Source of the DNA: Phycisphaerales bacterium
GTDB taxonomy: Bacteria > Planctomycetota > Phycisphaerae > Phycisphaerales > UBA1924
Length of the DNA: 64,000 nt
NCBI GenBank assembly: GCA_035627955.1
Contig: DASPKU010000001.1
Span: 124,001 to 188,000 of the forward strand
Direction of reading: 5' to 3'
The notes beneath the pieces were generated by a model. That model made no database searches. It was not told where the DNA came from and worked only from the letters and a program-made list of their open reading frames with translations. The translations under genes and the position numbers were made by a program. This document shows positions 1 through 64,000 of this stretch, in pieces (the stretch's first letter is position 1; each line of letters opens with the position of its first letter).

Positions 1-557
<557 letters not shown>

Positions 558-646
558 CGGGGCGGATGGTAACCTCACGGCACCCGCGCATCTGTCCCCG
601 AGATCCCATGGCTCCTCGGGGTGCCCCTCGCCCTATCCCCCAGCGC

Positions 647-676
647 AACAAAAACCGAGACCTCCGCAGGTCTCGG
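647..676 (-). terminator. Rho-independent terminator after rpmH
   Basis: A perfect 9-bp stem (CCGAGACCT at 655-663 with AGGTCTCGG at 668-676, 4-base loop) is followed on the minus strand by five T residues (650-654). It sits 25 bases past the rpmH stop codon, in the orientation expected for rpmH. Confidence 0.85.
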
Positions 677-700
677 CTCAGTTCTGGCTGGGAGCGGTCT

Positions 701-841
701 TTACTTGTCCGCGACGTTCAGGGAACGGCCCGCGGCCCGCTTGCGGTTGATCAGCTTGCGGCCGTTCTTGGTCTTCATCCGGGCGCGGAAACCGATGGCG
801 CGCTTGCGCTTGATGCGGCTGGTGCGGTGTGGGTAGTGCAT
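701..841 (-). CDS. rpmH: 50S ribosomal protein L34
   Basis: A 46-residue basic protein beginning [14 protein letters not shown] and containing [20 protein letters not shown], which is the L34 core. L34 is a small structural protein of the large ribosomal subunit. Length is typical (44-47 residues). A GAGG Shine-Dalgarno lies six bases before the ATG. The N-terminus differs from the common MKRTYQPS form (MHYPHRTS here), but the SRIKRKR...GFRARM block leaves no doubt. It has its own terminator, so it is probably transcribed alone; rnc runs divergently upstream. The usual rnpA partner is not seen next to it. Confidence 0.96.
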
Positions 842-1115
842 AGAAACCTCGTCCTTGGCTCAGTTCAGGGCCGGAACAATAGACACCCACCGCAGCCCCG
901 GCCAGCCCCTTCCCAAATCCCCCTGCAAATCCGCCCACCTATCCGCGGGGGTAAGGTACGCTCTTGACCGGGTCGCTATCCTCGACCCGTCCCTTGGTGG
1001 GGCCACTGCTCTCGCTTTCATGCCGCCCGCCCCGGCCCGTAGCCGGGTCCGCGAGTCGGCGTGCAAGCGCCAGCACTGGCCCGCCCTTCACGCCCCGGTG
1101 GGCCCTCCGTGCTCT

Positions 1116-1844
1116 ATGGACGAATCTTCGCGCGCCAGGGTCGAGGCGCTCCTCGGCCACAACTTCAAGGACCCCGCCCTGCTCGAGCTTGCCTTGCGGC
1201 ACGCCAGCACCGCCGATACACCGCTCTCCTCCAACGAGCGGCTCGAGTTCCTGGGCGACGCCGTGCTCGGCATGGTGGTGTGCGAGATGGTCTTCCGCCG
1301 CTACCCGGCCCTGCGCGAAGGCGACATGACCAAGATCAAGAGCCACGCCGTCAGCCGCGAGATGTGCGCTGTCCTCGCCCGCCAGCTCGGCCTCGAGCAG
1401 TTCCTGGTGCTTGGCAAGGGCATGCAGAGCGGCGCCGCCATGCCCCCTTCGCTCGCCGCGGCCGCGCTCGAGGCAGTGATCGGCGCGATGTACCTCGATG
1501 CGGGGTTCGACAAGACCGCGGAGTTCATCCGACCGCTGGTCACGCCTGTGGTCGAGAAGGCTGCGCAGAGCGGGCACCAGCAGAACTTCAAGAGCGTGCT
1601 GCAGCAGCACGCCCAGCAGGCGTTTGGGTCCACGCCCGCCTACCGCACGCTCGACGAGCAAGGCCCTGATCACAGCAAGTGCTTCAAGATCTGCGTCGAC
1701 ATCGGCGGCCGCCGCTTCGAGGGCTGCTGGGGCCAGACCAAAAAGAAGGCCGAGCAGGAGGCCGCGCTGGCCGCGCTCAAGGAGCTGGGCGTGGTGCAGG
1801 AAGGCCCCGAGGGTGAGCTGCGGATCGTTCCGGCGGTCACGTGA
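1116..1844 (+). CDS. rnc: Ribonuclease III
   Basis: A 242-residue double-strand-specific endoribonuclease that processes rRNA precursors and structured RNAs. The RNase III signature ERLEFLGDAVLG is present near residue 45, and a C-terminal dsRNA-binding domain covers about residues 165-235, ending in the KKKAEQEAALAAL helix. The start is the ATG at 1116 (MDESSRARVEALLG), which gives the family's normal length; an in-frame extension to 855 has no conservation. In the second catalytic block the family pattern LADxxEA reads LAAAALEA: the metal-binding Asp (E. coli D114 position) is Ala116, while the essential Glu (Glu119) is kept. Activity may therefore be altered, though planctomycete homologues should be checked before calling this unusual. 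Confidence 0.95.
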   Translation: MDESSRARVEALLGHNFKDPALLELALRHASTADTPLSSNERLEFLGDAVLGMVVCEMVFRRYPALREGDMTKIKSHAVSREMCAVLARQLGLEQFLVLGKGMQSGAAMPPSLAAAALEAVIGAMYLDAGFDKTAEFIRPLVTPVVEKAAQSGHQQNFKSVLQQHAQQAFGSTPAYRTLDEQGPDHSKCFKICVDIGGRRFEGCWGQTKKKAEQEAALAALKELGVVQEGPEGELRIVPAVT

Positions 1845-1855
1845 GCACGCGGCCG

Positions 1856-2316
1856 CTAGTTCCTCTTGTATTCGTTGGACACGAGCTTTCTGAGGACCGG
1901 GTCGATCTTTGTGGTGCTGACGGCGTCACTACCGGCCGTAACGAGCACGATCAGGCCATCCTTCATGGATCCTTGGGCGCCGTTGCCGACGTTCACGGAC
2001 AGGTCTGGCAGCACGAAGTGCGTTCCGAGTTTCACGTCGGCGACGATTACCTCGCGCTTGAAGTCTCGTTCAAGAACGATGTAGGGGCTGTCGACGACGA
2101 TGACGAAGTACGGCGGGCTCCCGCTCAGGTCTTTGAACCGGAGGCGCGGAGACTCGACTCACCTTTCTCCGCCGCGCCATGGGGCGAAGGCATCCCGTAG
2201 TGCACCGTCGCCGAGGACACGGTTACCCCTGAGACAACGGTTGTCCGGGTGGCCGCGCGCCGGTCGCACCCAGGCACCAGCAGGAGGCACAACAGCGGCC
2301 AGATAAACTTGGTCAT
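1856..2316 (-). pseudogene. Small lipoprotein gene broken by a one-base frameshift
   Basis: From the ATG at 2316 a lipoprotein signal peptide is read (MTKFIWPLLCLLLVPGC, lipobox LVPGC), followed by a Thr/Ser-rich segment that ends at a TGA at 2125-2127 after 63 residues. The downstream bases 1856 to about 2155 are open in the -1 frame and clearly protein-like (RLRFKDLSGSPPYFVIVV through KLVSNEYKRN, stop TAG at 1856-1858). The two frames overlap near 2150, so adding one base there would restore a single protein of about 150 residues. I do not recognise the family. It converges on rnc with 11 bases between stops. A sequencing error is as likely as real decay; no convincing slippery site is present. 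Confidence 0.6.
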
Positions 2317-2418
2317 CACTCTCTCACCGGTCGACGTCAGCCCGGCAGCGTACCCAACTACCCGCAAACGTGATCGGCACCGCGGGGCGGGCCGTTATGC
2401 TGGTGGGCGGGAGGCCTC

Positions 2419-3987
2419 ATGCTCGCACCGATCCTGCTCGCGCTGCTCGGCGTCATGCTGCTAGGTACGCTGCTCATCGTCCTGGGCGTCCGCGGCAAGC
2501 GCCTCAACGACCACCCCACCTGCCGCTGGTGCGGGTTCGACCTCGAGAACATCTACCCCGCCAACGTGACATGCCCCGAGTGCGGCGCGGGGCTGAAGCG
2601 TGAGAAGGCGGTGCGGATCGGGCAGCGACGCAAGCGGCCGGTGTTCATCCTCTCGGGTGTGCTGTTCGTGCTGATGCCGCTGGCGCCCATCGGCGTGGTG
2701 CTGTTCGCGTCGATCACCGGGACCGACGTCAACCGCTACAAGCGGCTGGGCCTGCTGCTGTGGGAGGTCGACCGCGTCGACAGCAAGAGGGCGGCCCTGA
2801 TCGCCGGAGAGTTCTTCAACCGTCTTGCTGCGGCGAATGTCGACATCGCCCAGGAGCAGCGCATCCTCGCGTACACACTCGACCGCCAGGCCGACCCTGC
2901 GCGGGCGTGGGGCAAGGAGTGGAGCGACGTCATTGACCGCGTGCGGCTGAATGGGCGGTTGATGAAGCAGGACGAGCAACGGTTCCTGTCCCAGTCGGTC
3001 CTCCCCAAACTCAAGGCCCGCCCGCGCGTGACTGCCGGGGACGTCTTCCCGGTGGGCGTTGCGCACGAGCTCCGCGCGGGGGGCGACCAGGCCATGGCCT
3101 CCATCTGGCTCGAGACCGCGACCATCAATGGCGAGAAGCTGAACAGGACGTGGCCCGAGCCGGGAAGCGAGAACATCTTCGGTGCCGCGGCCGCGCCCAA
3201 CATGCCGCTGGCTCACATCATGATCATGCCGCAGGCCGCGGCATGGGGAATGCCGCAGAACAACACCTCTGTCGCCGTGTTTCGCACCAAGTCGGACCTG
3301 CCCCCCGGGCCAGCGGTGATCGAGCTCGAAGTGCTGGTCTACGTGGAGAAGTGGACGTCAGCGGTGGGGGTCATGAGCTTCGGGGCGGGCAAGCCGAAGC
3401 CGACCTCTCCGCGTGTCCGCAAGGTGAAGCTGAGTGTGCCCGTGGAGGTCATGCCGGCGGGGGTGGCGAGCGTCGAACGAGTCCCCGCGAGCGAGCAGCT
3501 CGCGGCGGAGCTTGCGCAAAAGCTCCGCCCCTCACACTTCACCGTCAACCGCCAGCTCTTCGGCAGCTACGTGCACGCCGACTTCAGCATCGGCGATCTG
3601 CCCGTGCCCATCGTTTTCGACGTCATCGCCCGAACCCACAACCACGTGGAGGGCGTGAGCAAAGAGGTGAACCTGGGTACGCTCAGCAGCGGCGCGGCTG
3701 ACTTCCAGGGATACGCGGGTTCTCCGTGGGGATCAGACGGCGCGACCCGGACCCTGTGGTACAGCGGCCGCCTCCCGAAGGGGAAAACCATCGACCTCGT
3801 ACTCCGGCCTCGCCCGGAGCTTGCGCAGCGCACGCTCGACCTCACCCGCGTCTACGAGGGTGAGGTGATCATCCGCGGGGTGCAGGTCGACGGCGGTCCC
3901 AAGCCGGTCGTCACCAGCGTGCAATCGGCGATCCCCAGCGATGACGAGTCCGATGATGCCGAGACTCCTGGGGCGGACCAACCCTGA
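2419..3987 (+). CDS. Membrane protein with N-terminal zinc ribbon, function unknown
   Basis: A 522-residue protein with a first membrane segment at about residues 2-24, a short cytoplasmic zinc-ribbon-like motif with cysteines at 35, 38, 52 and 55 (CRWCGFDL and CPECGAGL), and a second membrane segment at about 75-100 after a basic RRKRP stretch. The remaining 400 or so residues are soluble and presumably lie outside the cytoplasmic membrane. The C-terminus is acidic (SDDESDDAE). The zinc ribbon between two membrane helices is a layout I associate with planctomycete proteins, but I do not recognise a function. The start ATG follows GGGAGG closely. The next gene is convergent, 16 bases away. 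Confidence 0.8.
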   Translation: MLAPILLALLGVMLLGTLLIVLGVRGKRLNDHPTCRWCGFDLENIYPANVTCPECGAGLKREKAVRIGQRRKRPVFILSGVLFVLMPLAPIGVVLFASITGTDVNRYKRLGLLLWEVDRVDSKRAALIAGEFFNRLAAANVDIAQEQRILAYTLDRQADPARAWGKEWSDVIDRVRLNGRLMKQDEQRFLSQSVLPKLKARPRVTAGDVFPVGVAHELRAGGDQAMASIWLETATINGEKLNRTWPEPGSENIFGAAAAPNMPLAHIMIMPQAAAWGMPQNNTSVAVFRTKSDLPPGPAVIELEVLVYVEKWTSAVGVMSFGAGKPKPTSPRVRKVKLSVPVEVMPAGVASVERVPASEQLAAELAQKLRPSHFTVNRQLFGSYVHADFSIGDLPVPIVFDVIARTHNHVEGVSKEVNLGTLSSGAADFQGYAGSPWGSDGATRTLWYSGRLPKGKTIDLVLRPRPELAQRTLDLTRVYEGEVIIRGVQVDGGPKPVVTSVQSAIPSDDESDDAETPGADQP

Positions 3988-4003
3988 CGCCGACCACGAT
4001 CGA

Positions 4004-5242
4004 TCAGCTCCTGCCCTTCTCCGTCAGCGCCTTCTCGATCGTCTCGGCCAGCTTCTTGCCCTTCAAGTCCCCGCCGGTGGCGATGATCTTGCCGGTCGTG
4101 CCATCCACCAGCACGGCCTTGGGGATCGACTGCACGCCGTACATCTTCGCCACCCGCGCGTCCCAGTAGCCGCCGTCGTACACGTGCGGCCACGGCATTT
4201 TCAGCTCCTTGGCCTTGTCCGCGATCTTCTGCTCGGCGTTGGGTCGGTCCAGGCTCACGCCCAGCACCGCGAAGCCGCGGTCGTGGAACTGCTCATACGC
4301 GGCCACTACGTTGGGCATCTCCTTGATGCAGGGCGGGCACCACGTCGCCCAGAAGTCCACCAGCACGATCTTGCCCTTGTAGTCGTCGGGGAACTTGACC
4401 TTCTTGCCGTCCAGCAGAGTCGCCTCAAACGCGATCGCCTGCTTGCCGGGGCTGAGGTCAACGGTCTTCTCCTCAACGGCCGCCTCCATGACCTTCTCGC
4501 TCTTCTTGACCGCGAACGAGAGCCCGTCCTTGCTGACGTCGGCCACTTCCCAGATCGTGCCGTCGACTTTGAATGGCTTGCTCGTGTCGAACGTCTCCGT
4601 GCGCTCCCACTTGCCGTTGCCGTTGACGTCGATGGCGATCTTCGTGCCCTTGGCCGTGAAGTCCCCGCCCGCGCGGTCGTCCACCAGCATCGCCTTGTAT
4701 GCCTTGTCCGCGAGCTTCACCTCGCCCTCGGTGGCGTAATCGCGGTAGAACAGCAGCTTGTCGGCCAGGGCCGCTCGCTTGGTGTCAGAGGGGTCGAAAC
4801 GGTACATGCTCAGGCGCAGCTTGTAATCCGGGGCGGCCTCGATCATGCCGCCGCCCGAGTACATCGTGTACGTCTTCTCGTCCTCGCCCTTGCTCTCCTT
4901 GCCGGTCCACTCAACCTTGGGATCGTCCGTGAGGTCGCCATTGCCGTTGCTGTCGATGTACAGCTTCGCGGGCTGCCCCGCCGGCTCATCAACCACCACG
5001 AAGAACGCACGCTCGCCTTTCACGGTGAGGGGCAGCTTGCCGAACATCGGCGCCGTCACGCCCTCGGGCAGCTTCTTGATCTCCGCCGGCTTCTCCTTCG
5101 AGAGATCCACCCGCACCGGCGAGTAGTAGCCGAGTTCCTTGGAGACCCCCTCGGACTTCAGCTTCATCGTGACCGTGCCCTGGCCATAGGCCAGGCCCGC
5201 GGCCGACACGAGAACGAGAGCAGTGAGAGCAAGAGTGCGCAT
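4004..5242 (-). CDS. TlpA-like thioredoxin-fold protein, secreted
   Basis: A 412-residue protein with an N-terminal signal peptide (MRTLALTALVLVSAAGLAYG), a long N-terminal region of about 250 residues, and a C-terminal TlpA/ResA-type thioredoxin domain with the active site FWATWCPPC followed by the cis-proline segment GVQSIPKAVLVD. TlpA-like proteins reduce or isomerise disulphides in the periplasm, often for cytochrome maturation. The N-terminal region holds two calcium-loop-like motifs, DSNGNGDLTDD and DVNGNGKWERTE, so it may bind calcium. The ATG follows GGAGG at a good distance. It stands between convergent and divergent neighbours and is probably a single-gene unit. The precise redox partner cannot be told from context. 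Confidence 0.88.
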   Translation of the reverse strand: MRTLALTALVLVSAAGLAYGQGTVTMKLKSEGVSKELGYYSPVRVDLSKEKPAEIKKLPEGVTAPMFGKLPLTVKGERAFFVVVDEPAGQPAKLYIDSNGNGDLTDDPKVEWTGKESKGEDEKTYTMYSGGGMIEAAPDYKLRLSMYRFDPSDTKRAALADKLLFYRDYATEGEVKLADKAYKAMLVDDRAGGDFTAKGTKIAIDVNGNGKWERTETFDTSKPFKVDGTIWEVADVSKDGLSFAVKKSEKVMEAAVEEKTVDLSPGKQAIAFEATLLDGKKVKFPDDYKGKIVLVDFWATWCPPCIKEMPNVVAAYEQFHDRGFAVLGVSLDRPNAEQKIADKAKELKMPWPHVYDGGYWDARVAKMYGVQSIPKAVLVDGTTGKIIATGGDLKGKKLAETIEKALTEKGRS

Positions 5243-5268
5243 GCGAAAACCTCCAGGTGCAGCCTACC

Positions 5269-5340
5269 TCAGACCTTCGCCCGCCGGTAGGCCTTCACCA
5301 GAAACACCACCACGGCCACCAGCACGACGACGCCGAGCAT
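5269..5340 (-). CDS. Possible 23-residue membrane peptide
   Basis: A short reading frame encodes one hydrophobic segment and a basic tail (MLGVVVLVAVVVFLVKAYRR then AKV). A GGAAGG sequence lies directly before the ATG. It sits just upstream of the TlpA-like gene on the same strand. The membrane-segment composition and ribosome site are suggestive, but a frame this short can arise by chance. Confidence 0.3.
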   Translation of the reverse strand: MLGVVVLVAVVVFLVKAYRRAKV

Positions 5341-5435
5341 CCTTCCCACGGTGCGTCCTCCGCCGCGAGCCTCATGAAGAGCCCCGGCGGGCGCGAGTGT
5401 ACAGAAAGCCCGTCAACCCCGTGCAGGGCCGCGTC

Positions 5436-6362
5436 TTAGCGCCGCCGGCGCGCCACCGCGAGCCCGCCCAGCCCCAGCAGCAGCGCCGAGGCTGGCGCCG
5501 GGACCGTCGTGTGCATCGAGAAGTCGTCCAGAGCCCACAGCTTCGCGTTGTTCACGCCCCCGGAGGACTCAAAGAACAGCCGGTTGAGGTCCGCCATCGG
5601 CGCGGCCAGCGGCGCCCCGCTCAGCAGCACCGAGTAGTTCGTCGTGAAGCCGTCGTAGTACCCGGCCGTGACGGTCTGGGCCGCCAGGTCCAGGCGGATG
5701 TCCCAGCGCGAGTACACGCCGCCCGCGGCGATGGCCGTCAGCGTGTAACTGCCGGTGTTCTTGAAGGCCACGTAATCGGTCGTGGTGCCGGGCTGGTGGA
5801 TGCCCACGCTGAAGCCGACGTTCCCCGCGCTGTCCACGAACTCCACGGTGTCACCGATGGTGCCCGCACCGATCCCGCCGCCCTCGCCCGTGCCAAACAG
5901 CTGTGGGCGTGTCCAGAAGCTGACGGTCACAGTTTGCCCCGCGGTCATTGCCGGTGACACGCCGTTGAGGTCGCGGGCGTCGAGCCGGTACCCGTACTTG
6001 AGCGCCGGGCCGCCCCAACCGTCGCAGCCGGTGGTGATCATCATGCCGTTGGAGCCACCCATGCCCACGCCGCCGTGACCGGTGGCGTAGGCCGTGTTCC
6101 CGCCGTTGAAGTTCGGGTACATGGTGCCCTGGATCCCGTACCACAGCCCCGAGCCCGGCGTGATCGCCGTCTGGCTGCCCCCGGGACCGCCGTTGTTGGT
6201 GCCGTACTGGCCCTCGTTCCAGTGCCGCACCTCGGAGAGGAACCCGCCGTAGCCATCGCCGGCCTCGAAGCCGCCGAGGTACGCGTGAGCGCCGGCGGAG
6301 AATGCCAGCACCGGCGCGGCGAGCGCGCCCAAATGAATAACGCGGTTGAACGTGAAGCGCAT
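5436..6362 (-). CDS. PEP-CTERM-type secreted protein
   Basis: A 308-residue protein with an N-terminal signal peptide (about residues 1-27, ending SAGAHA) and a C-terminal sorting region: VPAPASALLLGLGG, a short hydrophobic helix, then a basic RRRR end. This is the PEP-CTERM layout, in which an exosortase cuts the C-terminal anchor and passes the protein to the surface or matrix. The mature part is Gly/Asn rich and beta-like, with several aromatic and DGW/DDF motifs, suggesting a carbohydrate- or matrix-associated surface protein, but no named domain is evident. A strong GAGGGAGA ribosome site precedes the ATG. No exosortase is encoded in this window. Confidence 0.85.
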   Translation of the reverse strand: MRFTFNRVIHLGALAAPVLAFSAGAHAYLGGFEAGDGYGGFLSEVRHWNEGQYGTNNGGPGGSQTAITPGSGLWYGIQGTMYPNFNGGNTAYATGHGGVGMGGSNGMMITTGCDGWGGPALKYGYRLDARDLNGVSPAMTAGQTVTVSFWTRPQLFGTGEGGGIGAGTIGDTVEFVDSAGNVGFSVGIHQPGTTTDYVAFKNTGSYTLTAIAAGGVYSRWDIRLDLAAQTVTAGYYDGFTTNYSVLLSGAPLAAPMADLNRLFFESSGGVNNAKLWALDDFSMHTTVPAPASALLLGLGGLAVARRRR

Positions 6363-6463
6363 GTCTGTCTCCCTCTCGGAGCGGTCAGGCCCCGAATATG
6401 CGGGCGCGGAAAGCCCGTGCTGGGGAGACTACCAGTTGTTCTGGCCGTGTAAAGACCAATGAA

Positions 6464-6493
6464 CGACGGCCCGGTCGTCAAACCGGGCCGTCG
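6464..6493 (-). terminator. Hairpin terminator after first dockerin-like gene
   Basis: An 11-bp perfect stem (6464-6474 with 6483-6493, 8-base loop) lies 34 bases beyond the stop at 6527. The minus-strand tail is only moderately T-rich, so termination strength is uncertain. Confidence 0.65.
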
Positions 6494-6526
6494 CAAGTCA
6501 TCGCTCAAAGGTCGCGCGTGTCGCGA

Positions 6527-8956
6527 TCAGCAGGGATTCCCGCCCAGAACACGGAAGAACGCCTCGATGTCCTGGTCGGTCCCGGTGTCGCCATCGCCGT
6601 TGAAGTCCGCCCCGCCGGCGTAGCAGGTGGGGCAGCACGTTCCGCCCAGGCACGCGAAGAACGCCTCGATGTCCTGGTCGGTGCCGAAGTCGCCGTCGCC
6701 GTTGAAGTCGGATGTGCCGCACGCGGTGGTCGGCGTCCCCGCCAGCGCCGTCACGCTCGTCTCCGGGCTCTCGGCAGTGGGGGGCTTGAACAGGCCGATC
6801 GCCACCTGCCCCTCACGCGGCGGCACATTGGCATCGAACCGGAAGTTGTACAGCGTGCCCCAGCGGATCGCGTTGGAACTGTTGCCCAGCGTGGCCGCGT
6901 CATAGGGAGCACAGGCCCAGCGGACCTCACCGCCGACCTTGCTGCCCTCCCAGTTCGCGGGGTTGAGTGCCGTGTTGGGGTAGGGCTCGCCCGAGTGCGC
7001 GAACACGCCGTGGAAGCCGATGTTGGTCACCGTCGCCCACGATGCCACCGGCACCGTGAACGAGCCGCCGCAGCGGTCAGAGTTGTCGTTGTACACGGCG
7101 TACTCGTAGTGCCAGGTGCCGTCGCCGTTGTCGGTCACCTTGCTGCCCACGATGAAGCGGCTGTTGATGCCCGCGCTGCTGACGCTGCGGTCCACGTGCA
7201 CCGCGTTGCTCAGCTGCACGCTGGGGTCCAGGTCCTTCCACGCGTGGATGCCGGCCTTGTACCGCACGGTGTTGCCGGCGAAAGTCGGCGTTCCGCCCGC
7301 GAGGCTCGCAGGGCTCACGAGGCGGTACGAGTGGTTGTTCCACGCGTTGATCGCGGGGGAGGCGCCCGTCGTGAACCGCGCGTCGTCCTGCGTCACATAG
7401 TGGCCATCGACGACGTACGTCGCGCCCGGGTTGAGCGCGGGCGTCACATCGTTCGTGTACACCTGCAGGCGTCGGCCGATCGTGGCCTGCGCTGCCGGCG
7501 GGGTCATGTACGGCGCTGGCGGGGTCGTGAACGGGTGCGGGTAGTAGCCCGTCGCCGCGTTTACGTGGCTCCGCGGCCCCAGGCTGCCCTGGCTGCCGTT
7601 GAGGCCCGAACCGTACAGGTCCGAGCAGTTGACGCCCAGCTGATCACCGCCCATGGGGGGCGGCTGGCACGTGGTGGAGCAGAACTGGCTGTTGGTCGAC
7701 ACGAAGCCGTGCTTGAGCCAGCTCTGCCCGATCTGCTCGAAGCGCCCGTCCTTCAGCCGGTACATGTTCTGCGCGATTGTCGGGTGCTGGTTGCTCTGGT
7801 ACCCGGGCGTGCTGTTGTGATCGATCCACAGCACCGGCACATCGCCCAGGTTGCAGGCGTTGGTGCCCACGGAGTACGCGCTCACGTTGACCGTGGCCGC
7901 CCCGGGATCGACGTCCACGGTGCCGTACGCGCTCATGTCGCTCAGGTCGCCGACGTATACATCGGGCCCGGCAGTGGGGCAGGCGGTCACATTGAAGCTC
8001 AGCTGCCCGTTGAAGGACCGCGACTGCGCGTCCACCACTGTGAACGGGATCACCTTCGTGCCGATAGCGGTCCCCACCGGCACGCTCGCAGCGAAGCTGA
8101 AGCGGCCGTCATTCGCGGTGGCGTCGCCGTGGGTGCCGTCGTCGTAGAAGGCCTGCTCCGCCGATCCGCCGATGGTCGACAGATTACCGATCACCGCCAT
8201 CCCCGTGCTCGGCGGGTTGAAGCCCGAGCTCGTCACCACGCTCAGCACCGTCGAGCCCGGCGCGCTGCACGCAAACACGTTGCTCGGCTGCGCGCTGCCC
8301 GTCCCCTGCGGCGGGATCGGGTCGTTCGTGCACGTGAAGGTCAGCTTGAGGCCCGGCGTGAGGGTCGCGGTGTTGCACGAGAACTGCGTCACCGGGAACT
8401 GCGTGTGCTGGATGCCCGAGGTCGCGCTGACGCCCGCCTGCGCCCCCTCGCCGTAGATGAACTCGACTTTGCTGCCGTCCTCGAACAGCCGCACCTCGAA
8501 GTTGCAGTTGTTGCTGGTGCCGCGGTAGATCGTCCGCCACTCGATGTTGAGCACGCGGTTGGGCGCGGTGCCCTCGATCGAAGTGAACACGCCCAGCGTG
8601 CCGTTGTTGCCGGTGGCGATGTTGGTCCGCAGGTCGTCCCAGTGCGGCAGCACCGCGACGCCCATGGCCGACGCCCGCAGGCACGAGTTGATCCACGTCG
8701 TCACATTAGTGGTGAACTGGAGATTCCCGTTGGCGCCAACGTTCGCCTGCGTGTACGTCTGGCCGTAGAGGGTCACGGGGAAGGGCAGTGCGAGCACGGT
8801 CGTGCCGTCATCGCTGTGGTTGCCGATGTCGGTGGTCCCGGGCACGATCGTCGCGCCCGTGGACGTTGTGAGGTTGAAACCGGTGCACTGCGCGCTCACC
8901 GAGCCCGCCGTGCCGGCCGCCGCCGCCAGCGCCGCAACAAACCAACGTCCGCTCAT
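6527..8956 (-). CDS. Large secreted protein with paired dockerin-like calcium repeats (paralogue A)
   Basis: An 809-residue secreted protein. The signal peptide is MSGRWFVAALAAAAGTAGSV, cut near VSA-Q. The N-terminal part is a beta-sandwich-like region with PHWDDLRTN and similar motifs, a middle region carries PDVYVGDLSDM and VLWIDHNSTPGYQSNQHPT, and the C-terminus has two EF-hand/dockerin-like repeats of the form DFNGDGDxGTDQDIEAFF, one ending in LGGTCCPTC and one in LGGNPC. The Asp/Asn spacing in DFNGDGD matches calcium-binding loops. The start is the ATG after AAGGAG; an in-frame extension upstream lacks a signal sequence. A tandem paralogue lies immediately upstream. The function is unknown; the dockerin-like end suggests attachment to a surface partner. 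Confidence 0.85.
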   Translation of the reverse strand: MSGRWFVAALAAAAGTAGSVSAQCTGFNLTTSTGATIVPGTTDIGNHSDDGTTVLALPFPVTLYGQTYTQANVGANGNLQFTTNVTTWINSCLRASAMGVAVLPHWDDLRTNIATGNNGTLGVFTSIEGTAPNRVLNIEWRTIYRGTSNNCNFEVRLFEDGSKVEFIYGEGAQAGVSATSGIQHTQFPVTQFSCNTATLTPGLKLTFTCTNDPIPPQGTGSAQPSNVFACSAPGSTVLSVVTSSGFNPPSTGMAVIGNLSTIGGSAEQAFYDDGTHGDATANDGRFSFAASVPVGTAIGTKVIPFTVVDAQSRSFNGQLSFNVTACPTAGPDVYVGDLSDMSAYGTVDVDPGAATVNVSAYSVGTNACNLGDVPVLWIDHNSTPGYQSNQHPTIAQNMYRLKDGRFEQIGQSWLKHGFVSTNSQFCSTTCQPPPMGGDQLGVNCSDLYGSGLNGSQGSLGPRSHVNAATGYYPHPFTTPPAPYMTPPAAQATIGRRLQVYTNDVTPALNPGATYVVDGHYVTQDDARFTTGASPAINAWNNHSYRLVSPASLAGGTPTFAGNTVRYKAGIHAWKDLDPSVQLSNAVHVDRSVSSAGINSRFIVGSKVTDNGDGTWHYEYAVYNDNSDRCGGSFTVPVASWATVTNIGFHGVFAHSGEPYPNTALNPANWEGSKVGGEVRWACAPYDAATLGNSSNAIRWGTLYNFRFDANVPPREGQVAIGLFKPPTAESPETSVTALAGTPTTACGTSDFNGDGDFGTDQDIEAFFACLGGTCCPTCYAGGADFNGDGDTGTDQDIEAFFRVLGGNPC

Positions 8957-9069
8957 GACCGTCTCCTTCGCAAACGAGCAATACCCACGCCCGGAACCGG
9001 GCCCCGACGACGACCGCAACCAACCCCGCTGGATGCAGTCTACCTCGGCCATTGGGGTGCGCACAGACG

Positions 9070-9100
9070 AAAAAGGGCCCGGTCCTGCGACCGGGCCCTT
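9070..9100 (-). terminator. Rho-independent terminator after second dockerin-like gene
   Basis: A perfect 12-bp stem (9073-9084 with 9089-9100, loop CTGC) is followed on the minus strand by a run of five T residues at 9070-9074. It lies just beyond the stop at 9126. Confidence 0.88.
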
Positions 9101-9125
9101 CACTCATGCATTCAGGACCTGAGGA

Positions 9126-11546
9126 TCAGCAGGGGCTGCCCCCCAGCACGCGGAAGAACGCCTCGATGTCCTGGTCCGTCCCGATGTCGCCATCGCCATT
9201 GAAGTCGGCGCCGCCGCTCCAGCACGTCGGGCAGCAGTTGCCGCCCAGGCAGGCGAAGAACGCCTCGATGTCCTGGTCGGTACCGCTGTCACCATCGCCG
9301 TTGAAGTCCTGCGGGCCGCACTGGCTGGGGGGCGCCAGCGGGGCCTTCACCGCCGCCGTCACGCTCGTCGCCGGGCTGGCCGCGGTCGCGGGCTTGAAGA
9401 GGCCAACGGTCACCGGCGAGTCCTGCGGCGGGCGGTCGCAGTCGAAGCGGAAGTTGTACATCGTGCCCCAGCGGATCGCGTTGGAGCTGTTGCCCTGCGT
9501 GGCCGCGTCGTAAGGAGCGCAGGCCCACTTCACCTCGCCGCCGACCTTGCTGCCCGCCCAGTTGGCGGGGTTGAGCGCCGTATTGGGGTAGGGCTCGCCG
9601 GAGTGCGCGAACACGCCGTGGAAGTCGATGTTCGTCACGGTGGCGCTCGGATCAACCGGCACGCTGAACGAGCCGCCCGCGCGGTCGGAGTTGTCGTTGT
9701 ACACGGCGTACTCGTAGTGCCAGGTGCCGTTGCCGTTGTCCGTCACCTTGCAGCCCACGATGAACCGCCCGCGGATGCCCGTCGGGTGGATGCTGGTGTC
9801 GAGGTAGGTCGCGTCACCCAGGATCACCGTTGGGTCCAGGTCGCGCCAGGCGTGGATGCCGGCCTTGTACCGCACGGTGTTGCCCGCGAACGTCGGGTCA
9901 CCCGCGCCGCCCAGGCTGGAGGGGTTCACGAGCCGGTACGAGTGGTTGTTGAACGCGTTGACGGCGGGGTTGCCGCCGTTAGCCCACTGCGCGTCGTCCT
10001 GAGTCACGTAGTGGCCGTCAACGATGTACGTCGCGCCGGCATTGAGCGCCGGCAGCACGTCGTTGGTGTACACCTGCAGACGCCGGCCGATGGTCGCCGG
10101 TGCCGCCGGTGCGGTGAAGGGGTGCGGGTAGTAGCCCGTCGTCGCGTTCACCTGGCTCCGCGGCCCGAGGCTCCCCTGGCTGCCGTTGAGCCCCGCGCCG
10201 TACAGGTCGGAGCAGTTCACGCCCAGCTGGTCGCCGCCCATGGGGGGCTGCACGCAGCTGTTGGAGCAGAACTGGCTGTTGGTCGACACGAAGCCGTGCT
10301 TCAGCCAGCTCTGCCCGATCTGCTCGAAGCGGCCGTTCTTGAGGCGGTACATGTTCTGCGCGATGGTCGGGTGCTGGTTGCTCTGGTAGCCCGGCGTGCT
10401 GTTGTGGTCGATCCACAGCACCGGCACATCGCCCAGGTTGCAGGCGTTGGTGCCAACCGAATAAGCGCTCACGTTGACGGTGCCGGGGCCCGGGTCAACA
10501 TCGACGGTGCCGTACGAGTCCATGTCGCTCAGATCGCCGACGTACACGTCAGGGCCCGAAGTCGGGCAGGGCTGCACATTGACGGTGATCACACCGCTCG
10601 TGCTGCGGCTCTGCGCGTCCGAGAGCGTCCACGGGATGGTCTTGGTGCCCACGCTCATGCCAGACGGCAGCGAAGCCAGATAGCTGAAGTTGTTGTCGCC
10701 GGCGGTCACGTCGCCGTGCGTGCCGTCGTCGTAGAACGACTGCTCCACCGATCCGCCGATCTGGGCGAGGTTGCCGACGACGGTCATCCCCGTGCTCGCT
10801 GGGTTGAAGCCCGGCGAGGCCTGCACCACCAGGCGCGTCGTGCTGTTTGAGCACGCGCCCACCGTGGAGGGCGAGGCCGTGCCCGAGCCCTGCGGCGGCA
10901 GCGTGCCGTTGCTGCAGGTAAGGGTGAGCTTCAGGCCGGCGGCCAGCCCGGCGCTGTTGCACACGTACTGCGTGGCGGGCATGCTGGTGTGCTGCGCGCC
11001 GACAGTCGCGCTGTTGTTCTGGCCCGGATTGGCGCCATAGATGTACTCGACCTGGCTGCCGTCCTCAAACATCCGGATCTGGAAGTTCAGCGACCCGCCG
11101 CCCGAGTAGTACAGCGCCCGCCACTCGACGTTGAACACCCGGTTGGGGGCGACGCCCGTCACCGAGGTGAAAATCCCCAGACCACCGTTGGTTCCGTCGG
11201 GGTTGTTCGTGCGCAGATCATCCCAGTGCGGCAGCAGCGCGACGCCCATGTTCGCCTGCGGAAGACAGAAGTTCGTGTACGCGTTGCTCGCCGTCGTGAA
11301 CTGCATCGTGCCGTTGCTGGACACCGTCGCCGTGTTGTACGAGACGCCGTAGAGCAGCACCGGGAACGGAAGCGCGATGTTTGTCACCACGTCATCGCCG
11401 TGGTTGCCCACGTCGGTCGTGCCGGGGACGATCGTCGCCCCGGTCGTCGACGACACCGAGAACCCGGTGCACTGCGCGTTGACCGCCTGCGCCAACCCCG
11501 CCGCGGCCACCAATGACAGCGCCACGCCCACATGATGCTTCTTCAT
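9126..11546 (-). CDS. Large secreted protein with paired dockerin-like calcium repeats (paralogue B)
   Basis: An 806-residue paralogue of the gene at 6527-8956, with the same order of parts: signal peptide MKKHHVGVALSLVAAAGLAQ, beta-rich N-terminal region (PHWDDLRTN), a very well conserved middle block (VGDLSDMDSYGTVDVDPG, HNSTPGYQSNQHPTIAQNMY), and two C-terminal DFNGDGDxGTDQDIEAFF repeats ending LGGSPC. The two copies are close enough in the middle block to indicate a recent tandem duplication. The ATG follows GAGGAG. Each copy has its own strong terminator, so the two are probably transcribed separately. Likely an extracellular structural or binding protein; enzymatic residues were not recognised. 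Confidence 0.85.
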   Translation of the reverse strand: MKKHHVGVALSLVAAAGLAQAVNAQCTGFSVSSTTGATIVPGTTDVGNHGDDVVTNIALPFPVLLYGVSYNTATVSSNGTMQFTTASNAYTNFCLPQANMGVALLPHWDDLRTNNPDGTNGGLGIFTSVTGVAPNRVFNVEWRALYYSGGGSLNFQIRMFEDGSQVEYIYGANPGQNNSATVGAQHTSMPATQYVCNSAGLAAGLKLTLTCSNGTLPPQGSGTASPSTVGACSNSTTRLVVQASPGFNPASTGMTVVGNLAQIGGSVEQSFYDDGTHGDVTAGDNNFSYLASLPSGMSVGTKTIPWTLSDAQSRSTSGVITVNVQPCPTSGPDVYVGDLSDMDSYGTVDVDPGPGTVNVSAYSVGTNACNLGDVPVLWIDHNSTPGYQSNQHPTIAQNMYRLKNGRFEQIGQSWLKHGFVSTNSQFCSNSCVQPPMGGDQLGVNCSDLYGAGLNGSQGSLGPRSQVNATTGYYPHPFTAPAAPATIGRRLQVYTNDVLPALNAGATYIVDGHYVTQDDAQWANGGNPAVNAFNNHSYRLVNPSSLGGAGDPTFAGNTVRYKAGIHAWRDLDPTVILGDATYLDTSIHPTGIRGRFIVGCKVTDNGNGTWHYEYAVYNDNSDRAGGSFSVPVDPSATVTNIDFHGVFAHSGEPYPNTALNPANWAGSKVGGEVKWACAPYDAATQGNSSNAIRWGTMYNFRFDCDRPPQDSPVTVGLFKPATAASPATSVTAAVKAPLAPPSQCGPQDFNGDGDSGTDQDIEAFFACLGGNCCPTCWSGGADFNGDGDIGTDQDIEAFFRVLGGSPC

Positions 11547-11781
11547 GCCACGAACTCCTCTTTTTGCGCGACCCACACAATGACACCACGAAACGCCCCG
11601 GAGCCGGGACGGCGGGACACCGGAATGACCCCCTGAGTCGCCTTGCGCGCCCCGCAACTCCGCTCAAGGCTCACGCCAGCATAACTGCCGGCTCAAAAAG
11701 CACAACCCGCCCCGCCCCGTTTCCCCGGACCGGCATGCGGCGCTCAACCCCCGCTTTCACGTTTCCGGACTTCTCAGCCGC

Positions 11782-12159
11782 TCACACCCAAACCTGTACG
11801 ATCAGGTTGGGCTCCCGCCCTTGCTTGCCGGTCCAGTCGCCCACCGTCGTGTTCACGAGCTTCACCTCGTACTGCGGGTGTGCGTCCAGCCACTCATTGA
11901 TCTGCTGGTCCATGAACTCCAGCGACTCATTGTTGAGCTTGCAGTGGAAGCTCTTCACGTGGATCGCGCCCTTTCCCGTGACGTTGGGCGACCGCTTCCA
12001 CTTGTCCTCATGAGAGCCCTTGCTCCCCAGCCGCTGCTCGAATGCCTGGATCTTGGGTGATCCGGCATCGAGCCGCACCGAAGGGGGCGCGGGGGTCGCG
12101 GTGCCGCCATTCGCGGCCGGGGCATCGGGCGAACGCAGGGGACCAGAGTCGTGAGGCAT
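11782..12159 (-). CDS. Conserved hypothetical protein, 125 residues
   Basis: A small cytosolic-looking protein. The first 35 residues are Pro/Ala-rich and probably disordered (MPHDSGPLRSPDAPAANGG). The C-terminal 85 residues form a compact-looking unit (KIQAFEQRLGSKGSHEDKW, FHCKLNNESLEFMDQQINEW, YEVKLVNTTVGDWTGK, EPNLIVQVWV). No signal peptide or membrane segment is present. The pattern of a helical middle and hydrophobic C-terminal strand is protein-like, but I cannot name a family or function. GGGAGC precedes the ATG. It is followed upstream on the same strand by the LigD-phosphoesterase-like gene, 115 bases away. Confidence 0.7.
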   Translation of the reverse strand: MPHDSGPLRSPDAPAANGGTATPAPPSVRLDAGSPKIQAFEQRLGSKGSHEDKWKRSPNVTGKGAIHVKSFHCKLNNESLEFMDQQINEWLDAHPQYEVKLVNTTVGDWTGKQGREPNLIVQVWV

Positions 12160-12274
12160 CGGGCAGCTCCCTTCAGGATCGGGGCGACAGGCACAGAACG
12201 CGCCAGACCGAAACGCACACGCAAGTCGATCACCAACATACCGCGCCGGGCCGGCGCGTCGAGGCTTTCCCGAA

Positions 12275-12679
12275 CTATCGGCCCGGCACCCGGTCGAAGC
12301 TGAACACCCACGTGGTCCCTTCATCTCGACCCACAAATCGATGCTCCACCGCCCCCGCCCCATCGAACCGCACGACTACCTCCATCTCGCCAGCCCTTTC
12401 GACAACCGACAGGCATTCCCCACTCGCCACCCGCAGGACCCGCCCGCGCCCGCCGCTGACCGGCCCCTCATACTCGAGGTACTCCCGCCGGTGGTCCGGC
12501 GTCCGCACGGCCGCAAACTCCTGCGGCTCCGATAGATCCAGCGCCTGAAGGATCCGAAACGACACCAGCTTCCCGCCCGCCTCCTGCGGGCGCTCAAACA
12601 TCCAGTCGTAGTGATCGCTTTCCCCCATCCCAGCCTCCCGGGGGATCGCGTGATGCCACAGAATCACACAGCGAGCCAC
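12275..12679 (-). CDS. Stand-alone LigD N-terminal (3'-phosphoesterase-like) domain protein
   Basis: A 134-residue protein resembling the N-terminal 3'-phosphoesterase domain of the repair ligase LigD, which trims 3' ends before end joining. Supporting motifs are VILWHH, HYDWMFE, a RTPDHRREYLEYEGPVSGGRG block matching the family's HRxxYLxYEG pattern, and a C-terminal strand region. The GTG at 12679 is chosen because CAGGAG lies about nine bases upstream and the conserved RCVILWHH strand would be lost with the later ATG at 12628. No ligase or polymerase domain is attached, and no Ku gene is seen. Whether the catalytic His/Asp set is complete cannot be decided by eye. Confidence 0.6.
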   Translation of the reverse strand: MARCVILWHHAIPREAGMGESDHYDWMFERPQEAGGKLVSFRILQALDLSEPQEFAAVRTPDHRREYLEYEGPVSGGRGRVLRVASGECLSVVERAGEMEVVVRFDGAGAVEHRFVGRDEGTTWVFSFDRVPGR

Positions 12680-12803
12680 CGCTTCATACTCCTGCCTGTC
12701 GGATGCAGCCCGCACCCTCCGCCAGTCGATAAACTCGCCCCCGCGTGCCCAATTATCGCACGCCCAGCCGCGACGGACGCGGCCTTCCCAGGAGTGACGG
12801 ATC

Positions 12804-13496
12804 ATGAACCCGCGCAAGACTTGCCTCTGCCTCACCCTCGCCCTCCTCGCGGCAGTGGGGGGCTGCACCAACCAGCGTCCCCTCCACATCGTTAAGGAAA
12901 ACGCCGAGTTCGCCGCCCAGCACTCCCGCTACGACGTCGCGAAGACCGACTACGAGGAGTACGTCCGCCGCAAGCCCGATGATGTCGAGGTCCGCTACGC
13001 CTACGCCCGCACCCTCATCGACGCCGGCGAGCCCAAGGCCGCGATCTACGAGCTGAACACCTGCCTCGACGTCTACCCGCTCAACGATACCTACCTCGAC
13101 GCCCTGTGCGAGGCCATGTACAAGGCCGGCGAGCGTGAAGCCCTCACCGCACTCCTTGCCCGCAACGCCAGCGAGCGCGGGCGCGTTTCGGACTTCCTCC
13201 GCCAGGGTATCTACGCCGCCAAGATCGGCAACGCCGACGAAGCCCAGCAGGCTCTCAAGACCGCCGCGAAGCTCGATGGCGGCAAGACGGTCGCCCCACA
13301 GCGCGCCCTCGCCGACTTCTACGGCAGCCTCGGCGACCGCCCCAAGCAAGTCCGCCACCTCCGCATGGCCTACTTCATCGAGCCCGCAAATCCGGACACC
13401 CTCAAGGAGGTCCGACGCATCGGCGAAATCCCCGGCCCGAGCTTCGCGCTCGCCCCGGACGATGTCGTCCTGACCGCCGAGCCTGTGAAGGACTGA
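12804..13496 (+). CDS. TPR-repeat lipoprotein
   Basis: A 230-residue lipoprotein: signal peptide MNPRKTCLCLTLALLAAVGG with lipobox cysteine directly after (VGGC), then TPR-like helical pairs (for example YDVAKTDYEEYVRRKPDDVE, RTLIDAGEPKAAIYELNTCL, DEAQQALKTAAKLDGG) from about residue 35 to 200. TPR lipoproteins act as scaffolds at the envelope, for example in secretion or outer-membrane assembly. An AGGAG site precedes the ATG. It is upstream of the ArsR-type regulator but separated by that gene's own promoter, so a functional link is not implied. Confidence 0.82.
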   Translation: MNPRKTCLCLTLALLAAVGGCTNQRPLHIVKENAEFAAQHSRYDVAKTDYEEYVRRKPDDVEVRYAYARTLIDAGEPKAAIYELNTCLDVYPLNDTYLDALCEAMYKAGEREALTALLARNASERGRVSDFLRQGIYAAKIGNADEAQQALKTAAKLDGGKTVAPQRALADFYGSLGDRPKQVRHLRMAYFIEPANPDTLKEVRRIGEIPGPSFALAPDDVVLTAEPVKD

Positions 13497-13510
13497 GGCC
13501 CAAGTCTCCA

Positions 13511-13539
13511 TTGACCCTTCGGCAGCTCGCTTCTATCCT
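13511..13539 (+). promoter_or_regulatory. Sigma-70-type promoter for the ArsR-methyltransferase/ahcY operon
   Basis: TTGACC at 13511-13516 and TATCCT at 13534-13539 are separated by 17 bases. The predicted transcription start near 13546 falls inside the operator and only about 11 bases before the ATG, with no Shine-Dalgarno, so the mRNA would have almost no leader. Confidence 0.65.
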
Positions 13540-13541
13540 TC

Positions 13542-13559
13542 CATCCGGATAAACGGATG
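13542..13559 (+). promoter_or_regulatory. Probable autoregulatory operator (SAM/SAH-cycle regulator site 1)
   Basis: The palindrome CATCCG-GATAAA-CGGATG (6-bp arms, 6-base centre) overlaps the predicted transcription start and the ATG of the ArsR-type regulator. A nearly identical 17-base core occurs, in the opposite orientation, before metF at 20896-20912. ArsR-family repressors bind such palindromes at the promoter, so autorepression is inferred. Confidence 0.7.
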
Positions 13560-14522
13560 AAGCGTGCCGACTCTGCCAACCTCACCCGGGTCACGGACCG
13601 CCTCGCGGCCCTTTCCGACATGACACGCCTCCGCATTCTCCGCCTGGTGGAGTGCGAGGCGTTGTCCGTTGGCGAGCTGGCCCAGGTCGTGCAGCTGCCC
13701 CAGTCCACCGTGAGCCGCCACCTCAAGGTGCTGGCCGACGCCGCATGGGTGGTCCGCCGCTCCGAAGGCACGGCCGGGTTCTATCGCCTCGTCCTGGACG
13801 ACCTGCCCACCGAGTCGCGCTCGCTCTGGCTCGCCGTGCGCGAGCAGATCCCCGGCACGCACGAGGTCGAGGAAGACCAGCGCCGGCTCCGCTCCGTGCT
13901 CGCGGAGCGACGCACCGACAGCCTCAGCTTCTTCGGCCGCTTCGCGGGCGAGTGGGACCACCTCCGCAACGAGCTCTTCGGCGCCCGCTTTACCTCGCTC
14001 GCCCTGCTCTCGCTGATCCGCAGCGACTGGACCATCGCCGACCTCGGCTGCGGCACCGGCAACGCGTCCGAGCTGCTCGCGCCCGTCGTCGAGCGCGTGG
14101 TCGCGGTGGACGTCTCCGGCCCGATGCTCGAGGCCGCGCGTGAACGGCTGAAGGACGCGCCCAACGTGACTTTCGTCGAGGCGGTGGCTGAGAAGCTGCC
14201 GATCCCCGACCGGACAATTGATGCCGCCGTCGCGGTGCTCGTCCTGCACCACATCGCCGACCCCGGCGCATTCCTCACGGAGGCCGCCCGCATCCTCCGC
14301 GCCGGGCGTGCGGGCGGCACGCTGCTCATCGTGGATATGGTGGAGCACGACCGCACCGAGTACCGCCAGACCATGGGCCACCAGCACCTGGGCTTCTCTC
14401 ATCAGAGCATGACCAGGCTGCTCAAGTCCGCCGGCTTCGCCGACGTCAACTACCGCGAACTCCCCACCGAACCCGATGCGAAAGGCCCTGGCCTGTTCGT
14501 CGCGACCGCTCGCATCAACTGA
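13557..14522 (+). CDS. ArsR-family regulator fused to a SAM-dependent methyltransferase domain
   Basis: A 321-residue protein. Residues 1 to about 85 are an ArsR-type winged helix (ALSDMTRLRILRLVECEALS, VVQLPQSTVSRHLKVLADA). From about residue 120 comes a class I methyltransferase fold with motif I DLGCGTGN (residues 162-169), VDVSGPMLEAAR, and LVLHHIADPGAFLTEAARIL. The order regulator-methyltransferase domain, the co-directional ahcY 45 bases downstream, and an operator shared with metF all resemble SahR-type regulators, which sense S-adenosylhomocysteine and repress methionine-cycle genes. That the methyltransferase domain binds SAH as a sensor and does not methylate a substrate is inference. 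The ATG lies within the operator and lacks a ribosome site, suggesting near-leaderless translation. Confidence 0.88.
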   Translation: MKRADSANLTRVTDRLAALSDMTRLRILRLVECEALSVGELAQVVQLPQSTVSRHLKVLADAAWVVRRSEGTAGFYRLVLDDLPTESRSLWLAVREQIPGTHEVEEDQRRLRSVLAERRTDSLSFFGRFAGEWDHLRNELFGARFTSLALLSLIRSDWTIADLGCGTGNASELLAPVVERVVAVDVSGPMLEAARERLKDAPNVTFVEAVAEKLPIPDRTIDAAVAVLVLHHIADPGAFLTEAARILRAGRAGGTLLIVDMVEHDRTEYRQTMGHQHLGFSHQSMTRLLKSAGFADVNYRELPTEPDAKGPGLFVATARIN

Positions 14523-14567
14523 GCATTTCCGCTTTCTGGTTTCCGCTTTCCGCATTCAGGAGCCCCC

Positions 14568-16103
14568 ATGACCGCCACCGCCTCGCCGTCCAAAACGCTG
14601 AAGCCCTCCATCCACCAGTCCCTCGACTACAAAGTCGCCGACCTCACCCTCGCCGAGCTCGGCCGCAAGGAGATCCGCCTCGCCGAGCACGAGATGCCCG
14701 GCCTGATGGCGCTCCGCGCCCGCTACAAGGGCCAGAAGCCCCTCGCGGGCGCACGCATCATGGGCTCCCTGCACATGACCGTGCAGACTGCGGTGCTCAT
14801 CGAGACCCTCGTTGACCTCGGCGCCAGCGTCCGCTGGGTTTCGTGCAACATCTTCTCGACGCAGGACTCCGCCGCCGCGGCCGTTGTGGTCGGCCCGAGC
14901 GGCACCATCGACAACCCCAAGGGCGTGAGCGTCTTCGCCTGGAAGGGCGAGACGCTGCCCGAGTACTGGTGGTGCACCGAGCAGGCCCTCCGCTGGCCCG
15001 ACGGCGGCGGCCCCAACCTGCTGCTGGACGACGGCGGCGACGCCACGCTGCTCGTGCACAAGGGCGCCGAGTTCGAGAAGGCCGGCAAGGTCCCGGACTT
15101 CAACGCGAGCACCGACCCTGAGGAGTGGGGAGTGATCCTGGATCTGCTCCGCGATGAGCAGAAGAAGAACCCAGGCCGCTGGACCAAGGTCATCGCCGGC
15201 ATCAAGGGCGTCTCCGAGGAGACCACCACCGGCGTGCACCGCCTCTACGAGATGCAGAAGGCCGGCACGCTCCGCATGCCCGCCATCAACGTCAACGACT
15301 CCGCGACCAAGAGCAAGTTCGACAACCTGTACGGCTGCCGTCACTCGCTCGTCGACGGCCTCAACCGCGCCACCGACGTCATGCTCAGCGGCAAGGTCGC
15401 CGTGGTGCTCGGCTACGGTGACGTGGGCAAGGGCTGCGCCCAGGCCCTCCGCGGCCAGGGCTGCCGCGTGATCGTCACCGAGATCGACCCCATCAACGCC
15501 CTCCAGGCGGCGATGGAGGGCTACCAGGTCGCCGTGCTCGAGGACGTGGTCGAGACCGCCGACATCTTCATTACCGCGACGGGCAACAAGGACGTCATCA
15601 CCGTCGAGCACATGCAGAAGATGAAGGACAAGGCGATCGTCGCCAACATCGGCCACTTCGACAACGAGATCGACATGGCCTCGCTCTACAAGGGCGTTGA
15701 GAAGGGCGGCGTCAAGCGCGTCAACATCAAGGCCCAGTACGACGAGTTCGTATTCAACGCCGGCGGCAAGAACGAGAAGTCCATCCTCGTGCTCGCCGAG
15801 GGCCGCCTGATGAACCTGGGCTGCGCCACCGGCCACCCCAGCTTCGTGATGAGCAGCTCGTTCACCAACCAGACCATCGCGCAGTTGGACCTGTGGCTCA
15901 ACGCCAACAACAAGCCCACCCTCAGCGGCTTCCGCTACGAGACCGGCAAGGTCTACACCCTGCCCAAGAAGCTCGACGAGGAGGTCGCACGCCTGCACCT
16001 CGAAAAGCTGGGCGTGAAGCTCACCCGCCTCAGCCCCGCTCAGGCCAGCTACCTCGGCGTCAGCCCCGACGGCCCCTACAAGGCCGACCACTACCGCTAT
16101 TGA
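14568..16103 (+). CDS. ahcY: Adenosylhomocysteinase
   Basis: A 511-residue S-adenosylhomocysteine hydrolase, which cleaves SAH to adenosine and homocysteine and so relieves product inhibition of methyltransferases. Visible family features are the substrate region [24 protein letters not shown], the NAD-binding loop GYGDVGKG at residues 282-289, [24 protein letters not shown], and the conserved C-terminus ending YKADHYRY. The length matches the longer form of the enzyme with an extra segment of about 40 residues (near [21 protein letters not shown]). A CAGGAG site precedes the ATG. It follows the ArsR-methyltransferase gene with no internal promoter seen, and a strong terminator closes the operon. 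Confidence 0.97.
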
Positions 16104-16162
16104 GCTTGCCGCCGGCCGCGCCCTGACGGTCGTGGCCATTGCAGAAATCCAGCCGAACCGAC

Positions 16163-16200
16163 CGCCGGCGGGCCCAAATACCCGCCGGCGTTCTTTATTT
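16163..16200 (+). terminator. Rho-independent terminator after ahcY
   Basis: A perfect 10-bp GC-rich stem (CGCCGGCGGG at 16163-16172 with CCCGCCGGCG at 16181-16190, 8-base loop) is followed by TTCTTTATTT. It lies 60 bases past the ahcY stop. Confidence 0.92.
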
Positions 16201-16217
16201 ACTGGACGCCAAGCCGC

Positions 16218-16245
16218 TTGTCCGATCACCCCGGCGTGGTACATT
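16218..16245 (+). promoter_or_regulatory. Promoter for the first prepilin-like gene
   Basis: TTGTCC at 16218-16223 and TACATT at 16240-16245 are 16 bases apart. The same form (TTGnnC, 16 bases, TACAnT) occurs before two other pilin-type gene starts at 18565 and 30486. Confidence 0.55.
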
Positions 16246-16339
16246 GTTTTCCGGGTGGCGCTCGCTACCCGTCTACCCGCTCCGGGCCATGCGTGATCCA
16301 ACCCGGGACGGCCTCGCGTTTCTCCAAGGGGTGCACAAC

Positions 16340-17395
16340 ATGCCCGCGCGCACGGTCCGTCGTTCTCCCGCATTCACGCTGATCGAGCTGCTGGTGGTCA
16401 TCGCCATCATCGCGCTGCTGATCGGCATCCTCCTGCCCGCGCTCGCGAAGGCGCGCAAGGTCGCGAGGATGGACATCTGCCTCAGCAACATGCGTTCCAT
16501 GGGCGTGGGCTTGCAGGCCTACGCCATGGACAAGCGCGGCAGCCTCGCCGCGTTCTCGTGGAAGACAGGCCAAGGCCAGAGCTTCTGGGCCGACCTCAAC
16601 ACCGCCGCCATGGAGGGCGCCCCTCAGGCCCACGCCGCGCAGGCGGTGGACATCGCCCGCCGCTGGCTCAAGAACCCGACCATCCAGCCGGTCACCGACC
16701 GGATGCTCACCCGCAACTTCTCCTACATGGTCCTCGTGGACGGCGGCTACTTCGGCGATGGCTTCCCGGAGAAGGCCGTCGCCTGTCCCGATGATCGGGA
16801 CACCCTCGTCTGGCAGAAGAACTTCGTTAACAACCCCACCAACATCACGGCCGGCACGGTCGACCCCGACCCGGCCGCGTCGCCTGCGTTCAAGCAGTTC
16901 CTCCCCTTCTGGTCCACCTATCAGGCCGTCCCCTGCGCCTTCTCCGACCAGACCGGCCCGAGCAGCATCTACCAGGCCAGCGGCCAGGCGGGGTACCACC
17001 TGCTGTATTACTACATCCCCGGCAATGGGCCGACCGCGACGGTCTTCAACACAACCCGAATGGACATGATCAACTTCCCGTCGCAGAAGGTCTACGTCTT
17101 TGACCTCTTCGACCGCCACAGCCATAAGAACACGATCTTCCACGCCTACCCGCAGGCGCGCCAGCCGCTGCTCATGTTCGATGGCTCGGCGAATATCCGC
17201 ACCACCCGCGACTCCAACAAGGGCTGGAACCCCACCACGCCCACCAGCATGGCCACCACCACCTACCAGTACTGGCCAACCGTGGGTGAGCCCCGCACCG
17301 TCTCTGGCAACGCTGCCGACACCGTCGAGGGCTATTACCGCTGGACGCGCCGCGGCCTCAAAGGCGTGGACTTCGCTGGCGGCGAGGTGCGGTAA
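16340..17395 (+). CDS. Prepilin-like protein with planctomycete H-x-DG motif (copy 1)
   Basis: A 351-residue protein with a type IV prepilin leader: basic [11 protein letters not shown], then the methylation-site helix [20 protein letters not shown]. Cleavage before the Phe by prepilin peptidase would leave Ala at -1 where classical pilins have Gly. The mature part is far larger than a normal pseudopilin and ends in a conserved region with [19 protein letters not shown], the planctomycete prepilin-associated H-x-DG type motif. The ATG at 16340 follows AAGGGG; an upstream in-frame extension would put about 60 non-conserved residues before the leader. It is the first of three tandem homologues. 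Possible roles are minor pilins or surface-displayed proteins using the type II/IV pilin machinery. Confidence 0.88.
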
Positions 17396-17431
17396 ACTGC
17401 TAGGATGTCAGGGGGTCGTCAGGAGTATCCC

Positions 17432-18451
17432 ATGAACCGGCGTGCCTTTACCCTGATCGAGCTCCTCGTCGTCATCGCCATTATCGCGCTGCTGATCGGC
17501 ATCCTGCTGCCCTCCCTCGCCTCCGCCCGCAAGGTCGCGCGGATGGATGTATGCATGAGCAACATGCGGCAGATGGGCACCGGTCTCACCGCCTACTCGG
17601 TCGATGCCCGCAACTCCCTGGCGCAGTTCTCCTGGAAGCAGGGCACGCACCAGACGCAGTACGCCGACCTGCGCACCTCCGGCAGCGCCACCCAGGCCCA
17701 CATCAACCAGGCGCTCGACATCGTCCGGCGTCACCTCAAGAACAACCAGCCGATGTTCACCGGGCGCATGATCGCCCGCAACTTCTCCTACCTCGTCCTC
17801 GTGGACGGCGGCTACTTCGGCGACAAGCTTCCCGAGCGTGCCGTCGCCTGCCCCGACGACAAGGATGCCATCACGTGGCAGAACAACCTCGTCAATAACC
17901 CCACCAACCCGCTCGCGGGCACGCTCGACCCTGACCCCACCGGCGAGCCCGCGTACAAGCAGTTCCTGCCCTTCTGGTCCACCTACCAGGCGGTGCCCAG
18001 CTCCTGGAACAACCTGACCGGCACCAACGGCATCCGCCAGGCCAGCGGCGCCATGGGCAACCACCTGCTCTACACCACGCCCACGACAACGCAGTTCACC
18101 AGCGTGCGCATGGACCAGGTCACGTTCCCCTCCCAGAAGGTCTACATCTTCGATCTCTTCGACCGCCACAGCCGCAAGAAGACCATCTTCCACGCCTACG
18201 CCGACGCCAAGCAGCCGCTGCTGTTCTTCGATGGCTCCGTGCGGTTTCTCCGCACGGGCGACGCCAACAAGGGCTGGAACCCCCTCACGCCCGACAACAT
18301 CAACGCCATCACCAGCTATCTCTACTATCCCAGCCCGGCCGAGCCGCGCACCCTCAGCGGGGCCCCCTCCGAGACGGTGCTGGGCTACTACCGGTGGACC
18401 CGGCGGGGCATCAAGGGTGTCGATTACGGCGGCGGCGAAGTTCTTCGGTAA
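17432..18451 (+). CDS. Prepilin-like protein with planctomycete H-x-DG motif (copy 2)
   Basis: A 339-residue close homologue of the preceding gene. The leader [20 protein letters not shown] starts right after an AGGAG site, which decides the start. The mature region repeats the same landmarks: [75 protein letters not shown] and [20 protein letters not shown], and ends [19 protein letters not shown]. Only 36 bases separate it from copy 1, so the two are probably co-transcribed. Copies 1 and 2 are closer to each other than to copy 3, suggesting a later duplication. Confidence 0.88.
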
Positions 18452-18564
18452 GTCGCGGTCCGGCAGGAGCATACGAACAACCTGCGACCGCCCCATGCAG
18501 GTGGCCTCATGGTTTTCCTGCATCCAAACCCAAACACGCCCAGTATCTGTGGATAAGACTGCGC

Positions 18565-18592
18565 TTGCTCTAGCGGCCTGATGCAGTACACT
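18565..18592 (+). promoter_or_regulatory. Promoter for the third prepilin-like gene
   Basis: TTGCTC at 18565-18570 and TACACT at 18587-18592 are 16 bases apart, about 95 bases before the chosen start. It suggests the third copy is transcribed separately from the first two. Confidence 0.55.
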
Positions 18593-18688
18593 GGTCGAAG
18601 GCGGGGATCCACCCGCGATCGCGCCCTTTCCAGTTCTTGGAAGTCAGGGGTGACATCAATGAAGAACAGCACTTCTAGAGGGACTGCC

Positions 18689-19786
18689 ATGCGATCCAAC
18701 GTTCCGTTCCGCCGCGCTTTCACGCTGATCGAGCTGCTCGTCGTGATTGCCATCATCGCGCTGCTGATCGGCATCCTGCTGCCCGCGCTCAACAAGGCCC
18801 GGTGCTCCGGCCGCATGGCCGTGTGCCTGGCCAACCTCCAGCAGCACGGCGTAGCGACGCACAACTACGCCGCCGACTACCTGGACAAGATCTACTCCTT
18901 CTCCATTACCTCCAGCACCGAGGACGCCATCCTGAAGCTGCCGGCTGATCTTCAGGCACTGGCCCGCACCAACGACACCGGCGCTGCCTCGGCCCAGGCT
19001 GTCGACATCATCCGCCGGCGTGGCGGTCGTGAAGACCTCATGGGCATCGACCGCTGGATCCCCCACGTCATGTACTCGCACCTGGTCCTTCAGGACTACA
19101 TGACCTCGCGCCTCCCTGAGAAGATGGTCGCCTGCCCCGAGGACAAGAACCGCCTCCGCTGGCAGGACTGGCAGGCCTTCGAGCGCAACGAGTTCGCTCC
19201 CCTCCAGGCCGACCCCTCCGTCAACAACAACAAGCGCTGGCCCTACAGCTCCAGCTACGAGATCGTCCCCGCCTCCTACGCACCCGACACCAAGGGCACC
19301 CGCGGCACCTGGATCCAGGGTGATTACTACAACACCTTTGCCTACACGCCCGGCTCCCTGTCTTCGAACCCCACCGGCATCCTCGGCAAGCGCAAGCTCT
19401 CCGAGGTGGCCTTCCCGATGAACAAGGTTCAGATCTACGAGAATGAGTCCCGCCACTGCCGCAAGGTCCCTGTCTTCTTCGCCGCGGACGGCGTTGAGGT
19501 CGCGATGCTGTTCTTCGATCAGCACGCCAAGATGATGAAGACCAACGACATCAACCCCGGCTTCAAGCCCGAGAACCCCAGCAACCCCTTCCCCACCCTC
19601 ATCGAGTACGACCGCACCGGCGGCGGCTTCAACCCGCCCTCCCCGTGGGACGCGCCCAGCGAGGACCTCATGCCGCCCAACGGCTTCCAGGGCAAGATGC
19701 GCTGGACCCGCGGCGGCCTCAAGGGCAACGACATGCGTGGCACCGGCAGCGTGAACACCGAAATCCGCACCACCGGCTGGCAGTAA
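18689..19786 (+). CDS. Prepilin-like protein (copy 3, divergent)
   Basis: A 365-residue protein with the leader [20 protein letters not shown] and the helix continuing to [14 protein letters not shown]. It shares the overall plan of copies 1 and 2 ([84 protein letters not shown]) but the DG of the H-x-DG motif is replaced by DQ. The ATG at 18689 has a GAGGGA site; an alternative ATG at 18659 also has a purine-rich site and would add ten residues. It has its own promoter and a strong terminator downstream. Likely a pilin-type surface protein; the function is not known. Confidence 0.86.
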
Positions 19787-19820
19787 GTCGCTGATCTACC
19801 CAGGATCGACTGAATCCGAA

Positions 19821-19848
19821 CGCCCTGCCCCCGCGGCAGGGCGTTTTT
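19821..19848 (+). terminator. Rho-independent terminator after third prepilin-like gene
   Basis: A 9-bp stem (CGCCCTGCC at 19821-19829 with GGCAGGGCG at 19835-19843) is followed by five T residues at 19844-19848. Confidence 0.92.
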
Positions 19849-19918
19849 CTTGAGCGCTCAGCCAGGGCTGCACGCCTCCCCCGCGGCGCTTATGCTCTGC
19901 CCCTACGGGAGGGAACCA

Positions 19919-20821
19919 ATGACCAAGCCAGCCAAGATCGCGCTCCGCATTGTCGCTTCGCTCGCCCTGCTGATCATCGTCGGGCTCGTCATCACGCTCG
20001 TGATGATCGACTCGGTTGCCAAGACCGGCGTCGAGAAGGGCGGCACCTATGCCCTGGGCGTGAACACCGGGCTCGATAAGGCCAGCATCGGCCTCACTTC
20101 GGGCAAGTTCGGCCTCTCGGGCCTCAAGGTCGACAACCCGCAGGGCTTCGAGGGCAAGTTCCTCGCGCTGGGCGACGGCGCGCTCGAGGTCAGCCTCGGC
20201 TCACTGATGAAGGACACCGTCGTCGTGCCCCGCTTCGCCCTCACCAACGTCGAACTCGACCTCGAGCGCAACAGCAGCGGCGCCAACTACAACATCATCC
20301 TGAACAACCTCAAGAAGCTCGAGTCCGCGGAGAAGGGTGACAAGGCCAAGCCCGCCGAGGACCGCCCCGGCAAGCAGTTCAAGATCGGCGAGATTGTCAT
20401 CTCGAACGTGACAGTGCACCTGGACCTGCTCGGCGGTCCCTCCGGGGCCACCAAGCTCACGATCCCCATCCACGAGATCAAGCTCACGAACGTCGGCAGC
20501 GACGGCTCGGGCGTAGATATCGCCGAGCTCTCGTCCACCATCCTGCAGGCGATCCTCGCCGCGGCCGTGGACAAGGGCGGCTCCCTCATCCCCGCTGACG
20601 TCATGGGCGACCTCAACGCCGGGCTCTCGCAGCTCTCCGGACTCGCCGACGTCGGCGTGCAGGCCATTGGCAAGGTTGGGGATCAGGTCACCCAGCTCGG
20701 GGGCCAGCTCGGCAAGTCATTGGGCGATGCCACCAAGGGGGTTGGGGACGCGACCAAGGGCGTCGGCGACGCCGTGAAGGGCATTGGGAACATCTTCGAA
20801 TCCAAGGACAAGAAGAAGTAG
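19919..20821 (+). CDS. AsmA-like membrane-anchored protein
   Basis: A 300-residue protein with an N-terminal membrane anchor (about residues 8-30, ALRIVASLALLIIVGLVITL) followed by a beta-rich domain of AsmA/DUF748 character: short alternating strands such as ASIGLTSGKFGLSGLKVDNP, VVVPRFALTNVELDLERN, IGEIVISNVTVHLDLLGG and IHEIKLTNVGSDGSG. The C-terminus carries a repeated seven-residue unit (GDATKGV, GDATKGV, GDAVKGI). AsmA-like proteins are linked to lipid traffic across the periplasm; assignment here is by fold pattern only. The ATG follows GGGAGGGAA. It lies between a strong terminator and metF and appears to be a single gene. Confidence 0.72.
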   Translation: MTKPAKIALRIVASLALLIIVGLVITLVMIDSVAKTGVEKGGTYALGVNTGLDKASIGLTSGKFGLSGLKVDNPQGFEGKFLALGDGALEVSLGSLMKDTVVVPRFALTNVELDLERNSSGANYNIILNNLKKLESAEKGDKAKPAEDRPGKQFKIGEIVISNVTVHLDLLGGPSGATKLTIPIHEIKLTNVGSDGSGVDIAELSSTILQAILAAAVDKGGSLIPADVMGDLNAGLSQLSGLADVGVQAIGKVGDQVTQLGGQLGKSLGDATKGVGDATKGVGDAVKGIGNIFESKDKKK

Positions 20822-20895
20822 CCGATATGGGTGGGGTGTCACGAACCTGTCTTTGGGTCGTGATCCATGCACGACTTTACCGGACCTCTGGCATC

Positions 20896-20912
20896 CATCC
20901 GTTCATCCGGAT
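20896..20912 (+). promoter_or_regulatory. Probable operator upstream of metF (SAM/SAH-cycle regulator site 2)
   Basis: Read on the minus strand this is ATCCGGATGAACGGATG, differing by one base from the core at 13543-13559 (ATCCGGATAAACGGATG). It abuts a -10-like TATACT (20912-20917) and lies 44 bases before the metF ATG, a position suited to repression. Confidence 0.7.
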
Positions 20913-20955
20913 ATACTGCTGAAAGGCCATACCAAGTCCCTCGGCGAGCCTCCCA

Positions 20956-21867
20956 ATGCACATCCGCGACATCTTCGCCGAGCAGCAGACCACCTTCAGC
21001 TTCGAGTTCTTCCCGCCCAAGTCGGAAGCCGCGGCCAGCGAGCTGTTCTCCAACATCGCCGAGCTGGAGAGCCTCCGCCCCACATTTGTCTCCGCCACCT
21101 ACGGGGCCGGCGGGTCCACCCGCGAACTCACCCACGAGCTGGTCGTCAAGCTGAAGACGACCACCACCCTCGACCCCATCCCGCACCTCACCTGCGTCTG
21201 CCACACGCAGCACGAGATCGATGAGATCCTCCTCCGGTACGCCAAGGCCGGCATCACCAACATCATGACCCTGCGCGGCGACGTCCCGAAGAGCCATGAC
21301 GGCGACCCCTGGAAGGACTTCCGCTACGCCGCGCAGCTTGTCAAGCACATCAGGAAGTTCAACGACCGCTCGCTGCACAAGGACCGTCGCGGCTTCGGCA
21401 TCGGCGTCGCGGGCTACCCGGAGGGCCACTGCGAGACCCCCAACCGCATGGTCGAGATGGACCGCCTCAAGGCCAAGGTTGATGAGGGCGCCGACTTCAT
21501 CGTCACGCAGCTGTTCTTCGACAACCGCGACTTCTACGACTTCCGCGCCCGCTGCGAGCTCGCGGGCATCCGCATCCCGATCATCGCCGGCATCATGCCG
21601 ATCACCTCGGCCGCAGGAATGCGGCGCATGGCCGAGCTGGCGCTGGGCGCCCGCTACCCCGCCCCGCTGATCCGCGCGATCAACCGCACGGGCGGCGAGG
21701 AGGAGGCGGTGCGGCGCGTGGGCGTGCACTGGGCCACCGAGCAGTGCCGAGATCTGCTGGACCACAACGTCGCTGGCATCCACTTCTACACGCTCAACCG
21801 CTCGACCGCCACCCGCGAGATCTACGCCACGCTCGGCGTGAAGGACTCCCGCGCTCTCCGCGCGTGA
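20956..21867 (+). CDS. metF: Methylenetetrahydrofolate reductase
   Basis: A 303-residue flavin-dependent reductase that makes 5-methyltetrahydrofolate for methionine synthesis. Recognisable family segments are FSFEFFPPKSEAA (substrate/FAD site), FVSATYGAGGSTRE, HLTCVCHTQHEI, ITNIMTLRGDVPK, GVAGYPEGHCE, GADFIVTQLFFDN and IIAGIMPITSA. Length equals that of typical bacterial MetF. The promoter region contains an operator nearly identical to that of the ArsR-methyltransferase/ahcY operon, so the gene is probably controlled by that regulator. The next gene downstream is preceded by a dispersed hairpin repeat. Confidence 0.97.
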   Translation: MHIRDIFAEQQTTFSFEFFPPKSEAAASELFSNIAELESLRPTFVSATYGAGGSTRELTHELVVKLKTTTTLDPIPHLTCVCHTQHEIDEILLRYAKAGITNIMTLRGDVPKSHDGDPWKDFRYAAQLVKHIRKFNDRSLHKDRRGFGIGVAGYPEGHCETPNRMVEMDRLKAKVDEGADFIVTQLFFDNRDFYDFRARCELAGIRIPIIAGIMPITSAAGMRRMAELALGARYPAPLIRAINRTGGEEEAVRRVGVHWATEQCRDLLDHNVAGIHFYTLNRSTATREIYATLGVKDSRALRA

Positions 21868-21890
21868 TGCTGCTGCACTGGCTCCCATTG

Positions 21891-21919
21891 CGTGCCATGG
21901 CGACGTCTTCGTCGCTATG
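21891..21919. repeat. Dispersed intergenic hairpin element, copy 1
   Basis: One of four copies in the window. The arms CATGGCGACG and CGTCGCTATG flank the loop TCTT and pair except for one G.U. It fills much of the gap between metF and the DUF4340 gene, and its last three bases form an ATG at 21917 that should not be mistaken for that gene's start. Confidence 0.8.
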
Positions 21920-21931
21920 TCCTGCCTCCAC

Positions 21932-21937
21932 TACACT
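21932..21937 (+). promoter_or_regulatory. -10 element, probable leaderless start of the DUF4340 gene
   Basis: TACACT ends six bases before the GTG at 21944, with CCAC before it. The same TACACT, 6 bases, GTG arrangement occurs before gspF at 29074. Transcription would begin at or next to the start codon. Confidence 0.5.
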
Positions 21938-21943
21938 GCACGC

Positions 21944-23407
21944 GTGAACACCCGCGCCGCCATCGTCATGCTCCTGCTCGCCCTCGCCATCGGTGGCGGT
22001 GCGTTCTTCGCGCTCCGCCCCCGCCCCGAGGCCGCGCCCGAGCAGCGCACCTGGCTCGCCCAGCTCGACCCCGCGACGATCGACACCATCACCATCCGCT
22101 GGAACGACAACCAGCAGGCATTGCTCGAGAAGACCGCTATGACGGACCTCTGGCTGCTCCGCCAGGGCAGCAGCGCCTGGCCCGTGAGCGCGCGGCGCGT
22201 GGGCGCCATGGCCACGCTCCTCCGCGATGTCGACAGTGCGCCCGCGACGGAGAAGGGCGCGACCGACGGGGCCACGGTCACCTTCCGCACGGGCAGCACC
22301 GACCGCACGATGTCGATCTCTTCCGGCGTGCTCGGCGGGCGCGCGATCGTCCGTGTGCACGGTGAGCCCGACGTTTACCGCAGCGTCGACGCCCAGATCG
22401 CCCGCCTCTTTGAGAAAGACGGCGTCCGCGCCTGGCGCGAAGCCGCGGCCTTCAACACCGGTGACTTCTCCCGCATCCGCCTCCAGACCATCGGCCGCCA
22501 GATCATTCTGGCCCGCAACGCCGGGCGGTGGGGAATGCAGGTGCCCGTCGCCGCGCCCGCCGACCAGGAGCGCTGCCAGCAGCTCGCCGGCCAGCTCCCG
22601 CGCATCACGCTCTCCCGGTTCATCGATCAGCCGCCCGGGAATGACGACGCGCTCGGCCTCGCCGCGCCCGAGGCACTCATCGACACCGAGACCGACTTCC
22701 GCACCGTGGTGAACGGCGACGTGCAGCGCCGCACGCTCCTGCAGCAGCTGAAGGTTGGCGGCCCCGTCGACCCCTCCGGCAAGCTCCACTACGCGAGCCT
22801 GCGCGCCGAGTGGCTCGACCCCGCCACGCGCTCCGTCACCCCCGCGTGGGGCCCGGTCCTCGCGGCCATCCCCCGCGAAAGCCTCGATGCCCTCTCCGCC
22901 GAGAGCACGCAGTACCTCTCCCGCCTCTCGGTGCAGACCGCCGCCGCCGATGTCGCCCGCCTGACCATCTACCGCGACGACAACGCCCTCAAGGATGAGC
23001 GTCCCCCCGCGGCGGTGCCCGACCGCAGCGTTCAGATTGAGCGCTACCTGGAGGAGTGGCGCATCCGCCCGCCGGGCTCGATCCTCCGCGGCCCCTCGCC
23101 CACCGAATCCGCCGGCATCGAGTACCTGCTCCGCACGCTGTGCGAGCTGCCCGCGGAGGCGATCGGGCGCGAGGCCCCGCAGGGAACGACCGTGGTCGCG
23201 CGCCTCAAGGTCGACGCCACGGGCGCTGGCGAGGACATCGGCGTCGGTATCGCTTCGGTGTCGCCGCCAGCGGACAAGGGCACGCCGCGCCCGGACCCCA
23301 AGCCCGCGCTCGTGCTCCGCGTCGGCGGCATCTACCGCGTGTACTTCCAGCAGCCCGCCCTCGACGCGGCCCGCTGGATCGCCGACGCGCTCCCGCCCGA
23401 GGGATAA
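21944..23407 (+). CDS. DUF4340 domain-containing membrane-anchored protein
   Basis: A 487-residue protein with an N-terminal membrane anchor (IVMLLLALAIGGGAFFALRP) and a large periplasmic part typical of DUF4340: repeated units with ITIRWNDNQQALLEKT, WLLRQGSSAWPVSARRV and VYRSVDAQIARLF. DUF4340 proteins usually accompany gliding-type ABC transporters, but no such genes are adjacent here. GTG at 21944 is preferred over ATG 21917 because the latter lies within a dispersed repeat, and because a -10 TACACT is placed exactly for a leaderless GTG start. The gene converges on gspE with a hairpin between them. Confidence 0.82.
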   Translation: MNTRAAIVMLLLALAIGGGAFFALRPRPEAAPEQRTWLAQLDPATIDTITIRWNDNQQALLEKTAMTDLWLLRQGSSAWPVSARRVGAMATLLRDVDSAPATEKGATDGATVTFRTGSTDRTMSISSGVLGGRAIVRVHGEPDVYRSVDAQIARLFEKDGVRAWREAAAFNTGDFSRIRLQTIGRQIILARNAGRWGMQVPVAAPADQERCQQLAGQLPRITLSRFIDQPPGNDDALGLAAPEALIDTETDFRTVVNGDVQRRTLLQQLKVGGPVDPSGKLHYASLRAEWLDPATRSVTPAWGPVLAAIPRESLDALSAESTQYLSRLSVQTAAADVARLTIYRDDNALKDERPPAAVPDRSVQIERYLEEWRIRPPGSILRGPSPTESAGIEYLLRTLCELPAEAIGREAPQGTTVVARLKVDATGAGEDIGVGIASVSPPADKGTPRPDPKPALVLRVGGIYRVYFQQPALDAARWIADALPPEG

Positions 23408-23446
23408 GAAGCCCGACTGATAGGAACCCCGACCGTCAGGGAGGGG

Positions 23447-23467
23447 ACAGCCGCGCCCCGCGGCTGT
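23447..23467. terminator. Hairpin between convergent genes
   Basis: A perfect 8-bp stem (ACAGCCGC at 23447-23454 with GCGGCTGT at 23460-23467) lies between the DUF4340 gene and gspE. It lacks a good T-tract, so its role as a two-way terminator is uncertain. Confidence 0.4.
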
Positions 23468-23532
23468 GCTGTCTTGGCCGCCGGATACCACGCGGCGAGG
23501 CGTCGCGTACCGCTCCCTCACGGTTGCGGTTC

Positions 23533-25224
23533 TTACCCGCTCAGCGCCGACGCTACCTCATGCAACGTCGTCACACCCTGCTTCACCTTCGCGAAGCCGT
23601 CATCGAGCAGCGTCGCGAGATCCCCGTCGGCCCGGGCCTTCGCGGCGATCCGCGGGCCGTTCACCCGCTCCATCACCATCGCCCGCACCTCGTCGCTCAC
23701 GGTGAGCAGCTCGTACACGCCCAGCCGCCCGCGGTAGCCGGTGTTGCGGCAGTTGCGGCACCCCTTGCCCCGCACCAGCGTCTGCCCGTCGGCAAGCGCG
23801 AACTCGCGCGGGAACTCCGCCCGCTCGATGGCGGTGGGGGTGTACGGCTCGGCGCACAGCTTGCACACCCGCCGCACCAGCCGTTGCGCCATCACGCCCT
23901 CGAGCGAGGACGACACCAGGAACGGCTCCACGCCCATGTCGAGCAACCGCGTCATCGACCCCGCCGAGTCGTTGGTGTGCAGCGTCGAGAACACCAGGTG
24001 ACCCGTGAGCGACGCCTGCACGGCCGTCTCCGCCGTCTCCTTGTCTCGGATCTCACCGATCATCACGACGTCAGGGTCATGCCGCAGGATCGACCGCAGC
24101 CCGCTCGCGAAGTCCAACCCCACCTTGTGGTTCACCTGGATCTGGTTGATCCCGGAGATGTGGTACTCCACCGGGTCCTCGACGGTGATGACCTTGATCT
24201 CCTCGCTCACGATGCGGTTGAGCGAGGCGTACAGCGTCGTCGACTTCCCGCTGCCTGTCGGCCCGGTGACCAGCAGGATCCCGTGGGGCCGGTTGATGAG
24301 CCGGTCCCAGCGGTCGCGCACGCCCGCGGGCATGCCGAGGTCATCCAGCGACATCAGCACCGCAGTTTTGCTCAGCACGCGCAGCACCACGCCCTCGCCG
24401 AAGAGCATCGGGATGACGCTCACGCGCAGATCAAACTCCTGCGGCGGCTGACCCGCGACCCGCGTCTTGAACGTGATGCGGCCGTCCTGGGGCTTCCGCT
24501 TCTCGGCGATGTTCAGGTTCGCCATGATCTTGAGGCGGCTGATGATCGCCAGCGCAAAGCGGTGGATCGTCGGGGGCGTGTTCGCCTTCTGCAGCACGCC
24601 GTCGATGCGGTAGCGGATGACCAGCTCGTGCTCGTAGGGCTCGATGTGGATGTCCGTCGCCCGCTCGCCGATCGCCTCGGTCAGCAGGTCGTTGACGAGC
24701 TTGATGACGCTCGCCTCCTGCGCCTGCTCGATGTCCGCGCCCTCGGCGTCGGGCTTGGCCTCGATGGTCCCCGCCGCCCGGTCCATCGCGTCCAGCGTGT
24801 CGCCGCCGACGCCGTAGTGGGCGCGGATGAACCGCGTCAGCTCCTCCTCGTCGGCGAGCACGAGTTCGATGGACGCGCCCGTCAGCAGCCGCAGCTCATC
24901 GACAACCGAAAAGTCGGAAGGGTCGCACGTGGCCACCGTCAGCGTGCCGTTCTCCTTGCGGATCGGCACGCACCGCTGCTTGAACACCAGCTTGCTCGGC
25001 AGCGCCCCCAGGACCCCCGCGTCAACCTCGGTCGCCCCGAGGTCGACCACCGGCAGGTGGAACTGCTCGCCCACGGCCGCGAGCACCTGCGAACGGCTCG
25101 CCATCCCCAGGCGCACCAGCACGCGGTCCAGCCGCTCGCCGCTGGCGCGCTGCTCGGCCACGGCCCGGTCCAGGTCCGGGCGGGTGAGTACGCCGCGTTC
25201 AACGAGGTAGGTGCCCAGGGCCAT
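23533..25224 (-). CDS. gspE: Type II secretion/type IV pilus assembly ATPase GspE
   Basis: A 563-residue hexameric secretion ATPase. An N-terminal MshEN/N1E-like domain (about residues 1-140) precedes the catalytic core with ATDIHIEPYEHELVIRYRID, Walker A GPTGSGKST near residue 320, the Asp box ITVEDPVEY, Walker B PDVVMIGEIRDKETAE and the His box TGHLVFSTLHTNDS. The tetracysteine zinc motif CKLC...CRNC is present. It would power pseudopilus growth for the type II secretion cluster whose other parts begin 4 kb away at 29086 on the opposite strand, so it is separated from that operon. A TACACT -10 lies eight bases before the ATG with no Shine-Dalgarno. Confidence 0.95.
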   Translation of the reverse strand: MALGTYLVERGVLTRPDLDRAVAEQRASGERLDRVLVRLGMASRSQVLAAVGEQFHLPVVDLGATEVDAGVLGALPSKLVFKQRCVPIRKENGTLTVATCDPSDFSVVDELRLLTGASIELVLADEEELTRFIRAHYGVGGDTLDAMDRAAGTIEAKPDAEGADIEQAQEASVIKLVNDLLTEAIGERATDIHIEPYEHELVIRYRIDGVLQKANTPPTIHRFALAIISRLKIMANLNIAEKRKPQDGRITFKTRVAGQPPQEFDLRVSVIPMLFGEGVVLRVLSKTAVLMSLDDLGMPAGVRDRWDRLINRPHGILLVTGPTGSGKSTTLYASLNRIVSEEIKVITVEDPVEYHISGINQIQVNHKVGLDFASGLRSILRHDPDVVMIGEIRDKETAETAVQASLTGHLVFSTLHTNDSAGSMTRLLDMGVEPFLVSSSLEGVMAQRLVRRVCKLCAEPYTPTAIERAEFPREFALADGQTLVRGKGCRNCRNTGYRGRLGVYELLTVSDEVRAMVMERVNGPRIAAKARADGDLATLLDDGFAKVKQGVTTLHEVASALSG

Positions 25225-25232
25225 CGGTGATC

Positions 25233-25238
25233 AGTGTA
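25233..25238 (-). promoter_or_regulatory. -10 element, probable leaderless start of gspE
   Basis: TACACT on the minus strand ends eight bases before the gspE ATG and no ribosome site intervenes, matching the pattern before gspF and the DUF4340 gene. Confidence 0.45.
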
Positions 25239-25310
25239 CGTCCCGCGTCAACCCCGGAACCGGCGGTGCCGGTGCGACGGTGTGCCGCCGATCCGCGCGT
25301 CCGAGAAGCC

Positions 25311-25625
25311 TCACGTTCCTGCGTGCTGGCCCTTTGCCGCACGCTCCGCCGCGCGGTTCTTGTCCCAGATGCCCCAGATGATGCACGCGAAGGCCAGCAG
25401 GCGCGGGATGTAGACGTAGAAGGTCGTCTCGTCGGTGGGCCCCGTCTTCTCCGGCGTGGTGATCACCGCCTGCGCCAGCCACCCCAGTGCCATCAGCCAG
25501 AAGGCCATCGCGAAGATCATGAAGAGCCTGTCGCGCGTGCCCGACCAGAATCGGAAAAAGTACAGCCCGATGGCCGTGGAGCAGGCCACCGCGATCCCCA
25601 GCATGAAGTGGATGTACTGCCCCAT
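25311..25625 (-). CDS. DUF5985-like small membrane protein A
   Basis: A 104-residue integral membrane protein with three predicted helices (about residues 5-25, FMIFAMAFWLMALGWLAQAV, and YVYIPRLLAFACIIWGIW). The pattern FFRFWSGTRDRLFMIFAMAF matches the DUF5985 family, in which two similar small membrane proteins are encoded together with a soluble partner. Its ATG overlaps the stop of the upstream gene by one base (TGATG), so translation is probably coupled. The function of the family is unknown. Confidence 0.75.
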   Translation of the reverse strand: MGQYIHFMLGIAVACSTAIGLYFFRFWSGTRDRLFMIFAMAFWLMALGWLAQAVITTPEKTGPTDETTFYVYIPRLLAFACIIWGIWDKNRAAERAAKGQHAGT

Positions 25626-25906
25626 CAGCCCTCCCGGTCCTTGGACGTGATCAGCGCCCCCAGCATCACCACCAGCCCGACGGTCGCCACCCCGATACGC
25701 CACGCCCGCAGATCGACCTCTGTCGGCAGCACAATGCGGTCCACCACCAGGAGGATGCTGTTGAGCGCCAGGGCCGTGAAGCACAGCGCGCTGAACAGCA
25801 GCAGTCGCGATTGACTCTTCAAGTACGCCCGCGCCAGCAGTACCGCGCACATCATCGCCGTGAGCGCGCACAACACGTACACCACGTGCGGCAGGAACTC
25901 AACCAT
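25625..25906 (-). CDS. DUF5985-like small membrane protein B
   Basis: A 93-residue membrane protein with three predicted helices (VVYVLCALTAMMCAVLLARAY, LLFSALCFTALALNSILLVV, WRIGVATVGLVVMLGALI). It looks like a divergent sister of the next gene: both carry a Tyr/Arg-bearing loop after the first helix (YLKSQSRLLLFSAL here, FRFWSGTRDRLFMIF there). The gene overlaps the upstream winged-helix-like gene by eight bases and the downstream one by a single base, forming a tight three-gene operon. The two membrane proteins may form a complex; the role is unknown. Confidence 0.75.
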   Translation of the reverse strand: MVEFLPHVVYVLCALTAMMCAVLLARAYLKSQSRLLLFSALCFTALALNSILLVVDRIVLPTEVDLRAWRIGVATVGLVVMLGALITSKDREG

Positions 25907-26360
25907 GAGGCTGCCCTCCCTTCTCGTCCTGATCCGATCCGGCGTCCGGCCCCTGCTGGGGCGGCCCGCTCGGCGGCGGCTCCTTCCGCAGCCTGAACGC
26001 ATCCGAGAAACTCTGCAGCGCCCGGTTGGGCTTTGTGTAGATCAGCGTGACGACCGCGACCGGGTGCGACTGGTAGGCCCGGGCAAGGTCCTGCACCGTC
26101 GCGTGCGTCACCGGGTCGGCGCCGTAGCGGTAACCGCCGGACACCCCAGAAACCTTGACCGCCAGGTGGTACTGGCTCAGCAGCTGCAGCTGCGAGTTGG
26201 TCCACGGCTCGGTCACGCGCAGCTCCTTCGCGAGGCTGTGGCTGGTCCACACCTTCGCGGGGTCCCGAAGCAGCAGCAGCAGCACCTCGAGCTGCGCCAC
26301 TGACTCGATCCGCTCGAGGATGAGGTCACGGACATCGGGTTGGAGTGGCTGGGGCTTCAC
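25899..26360 (-). CDS. Winged-helix-like protein partnered with DUF5985 proteins
   Basis: A 153-residue soluble protein. Residues about 10-95 look like a winged helix (IESVAQLEVLLLLLRDPAK, WTSHSLAKELRVTEPWTNSQ, YHLAVKVSGVSGGYRYG), then a helix VVTLIYTKPNRALQSFSDAF and a disordered Pro/Gly/Gln-rich tail. A DNA-binding role is possible, but in this gene context (followed by two DUF5985-like membrane proteins) the partner function is undefined. The start is GTG at 26360; no clear ribosome site is visible. First gene of a three-gene overlapping operon. Confidence 0.7.
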   Translation of the reverse strand: MKPQPLQPDVRDLILERIESVAQLEVLLLLLRDPAKVWTSHSLAKELRVTEPWTNSQLQLLSQYHLAVKVSGVSGGYRYGADPVTHATVQDLARAYQSHPVAVVTLIYTKPNRALQSFSDAFRLRKEPPPSGPPQQGPDAGSDQDEKGGQPHG

Positions 26361-26472
26361 GGTGCTGTCAGAGCGAAACCAAACCCACGTGGCTTGAAAA
26401 GCCGGCCTGCCCCCAGGCGTCGCAACTCTACCGCCCGACCCCCGCCGCGTGAACCCTCATGGGAAGAAAAAG

Positions 26473-26595
26473 TTTCCTCTCGCGGAGGCGCGCGGCACGC
26501 AGAGAAGTGCAAAGACGAGAACTCGTGCGAGCAGTCAGGCCCCGGCCACCGGTTCTCGCATTCCTCCGCGCCTCCGCGAACTCCGCGAGAGGAAA
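26473..26595. repeat. Inverted repeat bounding a non-coding segment
   Basis: Perfect 14-bp arms (TTTCCTCTCGCGGA at 26473-26486 and its complement at 26582-26595) bound about 95 bases that also contain partly matching GGAGGCGCG and CGCGCCTCC. It fills the gap between the PTPS gene and the winged-helix gene. No reading frame is evident inside; it may be the remnant of a small mobile cassette. Confidence 0.6.
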
Positions 26596-26599
26596 GTCC

Positions 26600-27445
26600 T
26601 CACGCCGGGTACGTCGCGCTGGTGCGGTCCGTCTCCCACACCGTGATTTGCCGCAGCGCGACCCCGCGCGCCTCCGCCGCCACGGCCTCGCGCAGCAGCC
26701 CGAAGAACACCTTGGCGATGTTCTCGACCGACGGGTTTACGCCCCCGCGCTCCACGCAGAACTCCTCCGTGTCCACGTTGAGGTGCTTGTGGTCGAAGCG
26801 GTCGATGATCGCCCGCTGTGCCACGCGCTCGAGCGTCTGCAGGTCAAACCCCACCCCCGCCGCGTCCCCGACCGGCACCTCCACGCACGCTTCGAACTGG
26901 TAGTTATGGCCATGCCCGCTGGGGTTGTTGCACTTGCCGAACAGCTCGCGGTTCTTCTCCGGGCTCAGTGTGGGCACGTTCAGCCGGTGCGCGGCCGCGA
27001 AGTCGAACCGCTGCCGCAGCAGCCCCACAGCCCCAACCTGTCCGTCCCTCGTGAGCATTTCCACAGAATAGGTGGGGCTGAGCATCCACCGCACCGACTC
27101 CAGCCGCACCGTCCCATTGGGCCCCCGCCTCGCCTCCTCCACGATCTCGCGCTCCAGCCCCGGCAGCGCCCGCGCAAGCAGGGCCAGTGGGTCCACCAGC
27201 GCATTGTTTGCGCACGCCTCTTCGACCATTGGTAACACCGCCCGCCTGACGGACTTATCCACGGCCTTGATGTCAATCAAGTAACCGGAGGCCCCGTCCA
27301 CCTCGCCGCGGCATGACACCAGGAACTCGTAGTGACGCCCCAGTCCCACCATTGACGGCGCTCCCGCGAAGCCGTTGGGGCTCTGGGGAATCTGGGCGCC
27401 CGGGGGGTTGATCGCGACTCGCACGGCTCGGGTCAGACGCAGCAT
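26600..27445 (-). CDS. Two-domain 6-pyruvoyltetrahydropterin synthase/QueD-family protein
   Basis: A 281-residue tandem duplication of the PTPS/6-carboxytetrahydropterin synthase fold. The C-terminal domain keeps the zinc and catalytic residues: His in FAAAHRLN, the catalytic Cys and two His in KCNNPSGHGHNY, FDHKHLN, and the substrate Glu in WETDRTSATYPA. The N-terminal domain keeps fold features (VGLGRHYEFLVSCRGE, GYLIDIKAVDKSVRRAV) but lacks the HGH zinc motif, so it is probably structural. QueD-type enzymes act in queuosine (7-deazaguanine) synthesis and PTPS in pterin synthesis; which applies is not decidable as no que genes are adjacent. A TATACA -10 lies eight bases before the ATG, without a ribosome site. 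Confidence 0.86.
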   Translation of the reverse strand: MLRLTRAVRVAINPPGAQIPQSPNGFAGAPSMVGLGRHYEFLVSCRGEVDGASGYLIDIKAVDKSVRRAVLPMVEEACANNALVDPLALLARALPGLEREIVEEARRGPNGTVRLESVRWMLSPTYSVEMLTRDGQVGAVGLLRQRFDFAAAHRLNVPTLSPEKNRELFGKCNNPSGHGHNYQFEACVEVPVGDAAGVGFDLQTLERVAQRAIIDRFDHKHLNVDTEEFCVERGGVNPSVENIAKVFFGLLREAVAAEARGVALRQITVWETDRTSATYPA

Positions 27446-27453
27446 TGAAAGAC

Positions 27454-27459
27454 TGTATA
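27454..27459 (-). promoter_or_regulatory. -10 element, probable leaderless start of the PTPS gene
   Basis: TATACA on the minus strand lies eight bases from the ATG at 27445. Its complement side carries TATAGA in the plus direction, so the spot may serve divergent transcription of the lipoprotein at 27544. Confidence 0.45.
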
Positions 27460-27543
27460 GACTTCCCCCAACAAGACGGGCCGTGTGAACCCCTGTGTCT
27501 TGCATCTCGTGGGCCGCGAGGCCCCAAACAAGGAGAACGGAAC

Positions 27544-27729
27544 ATGAAGAGCGTTGCGATGCTGGCCCTGGTGGCGATGATCGGTGTGTTCGCGGTTGGC
27601 TGCGAGAAGAAGCCCGCCAACAACACGACCACCCCGGCCAAGCCCACCAATACCACGCCGGCACCCTCCAACACCACCCCGCCGCCCGCGCCGACCAACA
27701 CGACCCCGGCTCCGGCCCCGGCCAACTAA
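27544..27729 (+). CDS. Small Thr/Pro-rich lipoprotein
   Basis: A 61-residue lipoprotein. The signal peptide MKSVAMLALVAMIGVFAVGC ends at a lipobox cysteine (AVGC), followed by EKKPANN and then a low-complexity tail built of TTTPAKPTNTTPAPSNTTPP-type repeats. No folded domain can fit in the 41 mature residues; a spacer or surface-coating role is plausible. AGGAGA precedes the ATG. It lies 98 bases from the divergent PTPS gene and 50 bases before the peroxidase-like gene, which has a similar Pro-rich linker. Confidence 0.75.
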   Translation: MKSVAMLALVAMIGVFAVGCEKKPANNTTTPAKPTNTTPAPSNTTPPPAPTNTTPAPAPAN

Positions 27730-27779
27730 GTCTTCACTGACTGCTGCCGCCGCGAGCCGAGAGGCCCGCGGCGTGCTTT

Positions 27780-28628
27780 ATGCCCACCACATCCGGACGT
27801 CCCCTGACCAGCCTGGCCCTCGCCGGGTTCGTGTGCGTGATCCTGACCGCCGGTTCGGGGGCCGTCGCCCAGCCGACGCCCGGGCCTCCGCCCGCGCCGC
27901 CGGGCGACAAGCCGGCGCAGCCCGCGACGCCGCCGCAGACGAAGCCAACCGAGGAACCCGCACCGCCCGCCGTGAAGCCGGAGCGCAAGCCGCACCCCGC
28001 GCGGGACGATTCCGGGAAGCCAGAGGATCGAACGAGGCCCGAGGTCGCGCCCGACGGCAAGGGTGTGGACGTGTTCACGGAGAAGCCCGAGGACAAGAGC
28101 AAGAAACCGGAGAACACCGTGTCGCCCTACGTGCTCAACCACACCGTCAAGGACATCAGCGGCAAGGACGTCGACCTCTCCACCTACAAGGGCAAGGTGG
28201 TCGTCATCGTCAACGTCGCCAGCCGCTGCGGGTTCACCGCCCAGTACGAGGGGCTGCAGGAGCTGTACGACTCCCGCAAGGACAAGGGCCTGGTCGTGCT
28301 CGCCTTCCCCGCCAACGACTTCGGCAAGCAGGAGCCCGGCAGCGAGGCCGAGATCAAGGAGTTCTGCGAGACCAAGTTCAAGGTCACCTTCCCCATGTTC
28401 AGCAAGGTGACCGTCAAGGGCGAGAACAAGCACCCGCTCTACACCCAGCTCGCGGCCCAGCCCAAGCCGATCGGCGGCGAGCCGAAGTGGAACTTCACCA
28501 AGTTCGTGGTTGACCGCAGCGGCAACGTCGTCGCCCGCTTCGATGCGGAGAAGACCTACGTCGGCACCGCGCAGCTGGAGCCGGGGCTGATCAAGAAGGT
28601 TGACGAGCTGCTCGAAGTGAAGCAGTGA
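27780..28628 (+). CDS. Exported glutathione peroxidase-like protein
   Basis: A 282-residue protein: signal peptide (about residues 1-30), a Pro-rich linker of about 80 residues, and a C-terminal glutathione peroxidase domain beginning SPYVLNHTVKDISGKDVDLS. The peroxidatic residue is Cys150 in NVASRCGFT, and the family Trp/Asn motif is present as WNFTKFVVDRSG. The usual FPCNQFGxQEPG block reads FPANDFGKQEPG: the cysteine that resolves the disulphide in thioredoxin-dependent members is missing, so the reducing partner may differ. It probably protects the periplasm from hydroperoxides. It is twice the normal length because of the export signal and linker. Confidence 0.88.
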   Translation: MPTTSGRPLTSLALAGFVCVILTAGSGAVAQPTPGPPPAPPGDKPAQPATPPQTKPTEEPAPPAVKPERKPHPARDDSGKPEDRTRPEVAPDGKGVDVFTEKPEDKSKKPENTVSPYVLNHTVKDISGKDVDLSTYKGKVVVIVNVASRCGFTAQYEGLQELYDSRKDKGLVVLAFPANDFGKQEPGSEAEIKEFCETKFKVTFPMFSKVTVKGENKHPLYTQLAAQPKPIGGEPKWNFTKFVVDRSGNVVARFDAEKTYVGTAQLEPGLIKKVDELLEVKQ

Positions 28629-28728
28629 GCGCGGTGATCCCGGTTATCGGCGGAGTCCGCCCGCGGCTTGAGCGAGATGGACCTGCAGGTCCAGGAGTCG
28701 GGTGGCGCGGTGTTTCGGGGGCCGCAAA

Positions 28729-28930
28729 CAGCCGCAGGTTAAGCCATGACAACCGTTGTACAAGCCACGACAACGGCTGTTGAGGCCTCAACAGCCGCAG
28801 GTTAAGCCACGACAACCGTTGTACAAGCCACGACAACGGTTGTTGAGGCCTCAACAGCCGCTGGTTAAGCCACAACAACGGTTGTAGAAGGCTCAACAAC
28901 GGCTGTGGAAGGCTGAACAATCGTTGTGGG
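28729..28930. repeat. 63-bp tandem repeat built from 21-bp palindromic subunits
   Basis: Two nearly identical 63-bp units (28729-28791 and 28792-28854) and a more diverged third follow each other without spacers. Each unit is three 21-base variants, most carrying CAAC-nG-GTTG type palindromes such as CAACCGTTG. The array fills most of the 457-base gap between the peroxidase-like gene and gspF; nothing else was seen there. Confidence 0.85.
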
Positions 28931-29073
28931 CGGGCCCACGGAACCCGACAACCGCTCCCGGGCCCCATGTGCGGCGGTTTTATCGGGGCCGCACGCCTTG
29001 CGCTCAGGCGCTCCCCCGTGCGGGCGCCCGCCGCTCCTCTTCTCCTCCACTCCTTCATTCCGCCACTTCCCAC

Positions 29074-29079
29074 TACACT
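29074..29079 (+). promoter_or_regulatory. -10 element, probable leaderless start of gspF
   Basis: TACACT is placed six bases before the GTG at 29086 and preceded by CCAC, exactly as before the DUF4340 gene. No ribosome site is present. Confidence 0.5.
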
Positions 29080-29085
29080 CCCCCC

Positions 29086-30294
29086 GTGCCCACTTTCGAG
29101 TACCAGGCCCTTTCGTCCGGCGGGAAGAAGGTCGCGGGCGTCCTCGCGGGCGCCAGCGAGCAGGCGGTGCTTGCGGAGCTCGAGACCCGCCGCCTGGTGC
29201 CCGTCTCCATCCAGGAGCAGTCCGGCCCCGGAGCGGTGCTCGGCTTTTCCAAAAAACGCAAGGTCGCCGACCGCGCCCTGGGCACCAGCTACACGCAGCT
29301 GGCGGACCTCATCCGCGCGGGCGTGCCCCTGCTGCGGGGGTTGAAACTGCTGGCCAGCCGCCGCAGCAACCCCACGCTCGCGGCCGTGTTCAAGGATCTG
29401 GCCGAGGGCGTGGAGAAGGGCTCGGACCTGGGGGCAGCGATGTCCCTCATGCCCACCGTCTTCCCGCCCGTGCACGTGGCCATGGTCCGCGCCGGCGAGA
29501 AGGGCGGCTTCCTCGAGGACGTGCTCGAGCGGCTGGGCGTGCTTGTGATCAAGCAGGCGGAGCTGCGCAGCAAGGTGATCGGCAACATGGTGTACCCCAT
29601 GCTGCTCATCCTGCTGGGCGCGGGCGTGGGCGTGGCCATCTTCGGCTTCTTCATCCCCCAGTTCCGCCCCATGTTCGCCAACTTGAAGGGCGGGCTGCCG
29701 GTGCTCACCCGCATCGTCTTCGCCATCAGCGACCTCATCGGCAAGTACGGCCTCGTCACCGCCGCAACCCTCGCGGTGGGGGCCTTCGGCGTGTGGCGCG
29801 CCCTCCAGCGAGAGGATGTCCGCGAGCGCCTCGAACGCATGCGGACACGGATGTGGGTCATCGGCCCGCTCACCCGCGGCTTCGCCACCGCCCGCTTCTG
29901 CCAGCTGCTCGGCACCATGCTCGCCAACGGCGTGCCCATGCTCGCGGCGCTCAAAATCGCCAAGGACGGCACCGGCAACATCCTGCTCACCCGCGCCATC
30001 GAGAAGGCGGCGGAAGAGGTGCAGGCCGGCCGCCCCCTGGCTCAACCCCTCGCGGAGTCTGGGCTGCTGGACGACGACGTGATCGAGATGATCGCGGTGG
30101 GGGAGTCGGCCAACAACCTCGACGCCGTGCTGCTCAAGGTGGGTGAGTCGATCGAGACGCGCCTGGACCGCATGCTCGCGGCCGCCGTCCGTCTCATCGA
30201 GCCGTTGCTGCTGCTGGGCATGGCGGGCGTGGTCGGCATGGTCGCCGCGGCCGTCCTCATCCCCATGAGCAAGCTGAGCAGCTCGCTCGGATAG
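29086..30294 (+). CDS. gspF: Type II secretion inner-membrane platform protein GspF
   Basis: A 402-residue inner-membrane platform protein that couples the GspE ATPase to pseudopilus assembly. The N-terminus VPTFEYQALSSGGKKVAGVL is the family's start, then two cytoplasmic T2SSF helical domains (LADLIRAGVPLLRGLKLLAS and FCQLLGTMLANGVPMLAALK), each followed by membrane segments; AAVLIPMSKLSSSLG ends the protein. Length is normal. The GTG at 29086 is chosen because it gives the conserved N-terminus and the TACACT spacing. It is separated from gspG by a large palindromic repeat, so the two may be independently transcribed. Confidence 0.95.
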   Translation: MPTFEYQALSSGGKKVAGVLAGASEQAVLAELETRRLVPVSIQEQSGPGAVLGFSKKRKVADRALGTSYTQLADLIRAGVPLLRGLKLLASRRSNPTLAAVFKDLAEGVEKGSDLGAAMSLMPTVFPPVHVAMVRAGEKGGFLEDVLERLGVLVIKQAELRSKVIGNMVYPMLLILLGAGVGVAIFGFFIPQFRPMFANLKGGLPVLTRIVFAISDLIGKYGLVTAATLAVGAFGVWRALQREDVRERLERMRTRMWVIGPLTRGFATARFCQLLGTMLANGVPMLAALKIAKDGTGNILLTRAIEKAAEEVQAGRPLAQPLAESGLLDDDVIEMIAVGESANNLDAVLLKVGESIETRLDRMLAAAVRLIEPLLLLGMAGVVGMVAAAVLIPMSKLSSSLG

Positions 30295-30300
30295 CTTCTG

Positions 30301-30383
30301 TGGGTACCCCGCCGCTCCGCGGCGGCTCTTCTCGTTGGACGAACCACCCGCAGAGGAGCCGCCGCGGAGCGGCGGGGTACCCA
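30301..30383. repeat. Large perfect palindrome with 28-bp arms
   Basis: The arms 30301-30328 and 30356-30383 are exact complements (28 of 28), each beginning or ending with a KpnI-type GGTACC, separated by 27 bases. Each arm can itself fold (CCGCCGC with GCGGCGG). An identical 28-base arm occurs inside the secretin gene at 41554-41581. It lies seven bases after gspF and could terminate transcription, but its second location suggests a mobile repeat. Confidence 0.88.
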
Positions 30384-30485
30384 AACCTTTCATCTCCCAC
30401 CCGGAATCTTCTTCAAATTCCCGAGCGCGCCCCGGGCCCCGGCAGTATTATGAACACTAACCTCACGCGGGCGCCCGATCGGGCG

Positions 30486-30513
30486 TTGTTCCCCGTGCGG
30501 TTTGCGGTACACT
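30486..30513 (+). promoter_or_regulatory. Promoter for the gspG-onward type II secretion operon
   Basis: TTGTTC at 30486-30491 and TACACT at 30508-30513, 16 bases apart, lie 55 bases before gspG. Same form as the promoters at 16218 and 18565. Confidence 0.6.
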
Positions 30514-30568
30514 CGCGGCCCCGCCGGGCACGAGGCGCGGCGTAAGTCAGCCAGCGGAGATTCAACTG

Positions 30569-31120
30569 ATGGAGCGTCAGGCTGTTAGCACCCGTTTCCG
30601 GAGCCTCAGGTCCACTCGCGGGCTCCGCCGCGCCTTCACCCTCATCGAGGTCATGATCGTCATCCTGATCGTCCTGGCCCTGGGCGGCCTGGTCGCCTGG
30701 AACCTCATGGGCACGAAGGAGGAGGCCGACGTCAACCTCGCCAAGATCCAGATGGACCAGATCGGCGAGGCCCTCAAGCAGTTCCGCTTCCGCCACAACC
30801 GCTGGCCCACCGACGCCGAGGGCATCGCCGTCCTGTGGGACAAAGAGAAGATGACCGAGGAGAACGACCTCAAGACCTGGAAGAAGCTCCTCGAGAAGCC
30901 CGTCCCCAAGGACAAGTGGGGCAACGAGTGGGGCTACCGGCAGGTCAGCGAGCACGGCGACGAGTCCCAGTTCGACCTGTGGTCTTACGGGCCCGACCGT
31001 CAGGAGGGCACCGACGACGACATCGTTTCCTGGGAGACTGAGACCGACAGCGGCACAACGGCCGATAGTGGGAGCAGCTCCTCGTCAAGTAGCGGCAGCG
31101 GCTCCGGCGGCGGGAACTAA
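30569..31120 (+). CDS. gspG: Type II secretion major pseudopilin GspG
   Basis: A 183-residue major pseudopilin. The leader is basic (RSTRGLRRA) followed by the methylation helix FTLIEVMIVILIVLALGGLV; cleavage is expected before Phe, with Ala at -1. The globular part has the GspG landmarks: QMDQIGEALKQFRFRHNRWP, DAEGIAVLWD, and the calcium-site region DKWGNEWGYRQVSEHGDESQ then FDLWSYGPDRQEGTDDDIVS. The C-terminal tail is Ser/Gly-rich and unusual. GGAGA precedes the ATG. First gene of the seven-gene run of pseudopilins and assembly proteins that leads to the giant secretin. Confidence 0.95.
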   Translation: MERQAVSTRFRSLRSTRGLRRAFTLIEVMIVILIVLALGGLVAWNLMGTKEEADVNLAKIQMDQIGEALKQFRFRHNRWPTDAEGIAVLWDKEKMTEENDLKTWKKLLEKPVPKDKWGNEWGYRQVSEHGDESQFDLWSYGPDRQEGTDDDIVSWETETDSGTTADSGSSSSSSSGSGSGGGN

Positions 31121-31198
31121 ACCCCCGTCGGCGGTGTCTGAGTGAGTGAACGCAGGGGTGGCGGCAGCGGCGGGCGGGCTCGGAATGGAGGCTCGGTC

Positions 31199-31888
31199 AT
31201 GAAGCGCGGGTTCACGCTCATCGAACTGATGATCTGCATCGCGGTCCTGGTGGTCATCGCCGCCCTGGTGATGCCGTCGATGGACTCGATGAACGACTCC
31301 ACGCGCTTCCGCACCGCCTGCGATCAGCTCTCGTCGGTCGCCTCCGTCTGCCGCGCGGAGGCCCGCCGCACCGGCAAGCCCGTGGCGGTGGTCGCGACGA
31401 CGAACCAGGACGGCACGCAGTCGATCGTGAGCGTGCCGCTGGGCGACGCCGCCGAGGCCCCCGCAGGCACCACGCTCGAGGTTGACTCCCGCGTGCTCAT
31501 GGTGATGCCCAAGGGCATCTCCATCCATGCTGACGTGGATGGCGCTGACGTGATCGAGCCCGCGCCCGACCAGGAGGTCAGCATCGACCCGGTCGACGAG
31601 GCCACCCAGTCACTCATCATTTACTGGGCCAACGGCGCGGCCACCGCGCAGGCCCCCATCAAGGTCAAGGGCCCCGGCGGTCGCGTCGCCGGCGCCAAGG
31701 TCAACTCCTTCACCGGCACCGTCACCGTGTCCGAGGAGCCCGCCGAGACCGCCGCCACCGTCGCCCAGGCCGATGACGAGGGCGGCGAGCCCGAGACCTC
31801 CGGCGACGAGCCCGCGGAGACCACCGCGGCCAATGACACCACCGACAACGACGACACGCGCAGGCCCGACGTGTCGATGGACCCGTGA
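31199..31888 (+). CDS. Minor pseudopilin, GspH-like
   Basis: A 229-residue protein with a textbook prepilin leader MKRGFTLIELMICIAVLVVI (Gly at -1), then helix and a beta-rich part with FRTACDQLSSVASVCRAEARRTGKPVA characteristic of GspH-type minor pseudopilins. The C-terminal 60 residues are acidic and Thr/Glu-rich (ETAATVAQADDEGGEPETS) and probably disordered. The start is the ATG at 31199, preceded by TGGAGG. Position after gspG supports the GspH role; minor pseudopilins form the tip that engages substrates. Confidence 0.85.
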   Translation: MKRGFTLIELMICIAVLVVIAALVMPSMDSMNDSTRFRTACDQLSSVASVCRAEARRTGKPVAVVATTNQDGTQSIVSVPLGDAAEAPAGTTLEVDSRVLMVMPKGISIHADVDGADVIEPAPDQEVSIDPVDEATQSLIIYWANGAATAQAPIKVKGPGGRVAGAKVNSFTGTVTVSEEPAETAATVAQADDEGGEPETSGDEPAETTAANDTTDNDDTRRPDVSMDP

Positions 31889-31919
31889 CGGCGTTCGCCG
31901 CTCACGCGCTGGAGTTCGC

Positions 31920-32378
31920 ATGTCGAGGACGGCACTGACCAACCGAGCACGCCGGCGGTGGGGGAGGGGTGCCATCCTGCTCGAGTGCGTGCTCGCCCTC
32001 GCCTTGTTCGTGGCCGCGGGGCTGACGATTATGGGCATGATGGACCGCGCCGCGTCATCGGTGGCCGACACTCGCGACTACGAGATTGCCGTGGACGTCG
32101 CCCGCAGCGCGATGGCCCAGATCGAGGCCGGCATCGCCTCGCCCGAGACCCTCAACGGCCCCGTCCCGCAGTGGCGCGACGCCATGGACGCCACCTTCGA
32201 TGATGACCTGCCCGACGAGAGCGGCTGGAACCTGGAGATCACCACCGAGCCCAGCCAGTTCGACGGCCTCACGAAGGTCAGCGTCCGCGCCTTCCGTCAA
32301 GACCCCGGCTCCGAAGACGAACTCGTCTCCTACACCCTGCACCAGCTCGTGCGCCTCACCGAGGGAGGTGCAAGTTGA
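31920..32378 (+). CDS. Minor pseudopilin, GspI-like
   Basis: A 152-residue protein starting MSRTALTNRARRRWGRGAIL with a membrane helix LLECVLALALFVAAGLTIMG. The leader is atypical: GAILLECVLAL replaces the FTLIE sequence but keeps Glu at about +5, needed for pilin packing. The globular part (AVDVARSAMAQIEAGIASPE, DDDLPDESGWNLEITTEPSQ) fits GspI, as does its place between GspH- and GspJ-like genes. The stop overlaps the start of the next gene by four bases, indicating translational coupling. Confidence 0.8.
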   Translation: MSRTALTNRARRRWGRGAILLECVLALALFVAAGLTIMGMMDRAASSVADTRDYEIAVDVARSAMAQIEAGIASPETLNGPVPQWRDAMDATFDDDLPDESGWNLEITTEPSQFDGLTKVSVRAFRQDPGSEDELVSYTLHQLVRLTEGGAS

Positions 32379-33013
32379 GCCAAGCACACTCCCGCCGCGC
32401 GTTCACGCTCATCGAAGTCCTTATCGCCCTCTCCCTCATCCTCTTCCTCAGCGGCTCGCTCCTCTCCTACCTCTATTCGCTGCTCGAGCGCCGCGACACG
32501 CTTACCAAGGCCGCCGCCCAGCAGTCCGCCGCGGCCTCGATCTTCGAGCAGCTCGAGCACGACCTCGCCACCACCTTCGCCTCCGACGCCTCCGGCACCG
32601 CCGGCGTCAAGGGCGACGAGACCTCGCTCACCGTCCGCTGCCGCGGGACCAACCTCCTCTCCCGCGGCGCCGACCTCACCGATCTCCAAGGCTGCGAGCT
32701 GCGCTTCAGCGGCGGCACGCTCACCGCACGCCGCCTCTCCCAATCCCCCGGCAGCTTCGAGACAGTGGCCGACGGCGTCGAGCGCCTCCAGCTCCGCTAC
32801 TTCGACGGCACGGAATGGCTTGAGTCATTCGACAGCGCCCGCACCGGCGAGCTGCCCGTCGCGATCGAGGCGTCGCTCTGGTTCGGCGAAGCCGCGCCCG
32901 CCGGCGACGAAGGCGCGCCCGCCCCAGACGAGGCCCCCCGCGCCCCCGACCGCACCCGCACCATGGTCGTGCCCGACGGCCCCGTCGCCGCGTGGAAGGC
33001 GGGCGCCTCATGA
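32375..33013 (+). CDS. Minor pseudopilin, GspJ-like
   Basis: A 212-residue protein with the leader [20 protein letters not shown], followed by a long helix and a beta-rich domain (AASIFEQLEHDLATTFA, LTVRCRGTNLLSRG, CELRFSGGTLTARRLSQ, VERLQLRYFDGTEWLESFDS) in the manner of GspJ, the largest minor pseudopilin. The start is TTG at 32375, five bases after a strong GGAGGTG site and overlapping the previous stop. The C-terminal tail is Ala/Pro-rich. The stop overlaps the next ATG. Confidence 0.86.
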   Translation: MSQAHSRRAFTLIEVLIALSLILFLSGSLLSYLYSLLERRDTLTKAAAQQSAAASIFEQLEHDLATTFASDASGTAGVKGDETSLTVRCRGTNLLSRGADLTDLQGCELRFSGGTLTARRLSQSPGSFETVADGVERLQLRYFDGTEWLESFDSARTGELPVAIEASLWFGEAAPAGDEGAPAPDEAPRAPDRTRTMVVPDGPVAAWKAGAS

Positions 33014-34623
33014 CCCGCGCCGCAAGCTCACACCAAACGCTCGCTAACAAGGCCCGGCGCGCCGCCGTCCTCCTCGCCGTCATGCTCATCATCGTCATCG
33101 CCGCGCTGGTGGGCACGTCCGTGCTCTATACCGCCGACGCCCAGCGCGGCAGCGCGACCCTTACGCTCCAGCAGGCCCAGCTCCGCGCCGTCGCGTGGTC
33201 GGGCGTGCAGGGCGCCATGGCCCAGCTCGCGAGCCAGCGCGACGCCCTCCTCCGCGCCGAGGCCCCCGCGCTCACGACCGAATGGTCGCTCTTCGAGGGC
33301 TCCACCTCCGGCGACATCCGCCTCTCCCCACTCGACCCCAGCCAGCCCGACGCGGCAACCTCCGTGAGCGAGTCCGCCAAGCTCGACCTCAACACCGCCA
33401 CCGCCCCCATGCTCGCCAAGCTCCCCGGCCTTTCCGATGAGCTCGCCGGCAAGGTCCTCGCCGCCCGGGGGCGCGAGTTCGGCGCCCCCGAAGAGCTCGC
33501 CCGCGTCCAGGGCCTACCCGCCTCCATCCTCCTCGACGTCCCCGACGACGCCACCGCCCGCACCGCCACCCCCGCCCCCCGCGGCCTGCTCGCCCTCACC
33601 ACCACCTTCGCCTTCGACCCCAACCTCGCCCCCGACGATCAGCCCAAGGTCAACCTCTCCGGCGGCTGGTCCGAGGAGATCAAGACCGACCTCACCGCCC
33701 GCTTCCCCGAGCTCCTCAAAACCCTTGAGCCCATCCTGAGCAAGGCCGGGAAGCTCGCCAGCGACTCCGCACTCATCGCGGTTCTCCGCCGCAACAACAT
33801 CCCCGACAAGGACTGGGACGGCATCCTAGCCGTTATCACCACGACCGACGAGCAGTACAACCGCGGCCGCATCGACGTGAACCTCGCGCCTGTCGAGGTC
33901 CTCGCCGCGATCCCGGGCCTGGACCGGCCCGCCGCCGAGAAGATCGTCGATGCCCGCGCCCGCGTCGGGTCCACCGAGCGCGCGAAGCTCACCTGGCCAC
34001 TCACGCAGGGGGCGCTCACGCCCGAGCAGTTCGAGAAGGCCGCGCCCTGGCTAACCACCCGCTCGCTCCAGTGGCGCGTGCGGGTGGAGGCCCGCCTGCG
34101 CACCGCCGCCGCCCGTGAGCCGCGCCTGGGCTCCACCCTGGAAGCCGATGACGACACGCTTGACCCGCCGGGTATGGTGTGGGAGGCGGTCATCGATGTC
34201 TCCGACGCCCGCCCGCGGGTGGCCTACCTTCGCGATGTCACGCACCTGCCGGGGCTTGCCCGCCAGGCGCTGGCCAACGAGCAGGCGCAGGAAACAATGA
34301 TCGCGTCCACCCCCGCCGATTCCGGCGTGGGCGGCAATGGGGGGGCGGTATCGGACGTTCCGCCCGTTCAGCCATCGGACCGCACGAAGTCAAAGGCCGA
34401 CGCCAGCGTCGGGTCGATGAAGCGGAACACGCTCAAGGTTGACGGCGGCCTCAACCTCGGCGGCAGCAGCAAGCCCGCCGGCGGCACGGGGTCAGAAGAC
34501 TCCGCGTCACCGCCCGCAGATGATCAGGGAACGGAGACAGCTGGGGATGGCAGCGGCGGGGGCTCTCCCCCGCCAACCTCGAAGGACCGGCGGATCGGCC
34601 GCTGGCGGGGCAGGAAGGAGTAG
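33010..34623 (+). CDS. gspK: Type II secretion protein GspK
   Basis: A 537-residue protein whose N-terminus (MTRAASSHQTLANKARRAAV then LLAVMLIIVIAALVGTSVLY) is the GspK-type pilin-like anchor lacking the FTLIE leader but with hydrophobic helix. The GspK domain contains two helix-hairpin-helix-like units: KLDLNTATAPMLAKLPGLSD and RIDVNLAPVEVLAAIPGLDR. GspK caps the pseudopilus tip with GspI and GspJ. It is longer than usual (about 320 residues) because of an extra C-terminal region that is Gly/Ser/Lys-rich and disordered. The ATG overlaps the gspJ-like stop (ATGA). Confidence 0.88.
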   Translation: MTRAASSHQTLANKARRAAVLLAVMLIIVIAALVGTSVLYTADAQRGSATLTLQQAQLRAVAWSGVQGAMAQLASQRDALLRAEAPALTTEWSLFEGSTSGDIRLSPLDPSQPDAATSVSESAKLDLNTATAPMLAKLPGLSDELAGKVLAARGREFGAPEELARVQGLPASILLDVPDDATARTATPAPRGLLALTTTFAFDPNLAPDDQPKVNLSGGWSEEIKTDLTARFPELLKTLEPILSKAGKLASDSALIAVLRRNNIPDKDWDGILAVITTTDEQYNRGRIDVNLAPVEVLAAIPGLDRPAAEKIVDARARVGSTERAKLTWPLTQGALTPEQFEKAAPWLTTRSLQWRVRVEARLRTAAAREPRLGSTLEADDDTLDPPGMVWEAVIDVSDARPRVAYLRDVTHLPGLARQALANEQAQETMIASTPADSGVGGNGGAVSDVPPVQPSDRTKSKADASVGSMKRNTLKVDGGLNLGGSSKPAGGTGSEDSASPPADDQGTETAGDGSGGGSPPPTSKDRRIGRWRGRKE

Positions 34624-34627
34624 GGGT

Positions 34628-36247
34628 ATGGGGTCCAGGGAAGTCACCATCATCGAGCTCGACGGGGCACGCCTCAGCGCCCTGTCTGCCAACGTCACCG
34701 CGGGCGGCGTCGACATCGCCCGCTGGCACACCGCCACGCGCCCGGAGTCCGTGGCGCCTGACAACGCCAAGGCTGTGGGCGAGTGGCTGGGCAAGGAACT
34801 CAAGGACGCCGGGATCCCGCGTTCCCGCGTCATCCTCGCGATGGCCCGCAACGACGTGGTCTTGAAACCCCTCACGCTGCCCGCCAGCGACGACCTGAAC
34901 GAGGCCTCCATCGCCGGCGCTGTCCGCCTCCAGATGGTCCGTCAGCTCACGATGTCCATGGATGGCACGGCCATCGACTACATGATCATGCCGGGCCGCG
35001 CTCAAGGCACCATCGGCGTCATCGCCGGCGCGATGCCCGGCCACCGCGTGCAGTGGGCCCGTGACGTCGCCGCCGCCGCGGGCTGCAAGCTCAAGCGCAT
35101 CGGCCTTCGCTGCTCCGGCGCCGCGGCCCTGCTCGCCGAGCTCTCCCAGCGCCGGTCCGGCCCTGTCCTTGGCATCGCCGTGGGCGCCACCACCACCGAG
35201 TTCGTCATCGTCGAAGACGGCCAGATGATGCTCGCCCGCGTGGCCGAGCTGCCCCGCCCGGAGAGCGCCTCTGAGTACGAGGCCTTCGTCCAGCGCCTCG
35301 CCGTCGAGGCCAAGCGCACGTGGATGAGCTACCGCTCCGCAACGCCCGGGCTCGAGGTCGATCTGGTTGCCGTGCTTGGCGACGGCGAGCTCGCCCGCGA
35401 GGTTGCCTCCGCCTGCGGCAAGGGCCTGGGCGTCCCGGGCGAGATGGTCCCGCTCCCCTCGTTGGCAGCCCGCTCCTGCAACGTACCAGAGGCTGAGCGT
35501 GGCACCATGGCCGCGCTCGCTGGGCTGCTCATCGAAGGCGTCGTCGGCAAGCCCGGCCTGGACTTCGCCAACCCGCGGAAGGCCCCCGACCTCGCCGCTC
35601 GCCGCCGCCAGGGCGTCCTCGCGGCCGCGCTCGTGCTCATCGTGGTCGGCGGCTTCGGCCTGGTCGCCTCCAAGAAGTCCCTGGGCTCCATGCAGGCCAA
35701 GCTCGACACGCTCCGCGCCGAAGAGGGCCGCCTCAAGAGGAACCTCGACCAGTACCTCGCCCTCCACGCCCGCGTGAACCACATCGAGCAGTGGAAGAAC
35801 GCCCGCGTGGACTGGCTGCCGCACATCCACAAGCTGAGCGAGACGCTGCCCAGCCCGCACGACTCGACGACCGACGAGATCAACGGCAAGTTCCTCGCTT
35901 CCACCTTCTACGACCCCAAGGGCAAGTCGCAGTACCCCGGCGGCGAGTGGACCACCCGCGTACAGACCGTGTTCAACCTCGACGGCAAGGTGGACAACCG
36001 CACCATCGCCGCGGGCCTCCGCGAGCGCATCCTCTCGGACAAGATCTACACCGTCGAATCCCGCGGCCCCGACGTGCCCGACCGCTACGCCATTGAGCTC
36101 GCCACGCACCTGCCCCGCCCGGAGCTGCCGCCACCGCCGCCTGAGAAGCAAAAGCCCGCACCGAAGAAAGCCGCGACGCCCGAGGTAAAACCTGAAGCGA
36201 AGCCTGAGAACAAGACCGCCGATGCCGCCACGGGGGTGAAGCCATGA
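34628..36247 (+). CDS. PilM-PilN type fusion (GspL-like)
   Basis: A 539-residue protein. Residues 1 to about 310 form an actin-like ATPase/PilM fold (VTIIELDGARLSALSANVTA, VILAMARNDVVLKPLTLPAS, LGIAVGATTTEFVIVEDGQM). A single membrane helix at about 329-347 (GVLAAALVLIVVGGFGLVAS) is followed by a coiled coil (SMQAKLDTLRAEEGRLKRNL) and a PilN/GspL ferredoxin-like domain (WTTRVQTVFNLDGKVDNRTI). PilM plus PilN in one chain equals the GspL layout, which recruits GspE to the membrane. The tail is Pro/Lys/Glu-rich. The ATG has weak GGGG nearby; the stop overlaps the next start. Confidence 0.85.
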   Translation: MGSREVTIIELDGARLSALSANVTAGGVDIARWHTATRPESVAPDNAKAVGEWLGKELKDAGIPRSRVILAMARNDVVLKPLTLPASDDLNEASIAGAVRLQMVRQLTMSMDGTAIDYMIMPGRAQGTIGVIAGAMPGHRVQWARDVAAAAGCKLKRIGLRCSGAAALLAELSQRRSGPVLGIAVGATTTEFVIVEDGQMMLARVAELPRPESASEYEAFVQRLAVEAKRTWMSYRSATPGLEVDLVAVLGDGELAREVASACGKGLGVPGEMVPLPSLAARSCNVPEAERGTMAALAGLLIEGVVGKPGLDFANPRKAPDLAARRRQGVLAAALVLIVVGGFGLVASKKSLGSMQAKLDTLRAEEGRLKRNLDQYLALHARVNHIEQWKNARVDWLPHIHKLSETLPSPHDSTTDEINGKFLASTFYDPKGKSQYPGGEWTTRVQTVFNLDGKVDNRTIAAGLRERILSDKIYTVESRGPDVPDRYAIELATHLPRPELPPPPPEKQKPAPKKAATPEVKPEAKPENKTADAATGVKP

Positions 36248-37239
36248 GCACCGCCCGCATCCAGCTCCTCGTCGGCGCGGCCCTCATGGCAGGGATCGGC
36301 TACTGGGGCTTCCACTCCATCTACGCCGCGCCACGCCGCGACCTCCAAGAGCAAATCGACCAGACCAGCGCGAACATCGACACGATGAAGCGGACGCTCC
36401 GCGCTCAGGTTGAGCTCCACGACCGCGCCAAGGCCCTCCGCACCGCCACCCTGGGCGGCAAGCAGGATCAGGTCGAGCACCGGTTCCGCACCGGCCTCTC
36501 GCGCCTGGGCGAGCAGGAAGGCCTGACCAAGGTCGTCGTCGACCACGGCCAGCCCCAGTCCACCACCAGCCCGCTCTTGTCGACCAAGGGCATCCCCACA
36601 CCCCTCAAGCAGAACATCCGCAAGCAGCCCGACTTCCAGACCATCCGTGGCACGCTCAAGGGCATCGGCACGCTGGAGGAAGTCTGCAAGGTCGTCGCCA
36701 CCGCCCAGTCGCAGTCCTGGCTGCATCGGGTCGACGGCTTCTCCATCAAGCCCGTCGGCGGCGAGCGCAACCAGTTTGAGCTCAAGCTCGACGTTGCCAC
36801 GCTCTACCTGCCGGACCTGCCCGGCGGCGACGGCCCCGAGCCTGTCATCGTGCAGCCCCCGGCCGTTAACGAGCCGCTCTGGCGCGCGGTCGCGAGCAAG
36901 AACGTCTTCAAGGCCCCGCCCGCGCCCGCCCCGGGCGTCGAACCGGTGCGCCCCGTCGAGGTCGCCCAGGCCCCCGCGACGCCCCAGCCCGCGCCCCCGC
37001 CCCAGGTCTTTGCCCCCTACGACGACTGGAAGCTGACGGGCGTGATCATCAGCGGCGAGCGTTCCGAGGCCCTGTTCTTCAACACCCGCACGCTGGCCAA
37101 GCTCACCGTCGAGGAGGGTGCCCAGATCCTGGACGCCGTGTTCGTCGAAGGGCTGGGCGAGAAGGCGGTCATCGAGATCGCGGGCAAGCGCTTCGAAGTG
37201 TCCAATGGCCAGACATTGGCCGCGCGGAAACCCGTGTAG
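36244..37239 (+). CDS. PilO-PilP type fusion (GspM/GspC-like)
   Basis: A 331-residue bitopic protein. An N-terminal membrane helix (residues about 6-24), a coiled coil (RRDLQEQIDQTSANIDTMKR) and a PilO/GspM ferredoxin-like domain (FQTIRGTLKGIGTLEEVCKV, FELKLDVATLYLP) are followed by a Pro-rich linker and a C-terminal PilP/GspC HR-like beta domain (YDDWKLTGVIISGERSEALF, FEVSNGQTLAARKP). In known systems GspM binds GspL, and GspC HR binds the N0 domain of the secretin. Joining both in one protein would directly bridge the inner platform and the giant secretin encoded next. The start overlaps the preceding stop. Confidence 0.78.
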   Translation: MSTARIQLLVGAALMAGIGYWGFHSIYAAPRRDLQEQIDQTSANIDTMKRTLRAQVELHDRAKALRTATLGGKQDQVEHRFRTGLSRLGEQEGLTKVVVDHGQPQSTTSPLLSTKGIPTPLKQNIRKQPDFQTIRGTLKGIGTLEEVCKVVATAQSQSWLHRVDGFSIKPVGGERNQFELKLDVATLYLPDLPGGDGPEPVIVQPPAVNEPLWRAVASKNVFKAPPAPAPGVEPVRPVEVAQAPATPQPAPPPQVFAPYDDWKLTGVIISGERSEALFFNTRTLAKLTVEEGAQILDAVFVEGLGEKAVIEIAGKRFEVSNGQTLAARKPV

Positions 37240-37338
37240 GTCGGTATATTGGCTCTGGTTTGTGTTCCCTAACCGGCGGTCAGGACGGCGCCGGTGCCTG
37301 ACAACGTGATCCTTCGTTCGCGAAGGTGGAGGGTGGAG

Positions 37339-40300
37339 ATGCCCCGGACCCCAGCACGATCCTCAACTCGCACGCACGGCGCACCGCCAAAGCTGCTCCT
37401 CGCGGCCTCGATCCTCGCCGTCGCCGGCCTGCCGCTCTCGCTCGCGCACGCGCAGAACGCGCCGCAGCAGCCCGCCCAGCCCGCCGCCAACAGTCATCCC
37501 GCCCGCATCGGCCCCGCGACACCCGCCGAGAAGCCCAAGGACGCCCTGCGCTTCAACTTCAAGGACGCGCCGATCGATCAGGTGCTGGACTTCTTCGCGC
37601 GCGAGTCCGGCGTCCCCATCATCTTCGAGGCCCCGCCGCCCCAGGGCACTATCACGTTCGTCAGCTCCGCCACGTACAGCTTCGACGACGCCCTCTCCAT
37701 CTTCAACCTCAACCTCATGCGCTTCGAGGTGCACCTCCGCCACGAGGGCCAGTACCTCTACCTCGCGACCCTCAAGGACTCGGTCAAGAAGCCCAACGTC
37801 GTCGTCAACCCCGGCAACCTGCCCAACATCAAGCCCGACCAGATCATCACCGCGCCCATCCCGCTGGAGAACGCCAAGGCCGACCTCGTCGCCGAGCAGA
37901 TCAAGTCCATGCTCAGCCAGTTCGGCGGCGTGGTGGCCGTGCCCGCGCAGAACATGGTGATCGTCGTGGAGAACGCGGCCCAGGTCCGCCGCATCCGCGA
38001 GGTCATTTCCGCCATCGACGCCGTCAAGCCCGTCGACTCCGCCTTCCGCCTCTTCCCCCTCGCCCACGCCCAGGCCGACGGCGTGCTTTCCGCCCTCAAG
38101 GGTCTGGTCGGCGAGCGTACCAAGACCGTCATCGTGGACAAGGACGGCCAGCAGCGCGTCGTGCAGGACCTCGCCGTGCAGGGCCTCAGCCTGGTGGGCG
38201 ACCCGCGCACCAACTCGATCATCGCGGTGGGCCCCGCCGCCCGCATCCGCACCGTCGAGGAGCTCATCAAGCTGCTCGACGTCCCCGGCAACCCCGTCGC
38301 CGGCGGCGTCGAGTCGCAGATGACGACCTTCACGCTGAGCGCCGTCACGCCCGAGGAGGCGGCGAAGCAGCTCAACGCCCTCTACGCCACGGTCGATCCC
38401 AAGCAGAAGCCCATCGTGCTGCCGCTGAGCGGTGCGAACAAGGTGACGGTGGTGGGGTCGCGCGACCACGTCTCGCGGGCCTCGGTGCTGCTGTCCGAGC
38501 TCGACAGCGGCGTCATCCCAGACCCGCAGAACCCCGGCATGACCCGCCCCGGCGTGCCCTTCCACCGCGCCGCGACGATCAGCCTGAAGTTCGCCGCGCC
38601 CGCGACCATCGAGGGCCTGCTCACCCGCCTGCTCACCCAGAAGCAAATGCAGACGGTGAAGTTCGCCTCCGCGCCCGACTCCCGCAGCATCGTCATCTCG
38701 GGCATGGACCAGGACGTCACCTGGCTCGAGTCCCTCGTCCGCGCCCTCGACGTCGCCCCCGACGCCGACAAGGACGTGCGCATGGTCCGCGTCGCCAAGG
38801 GCGACCCCGCGGGCGTGCTCGCTAAGGCCACCACGCTCTACCAGCAGACGGGCCGCGCCGAGAAGGACGCGGTGACCACCGCCCTTGACGCCGACTCCCG
38901 TACCATCACGCTGATCGGCACCAAGGGCGCCCTCACCACCTTCCAGCAGCTGCTGACCACGGCCGAGCAATCCGCCGCTGTCGACCAGGAAGTCCGCCGC
39001 TTCACCCTTACCCGCGCCATCCCCTCGGTGCTCTCGGCCAAGGTCGCGCGCCTCTCCCGCCCCCTGCTCACGCCCACCGACGGCGCCGCCTACGTCGAGC
39101 CCACCTTCGAGCCCGCCGACGACATCAGCACGCTGATCGTCCGCGCCCAGCCGCAGCAGTTCGAAGCCCTCGCCGGCCTCATCCAGCAGCTGGATTCGCA
39201 GACGCCCCTCGAGCGCTCCCTCCGCATTGTGCCCGTCGCGACCGAGAAGGCCGCGCAGGTCAAGGACAAGGCCCTCGCCATCTACCAGGCCCAGGCCGCG
39301 AGCCTGCCCAACGCCCAGCCCATCGACGTCACCGTCAACGAGCAGGCCAACTCACTCATGGTGATCGCCGACGCCGAGGGTATGGCCCGCTTCACCCGCA
39401 TCCTCGATGAGCTCCAGAAGCAGGCCGGCCCCGCCCGCGAGGTCCGCCTCATCGAGCTCAAGCTCGCCAAGGCCTCCGAAGTCACCGACTTCCTCCGCGG
39501 CATGGTTAAGTCCAGCGAGTCCATGATGATCAAGGGCGGGCCCGAGCCCGTCTTCGAGACCGTGGACGCCACCAACTCCATCATGGTCGCCGCCCAGCCC
39601 GCGCAGTTCGCGGTCATCGAGTCCCTCGTCCGCGGCCTCGACGCCCGCCACTCCGCCGACCGCCCCCCCATGCGCATCCTGCGCCTCCGCAGCACCGACG
39701 CCGCCAACCTGGCGTCCATGCTGCAGACCTCCTTCGACCAGCGCCCCATCGAAGAACGCACCAAGAAGCCGGTCACCATCCAGGCCGACCCCGGCACCAA
39801 CACCCTGATCGTCAACGCCGCCGACGAGGTGATGCCCGAGATCGAATCCGTCATCGCCAAGCTCAACGAGCAGGTGACCGACGACGCCGGGCGGGAGATC
39901 CGCATCTTCCCGCTCAAGGTCGCCCGCGCCGACGAGCTCGCCCGCACGATCGACCAGATGTACCCGCAGCCGCCGGTGCCCCTCGACCCCCGCACCCGCG
40001 CCCCGCGACCCGACCTCCAACCGCCAAAGGAAGTCACCGTCCGCGCCGACATCGGCACCAATGCGCTCATCGTGGACGCACCCGCCAAGCGCCTCGCCGG
40101 CTTCGAGGCCCTGGTCCGCAGCCTCGACCAGCAGAAGCTCGGCGAGAGCGTCACGCTCCGCACCTACAAGGTCGAGCGCGCCGACCTCAACTCCGTCGCC
40201 ACGACCATCCGCAACCTCGCGGTCTCCGGCTCGTTCTCGACAAACGGCCCGCTCAACGCGCCGGTCGCGGTTTCCACCGAGAACTCCACCCGCACGCTCA

Positions 40301-43300
40301 TCGTCAGCGGGCCCCCAGCGATTTTCGAAAAGCTCGAGGAGACCCTCAAGACCCTCGACGCCGCTCCCGCCCTCCCCGCGACGGAGATGAAGCTCTACGC
40401 CCTGGAGAAGGCCCGCAGCGAGCGCCTCCAGCCCCTCGTCGAGCGCATCCTCACGCAGAAGGCCCGCGAGCTCGACCCCGCCCTCGTCAACACCAGCACC
40501 CGCGTCGTCGAGGTCACCGGCGACGCACCCTCCAACACGCTCATCGTCAACGCCCCGCGCAACGTGATCGCCATCGCCGACGGCCTCGTCAAGGCCCTCG
40601 ACCAGCAGGCCGCGGCCACCGCCGTTGAGGTCCGCGTCTTCCGCCTGGGCAAGGGCGTTTCCACCACCGTCGGCCCCGCCGTCGCCTCCGCCATCCAGGC
40701 ACAGGCCGTGCCCGGCGAGCCCGCGGTGTCCGTCACCCCCGAGGCCGTGAGCAACACGCTCGTCATCGTCGGCACGTCCGCGCAGCTGGAGAAGGCCGCC
40801 AAGCTCATCGAGGAGATGGACACCACCGCCGACAAGGACGGCGTCGGCGTCAAGACCATCACCCTCAGGAACGCCCGCGCCGAATCCCTCGCCCCCGTGC
40901 TCGAGAGCGTCCTCCGCAAGGAGTCCGCCCTCGACAAGCTCCCCGAGTGGGCCCGCATGCAGGCGATCGCCCGCGGCGCCACCGACGGCCCGCAGGTCCG
41001 CGTCATCGCAGAGCCCGCGCTCAACTCGCTCATCGTCAGCGGCCCCCGCAACGTGATCGAGGTCGCCGAGCAGGTCGTCGCCGAGCTCGACATCGACCCC
41101 GCCCAGCGCGCCGGCGAACGCGGCGTCCGCGTCATCACGCTCCAGAACTCCGACGCCGCCACCCTCGCGCAGAACCTCCAGGCCGTCTTCGCGGAGGAGA
41201 CCAGCAAGGACCCCGCGCCCACCATCCGCGTCGACACGCAGTCCAACTCGCTGATCGTCCGCGCCACCCCCGCGCAGATGGCCCAGGTCGACGAGCTCAC
41301 CAAAAAGCTCGACGCCGCGGCCGTGAACGGCTCCCGCCAGATGCGCATGGTCAGCGTCGACAGGTCCCGCGTCGACGCCGAGCTCCTCGCCACCACCCTC
41401 AAGCGCATGCTCGAGCAGCAGGGCGCGGGCGTCAAGGTCGAGGTCATCTCCGCCGAAGAGCTCCTCAAGCAGAACGGCAACGGAAAAAAGTCCACCCACG
41501 CCGACCCCGCCGATCGGGGGTCCCGAAGTCAAGGACTGAGTAATTCAAGCACATGGGTACCCCGCCGCTCCGCGGCGGCTCCTGCCGGCGCGCCCAACGC
41601 AGCCTGGTTCGCCATTCTCGCCACCACCATCGGCGCGCAACCCGAAACCCCCGCCACAACTCCCACCGCCGCTACACCCGACAAGCCTGCCTCCGCCGCC
41701 CCGGCGCAGCCGGAGGACGAAGACACCGGCATCACCATCGCCGTCGACAAAGCGAGCAACTCCATCATGCTCGTCGGCTCGCCGCGCCTGACCGACCGCC
41801 TCGCCACCCTCGCGGCCCAGCTCCAGCAGCAGATGCCCGCCGAGCCCACCGGCGTCCACGTCATCTCACTCCCAACCACCACCGACCTCGACGCCCTCGC
41901 GAATCTCCTCCGCACCACCACGCAGCAGATCGGCCGCCTCTCGCTCACCAACCCCGGCGGCTTCAGCGGCCCCGTCAACATCCTGCCCGACCCCGCCGGC
42001 GCCGCCCTCATCGTCCTCTGCAACGACACGGACTTCGCCACGGTCGGCAAGCTGGTCGCCACCCTCGCCGGCAACACCGCCGCGTCCGCCACCACTGTCA
42101 AGGTCTACCCCCTTACCAACACCTCGCCGCAGAAAGCCATCACCAGCCTCCGCGACCTCTTTTCAGCGAACCCCAGCTCGCGCCAGGCCCAGCGCATCCG
42201 CGCCCTCGACATCACCGTCCCGGGTGCAAGCGGCCCCGTCACGAGCCGCATCAACCCCGACTCGATCCGCATGACCCCCGACCCCGGCGGCACCTCGGTC
42301 ATCGTGGCCGCGCCGCAGGAGGCCTTCACGCTCATCGATTCCCTCATCGAGACCCTCGACCAGAGCCCGGTGAAGGACCGCCTCGCCATCCGCCGTTACG
42401 AGCTCAAGAACGCCCGCGCCACGCAGCTCAGCCAGACGCTCCAGCAGCTCTTCGACGCCCAGCGCCAGGGCCCCGGCGCGCAGGACCTCCCGCAGGCCCG
42501 CTTCGTCGCCGACGACCGCACCAACTCCATCCTCGTCACCGCCAGCAGCCCCCAGCACCAGGACGTGCTGCGCCTCCTCGAGACCGCCGACGCCTCGCAG
42601 GACCAGGAGGGCCTCGAGCTCGCCATCATCACGCTCCAGCAGGCCTCCGCCTCGACCGTGCAGCGCATTGTGGACGAGGTCGTCGTCGGGCGTGACCCCG
42701 CCAAGCGCGACCGCATCCGCATCTCCGCCCAGGACGGCAGCAGCCTGCTCGTCGTCCGCGCCCCCAAGGACGACGTCGCCGCCGTCAAGTCCATCGTCGC
42801 CCAGCTCGATACCGCCGAGACCAGCGGCCTGCCAGTCAAGTCCATCAAGCTCGAGCGGGCCGACGCCGCCACCGTCGCCCAGGCCTTGCAGAAGTTTTTC
42901 CAGGACCGCGCCCAGGTCTCCTCCCGCCCCGGCGTCCGCGCCCCCAACCGCGTGGCCGTCGTGGGTGACAAGCGCACCGGCACGCTCATCGTCTCCGCCA
43001 GCGACGAGGACTTCGCCACCGTGCAGTCCCTCGTGCAGACCTTTGACACCCCCAGCCCCGCGCAGGACTTTCAGTTCAAGGTCGTCCCGCTGAAGCACGC
43101 CCGCGTGAGCGACGTCTCCACGCTCATCAAGAACGTCGTCGACGAGATGCGCTGGGAGTCGGCCGTCTCCGGGCGCGGCGGCGACCAGGACCGCGCTCTC
43201 TACGTCCAGACCAACGAAGCCACCAACGGCATCGTCCTTGTCGGGCGCGGCGACGCGATCGCGCAGGCCGAGCGCGTGATCGCCACCCTCGACACGCCGC

Positions 43301-46300
43301 CCGAGCAGCGCGCCGCCACCGTCATGCGCAGCGTGGTGGTCAAGTCAGCCGACGTGCAGGCCCTCCGCACCGTCCTCCAGAAGGCATTCGCAACACCCAA
43401 CTGGTCCATGTGGCGTGGCCAGGACCCCGCGGCCATCACCGTCGAGGTCGACAAGTCCCGCCGCGCCCTCATCCTCCTCGGCAAGCAGGAGCGCGTCGAG
43501 CAGGCCCTGGCTTACGTCAAGGAGCTCGACACCGGCCCCGAGACCGGCGGACACAAGATCGAGTCCATCACGCTCAACCACGCTCAGGCCGCGCGGGTGA
43601 GCCAATCGCTGAAGCAGTTCTTCGCCGACCGCGCCCGCAACCAGGGCGTCGAGCCCTCCGTCAGCATCGTGGGTAGCCAGGACGGCAACGTTCTTATCGC
43701 CAGCGGCCCCGACGAGGACATCCGCACTTTCAAGGACATGGTCGCGCAGATCGACCAGCCCGACGGCGGCAAGGACCGCCGCATCGAGGTCTTCGTCCTC
43801 AAGAACGGCATCGCCCGCGACACCGCTGATGCTCTTCGCTCCATGTTCGCCCGCGCCCAGCGTGCCGACGAGCAGGTCATTATCACGCCCCAGCCCTCCA
43901 CCAACTCCCTGATCATTTCTGCACCGGCAGCGATCTACGACAACGTCGTCGCCCTGCTGCAGCAGCTCGACGCCGCGCCCAAGGGCGACGAGACCAACAT
44001 CGAGACGGTGGCGCTCACCACCGCCCGCGCCAGCGAGGTGGCCGGCTCGCTCACCCGCGCACTGCCCCCGCACGTCAAGGTCATCATCACCCCCGTCAAC
44101 CGCAGCAACTCCCTGCTCCTCACCGGCAGCAAGGAAGCCATCGCCATCGTGATGGAGGAGATCAAGAAGCTCGACACTCAGCCCGTCCGCACCGGCCTCA
44201 CCTTCCGCCGCTTCCGCATCGCCAACGCCGACGCGACCGACGTCGCATGGACCGTCGAGAAGATGCTCGAGGCAAGGCCCAAGAACCCCACCGACGGCGA
44301 CGCCTCCATCGACTACTCCCGCCAGGACAACACCGTCACCGTCTACGCGCCCGCCGACCAGGTCGAGGAGATCGAGAAGATCGTCCGCGAGCTCGACCAG
44401 CCCGCCGGCGAGGAGCGCTCCACCGAGTTCATCAAGCTCCAGTTCGCCAAGGCCGAGGGCGCGGCGACCGCGCTCAAGAACTTCTACGGCCGCTCCGCGC
44501 CCGAGGCCTCCACGCCGGGCGCCCGCAGTGTGACCATCATCTCCGACCCCGTCTCCAACTCGCTGGTCATCCGCGCCGATAAGGACCAGTGGCCCGGCAT
44601 CCGCGCCCTCATCGAGAAGTTCGACACCAAGGACTACGACACCGCCCGCCAGCTCGCGGTGATCCCGCTGGAGCACGCCGACGCGGCCAGCGTCGCGCGA
44701 GCCCTCAACGACGGCCTCCGCGCGCCGCTCGAAGAGCAGCTCCGCCAGGCCCAGGCCCGCGCCCAGCAGAACCAGCGCAACCAGGGCAACAACAACCAGC
44801 GCCCGCAGTTCAACGAGCCCGCCCTGCTCATCACCGCCGAGGGCCTGCCCACCGTCTCCGCCGAGCCGATGACCAACGCCGTCATCGTCTTCGCCAGCAA
44901 GCCCGACCTCGAGCGCATCCAGACCATCGTCAAGCAGCTCGACACCGCCGGGTTCGAGAGCATGCCCCTGCCGCGGATCATCCCGCTCAAGAGCGGCAAG
45001 CCCTCGGCCATCGCCTCCAACATCCGCGAGCTCTACCTCAACAAGCAGCCCAACCAGCGCTCGCAGGGACCCAAGTCCGTCATCGTGATCGGCGATGACA
45101 CCTCCGGCGCCCTCATCGTCCGCGCCGACGACGAGAAGTTCGCCCAGATCAAGGCCCTTGCTGAGACTCTCGAGCAGCAGGGCCAGATCGGGCGCGTCGT
45201 CCCCCACGTCGTCGCCCTCAAGAACGTCGCCGCGGGCCGCCTCCGCACCACCCTGCTCGCCACCTTCACCGAGACCGCCAAGAGCCAGGGCGAGACCCTC
45301 GCCGTCGAGGTTGACCGCACCAGCAACTCGCTCGTCATCGCCTGCTCGCCGCGCCTGCTCGAAGAGATCAAGCGCGTTATCGCCGAGCTCGACGCCGCCA
45401 ACCTCCCCGCCGCGGACCCCGCCAAGCCCGACGCCTCCCCCCTCTCCGCCGCCTTCACCATCATCGACATCAACAACAACGCCCCCGCGGACCTCAAGAA
45501 GGTTCTTGACGACATGGGCCTCACCAAGCCCCAGAACCCCGATCAACGCGGCCTCGTCTCCGAGCAGGTCACCATCGTCCCACTCAGCAGCCGGCGCGCC
45601 CTCGCCGTGCTCGCCAGCCCCGCCGACGCCCGCGCCGTCGAGTCCCTCGTCCGCGCCCTCGACGCCGAGCCCGTCGATGCCCAGCAGCAGCTCGCCGTCA
45701 TCCCGCTCAAGATGGCCTCCGCCAAGCCGCTGGCCGACACGCTCTCCGCGATGCTCAAGCCCACCGACCCGGCTTCGCAGCAGGGCCAGACCGGCCCCGC
45801 CCGCGCCCTCGCCGAGCAGGTCCGCCGCCTCGCCCTCACCAAGAACGGCGTCAACCCTAACCCCGCCACTATCGACCTCAGCAAGCCCATCCGCATCATC
45901 CCCGATGTGGACAGCAACGCCCTCATCATCGCCTCCACGCAGGCCAACCTCGACGCCATGCGCGAGGCCGTCAAGCTGCTCGACACGCTGCCCGTCGGCG
46001 ACGCCGTGCTCGTCCGCATCTTCATGCTCGAGAACGCCAGCGCCCCCCGCGTCAAGGCCGTGATAGACCAGCTCTTCGCCCAGGGCGAGGCGCTCCGCCG
46101 ACTCCCCGGCACCCGCCGCCAGGGCCTGCCGCCGACGACTACCGGCCAGGCACTCGCCGGCGAGATCGCCGTGAGCGTGGACGAGCGCACCAACGCCATG
46201 GTCGTCGCCGGGCGTGAAGAGGCCGTCGCCCTCGTCGAGGTGCTCGTCAAGGACCTCGACAGTGACCGCGCCAGCAAGTGGATCGAGCCCCTCATCATCC

Positions 46301-49300
46301 CCCTCCAGCACGCCGACGCGGCCACCATGGCCCGCAACCTCAACAACATCCTCGTCCGCGGCCTCGCCGCCACGCCCGAGGCGGTCGGCATGCAGAAGCA
46401 GTGGGGCCGCCTCCGCATGCTCGCGGAGAAGCAGGCCGCGGCACACGCCCCTGCTCAGCCCAATGCCCAGCCCAACGGCCAGCCCGCGCTCGCTCCGCAG
46501 GTCGCGGCCGCCGACTGGGTGCAGGCCGACCTCTTCGCCCCCCTCAACGGCCTCTCCATCACCGCCGACGAGACGCTCAACATCCTCATCGTGGTCGGCA
46601 GCCCCGCCAACAACCAGATCGTCCGGCAGCTCGTCGGCATGCTCGACGTCGAGGCCGCGTCCGCCGCCAACACCGTCCGCGTCTACCCCCTCAAGCACGC
46701 GGCCACCGAGCGCGTCCTGGGCGTCGTCCGCGACATCTTCCGCCAGCGCGAATCCTCCCCCGACCAGCGGCCGGAGGACCGCCTCATCGTCTCCGCCGAC
46801 GCCCGCACCAACTCGCTGATCGCCAGCAGCAGCAACAAAACCTTCGCCATCCTCGAGGGCCTGCTCAAGACCCTTGACACCGAGCAGACCAACTTCTCCG
46901 TTGGCCTGCACGTGGTGCCCGTGACCGCTGGCGACGTCCGCCAGCTCGCTCCGCGCATCGACCGCCTCATGCGCGACCGCATCCAGGCCGCGGCCCGCGT
47001 CGGCAGCGTCACCAGCCCCCTCGACGCCTTCTCCATCGAGCCCGAGCCCATCAGCAACCTGCTCATCGTCGCGTGCAGCAACGAGAACCTGCAGGTCGTC
47101 AAGGAGCTGGTGAACGCCCTCGCCGAGGGCGCCGACCGCATCGCCAAGGGCGAGCGCATGGACATCATCCAGCTCACCCGCTCCCGCGCCGCCGAGATCA
47201 TCCCCAGCCTCAACTCGCTGTACATCGACAAGGAGGTCGCCAAGCGCGGCCAGGGCGCCGTCTCCGCCACGCCCAACGAGCGCCTCAACGCCGTGGTGCT
47301 CTCGGGCACCGAGCAGGACCTGATCGAGCTCCGCGCCCTCGTCAACAAGCTCGATACCGCCGAGGTGCTCGCCCGCCAGCAGATCAAGTGGATCGAGCTC
47401 AAGAGCGCCAGCGCCCCCGAGGTCGTGCGGCTGCTGCAGAGCGTCCTGGCCGGCCGCCCGCTGTCCGGCACGCAGGGCCGCCAGGCGATGAAGGTCCAGT
47501 TCCTCCGCGACAGGCTCGTCGACACGCTCTCTCGCCCCGGCTACAAGCCCACCGAGGCCGACATCGATGGCGCCATCAAGGACCAGGTCACCCTCAACGC
47601 CGACCAGCGCACCAACTCCATCTGGATCACCGCTCCCGAGCCCATCGTCGCCCTCCTCACCGAGATGATCGAGGACATCGAGGCCTCCTCCGCGGGCGCC
47701 CGCAAGATCGAGTACTTCAAGCTGCTCAACGCCGACGCCCGCCAGATGGCCGAGGTGCTCCGCGACACCTTCAACCTCCGCCAGCAGGGCAACTCCCTCG
47801 TCCTCGTGCCGCTGGGCCAGCAGCCGACCACGCCCACCGACCCCAACGCCCCCATCGACCCCAACGCCCAGCCCCCCGTCGGCGGCGTGCCCAGCGGGCC
47901 AAGCGGCCCCATCGGCATCGGCGACACCGCCGTGACCGTCACCGAGGACGAGCGGCAGCAGCTCTCTATCGCGGTGGACGCCCGCACCAACACCCTCATC
48001 GTCTCCGGCACCGCCGACTACATCGAGCTGGTCAAGAAGCTCGTCACCGAGCTCGACAGCATCGAGGCCAACGAGCGCGAGCGCCGCGTGTACTCGCTCC
48101 GAAACGCCAAGGCCAAGGAGATCGAGACCACCCTCAAGAGCTACTTCAGCGACGAGAGCAACGCCCAGCGGGCCACCCTGGGCCCGCAGCTCAGCGGCTC
48201 GCTGGTCCGCCGCCTGGAGGAAGAGGTCACCGTCGTCGGCGACGAGAAGTCCAACAAGCTCGTCATCTCGACCAGCCCGCGCTACATGAACACCGTGCTC
48301 TCGATCATCGACGAGCTCGACGCTTCGCCCCCGCAGGTCATGATCCAGGTCCTGCTCGCCGAGATCACCCTCGACAATACCGACACTTGGGGCATGGACG
48401 TGCAGGTGGGCCCCTTTGGCGGCGAGGGCTACCGCATCGGCTCCACCCCCGCCGGCGCCAGCGTCGCCACCGCCCTGGGCGTGCCCAACCTCTCCGTTTC
48501 CTCCGCCGACTTCGGCATCCTCATCCGCTCCCTTGAGGAGCAGGGCAAGCTCGAGGTCCTGAGTAACCCTCAGGTCATGGTCAGCAACAACCAGACCGCC
48601 AAGATCCAGGTGGGCGAGAACATCGCCGTCGTCAACGGTGTTGACCGCTCCAGCACCGGCAGCTCCTTCGCCAACGTCGAGCGGCAGGACGTGGGCATCA
48701 TCCTCAACGTCGTGCCCACCATCAACTCCGACGGCTTTGTCCGCATGGCCATCCAGCCCGAGATCTCGCAGGTCTCCGGAAAGGTCACGCAGATCAGTAG
48801 CGACGTCTCGACCCCCATCATCCGCAAGTCCGCGGTGGACACCATCGTCAACGTCAAGGACGGTCAGTCGGTCGTGATCGGCGGCCTCATCCAGACCGCC
48901 GAGGACCAGCGCCGCACCAACGTGCCCGGCCTGGGCGACATCCCCATCATCGGCATCCCCTTCCGCACCAGGAAGGACAGCAACGTCAAGACCGAGCTGA
49001 TGGTGATCCTCACCCCCCGCGTTATTCCCGGCGAGGCCGGCATGGCCGAGGCCCTCGTGCACGACGTCACCGAGCAGTCGATCGACCGCCTGGAGGACCC
49101 CAGCAAGATCCAGGACTACCTCGAGCGCATCCGCCTGGAAGTCAAGCAGAAGCGGGCCAAGGAAGCCGAGATGCTCGAGGAGGAGATGTACAACACTGGC
49201 GAGCCGACCTCCGCCTCCGCGCCCGCCACCTCCCCCGGCGCCCTTGGCGAGGACACCAACCCGCCGCGCCGCGACCCCTCCGTCCTCATCCCCACCGGCA

Positions 49301-49368
49301 AGTCCCACCCGCGCACCAACGACCGCGCCAACAGCCCCAACTCCCACGAGAACCGCCCCCAGCCGTAA
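37339..49368 (+). CDS. Giant secretin (GspD-like) with about 41 N1-type repeat domains
   Basis: One uninterrupted frame of 4,009 residues; ordinary GspD has about 650. Residues 1-39 are a signal peptide (MPRTPARSSTRTHGAPPKLL to LSLAHAQ). An N0 domain spans about 68-150 (RFNFKDAPIDQVLDFFARES). From about 168 to 3664 I count 41 divergent N1-type secretin repeats of about 85 residues, most with an opening strand like VFPLKHARA and a closing block like DxRTNSLIVSAxxxD...LD. A single secretin barrel domain starts near 3665 (PQVMIQVLLAEITLDNTDTW) with the signature GQSVVIGGLIQTAEDQRR and VPGLGDIPIIGIPF; a coiled, then Pro/Ser-rich, tail ends the protein. ATG 37339 follows GGAGGGTGG. It closes the gsp operon with a lipoprotein. 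The outer-membrane channel role is established for the family; an extra-long periplasmic tube is inference. Repeat 16 carries an insertion at about 1384-1440. Confidence 0.95.
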   Translation: MPRTPARSSTRTHGAPPKLLLAASILAVAGLPLSLAHAQNAPQQPAQPAANSHPARIGPATPAEKPKDALRFNFKDAPIDQVLDFFARESGVPIIFEAPPPQGTITFVSSATYSFDDALSIFNLNLMRFEVHLRHEGQYLYLATLKDSVKKPNVVVNPGNLPNIKPDQIITAPIPLENAKADLVAEQIKSMLSQFGGVVAVPAQNMVIVVENAAQVRRIREVISAIDAVKPVDSAFRLFPLAHAQADGVLSALKGLVGERTKTVIVDKDGQQRVVQDLAVQGLSLVGDPRTNSIIAVGPAARIRTVEELIKLLDVPGNPVAGGVESQMTTFTLSAVTPEEAAKQLNALYATVDPKQKPIVLPLSGANKVTVVGSRDHVSRASVLLSELDSGVIPDPQNPGMTRPGVPFHRAATISLKFAAPATIEGLLTRLLTQKQMQTVKFASAPDSRSIVISGMDQDVTWLESLVRALDVAPDADKDVRMVRVAKGDPAGVLAKATTLYQQTGRAEKDAVTTALDADSRTITLIGTKGALTTFQQLLTTAEQSAAVDQEVRRFTLTRAIPSVLSAKVARLSRPLLTPTDGAAYVEPTFEPADDISTLIVRAQPQQFEALAGLIQQLDSQTPLERSLRIVPVATEKAAQVKDKALAIYQAQAASLPNAQPIDVTVNEQANSLMVIADAEGMARFTRILDELQKQAGPAREVRLIELKLAKASEVTDFLRGMVKSSESMMIKGGPEPVFETVDATNSIMVAAQPAQFAVIESLVRGLDARHSADRPPMRILRLRSTDAANLASMLQTSFDQRPIEERTKKPVTIQADPGTNTLIVNAADEVMPEIESVIAKLNEQVTDDAGREIRIFPLKVARADELARTIDQMYPQPPVPLDPRTRAPRPDLQPPKEVTVRADIGTNALIVDAPAKRLAGFEALVRSLDQQKLGESVTLRTYKVERADLNSVATTIRNLAVSGSFSTNGPLNAPVAVSTENSTRTLIVSGPPAIFEKLEETLKTLDAAPALPATEMKLYALEKARSERLQPLVERILTQKARELDPALVNTSTRVVEVTGDAPSNTLIVNAPRNVIAIADGLVKALDQQAAATAVEVRVFRLGKGVSTTVGPAVASAIQAQAVPGEPAVSVTPEAVSNTLVIVGTSAQLEKAAKLIEEMDTTADKDGVGVKTITLRNARAESLAPVLESVLRKESALDKLPEWARMQAIARGATDGPQVRVIAEPALNSLIVSGPRNVIEVAEQVVAELDIDPAQRAGERGVRVITLQNSDAATLAQNLQAVFAEETSKDPAPTIRVDTQSNSLIVRATPAQMAQVDELTKKLDAAAVNGSRQMRMVSVDRSRVDAELLATTLKRMLEQQGAGVKVEVISAEELLKQNGNGKKSTHADPADRGSRSQGLSNSSTWVPRRSAAAPAGAPNAAWFAILATTIGAQPETPATTPTAATPDKPASAAPAQPEDEDTGITIAVDKASNSIMLVGSPRLTDRLATLAAQLQQQMPAEPTGVHVISLPTTTDLDALANLLRTTTQQIGRLSLTNPGGFSGPVNILPDPAGAALIVLCNDTDFATVGKLVATLAGNTAASATTVKVYPLTNTSPQKAITSLRDLFSANPSSRQAQRIRALDITVPGASGPVTSRINPDSIRMTPDPGGTSVIVAAPQEAFTLIDSLIETLDQSPVKDRLAIRRYELKNARATQLSQTLQQLFDAQRQGPGAQDLPQARFVADDRTNSILVTASSPQHQDVLRLLETADASQDQEGLELAIITLQQASASTVQRIVDEVVVGRDPAKRDRIRISAQDGSSLLVVRAPKDDVAAVKSIVAQLDTAETSGLPVKSIKLERADAATVAQALQKFFQDRAQVSSRPGVRAPNRVAVVGDKRTGTLIVSASDEDFATVQSLVQTFDTPSPAQDFQFKVVPLKHARVSDVSTLIKNVVDEMRWESAVSGRGGDQDRALYVQTNEATNGIVLVGRGDAIAQAERVIATLDTPPEQRAATVMRSVVVKSADVQALRTVLQKAFATPNWSMWRGQDPAAITVEVDKSRRALILLGKQERVEQALAYVKELDTGPETGGHKIESITLNHAQAARVSQSLKQFFADRARNQGVEPSVSIVGSQDGNVLIASGPDEDIRTFKDMVAQIDQPDGGKDRRIEVFVLKNGIARDTADALRSMFARAQRADEQVIITPQPSTNSLIISAPAAIYDNVVALLQQLDAAPKGDETNIETVALTTARASEVAGSLTRALPPHVKVIITPVNRSNSLLLTGSKEAIAIVMEEIKKLDTQPVRTGLTFRRFRIANADATDVAWTVEKMLEARPKNPTDGDASIDYSRQDNTVTVYAPADQVEEIEKIVRELDQPAGEERSTEFIKLQFAKAEGAATALKNFYGRSAPEASTPGARSVTIISDPVSNSLVIRADKDQWPGIRALIEKFDTKDYDTARQLAVIPLEHADAASVARALNDGLRAPLEEQLRQAQARAQQNQRNQGNNNQRPQFNEPALLITAEGLPTVSAEPMTNAVIVFASKPDLERIQTIVKQLDTAGFESMPLPRIIPLKSGKPSAIASNIRELYLNKQPNQRSQGPKSVIVIGDDTSGALIVRADDEKFAQIKALAETLEQQGQIGRVVPHVVALKNVAAGRLRTTLLATFTETAKSQGETLAVEVDRTSNSLVIACSPRLLEEIKRVIAELDAANLPAADPAKPDASPLSAAFTIIDINNNAPADLKKVLDDMGLTKPQNPDQRGLVSEQVTIVPLSSRRALAVLASPADARAVESLVRALDAEPVDAQQQLAVIPLKMASAKPLADTLSAMLKPTDPASQQGQTGPARALAEQVRRLALTKNGVNPNPATIDLSKPIRIIPDVDSNALIIASTQANLDAMREAVKLLDTLPVGDAVLVRIFMLENASAPRVKAVIDQLFAQGEALRRLPGTRRQGLPPTTTGQALAGEIAVSVDERTNAMVVAGREEAVALVEVLVKDLDSDRASKWIEPLIIPLQHADAATMARNLNNILVRGLAATPEAVGMQKQWGRLRMLAEKQAAAHAPAQPNAQPNGQPALAPQVAAADWVQADLFAPLNGLSITADETLNILIVVGSPANNQIVRQLVGMLDVEAASAANTVRVYPLKHAATERVLGVVRDIFRQRESSPDQRPEDRLIVSADARTNSLIASSSNKTFAILEGLLKTLDTEQTNFSVGLHVVPVTAGDVRQLAPRIDRLMRDRIQAAARVGSVTSPLDAFSIEPEPISNLLIVACSNENLQVVKELVNALAEGADRIAKGERMDIIQLTRSRAAEIIPSLNSLYIDKEVAKRGQGAVSATPNERLNAVVLSGTEQDLIELRALVNKLDTAEVLARQQIKWIELKSASAPEVVRLLQSVLAGRPLSGTQGRQAMKVQFLRDRLVDTLSRPGYKPTEADIDGAIKDQVTLNADQRTNSIWITAPEPIVALLTEMIEDIEASSAGARKIEYFKLLNADARQMAEVLRDTFNLRQQGNSLVLVPLGQQPTTPTDPNAPIDPNAQPPVGGVPSGPSGPIGIGDTAVTVTEDERQQLSIAVDARTNTLIVSGTADYIELVKKLVTELDSIEANERERRVYSLRNAKAKEIETTLKSYFSDESNAQRATLGPQLSGSLVRRLEEEVTVVGDEKSNKLVISTSPRYMNTVLSIIDELDASPPQVMIQVLLAEITLDNTDTWGMDVQVGPFGGEGYRIGSTPAGASVATALGVPNLSVSSADFGILIRSLEEQGKLEVLSNPQVMVSNNQTAKIQVGENIAVVNGVDRSSTGSSFANVERQDVGIILNVVPTINSDGFVRMAIQPEISQVSGKVTQISSDVSTPIIRKSAVDTIVNVKDGQSVVIGGLIQTAEDQRRTNVPGLGDIPIIGIPFRTRKDSNVKTELMVILTPRVIPGEAGMAEALVHDVTEQSIDRLEDPSKIQDYLERIRLEVKQKRAKEAEMLEEEMYNTGEPTSASAPATSPGALGEDTNPPRRDPSVLIPTGKSHPRTNDRANSPNSHENRPQP
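41554..41581. repeat. Copy of the 28-bp palindrome arm inside the secretin gene
   Basis: Identical (28 of 28) to 30301-30328. It lies in the longest linker of repeat 16 and is read in frame as WVPRRSAAA (secretin residues about 1406-1414), so the insertion was tolerated without breaking the gene. Confidence 0.9.
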
Positions 49369-49376
49369 GCTCCTGC

Positions 49377-49892
49377 ATGCAACTCCGCTATCCGCCCTCC
49401 GCTTTCCGCTTTCCGTTTCTCGCAGGCGCCCTCGCGCTGCTGACCGCCCTCCCCGCCTGCGACAGCGGCAGCAAGAACCGCATGCCCTCCCAGCCCGCCA
49501 ACATCCAGCCCTCGCGCGTGGGCGTCTGGGCCACGCCCCCATTGGACACCGACGCCAACGGCTACGTCGACACCGTCGAGATCACCGTCTACGTCTCCGC
49601 CGACCAGCACCCCGTCCCGCTCTCCGTCCCCGGCACCTTCACCTTCCGCCTCATCGGGCGCGACAAGAAGGACCTCGCCACCTGGCACATCGACGAGCCC
49701 GCCGCCCAGGCCGCCATGCGCCGCTCCCGCGTCGGCCCCGGCTACTTCTTCACCCTCAACGTCAAGGACGTCGCCACCGACGAGATCGACGCCCAGTCCG
49801 CCGAGCTCGCCGCCGAGTTCACCCCCCGCACCGGCAAGCCCGTCCAGGCCCCCCTCACCGGCCTCCGCTTCGGCCGCACCCGCCCCAAGTAA
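49377..49892 (+). CDS. Lipoprotein encoded next to the secretin
   Basis: A 171-residue lipoprotein, ATG eight bases after the secretin stop. The signal peptide (MQLRYPPSAFRFPFLAGALA) ends in the lipobox LPAC. The mature protein is a single beta-sandwich-like domain (SRVGVWATPPLDTDANGYVD, VEITVYVSADQHPVPLSVPG, TFTFRLIGRDKKDLATWHID). The loop DTDANGYVD resembles a calcium loop. Its position suggests an accessory factor for the secretin, as pilotin lipoproteins are, but it does not resemble GspS or PilF by eye. The signal-peptide DNA overlaps a GCTTTCCG direct repeat also seen before ahcY. Confidence 0.72.
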   Translation: MQLRYPPSAFRFPFLAGALALLTALPACDSGSKNRMPSQPANIQPSRVGVWATPPLDTDANGYVDTVEITVYVSADQHPVPLSVPGTFTFRLIGRDKKDLATWHIDEPAAQAAMRRSRVGPGYFFTLNVKDVATDEIDAQSAELAAEFTPRTGKPVQAPLTGLRFGRTRPK

Positions 49893-49900
49893 CCCGTGCC

Positions 49901-49924
49901 ACGACCGTGCTCTGACGGTCGTGC
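49901..49924 (+). terminator. Hairpin after the type II secretion operon
   Basis: A perfect 9-bp stem (CACGACCGT at 49901-49909 with ACGGTCGTG at 49916-49924) begins eight bases after the lipoprotein stop. No T-tract follows, so termination is plausible but unproven. Confidence 0.45.
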
Positions 49925-49929
49925 TCCCG

Positions 49930-49957
49930 CGTGCATGGCGACGTCTTCGTCGCTATG
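49930..49957. repeat. Dispersed intergenic hairpin element, copy 2
   Basis: Matches the copy at 21891-21919 except for one missing C near the left end. It lies in the 401-base gap between the lipoprotein and pstC; the rest of that gap holds the inverted repeat at 49997-50105 and GC-rich sequence without evident genes. Confidence 0.78.
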
Positions 49958-49996
49958 AAGCGACTTCTGATCGCGGCGGATGCCGAACACACGAAT

Positions 49997-50105
49997 GACG
50001 TTCGCTACGAGCCCCGAACGGAAGTGAGCCAGCCGCTCTGTGCCACCAGCGACGTTCGCATCGCCAAAGACCCGTCACTGTCGTTCCGGGCTCGTCCCGA
50101 ACGTC
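49997..50105. repeat. Imperfect inverted repeat upstream of pstC
   Basis: Arms starting GACGTTCGCTACGAGCC (49997) and ending CTCGTCCCGAACGTC (50105) match at about 24 of 29 paired positions around a 50-base centre, which itself contains another GCGACGTTCG. It could be a regulatory or mobile palindrome before the phosphate transporter genes; no Pho-box was recognised. Confidence 0.5.
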
Positions 50106-50293
50106 GCTGGATGCCCCGGGCGCCGAGCCGTTTCCAAGGCCTGCCCCGGCCATTCCCGGCTCGCCCCGCGCCCTTCTTAGCGCTTTCTTGACACTCCCCG
50201 CCCCCCTTTCCGCCCCCGTCACGCGAAACTCCCCCGACCCCACAACCTCCACCCAACCACACCCAGCCCAACGGCCGCGCTCCCAACCCCCGC

Positions 50294-53119
50294 TTGCCCA
50301 CCCGCAAACGCTCAACCTCCGCCGCCGTCTACTTCTGGGACCGCGTGTCCTACGCCGGCATCACCGTCGGAGGCATCGCCGTTCTCGCGGCCGTGCTGGG
50401 CATCTGCGTCTTCCTCTTCTGGGAGGTCATGCCCCTGTTCCAGGGCGGGCACGCCACGCCGCGCCCGGTTGTCCAGCTCGCCCCCGCGAACCTCGACACC
50501 CTCCAGGCACCTCGACGGCAACGCCCCGTCGCCACCATCCTCGGCGAGTACAACCAGGCCGTCGCCACCCTTGACGCGCAGGGCGCAATCACCGCTACCG
50601 CTCTCGACCCCGCCGGCAACGCTCAACCTTTCCACCACATCGCCCTCACCGGCGGTCAGCCCATCACCGCCGCCATCCTCACTCCCCACGGCCCCGCCGC
50701 CCTCGCCGCCGCCGACGGCGCCCTGCACCTTGGCTCCATCAAACTCGAGACCGAGCTCATCGGCGGCGACGAGCTCACCGAGCCCATGAAGGCCCTGGCA
50801 GTGGGGGCCTCGCTCGTCGCGGACAACAAACTTGTGGAGCGCACCCGCGAGAGCCAGTGGCGCGCCACCACCCTCTCCTCCACCATCAAGCGGGCCGAGC
50901 TTGCCGACGGCGACGCCGCAGGCAGGCCGCCCATCGTTGCCCTCGACCTCCGCGACAGCGGCACCGGCGACCGCTACATGGTGGCCGTGCGGCAGGACGG
51001 CACCGCCAGTTTCGGCACGGTGACCACCGTCACGCCCCTGGGCGGCGATGAGCCCACCGAGACGGTCTCCTCTACCGACTTCGCCCTCGCAACCCCCGCC
51101 CGCGGCCCGCCGGCGTTCCTCTTCGTCACCGCCGACGGCAACCACATCCTCGCCCTGTGGAAGGACGGCACGCTGGAGCGCTATGCGCCGCAGGGCGACA
51201 CCGTGGTGCTAGCCGAGGCCACAACGGTCCTGCCGAACGCCGGCAGCGCCGCGCAAGCGACCCAGATCACCGCCGCCACCATGCTCCTCGGCGGCCAGAC
51301 CCTCATCGTCGGCGACGACCGCGGCCACATCCGCGCGTACCACCCCGCCCGCGACCCCACCAGCGCCGCCTTCGACGCCGTGCGCCTGGTGCAGTCCGAC
51401 GAGGCCTCCACGTCTTCCGACTCGCCCATCGCCAGCATCGCCGCCAGCAACCATGACCGCGTTGTCGCCTTCGTGAACGAGAAGGGACAGGGCGCGATCC
51501 GCCACATGACGAGCCACAAGACCGTGGCCACGTTCAACTCGGCGGAACGAACCGCGCTCACCTTCAGCCCCAAGGGCGACGCCCTGCTCACCGCCTCCGC
51601 CGCGGCCCGCCAGCTCTGGCTCGTCACCCCCGGCCACGCGGACGCCAGCCTCAAGTCCCTCTTCGGCCCCGTGCTTTACGAGGGGGAGCTCGAGCCGCAG
51701 TACATCTATCAATCCTCATCCGGCGGCGAGGGCGCCCAGGTCAAGATGAGCCTCACGCCCCTCATCTTCGGCACCCTCAAGGCGACCGTGGTCGCGATGC
51801 TCATCGCAATCCCCCTCGCCGTCCTCGCGGCCATCTACACCAGCGAGTTCATGCACAAGGAGCTCCGCAAGGCCGTGAAGCCCACGGTCGAGCTCATGGC
51901 CTCGCTTCCCTCGGTCGTGCTCGGCTTCATCGCCGCGATGGTGGTCGCGCCCTTCATGGCCCGCTGGCTGCCGCACGTGCTGCTGGGAATCGTCCTTACG
52001 CCCGTGTTCCTGGGCCTCTTCGCCCACCTCTGGCAGCTCGTCCCCCGCGAGCGGGCCCACCGCATCAACCGGCGTGCCCGCATGGCACTGATCGCCGTTG
52101 CCCTGCTCGCCTCCGTCGGCCTCAGCCTCTCCCTCGCCCGCCCGCTCGAGTCCCTGCTCTTCGCCCCCACGCGCACCGACGTGCTTCTCGCCCAGGGCTC
52201 GTTCGAACCGCACCGGCGCGACCAGTGGCCGAAGTGGGTCGGCACCCGCGCCACCATGAGCCCAAGCGACGACCGCAAGCTCCGCCAGGATGGACTTGCA
52301 TTCCGCAACGGCGAGGTCGTGAAGGTGAAGGACGAGCCCATCGTCGCAGGTGCAAACCCCGCGGGCGAGCCGAGCGTCCGCCGCTGGCTCGATGGCTCCA
52401 TCGGCGGCCCCTTCCCCGGCTGGCTGCTCGCCCTGCTGCTGCCGGTGATGGTGACCGTCTTCCTCGCCCAGGGCCGCCTCGTGCCGCGCGAGCGCTTCGA
52501 GAAGATCCTCGGCGCCACCGGCCCCGCCCTCGCCATGGCCGAGCTGATCCGCTACGCGCTCACGCTCGTCATCGGCGTCGCGGTCTCCATCGTCATCGCC
52601 GCGTTCCTCACCACGCTCAAGCTCGACCCCCGCGACTCCATCTTCGGCCCCTACAGCCAGCGCAACTCGCTCGTCGTCGGCGTCATCATGGGCTTCGCCG
52701 TCATCCCCATCATCTACACCATCTCCGAGGACGCCCTCCGCGCCGTGCCCAACCACCTGCGCTCGGCCTCGCTCGGCGTCGGCGCCACGCCCTGGCAGAC
52801 GGCCGTGCGCGTCGTCCTGCCCACCGCCGCCAGCGGCATCTTCTCCGCCATCATGATCGGCCTGGGGCGCGCCGTGGGCGAGACCATGATCGTCCTCATG
52901 GCTACCGGCAATACCCCCGAGATCTCCGCCAACCTCTTCTCCGGCCTCCGCACTCTCGCCGCCAACATCGCCGTGGAGCTTCCCGAGGCCGCCCGCGGCG
53001 ACACCCACTACCGCGTCCTCTTCCTCTGTGGCCTTGTCCTCTTCGTCCTCACGTTCGCCATCAACACCACCGCCGAGATCGTCCGCCAGCGATTCCGCAA
53101 GCGCAACGCTGCGCTCTGA
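50294..53119 (+). CDS. pstC: Phosphate ABC transporter permease PstC with large periplasmic WD40-like insert
   Basis: A 941-residue permease subunit of the high-affinity phosphate importer; normal PstC has about 300. After a first membrane helix (AGITVGGIAVLAAVLGICVF) comes a periplasmic region of about 400 residues with WD40/propeller-like repeats (AALAAADGALHLGSIKLE, ILALWKDGTLERYAPQGD, LIVGDDRGHIRAYHPARD, FSPKGDALLTASAAARQLWL). The transport domain then starts (MSLTPLIFGTLKATVVAMLI), with a second insert near WPKWVGTRATMSP and the cytoplasmic EAA-type loop ALRAVPNHLRSASLGVGATP. Similar enlarged PstC proteins occur in some proteobacteria. The start is TTG at 50294, the only option giving the conserved N-terminus; no ribosome site is obvious. 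pstS is not in the window. Confidence 0.9.
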   Translation: MPTRKRSTSAAVYFWDRVSYAGITVGGIAVLAAVLGICVFLFWEVMPLFQGGHATPRPVVQLAPANLDTLQAPRRQRPVATILGEYNQAVATLDAQGAITATALDPAGNAQPFHHIALTGGQPITAAILTPHGPAALAAADGALHLGSIKLETELIGGDELTEPMKALAVGASLVADNKLVERTRESQWRATTLSSTIKRAELADGDAAGRPPIVALDLRDSGTGDRYMVAVRQDGTASFGTVTTVTPLGGDEPTETVSSTDFALATPARGPPAFLFVTADGNHILALWKDGTLERYAPQGDTVVLAEATTVLPNAGSAAQATQITAATMLLGGQTLIVGDDRGHIRAYHPARDPTSAAFDAVRLVQSDEASTSSDSPIASIAASNHDRVVAFVNEKGQGAIRHMTSHKTVATFNSAERTALTFSPKGDALLTASAAARQLWLVTPGHADASLKSLFGPVLYEGELEPQYIYQSSSGGEGAQVKMSLTPLIFGTLKATVVAMLIAIPLAVLAAIYTSEFMHKELRKAVKPTVELMASLPSVVLGFIAAMVVAPFMARWLPHVLLGIVLTPVFLGLFAHLWQLVPRERAHRINRRARMALIAVALLASVGLSLSLARPLESLLFAPTRTDVLLAQGSFEPHRRDQWPKWVGTRATMSPSDDRKLRQDGLAFRNGEVVKVKDEPIVAGANPAGEPSVRRWLDGSIGGPFPGWLLALLLPVMVTVFLAQGRLVPRERFEKILGATGPALAMAELIRYALTLVIGVAVSIVIAAFLTTLKLDPRDSIFGPYSQRNSLVVGVIMGFAVIPIIYTISEDALRAVPNHLRSASLGVGATPWQTAVRVVLPTAASGIFSAIMIGLGRAVGETMIVLMATGNTPEISANLFSGLRTLAANIAVELPEAARGDTHYRVLFLCGLVLFVLTFAINTTAEIVRQRFRKRNAAL

Positions 53120-53125
53120 CACGCA

Positions 53126-55273
53126 ATGTCCGTCGCCACCGCCCCATCCCCGCCCCCGAATGCCAGCGAGCGCCCCCGCGCGCACCACCAGCGCCGCCCC
53201 GCCCTTCCCGCCGCCCACGGCGAGCCCGCCATCTGGGTCATGGGATCCGCCCTCGTTATCGCCGTGGTCATGATCCTGGGCATCCTCGCCCTCATCATCG
53301 TCCAGGGCTCGCAGACCTTCTGGCCCCGCCCCGTGCACCGGCTCGCGCTCAGCAGCGGCGAGGTTGTCCTCGGCATCCCCACCGACCATGACGAGGCCGC
53401 GAAACGCACGCTCTACCGCGTGGGTAACCGCGACATCGGCCAGCAGCCCTTCCGCTGGATCAACGCGGCCGACATCACCACCACCGACACCCCGACCGAC
53501 GTACTGCTCTTGGAGCGCACCGACTGGGGGATCTGGCTCGGCGAGCCGCAGGCCATCATCGAGCTTGACGGAACGAGCCGCACCACCCTCGCCGAAGGCC
53601 CGCATGCGACCATCGCAAAGTTGCGAGAGCTCCAGCCCGCCATCATTGCCGCTGAACACAACGCCGAACACCGCACCGAGCACGAGCTCGGCGCCATCAG
53701 CCGCGACATCAACAACCTCCGCCTCGAGGTGAAGGAGGCCGAGCTCCAGGCCCGCGAGCACACCACCCAGCGCCCGCCCCTGCTCTCCTGGCTCACCACC
53801 GGCCTCCTCGCCGCCGGCGCCGTCGCCGCCGCATTCGCCTCCCGCCGCATCCGCTCTACGCCCAACCAGTCCCTGACCCAGCGGTCCCTCCGCGCTGGAG
53901 CCCGCGCTGCCCTCTTCACCCTCGCCATCGCTGCGGCCCTGTTCGCCCTGCTCGAGAATCCCACTCGCGCCAACACCATGACCCCCGAGCGTCTCGCCGC
54001 CATCAAGCACGACGCGGCCACACGCATCACCAGCCTCCAGAAGCAGTACCAGGCCACTCAGTCCGACATCAGCACCCGGCGCACGCAGAACAACCGCACC
54101 CGCCTCCTCATCACCGAGCCTACTACCGGCCACATCGCGCCGACGCGCCAGTCCGCCCCCGACGACCCGCTCCAGGTCTCGCAGATCGTCCGCGCCGTCC
54201 AGCCTAACGCCCTCTCCACTTCCGACAAGCTCGGCGTCTACTTCTCACGCTGGTGGGAGTTCCTCTCCGCGAAGCCCCGCGCCCAGAACACCGAGGGCGG
54301 CGTCTTCCCCGTCATCGTCGGCACCGTCACGCTCACCATCCTGCTCGCGGTCGCCGTGGTCCCCCTGGGCGTGGTGGCCGCGCTCTACCTCCGCGAGTAC
54401 GCCCGCCAGGGCCCGCTCGTCTCGCTCATCCGCATCGCGGTGAACAACCTCGCCGGTGTTCCCTCCGTGGTCTACGGCATCTTCGGCCTTGGCTTCTTCG
54501 CGTACTCGCTCGGCGCGTATATCGACACCGGCCCCTCCTCACCCACGCCCGCAACGCCGTGGTGGTGGGGGATCATCGCCTGCGCCGTCCTCGTCTCTCT
54601 CGCCCTCGCCCTCGCCGTGTACGCCAAGGGCATCCCCAATCCCAGGACCCGCACCCGCGTGCAGGCCCTCATCGGCCTGGGCTGGCTCGCGGCCCTCATC
54701 CTTGCCATCTGGGCCATCTGGACCACGCCCTACTTCGGCGGCTTCTTCCGCGAAAAACTCCCCACCTCCACCTTCAACGCCCGCGGCATCCTCTGGGCCT
54801 CGCTCACCCTCGCCCTGCTCACTCTTCCCGTCGTCATCGTCGCCACGGAAGAGGCCATCGCCGCGGTGCCGCGCTCGGTCCGCGAGGGCTCGTACGGCGC
54901 CGGCGCCTCCAAGTGGCAGACGGTCCGCCGCATCGTTCTCCCCCAGGCCCTCCCGGGCATTATGACCGGCGCCATCCTCGCCATGGCCCGGGGCGCCGGC
55001 GAGGTCGCCCCGCTCATGCTGGTCGGCGCCGTCAAGTCCGCCCCCGAGCTCCCTATCGACTCGGAGTTCCCCTTCATCCACGCCGAGCGCAGCTTCATGC
55101 ACCTGGGCTTCCACATCTTCGACCTGGGTTTCCAAAGCCCCGACTCCAAGGCCTCCACCCCGCTGCTCTGGACCACCACGCTCCTGCTGATTCTGATCGT
55201 GCTCGCGCTGAATCTCACGGCAATCATCATCCGTTCCCGCCTGCGGGCGAAGGTCATCAACGCCAGCGTGTGA
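53126..55273 (+). CDS. pstA: Phosphate ABC transporter permease PstA with extended periplasmic region
   Basis: A 715-residue partner permease, again more than twice the usual length. A first membrane helix ([20 protein letters not shown]) is followed by about 330 residues with a DUF3333-like region, a coiled coil ([20 protein letters not shown]) and two added membrane helices. The transport domain begins near [20 protein letters not shown] and carries the coupling loop [20 protein letters not shown]. It starts six bases after the pstC stop, and pstB begins eight bases after its own stop, so the three genes are co-transcribed. Both permeases being enlarged suggests the two periplasmic inserts interact. 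Confidence 0.9.
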
Positions 55274-55281
55274 TCCCACCT

Positions 55282-56175
55282 ATGCCCACCATCGAGACCA
55301 AGCCCGTCCAAGTCAGCCGCCCCGGCGGCGACCACCGCCCTCAGCGCGAATACCGCGTGATCAACGCCATCCGCGCCGGCCAGCCCAGCACCCCGTTCAT
55401 CTCCCCGGCCCTTGAGGCCGAGTCCACCGTCCTGGAGATGAACAAGTTCAACCTCTGGTACGGCCCCAAGCAAGCCCTCTTCGACGTCGACATGCGCATC
55501 CCCTCCGGCAAGGTCACGGCCCTCATCGGCCCCTCCGGCTGCGGCAAGTCGACCCTCCTCCGCTCAGTCAACCGCCTGAACGACCTCGTCGACGGCGTCC
55601 GCTACCAGGGCTCCATCCTCCTCAACCAGGACGACCTTTACGCCCACCACGTCGACGTCATCGACCTCCGCAAGCGCCTGGGCATGGTCTTCCAGAAGCC
55701 CAACCCGTTCCCGATGTCCATCTTCGAGAACGTGGTCTACCCCCTCCGCATCGACGGCGAGCGCCGCAAGTCCGTGCTCGAAGAATCCTGCGAGCGCTCC
55801 CTCCGCGCCGCGGCCCTCTGGGACGAGGTCAAAGACCGCCTCAAGGACTCCGCCCTGGGCATGTCCGGCGGCCAGCAGCAGCGCCTCTGCATCGCCCGCG
55901 CCATCGTCGCCGACCCCGAGGTGCTGCTCCTGGACGAGCCCTGCTCCGCACTCGACCCTGTCGCCACCCTCAAGATCGAGGAGCTCATCCTTGAGATCTC
56001 ATCGCGCTACACCGTGCTGATCGTCACCCACAACATGCAGCAGGCCGCCCGCGTCTCCACCTACACCGCCTTCATGTACCTCGGCCGCCTCGTCGAATAC
56101 GGCCCCACCCGCGAGGTCTTCCAGACCCCGCACCTCCCCGAGACCGAGGACTACGTCACCGGCCGCTTCGGGTGA
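55282..56175 (+). CDS. pstB: Phosphate ABC transporter ATP-binding protein PstB
   Basis: A 297-residue ATPase. Walker [10 protein letters not shown] at residues 83-91, Q-loop [16 protein letters not shown] (the FQxPNPFP form is typical of PstB), signature [15 protein letters not shown], Walker [14 protein letters not shown] and switch His [12 protein letters not shown] are all present. The N-terminal 50 residues before [12 protein letters not shown] are an extra, probably disordered, extension. Phosphate uptake is normally under PhoR/PhoB control; no such genes or PhoU are found here. The gene ends nine bases before an inverted-repeat cassette. Confidence 0.96.
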
Positions 56176-56184
56176 AAGACGTTC

Positions 56185-56568
56185 ACCACAGAGGCACAGA
56201 GGCGCAGAGGGTGCACAGAGAAGACCTTTGGACCGTTCGAGGGCGATGCGTTTGATCCCTTCCTTCAGTGTCGCGCCGTGGAAGTTGAGAAGAAGTCCTG
56301 TCCTCATCTTCGAGAGCCGGAGGTATGTCAGCAGCTGCGCTTCGTGAATCGGAGCAAGCAGCTCAACCTGCCGACGAAAGCTCAGCCCACAGTGCCGTCA
56401 ACTCAAGACCAAGGCACTGCTCATACGCCGACTCCAGCAGCCCCGGCCCGAGCGCCCGATGCGCAGCAATCGCTCCCCCGATGATCTTGTCAGTCAACGG
56501 ATCAAGCGCTTGATTCTCAATCCCAAGTTCTCCTCTGTGCACCCTCTGCGCCTCTGTGCCTCTGTGGT
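56185..56568. mobile_element. Small cassette with perfect 36-bp terminal inverted repeats
   Basis: The sequence 56185-56220 (beginning ACCACAGAGGCACAGAGGCG) is the exact complement, 36 of 36, of 56533-56568. Between them lies a decayed GxxExxY gene. The right end reaches the first base of the stop codon of the TMTC-like gene. No transposase is inside, so it would have to be moved by an enzyme supplied elsewhere. Confidence 0.8.
56221..56532 (-). pseudogene. GxxExxY-family protein, frameshifted and internally deleted
   Basis: Read from 56532 downward: LDPLTDKIIGGAIAAHRALG then PGLLESAYEQCLGLEL, the N-terminal GxxExxY signature (GPGLLESAY). After ELTALWAELS the frame must shift to continue as FRRQVELLAPIHEAQLLTYL then RLSKMRTGLLLNFHGATLKE and GIKRIAL, the family's C-terminus. 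About 35 residues of the middle (the part with the conserved ADLLVE and VIVELK strands) are missing between RRQVE and LAPIHEAQ. The GxxExxY family is of unknown function. The gene is thus dead by both a shift and a deletion, while its flanking repeats remain perfect. Confidence 0.72.
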
Positions 56569-58427
56569 TAGTCTTCTCCCAGCTCCCGCAGCTTCGCCCC
56601 CGCCGCCCCCCTCACCTCCTCATACGCGAGCGCCTTCCGCAGCACCGCCGCCGCCTCCTCCTTGCGTCCCGCATCAATCAGCGCCAGCGCGTACACCATG
56701 TACGGCCCGCCGTCCTTGATCGGCACCCTTGGGTCTTCCACGCTCGCCACCGCCATCTCGATCTGCCGCATTCCCTCCTCGCGCCGCCCCTGCCCGAAGT
56801 ACATGATCGCCAGGTTCTGCCGCGCCACATACGGCTGCGCCATCGTCTCCGCCGCCGCGAGGTACGCCTTCTCCGCCTCCCTCACATCCCCGCGGTCGCG
56901 CAGCAGGTTGGCCATCGCATACCACGACCGCCCATCCTTCGGGTTCGCCTCCACCGCCCCCTTGTACAGCTCGATCGCCAGGTCCGGGTCGCTCGACTGC
57001 ACCGTCACCGCGTAATACCCCAGCACCCGGTACGTCGGCGTCACCTGCGCGGCATAGCTCCACAGCGACTTCGAGTCCTTCCACACCGTCGTCTGCGCAT
57101 AGCTCGCCGCTACCAGCCCCGCCGTCACGCACGCCCCTACGAACCCCGCCAGCCGCGCCGCCTTCAGCCCCGCCTCCCCGCCGCCGCGCAGCTCCGCACG
57201 CCGCACCAGCTGCACCGCGCCGTACCCCAGCATCAGCGCGAACGGCATCGTCGCCAGGTAGCTGTACCGGTCCGCCACCATCTGGTCCCCGCTCTGCAGC
57301 ACACCGAGCACCGGGCTCACCTGCACCAGGTAGATGAACAGCGCCACCGCCACGCCCCGCGCTCGCCCGCTGACCCACCCCCACACCGCCGCCGCCACCA
57401 TCGCCGCCACCACCACGTACGCCGCGAGAAACCGCCCCTCCCACGGGTTCAGCTCCGCCGGAAGCTCATAGAGCGGCGAGTGCACCGCCGGCGCCACGGT
57501 CTGCTTCACATAGAACATCAGTCCGTAGCACGCCTGCACGAACCGGTCGCCAACACTCCAATCCTCCAGCGTCTTCGCGGCCAGCACCTCCCGCACCGCC
57601 CGCGACGCCACCACCGCCGTCACCACCCCGATCACCATGAACGGGACCTTCTCCGCGACCACGCGCAGCCCATCCCGCGTGAACCACCCGCGCACCCCCG
57701 CCACCCGCCGCAGCGGGTACATGTCCAGCGCAATCAGCACCACGAAGAAGCTCATCCCCCACGCCTTGCTCGCGCAGCTCAGAAAGACCAGCACCACGGC
57801 CCCCCAGTACCACTTCCAGTCCCGCACCCGCGCACTCCCAACCGCAACCGCGCGGAAGTACGCCAGCAGCCCCGCCAGCAGGAAGGTCGTGCTCAGCACG
57901 TCCCGCCGCTCCGTCACCCACGCCACCGACTCCACCCGCAGCGGGTGCACCGCGAAGAACGCCGCGCTCAGCCACGCCGCCAGCGTGACCAGCTTCGAGT
58001 ACTCGCGAGCCGCCCCCGCGCTCTCGCCCGCCCCCACGCGCACCTCACCACCGATCCCCCCCAGCATCCCCAGCACCCGCCGCGACACGAAAAAGAACAG
58101 CACCGCGTTCACCGCGTGCATGGCGATATTCACCGCGTGCGACACCCCCGGCGCCCCGCCCCACAGCTCGTACTGCAACCCGAAGCTCAGCCACGTCAGG
58201 GGCGTGTAGTGCCCCAGCAGCCGATTCGTCAGCATCCACCGCACGTTCTCGCCGCTCAGGCCCCACCACATCTGGTTGTCAACGAAGTTCTGCATGTCGT
58301 CCCACGACACATACAGCGCGTTGAACGCCGGCCAGAACGCCGCGACGACCAGTGCCACCAGGCCAGCGCACACCCCCAGCACCCACCGCCCCGACGCCGC
58401 GCCCACAAGCACACCCTGCTCACTCAT
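56568..58427 (-). CDS. TMTC-like GT-C membrane glycosyltransferase with TPR repeats (copy 1)
   Basis: A 619-residue protein with about 11 membrane helices followed by a C-terminal TPR region. The first periplasmic loop has the acidic pair SWDDMQNF (Asp43, Asp44) typical of GT-C enzymes, then HAVNIAMHAVNAVLFF, FFAVHPLRVESVAWVTERRD (highly conserved), CASKAWGMSFFVVL and ADRYSYLATMPFAL. The TPR part begins near VLGYYAVTVQSSDPDLAIEL. The overall plan is that of TMTC O-mannosyltransferases and their bacterial homologues, so surface-protein glycosylation with a lipid-linked sugar is inferred. The ATG has GGGAG upstream. It is the most downstream of three tandem copies; an inverted-repeat cassette abuts its stop. 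Confidence 0.85.
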   Translation of the reverse strand: MSEQGVLVGAASGRWVLGVCAGLVALVVAAFWPAFNALYVSWDDMQNFVDNQMWWGLSGENVRWMLTNRLLGHYTPLTWLSFGLQYELWGGAPGVSHAVNIAMHAVNAVLFFFVSRRVLGMLGGIGGEVRVGAGESAGAAREYSKLVTLAAWLSAAFFAVHPLRVESVAWVTERRDVLSTTFLLAGLLAYFRAVAVGSARVRDWKWYWGAVVLVFLSCASKAWGMSFFVVLIALDMYPLRRVAGVRGWFTRDGLRVVAEKVPFMVIGVVTAVVASRAVREVLAAKTLEDWSVGDRFVQACYGLMFYVKQTVAPAVHSPLYELPAELNPWEGRFLAAYVVVAAMVAAAVWGWVSGRARGVAVALFIYLVQVSPVLGVLQSGDQMVADRYSYLATMPFALMLGYGAVQLVRRAELRGGGEAGLKAARLAGFVGACVTAGLVAASYAQTTVWKDSKSLWSYAAQVTPTYRVLGYYAVTVQSSDPDLAIELYKGAVEANPKDGRSWYAMANLLRDRGDVREAEKAYLAAAETMAQPYVARQNLAIMYFGQGRREEGMRQIEMAVASVEDPRVPIKDGGPYMVYALALIDAGRKEEAAAVLRKALAYEEVRGAAGAKLRELGED

Positions 58428-58448
58428 GCCCGCATCCTACTCCCCGGT

Positions 58449-58512
58449 ACCATGGCGACTCCCGCGTGCCATGGCAACTCCTGCGTGCCATGGCGACGTC
58501 TTCGTCGCTATG
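58449..58512. repeat. Dispersed hairpin element, copy 3, with two partial upstream copies
   Basis: A full element at 58484-58512 is preceded by two partial copies of its left arm (CCATGGCGACTCC at 58450 and CCATGGCAACTCC at 58469), giving a short tandem array between TMTC-like copies 1 and 2. Confidence 0.78.
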
Positions 58513-58565
58513 CGCCTTCGCTCCAACATCCCACATCCCACATTCGACATCCGACATCCCAACCC

Positions 58566-59162
58566 TCACTCCCCCAGCTCCCTCAGCTTCCGCTCCGCCG
58601 CCTCCTTCATATCTCCAAACCCCGCGGCCTTCCGGATCCACTCGACCCCCTCCGCCCGCCGTCCCATCTCCAGCAGCACCATCCCCAGCGCCATGTGCGG
58701 CCGCCCCTGCCGGTCCGCCGCGCCCCCGCGCTCCACCTCATCCACCGCCGTGCGCAGCTCGCGCACCCCCTCCTCACGCCGCCCCGTCATGAAGTACAGC
58801 ACCCCAAGGTCCACCCGCGCCACGTACGGCTGCTCCATGCACTCCACCGCCCGCGTGTACGCCCCCTCCGCCTCCGAGAGCGCCCCCGCCGCGTGCGCCA
58901 GCTTCCCGTACTCGTACCACGCGTTCCCGTAATCAGGGTTCAACTCCGCCGCCCGCCGGAACAGTTCCGCCGCGTGCTGCGGGTCCTCGGCCTTCAACTC
59001 GAGCCCCAGAAACCACAGCACCATGGGCGTCGGTGTCACCTCCGCCGCATGCTCCCACAGCGTCCGGCTGTCGTGCCAAACCCGCGTCTGCGCCCGTGAC
59101 AGCACCACCAGCGACGCAACCAGCACCGCGCCCGCCGCGCACCCCAGCTTCAACGCAAGCAC
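58566..59162 (-). CDS. TMTC-like protein copy 2, C-terminal TPR part (separated by frameshift)
   Basis: This frame (198 residues, GTG at 59162) starts LALKLGCAAGAVLVASLVVL, the last membrane helix of copy 2, and continues with the TPR region (PQHAAELFRRAAELNPDYGN, EAEGAYTRAVECMEQPYVAR, LMFMTGRREEG-like units) to RKLRELGE, the same end as copies 1 and 3. It overlaps the membrane part at 59150 but in another frame. Restoring one G to the seven-G run at 59162-59168 would join the two into a protein of about 598 residues matching the intact paralogues. As an independent protein it would be a short anchored TPR protein, which is unlikely to be its natural form. Confidence 0.7.
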   Translation of the reverse strand: MLALKLGCAAGAVLVASLVVLSRAQTRVWHDSRTLWEHAAEVTPTPMVLWFLGLELKAEDPQHAAELFRRAAELNPDYGNAWYEYGKLAHAAGALSEAEGAYTRAVECMEQPYVARVDLGVLYFMTGRREEGVRELRTAVDEVERGGAADRQGRPHMALGMVLLEMGRRAEGVEWIRKAAGFGDMKEAAERKLRELGE

Positions 59163-60361
59163 CCCCCCTCAGCCCCGCGCCGCGCTTCCGCACGCCGCAC
59201 GACCCACACCGCCGCCCACGCCAGCCCTACCGCCAGCGGCATCGTCGCCAGGTAGCTGTACCGGTCCGCCACGAACTGGTACCCGCTCTGCAGCACCCCC
59301 AGCACCGGGCTCACCAGCACCAGGTAGATAAGCAGCCCGACCGTCACCCCCCGGGCCCGCCGCCACATCATCAGGCCAACAACCACCAGCGCCAGCACCA
59401 CCACGTACCCCGCGACGTACCGCCCCTCCAGCGGGTCCACGCTCACCGGCAGCTCGTACAGCGGCGAGTGCCCTGACGGCGCCACCGACTGCCGCAGGTA
59501 GAACATCAGCCCATAGCACGCCTGCACCGCCCGCTCGACAAGGCCCCACTCCGCCAGCGTCTTAGTCGCCATCCCCGCGCTTTGCGCCTTTGACGCGACC
59601 ACCGCCGTCGCCACCCCGATCGCCGCGAACGGCAGCTTCTCGACCGCAACGCGCAGCCCGGCACGCGTGAACCACCCGCGCACCCCCTCCACCCGCCGCA
59701 AGGGGTACACGTCCAGCAGCATCAGCACCACGAAGAAGCTCATCCCCCACGCCTTACTGGCGCAGCTCAGGGCCAGCAGCACCACCGCCGCCCAGTACCA
59801 CCGCCGATCCCGCACACCCGAACTCCCACCCTCACCCTCACCCACCGCCCGCAGGTACGCCAGCAGCGACCCCAGCAGCAGGGCCGTGCTCAGCAGGTCG
59901 CGCCGCTCCGTCGCCCACGCCACCGACTCCACCCGCAGCGGGTGCACCGCGAAGTACGCCGCCCCCAGCCCCGCCGCAACCACACCCAGCCTCGACAGCC
60001 CGCCACCCGCCCCCTCTTCCGTCACCATCCCCAGCACCCGCCGCACCACGAGAAAGAACAGCACGCTGTTCAGCGCGTGCAGCCCGATGTTCACCGCGTG
60101 CGACGCCCCCGGGTCGCCGCCGATCAGCTCGTACTGCAGCCCGAAGCTCAGCCACGTCAACGGGTGCCAGTGCCCCATGTGGAACGTGGTGAGCATCCAC
60201 CGCACGTTCTCCCCGCTCAACCCCCACCACATCGGGTTGGTCACGAAGTTTTGCCGGTCATCCCACGACACATAGAACGCCGACACCGCCGGCCAGAACG
60301 CGACCATCACCAGCGCCACCAGCGCCGCGCACACGCCCAGCAACCATCGACGCTCACCCAT
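59150..60361 (-). CDS. TMTC-like protein copy 2, membrane part (truncated by frameshift)
   Basis: From the ATG at 60361 (MGERRWLLGVCAALVALVMV; GGAG site upstream) the frame encodes the membrane portion with SWDDRQNF, FAVHPLRVESVAWATERRD, CASKAWGMSFFVVL and ADRYSYLATMPLAV, then ends after ARRGAEGGCLR at 59150. The break is in a run of seven G residues (minus strand). The paralogues show that the chain should continue into the last membrane helix and TPR repeats. Explanations are a sequencing error in the homopolymer, recent inactivation, or slipped-strand phase variation; the intact quality of both halves argues against old decay. Confidence 0.78.
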   Translation of the reverse strand: MGERRWLLGVCAALVALVMVAFWPAVSAFYVSWDDRQNFVTNPMWWGLSGENVRWMLTTFHMGHWHPLTWLSFGLQYELIGGDPGASHAVNIGLHALNSVLFFLVVRRVLGMVTEEGAGGGLSRLGVVAAGLGAAYFAVHPLRVESVAWATERRDLLSTALLLGSLLAYLRAVGEGEGGSSGVRDRRWYWAAVVLLALSCASKAWGMSFFVVLMLLDVYPLRRVEGVRGWFTRAGLRVAVEKLPFAAIGVATAVVASKAQSAGMATKTLAEWGLVERAVQACYGLMFYLRQSVAPSGHSPLYELPVSVDPLEGRYVAGYVVVLALVVVGLMMWRRARGVTVGLLIYLVLVSPVLGVLQSGYQFVADRYSYLATMPLAVGLAWAAVWVVRRAEARRGAEGGCLR

Positions 60362-60400
60362 ACCCGCTCCACGTGCCATGCGTGCCCCAGCGCCTTCTCG

Positions 60401-60429
60401 CGTGCCATAGCGACGTCTTCATCGCTATG
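60401..60429. repeat. Dispersed hairpin element, copy 4
   Basis: Between TMTC-like copies 2 and 3. Left arm CATAGCGACG and right arm CATCGCTATG: the G.U pair of the other copies is A-T here, while a pair near the loop is lost. The change at the first position supports a hairpin as the conserved form. Confidence 0.78.
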
Positions 60430-60471
60430 TGCCTTCCTCCCGACCTCCGACTTCCCACTTCCGACTTCCCC

Positions 60472-62301
60472 TCACTCCCCAACCTCCACCAGCATCCGCT
60501 CCGCCTCCCCCCGCACATCCCGGTGCCCCGCCGCCTTCTTCAGCTGCGCCACCGCCCCCGCCCGATCTCCGCGCTCCAGCAGCACCCGCGCCAGGTTCAG
60601 GTGCGGCGCCCCCCGCGACCGCATACCGGCGCCCTCATTGTCCGCCACCGCGGCCTCCAGCGCCCGCTGCGCCTCCTCCAGCCGCCCCTGCTCCCGCAGC
60701 ACCAGACCCAGCTCCATCCACGCCGCCCACGCGGGGTTCAGCCACTTGGCCCCCTCCCCATACGCCCGCGCCGCCTCGTGCAGATCGCCAGCCGCCCGCG
60801 ACAGCGCCGCGTACTCCCACCACGCCCGCCCGCTCGTCGGGAAGTTCTCCGTCGCACGTTTCACCACCGACCGCGCCAGCACCGGATCCTCGTGCTTGAA
60901 GTGCTCAGCCCAGTTGCACAGCACAAACGCCGTGGGCGTCACCTGCGCCGCGTACGTCCACAGCGTCAAGCTATCCCTCCACACGCGGCTCTGCGCCCGG
61001 CTCGCGAACACCATCGCCCCCGTCGCCACTGCCGCGACCGCGCCCACCAGCAGCCCCGCCTTCCGCAGCTCCTCGGCCCCCTTCGCCTCCTGGCGCCGCA
61101 GCAGCACCACCACGCCTGCCCCCAGCAGCACCGCGAATGGAATCGTCGCCAGGTAGCTGTACCGGTCCGCGACGAACTGGTCCCCGCTCTGCAGGACGCC
61201 CAGCACCGGGCTGATCAGCAGCACGTACAGCGCAATCGCCACGGTTACGCCCCGCGCCCGCTTCCAGCACCACACCGCCGCGCCCGCCAGCACCACCACG
61301 AACACGTACGACAGCACAAACCGCAGCGCCAGCGGGTCCAGCTCCAGCGGGATCTCGTACAGCGGCGAGTGCGTGCTCGGCGCCACCGTCTGCTTCACAT
61401 AGAACCACAGCCCGTAGCACGCCTGCACCACGCGGCTCACGACGCCGTACTCCTCCAGCGGCTTCGCCGCGTGCGCGACCGCCTGGGCCCGCGACGCCAG
61501 CACCGCCGTCGCCAGCCCGATCACCGCGAACGGCGCCTTCTGCACCAGCACCCGCAGCCCATCCCGCGTGAACCACCCGGCGAGCGTGGTCACCCGCCGC
61601 AGGGGCATCATGTCCACCGCCATCAGCACCACAAAGAAGCTCATCCCCCACGCCTTGCTCGCGCAGCTCAAGAGCGCCAGCACCACCGCCGCCCAGTACC
61701 ACCGCCCATCCCGCACCCCAGCGCCCTGAGCCTCCACCGCCCGCAGGTACGCCAGCAGCGCCCCCAGCAGGAACGCCGTGCTCAGCACATCCCGCCGCTC
61801 CGTGATCCACGCCACCGGCTCCACCCGCAGCGGGTGCACCAGGAACAGCACCGCCCCCAGCACCGCCGCCACCGTCACCACCTTCGAGTACCCGCCCCCG
61901 CCCTCAGTCCATTGCTCGCCCGGGAAGCCCACCGCCAGCAGCCGCCGCGCCGCCAGGAACAGCAGCACGCCGTTCACTCCATGCACCACGATGTTGAACG
62001 CGTGGTACCCCATCGGGTTTGACCCCGACACATACCACTGCGCACCGAACGTCATCCACGTCACCGGCTGATAGTGCCCCAACCAGTACGTCGTCCACAT
62101 CCACTTCAGGTTCTCGACCCCCAGCCCGCGCCACCGCTCATTCATCACAAAATTCTGAGCATCGTCCCACGACAGCCACTCCCCAAAGAACGCCGGCCAG
62201 AACGCCACCACCGCCAGCACCATCAACCCCGCGCCAATCCCCCACACCCACCCCCGCGGCGTCACTCCCTCCAGCACACGACCTCCCGGCGCATCACTCA
62301 T
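60472..62301 (-). CDS. TMTC-like GT-C membrane glycosyltransferase with TPR repeats (copy 3)
   Basis: A 609-residue intact copy. Helices begin at VWGIGAGLMVLAVVAFWPAF, followed by SWDDAQNF (acidic catalytic pair), HAFNIVVHGVNGVLLFLAAR, FLVHPLRVEPVAWITERRD, CASKAWGMSFFVVLMAVDMM, ADRYSYLATIPFAV, and a TPR-like C-terminal region (DPVLARSVVKRATENFPTSG, EGAKWLNPAWAAWMELGLVL, EAQRALEAAVADNEG). It is the first of three genes in transcription order. The ATG at 62301 is used; a GTG directly before it is also possible. Three tandem copies point to repeated duplication, perhaps for different acceptor proteins. Confidence 0.85.
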   Translation of the reverse strand: MSDAPGGRVLEGVTPRGWVWGIGAGLMVLAVVAFWPAFFGEWLSWDDAQNFVMNERWRGLGVENLKWMWTTYWLGHYQPVTWMTFGAQWYVSGSNPMGYHAFNIVVHGVNGVLLFLAARRLLAVGFPGEQWTEGGGGYSKVVTVAAVLGAVLFLVHPLRVEPVAWITERRDVLSTAFLLGALLAYLRAVEAQGAGVRDGRWYWAAVVLALLSCASKAWGMSFFVVLMAVDMMPLRRVTTLAGWFTRDGLRVLVQKAPFAVIGLATAVLASRAQAVAHAAKPLEEYGVVSRVVQACYGLWFYVKQTVAPSTHSPLYEIPLELDPLALRFVLSYVFVVVLAGAAVWCWKRARGVTVAIALYVLLISPVLGVLQSGDQFVADRYSYLATIPFAVLLGAGVVVLLRRQEAKGAEELRKAGLLVGAVAAVATGAMVFASRAQSRVWRDSLTLWTYAAQVTPTAFVLCNWAEHFKHEDPVLARSVVKRATENFPTSGRAWWEYAALSRAAGDLHEAARAYGEGAKWLNPAWAAWMELGLVLREQGRLEEAQRALEAAVADNEGAGMRSRGAPHLNLARVLLERGDRAGAVAQLKKAAGHRDVRGEAERMLVEVGE

Positions 62302-62396
62302 CACCGCATCCTACCTCGTTCGATTACGCGTGCTCGCCCGGAGAAAGACCACGGCAGCGGTTGCCGACTCACTGGGCCACGTGGGAAGCCGGGTTC

Positions 62397-62430
62397 AAAA
62401 AAACAAGGCGTCGTGCCTGCGCACGACGCC
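62397..62430 (-). terminator. Rho-independent terminator
   Basis: A perfect 10-bp stem (GGCGTCGTGC at 62407-62416 with GCACGACGCC at 62421-62430, loop CTGC) is followed on the minus strand by a T-rich tract (complement of 62397-62406). It ends the gene at 62452-63003. Confidence 0.9.
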
Positions 62431-62451
62431 CTCGTTCCGTAGGCCATCGGC

Positions 62452-63003
62452 CTACTTCGTCAGGTAGGCCAGCAGGTTCGCCTTCTTCTCCGCCAGCCCA
62501 CGCGCCCGCTGTGCCTCCAGTGAAGCGAACCCGAGCGGGAAAATCTGAGCCTGCAGCTGCACGTCCAGGAATGCGACCATCGAGCGCTGCGCCATCTCGA
62601 TCCAGCCGAGCACGGTGGACTTTCGGTCGGTTTTGCACATAGTGATCGCGTTGTTCATGAAGTAGTGGAAGTCGCTCGTCGTGTCCATCGTGGTGAGTTC
62701 GGAGGCCATCGAGCAGAAACGCCCGACCTCGAACTCGATTTCATCGATCGGCCGCTCGGAGGCGACGAGGACTTCGATCGTGTCTCCGCGGACCGGAATC
62801 ACCGGGCTCAGCACCTGGATCCGCCGGTCCTGCGCGAACTGCTGGAGGAGCAGCTTGCAGATCGTCTGGCTTCCGACGTGGTCCTCGGTGCGGCCCACCG
62901 TGTGGAGATTGAACCGGTACTCCGCGCCCATGAGCGGGTGCTTCCGGCCCGTCTTGGTCACCTTCGAGCTGAACACATCACGATTCGGGGCACTACCAAC
63001 CAT
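62452..63003 (-). CDS. Hypothetical protein, 183 residues
   Basis: A soluble protein with no signal peptide or membrane segment, starting MVGSAPNRDVFSSKVTKTGR after a strong GGGAGGTAG site. Visible segments are YRFNLHTVGRTEDHVGSQTI, LLLQQFAQDRRIQVLSPVIP and VRGDTIEVLVASERPIDEIE in a probable N-terminal beta domain, then a helical C-terminal half (MASELTTMDTTSDFHYFMNN, VLGWIEMAQRSMVAFLDVQL). I do not recognise a family. The base composition is slightly lower in GC than the neighbouring genes. It has its own strong terminator and is divergent from the gene at 63254. Confidence 0.72.
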   Translation of the reverse strand: MVGSAPNRDVFSSKVTKTGRKHPLMGAEYRFNLHTVGRTEDHVGSQTICKLLLQQFAQDRRIQVLSPVIPVRGDTIEVLVASERPIDEIEFEVGRFCSMASELTTMDTTSDFHYFMNNAITMCKTDRKSTVLGWIEMAQRSMVAFLDVQLQAQIFPLGFASLEAQRARGLAEKKANLLAYLTK

Positions 63004-63253
63004 GGCTACCTCCCGGAGCTGCCCACGCGTCTGTTCCTCGCGTGGCGGGAGCCGAAGCTCCCAACTGCTGAAGCACGAAGCACACGCGTGCTCATGTTCC
63101 ACTCATGAACGGAATAGCACGGACGGTCGGAGTGACGCAAGCCTTTATTTGCAGATACTTTGTGCGCATCCAAGTCTTCCTGTTTCTCTGGTTGCCAATG
63201 CGAAATCTTTGACAAGCTGTTACGCTCCCCGCTCATTCAGCAGGGGGCCCCCG

Positions 63254-64000
63254 ATGCCGAAGGCAGACCAGACGTTGATCCAGGAGGTTCATGCGCTCCG
63301 TGAGTACAAGAACCTTCGCACAGAGAGCGCATGCGCACGGTTCTTCGAACTCGACGTGCAGACGCTTGCGAAGGTTCTGCGCGGCGACAATGTTCAACGC
63401 GTCACGATCGACACCGTCGCGCAAAAAATCTCCTCCATCGGGCCCACTTGTGGCCGCACCTCCATGAGCACCGTTGGACCGGAGACGTGCTCGGGCGGAA
63501 CAAGGACGGCAAGCCCATCACTTTCGCGCCTAACTTTTCCGCGTCCAGGTTCAAGCAGGGCCTTCGTGATGCTTTCGAGAAGCACACCACCTTCCTCCCC
63601 GAATCGGCAACTTTTATCTCCAGCACTGGTCAATGGTGCAAGCCCATCCTGAGGAAGGTGCTCCTTCATCCCATCCGCACGATGCTCTATCTGGCCGACC
63701 CGCAGACCGCGGCGGGTGAGCGCGGCCAGCCCCTGAGCACCTACGAGTTCCTGTGGAGCTTGCCGACCGCGCTCGAACTGACTGAGGGCTCGAAGGCTTC
63801 GTTGGAAGTCCGAATCTACTCTCCCGAGCTCCGCCCAGATCGAATCGCGTTCTTCCCCGACTGCCTCGTCGCTAGAAACGTCCCTCTATCTGCTCCAGTC
63901 CCCGTCCATCTCCGCGGCCATCCTGCTTTCGCGGGTCCCGCGCCGGTTTGGCAGGGTCCCCAGACCGTCAACGTCTGGCTCAAGGGAGATGTCGGCTTCA
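63254..64000 (+). pseudogene. Unrecognised gene with HTH-like N-terminus, frameshifted and cut by the window end
   Basis: From ATG 63254 the frame reads MPKADQTLIQEVHALREYKN and TLAKVLRGDNVQRVTIDTVA, which looks like the recognition end of a Cro/CI-type helix-turn-helix. The coding signal then moves to the -1 frame at a run of six A residues (63423-63428) and stays open to base 64000: NLLHRAHLWPHLHEHRWTGD, FEKHTTFLPESATFISSTGQ, LRKVLLHPIRTMLYLADPQT, AAFFPDCLV-like segments. The joined product would exceed 245 residues and has no family I recognise. The shift may be a homopolymer error, since both halves look fully coding; no standard slippery heptamer is in register. Confidence 0.6.

Follow-up and report, generated by a model that had tools for sequence, protein, structure and literature searches.

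What could a bacterium do with a secretin of 4,009 residues, and does such a protein exist at all? The question is raised by the genome of a Phycisphaerales bacterium, in which the window that we analysed, a stretch of 64,000 nucleotides, contains a forward-strand frame (37339..49368) that an earlier note, written from the letters alone, ascribed to one secretin with a single N0 domain, about 41 N1-type repeats and one C-terminal secretin domain. The usual N-domain set of GspD, the secretin of type II secretion systems (T2SS), is N1-N3.

The frame was open on re-reading, and its product is a GspD-type secretin with the anatomy described: a signal peptide, an N0 domain, 41 N1-type repeats and one secretin domain. 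The signal peptide (residues 1-38; 37339..37452), which includes a hydrophobic stretch at residues 15-38, was read by eye and would end near A38. The N0 domain (residues ~70-163; 37546..37827) is weak by sequence, its PF21305 match (E=0.0056) reaching 16.9 bits against a Pfam cut-off of 27; AlphaFold2 predicts the N0 fold, and the model matches the N-terminal structures of PulD, XcpQ and GspD, with PulD (6hcg_A) as the top Foldseek match (E=1.3e-12). At the other end lies the secretin domain (residues 3732-3896; 48532..49026), to which PF00263 gives 160.3 bits (E=4.2e-47; cut-off 27.5). The array occupies residues 176-3662 (37864..48324). Secretin_N (PF03958) scores 1078.7 bits on the giant, in 34 separate stretches with E<=0.001 each and in 39 at E<=10; this count had been set beforehand as a test of the repeats, and 34 stands well above the refuting bound of ten. 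A profile iterated from a single repeat marked 42 stretches; one repeat is interrupted and accounts for two of them, which leaves 41 repeats, and a profile built from all relatives likewise gave 41. As a chance control, 200 shuffles of the giant protein yielded seven matches in total at a domain E<=0.01. The mature chain amounts to 426 kDa.

Structure prediction, proposed earlier as a check on the repeats, recovered the N1-type secretin fold. An AlphaFold2 model of seven repeats contains seven beta-alpha-beta-beta-alpha units (pLDDT 79.6), and single units superpose on secretin N domains at about 1.1-2.0 Å over 59-69 residues. In the N-terminal model (pLDDT 76.9), N1-type domains come behind N0, again with PulD as the best match. 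All 38 Foldseek matches at E<=0.001 were to entries named as secretins or as parts of secretion systems; a second structural comparison also listed KH proteins and phosphoglucosamine mutase at Z 6-7.7, which are common-fold background. The packing of one repeat against the next is left unpredicted by these single-chain models, with a pTM of 0.45 for the seven repeats and a multi-domain rmsd of about 20 Å.

To which secretion system does the giant belong? The best NCBIfam match is the GspD model TIGR02517, at 1058.6 bits (cut-off 351.35), a score swollen by the repeats; its best stretch, residues 3440-3902, spans positions 147-596 of the 600 in the model. The PilQ model (TIGR02515, 347 bits) and the type III model (TIGR02516, 333.5 bits) exceed their own cut-offs and fall far under the GspD model. 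An identity as the PilQ of a type IV pilus was not borne out, since the GspD model scores best and the neighbours are T2SS pseudopilins. The giant gspD ends a type II secretion operon, F-G-H/I-J-K-L-M-D, all of it on the forward strand. The first recognised gene encodes a gspF-like inner-membrane platform protein (28924..30294; PF00482 E=4e-52) and is followed by a gspG-like major pseudopilin (30569..31120; PF08334 E=3.4e-22, with an N_methyl match) and by two pseudopilins labelled H/I type by position and synteny. The first of these, a minor pseudopilin (31142..31888), matches N_methyl (PF07963 E=1.3e-6) and has homologues beside giants in 7 of 20 loci; the second (31773..32378), the true start of which is probably internal, has no Pfam match and is recognised from homologous genes between G and J beside relatives' giants. 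Then come a gspJ-like pseudopilin (32375..33013; N_methyl, and T2SSJ at E=9.1e-5), a gspK-like pseudopilin with a helix-hairpin-helix motif (32992..34623; PF03934 E=1.7e-8, PF12836 E=6.4e-17), a gspL/PilM-like platform gene of conserved position (34439..36247; PF11104 E=1e-5), the true start of which probably lies after gspK, and a gspM-like gene (36244..37239) that has no Pfam match and is assigned from its place between L and D and its conserved synteny. F, G and K score above their Pfam cut-offs, J and the L/PilM-like gene below theirs. A GspE/PilB-type ATPase is encoded on the opposite strand (23533-25221), and no GspC was found among the neighbour genes scanned. Two more genes with N-terminal methylation motifs lie apart from the operon, also on the forward strand (17405-19786).

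The same neighbourhood recurs elsewhere. When eleven window genes were compared with 20 loci that flank giants or split giants in 18 genomes, at least two operon genes were found beside the secretin in 18 of the 20 loci, and loci with operon homologues include those of f6 and of Verrucomicrobia-titled metagenome-assembled genomes (MAGs). One flank (L053), where the contig start is close by, shows only gspM and the lipoprotein gene described below. The 15 kb stretch beside another giant (L168; G034:C15:33000-48000) holds no operon-gene homologue, and the operon may be located elsewhere in that genome. Eight bases after the window's secretin begins a small lipoprotein gene (49377..49892, forward strand), which has no Pfam match; its homologue occurs in 9 of the 20 flank loci, some of which are too short to reach it, and a lipobox was read by eye in the window copy and in all seven of the nine homologues whose frames were read. 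From its sequence and place the product is a pilotin candidate. It contains a D-x-D-x-N-G-x-x-D stretch. Farther downstream (50294-56175) lie transporter genes with BPD_transp_1 (two frames) and ABC_tran domains, and a homologue of the first of them is also present beyond some relatives' giants.

A 12-kb frame in a single contig invites the suspicion that several genes were wrongly joined, a suspicion against which the spread of the giant type can be set. With an alignment of about 540 C-terminal residues from 21 giants as query (A1), a search of 251 genomes of the order found 106 matches at E<=4e-160; they fall in 105 genomes, and the next value is 4e-113. Homologues of over 2,000 residues, which the earlier note had suggested looking for, are common: for 98 of the 106 matches the open frame has 2,431 residues or more, and for 91 it has 3,000 or more; four of the eight in shorter frames were inspected, three being cut at contig ends and one frameshifted. 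Among the matches listed below the gap in E values, the longest frame is at most 1,352 residues. Genomes assembled as one contig carry giants too (G133, 4,634 residues; G396, 4,856 residues). Selection on the sequence is evident in two close pairs with dN/dS of 0.10 and 0.12 and low pN in every 400-residue block; the more distant pair of the window's giant and that of G002 gives 0.24, and a 47%-identical pair 0.60, a value disturbed by missing repeats. A few MAG copies are interrupted, by apparent frameshifts in L041 and L093 and by a stop in L140, as an artefact of assembly or annotation might be, but against the recurrence of the type in 105 of 251 genomes, with many copies intact and some in single contigs, and against a dN/dS near 0.1 in close pairs, the probability of such an artefact is practically nil. 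The giant is a real T2SS secretin of variant, conserved form, and its domain anatomy is well supported. In L041, the giant of a two-contig genome, the two apparent single-base frameshifts are both near inter-repeat linkers and are likely sequencing errors; L140 has 20 + 25 repeats and one in-frame stop codon at ~4424-4426.

Of 392 genomes sampled across the phylum, 14 have a match at E<=4e-191, all from the window's own order. In a named collection, 66 of the best 80 loci have at least 24 repeats in the secretin frame, and the other 14 are cut by a contig end (11), frameshifted (1) or split into genes (2); the titles include Phycisphaerales, other Planctomycetota and Verrucomicrobia MAGs. General presence in Verrucomicrobiota was considered and rejected: among 288 genomes sampled in the phylum to which G617 belongs, G617 itself is the one with a giant, so that the occurrence is patchy, and the MAG titles may be wrong.

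Repeat number differs widely among these proteins. Intact giants of the order, picked for long frames (n=21), have 30-52 repeats, and another giant of the order, broken by two frameshifts, totals 56-57; the smallest complete single-gene giants among the best 80 loci, both Verrucomicrobia-titled, have 25 (L137) and 29 (L107). Shorter arrays are found in four GspDs (G408, G323, G381 and G204) that come from other classes of the phylum and have 7-9 repeats, in L152, with 4, and in seven ordinary GspDs, from the order or from the class, with 3 each. In a tree of 49 C-terminal regions, the root of which is for drawing only, the giants, a two-gene UBA1845 type described below and the 7-9-repeat proteins fall on one side (91/93), the 3-repeat GspDs and L152 on the opposite side (91/73), and the two main giant classes are sisters (95/87). 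The giant and ordinary GspD forms can coexist in one genome, for G479 and G625 each have a giant plus a second GspD-type match, in frames of 801 and 824 residues; the second match beside the giant of G421, in an 855-residue frame, is of giant type. The window's genome itself encodes six further secretins (L142-L147; G000 contigs C5, C15, C8, C21, C21 and C12), in which the giant-repeat profile, which was trained on giants and may miss divergent N domains, counts 0-4 N1-type domains. The one on C12, a frame of 1,253 residues without N repeats, has a long N-terminal part.

The divergence of the repeats had suggested that the array is old and kept under selection, and comparison with relatives bears this out. 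By profile-aligned scores, each of the window's 41 repeats has its reciprocal best match, with the order unbroken, in G002 (41/41) and in G012 (41/41), and in-order reciprocal matches were likewise found in the one-contig genome G133 (39/39) and in families f2 (G034, 31/31) and f4 (G027, 30/31); the null for these comparisons has a mean of 8-10 and a maximum of 16. Within the family, identity between orthologous repeats is mostly 40-80% (23-86% in three listed relatives), while paralogous best matches inside the window protein are 20-40% identical. Concerted evolution or recent expansion was therefore rejected for the window's class, orthologous repeats being closer than paralogous ones. These ordered one-to-one repeats and the low dN/dS of close pairs are what an old array under selection displays. 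The f6/Verrucomicrobia class is also collinear internally (G029 against the RA.bin27 MAG, 18/18, with a null of up to 10). From one giant class to the other, most of this order has gone, but a trace survives: 32 of 48 pairs are at p<=0.05, with a mean of 7.5 in-order matches against 4.8 by chance in pairs that share sequences and are non-independent, and 7 of the 48 lie above all 2,000 shuffles; the window's array against that of L133, with 10 of 14 in order, exceeds every shuffle. An entirely independent origin of each class was rejected because this weak common order remains, and the same trace makes one ancestral long array behind both classes the better reading of the sequences.

Change in the array proceeds by whole repeats. 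Compared with 28 orthologous arrays of its class, the window's array is without a five-repeat block after repeat 6 and a four-repeat block after repeat 12 that most 50-repeat relatives possess, and f2 and f4 members have two extra repeats after repeat 36. Spacing is regular, with a median period of 77-85 residues and a median linker of 13-15.5 residues across 42 frames. Certain repeats are consistently long, reaching at least 85 residues in most of the 28 arrays: repeat 16 in 24, repeat 29 in 26, repeat 33 in 28, repeat 35 in 27, repeat 39 in 27 and repeat 40 in 28. The stretch with the conserved long-loop repeats 29, 33, 35, 39 and 40 (44668..48057) would come to lie near the outer membrane, and by analogy with the loop-bearing gate ring of Thermus PilQ (PMC5745081), repeats 29-40 may be gate rings.

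Most arrays of the window's class carry a seam in mid-array. In the window, repeat 16 is interrupted by a low-complexity insert (residues 1377-1464; 41467..41730), a seam that harbours a signal-peptide-like stretch (residues ~1409-1433; 41563..41637; shuffle p=0.013, with the hydrophobic peak equalled in 0 of 500 shuffles). Where the extra part of repeat 16 was read, in 19 frames, it is a low-complexity insert of 47-92 residues, and such inserts hold a hydrophobic stretch resembling a weak signal peptide. This first seam pattern is present in 19 of 42 frames and absent in 23, including class-A and other frames. Of 34 distinct seam inserts picked out by a pattern, 23 score above their own shuffles at p<=0.05 and 28 at p<=0.1, by a score devised after the pattern had been seen and on related sequences, so that it serves as a description more than as an independent test.

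In three genomes the array is made of two adjacent genes (L089, L090 and L172), and flanking sequence compared by eye puts the gene boundary at the seam. L172 belongs to genus g49, to which L089 and L090 are assigned because their frame lengths equal those of its two other members. By the giant-repeat profile, the first protein has 17, at least 18 and 21 repeats in L089, L090 and L172; it carries a signal peptide and N0 in L089 and L172 and runs off the contig end in L090. In all three the second protein has 24 repeats, the secretin domain and, by eye, a signal peptide. The two genes of L089 overlap by stop and start (ATGA), and Pfam finds 13 Secretin_N stretches in its first protein, which is without a secretin domain. 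A comparable arrangement is seen in the UBA1845 type, where a 2,809-residue frame with 24 repeats and no secretin domain is followed by a gene with 15 repeats and the secretin (L162/L130). This long frame has an extended charged N-terminal region (L162/L130/L134). In a third class (L127 and L135) long linkers occur that contain signal-peptide-like stretches; one such linker lies 14-15 repeats before the end, which is the place of the UBA1845-type gene boundary. An apparent division into three genes in G039 was rejected, since the breaks look like single-base shifts and no signal peptide was seen at them. On the simplest reading, proteins that were once exported separately as ring stacks became fused into giants, or else giants were split at such places.

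A signal peptidase might even cut the intact chain at the seam, so that the working channel would consist of an N0-bearing repeat stack plus a secretin with the remaining repeats. The signal-peptide-like score of 23 inserts and the coincidence of the seam with a gene boundary in three related genomes speak for cleavage, but the hydrophobicity is modest, 11 of the 34 inserts fail p<=0.05, a membrane-helix hydrophobicity cut-off leaves the window's seam unmarked, and the signal-like stretch may be a mere fossil of gene fusion. Cleavage is on balance unlikely, and it can be reconciled with the stacked tube that we now consider.

What would so many N domains build? We think it probable that the repeats behind the single N0 stack as rings into a tube of about 100-170 nm. 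The periplasmic part of a T2SS GspD would have been lengthened from the usual N1-N3 to 41 N1-type domains. At each repeat 12-15 copies would form a ring, the rings stacking as a tube. Through such a tube the pseudopilus and substrates would pass from a platform in the inner membrane, at a long distance from the outer membrane and probably where the cytoplasmic membrane is invaginated; the long-loop rings near the outer membrane may serve as extra gates. The length follows from an assumed rise of 2.5-4 nm per ring over 42 rings. In published descriptions, PulD with N0-N3 is 20 nm long with N1-N3 tightly packed (PMC6882859), and Thermus PilQ has six stacked rings, 35 nm in length, in a periplasm of about 70 nm (PMC5745081, PMC4463427); by analogy with these lengths a tube of the order of 100 nm is likely, as had been proposed at the outset. 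That the repeats form rings in a long channel is supported indirectly, by the ring-type N fold, the short uniform linkers, the insertion and deletion of whole repeats and the separately exported halves.

The array could instead be a tether, in which only the last few repeats form rings and the rest is a flexible string to the inner membrane that spans a variable distance. Such a string would suit the changes in array length that are tolerated, and AlphaFold2 gives no firm packing between repeats. A tether, however, needs one chain, whereas the three split genomes and the UBA1845 type hold the N-terminal repeats as a separate protein; in the former the N0 half is not covalently tied to the channel, which favours stacking and argues against a tether. 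Moreover, the linkers are short and uniform, and individual repeats and their loops are conserved by position. We rate the tether as improbable.

Would such a tube span the envelope? The earlier note had invoked an enlarged planctomycete periplasm. This part of the claim stands for other planctomycetes, whose periplasm is described as variable (PMC5394234) and sometimes greatly enlarged by invaginations; for this order, no data on periplasm width or on the envelope were found in the open literature. The six other secretins of the window's genome, with their 0-4 N1-type domains, argue against a uniformly wide periplasm. Either the giant tube serves only places with a wide periplasm, or it is no straight bridge. 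A tube that is stacked without bridging the membranes everywhere, curved or free-ended in an enlarged periplasm or bridging only at local invaginations, would agree with the ordinary N-domain numbers of those six secretins by the giant-repeat profile and with a variable periplasm. Against it, N0 is retained N-terminally in 12 aligned giants, as if docking at the platform, and also in the N-terminal protein of the split arrays L089 and L172, and the platform genes sit in the operon. We give this variant little credence.

Taken further, the stacked tube suggests a mega-secretin family in Planctomycetota and Verrucomicrobiota that arose when ring-stack proteins with separate export were fused, signal-peptide-like stretches being kept at the seams, and that forms a continuous conduit of at least 100 nm with ring-specific gates across an enlarged periplasm, which some lineages assemble from two non-covalent segments. 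We offer this fuller picture tentatively, as somewhat less than an even prospect. To the earlier note the analysis adds the wide spread of the type, its occurrence in Verrucomicrobia-titled MAGs, the T2SS operon that encodes it, and the seam with the split genes. A 15-fold channel, if that copy number applies, would cost about 60,000 residues and 6.4 MDa, and a conserved family with 25 to ~56 ring domains would be among the longest protein channels. With the giants, the old question of how planctomycetes secrete proteins through a periplasm that is enlarged and folded becomes directly testable, and the two-gene arrays offer a test of whether secretin rings stack without a covalent link.

How do the giants compare with known secretins? 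The longest secretin with a described structure that we met in the literature has six rings, and a search of mostly open-access literature returned no report of one with more than six N rings. GspD, PulD and XcpQ share with the giant an N0, N1-type domains and a secretin domain, encoded among pseudopilin and platform genes; they have N1-N3, whereas the giant has 41 N1-type repeats, a mid-array seam, split-gene forms and a mature chain of 426 kDa. The family is not defined by how many N domains it has, but in this number the giant departs from the usual three. The PilQ of Thermus thermophilus (N0-N5, 35 nm) is likewise lengthened by extra N domains, shown as six stacked rings in a wide periplasm (PMC5745081, PMC4463427), but it serves a type IV pilus system and has six rings. 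The GspDs of G408, G323, G381 and G204 fall on the giants' side of the tree and have 7-9 repeats in frames of 1,257-1,415 residues. The two-gene secretins of the UBA1845 type (L130/L134, L162/L163) belong to the giants' C-terminal family and have 24 + 15 repeats in L162/L130; unlike the giants, they keep the 24 repeats in a separate frame of 2,809 residues and the 15 with the secretin in the next gene.
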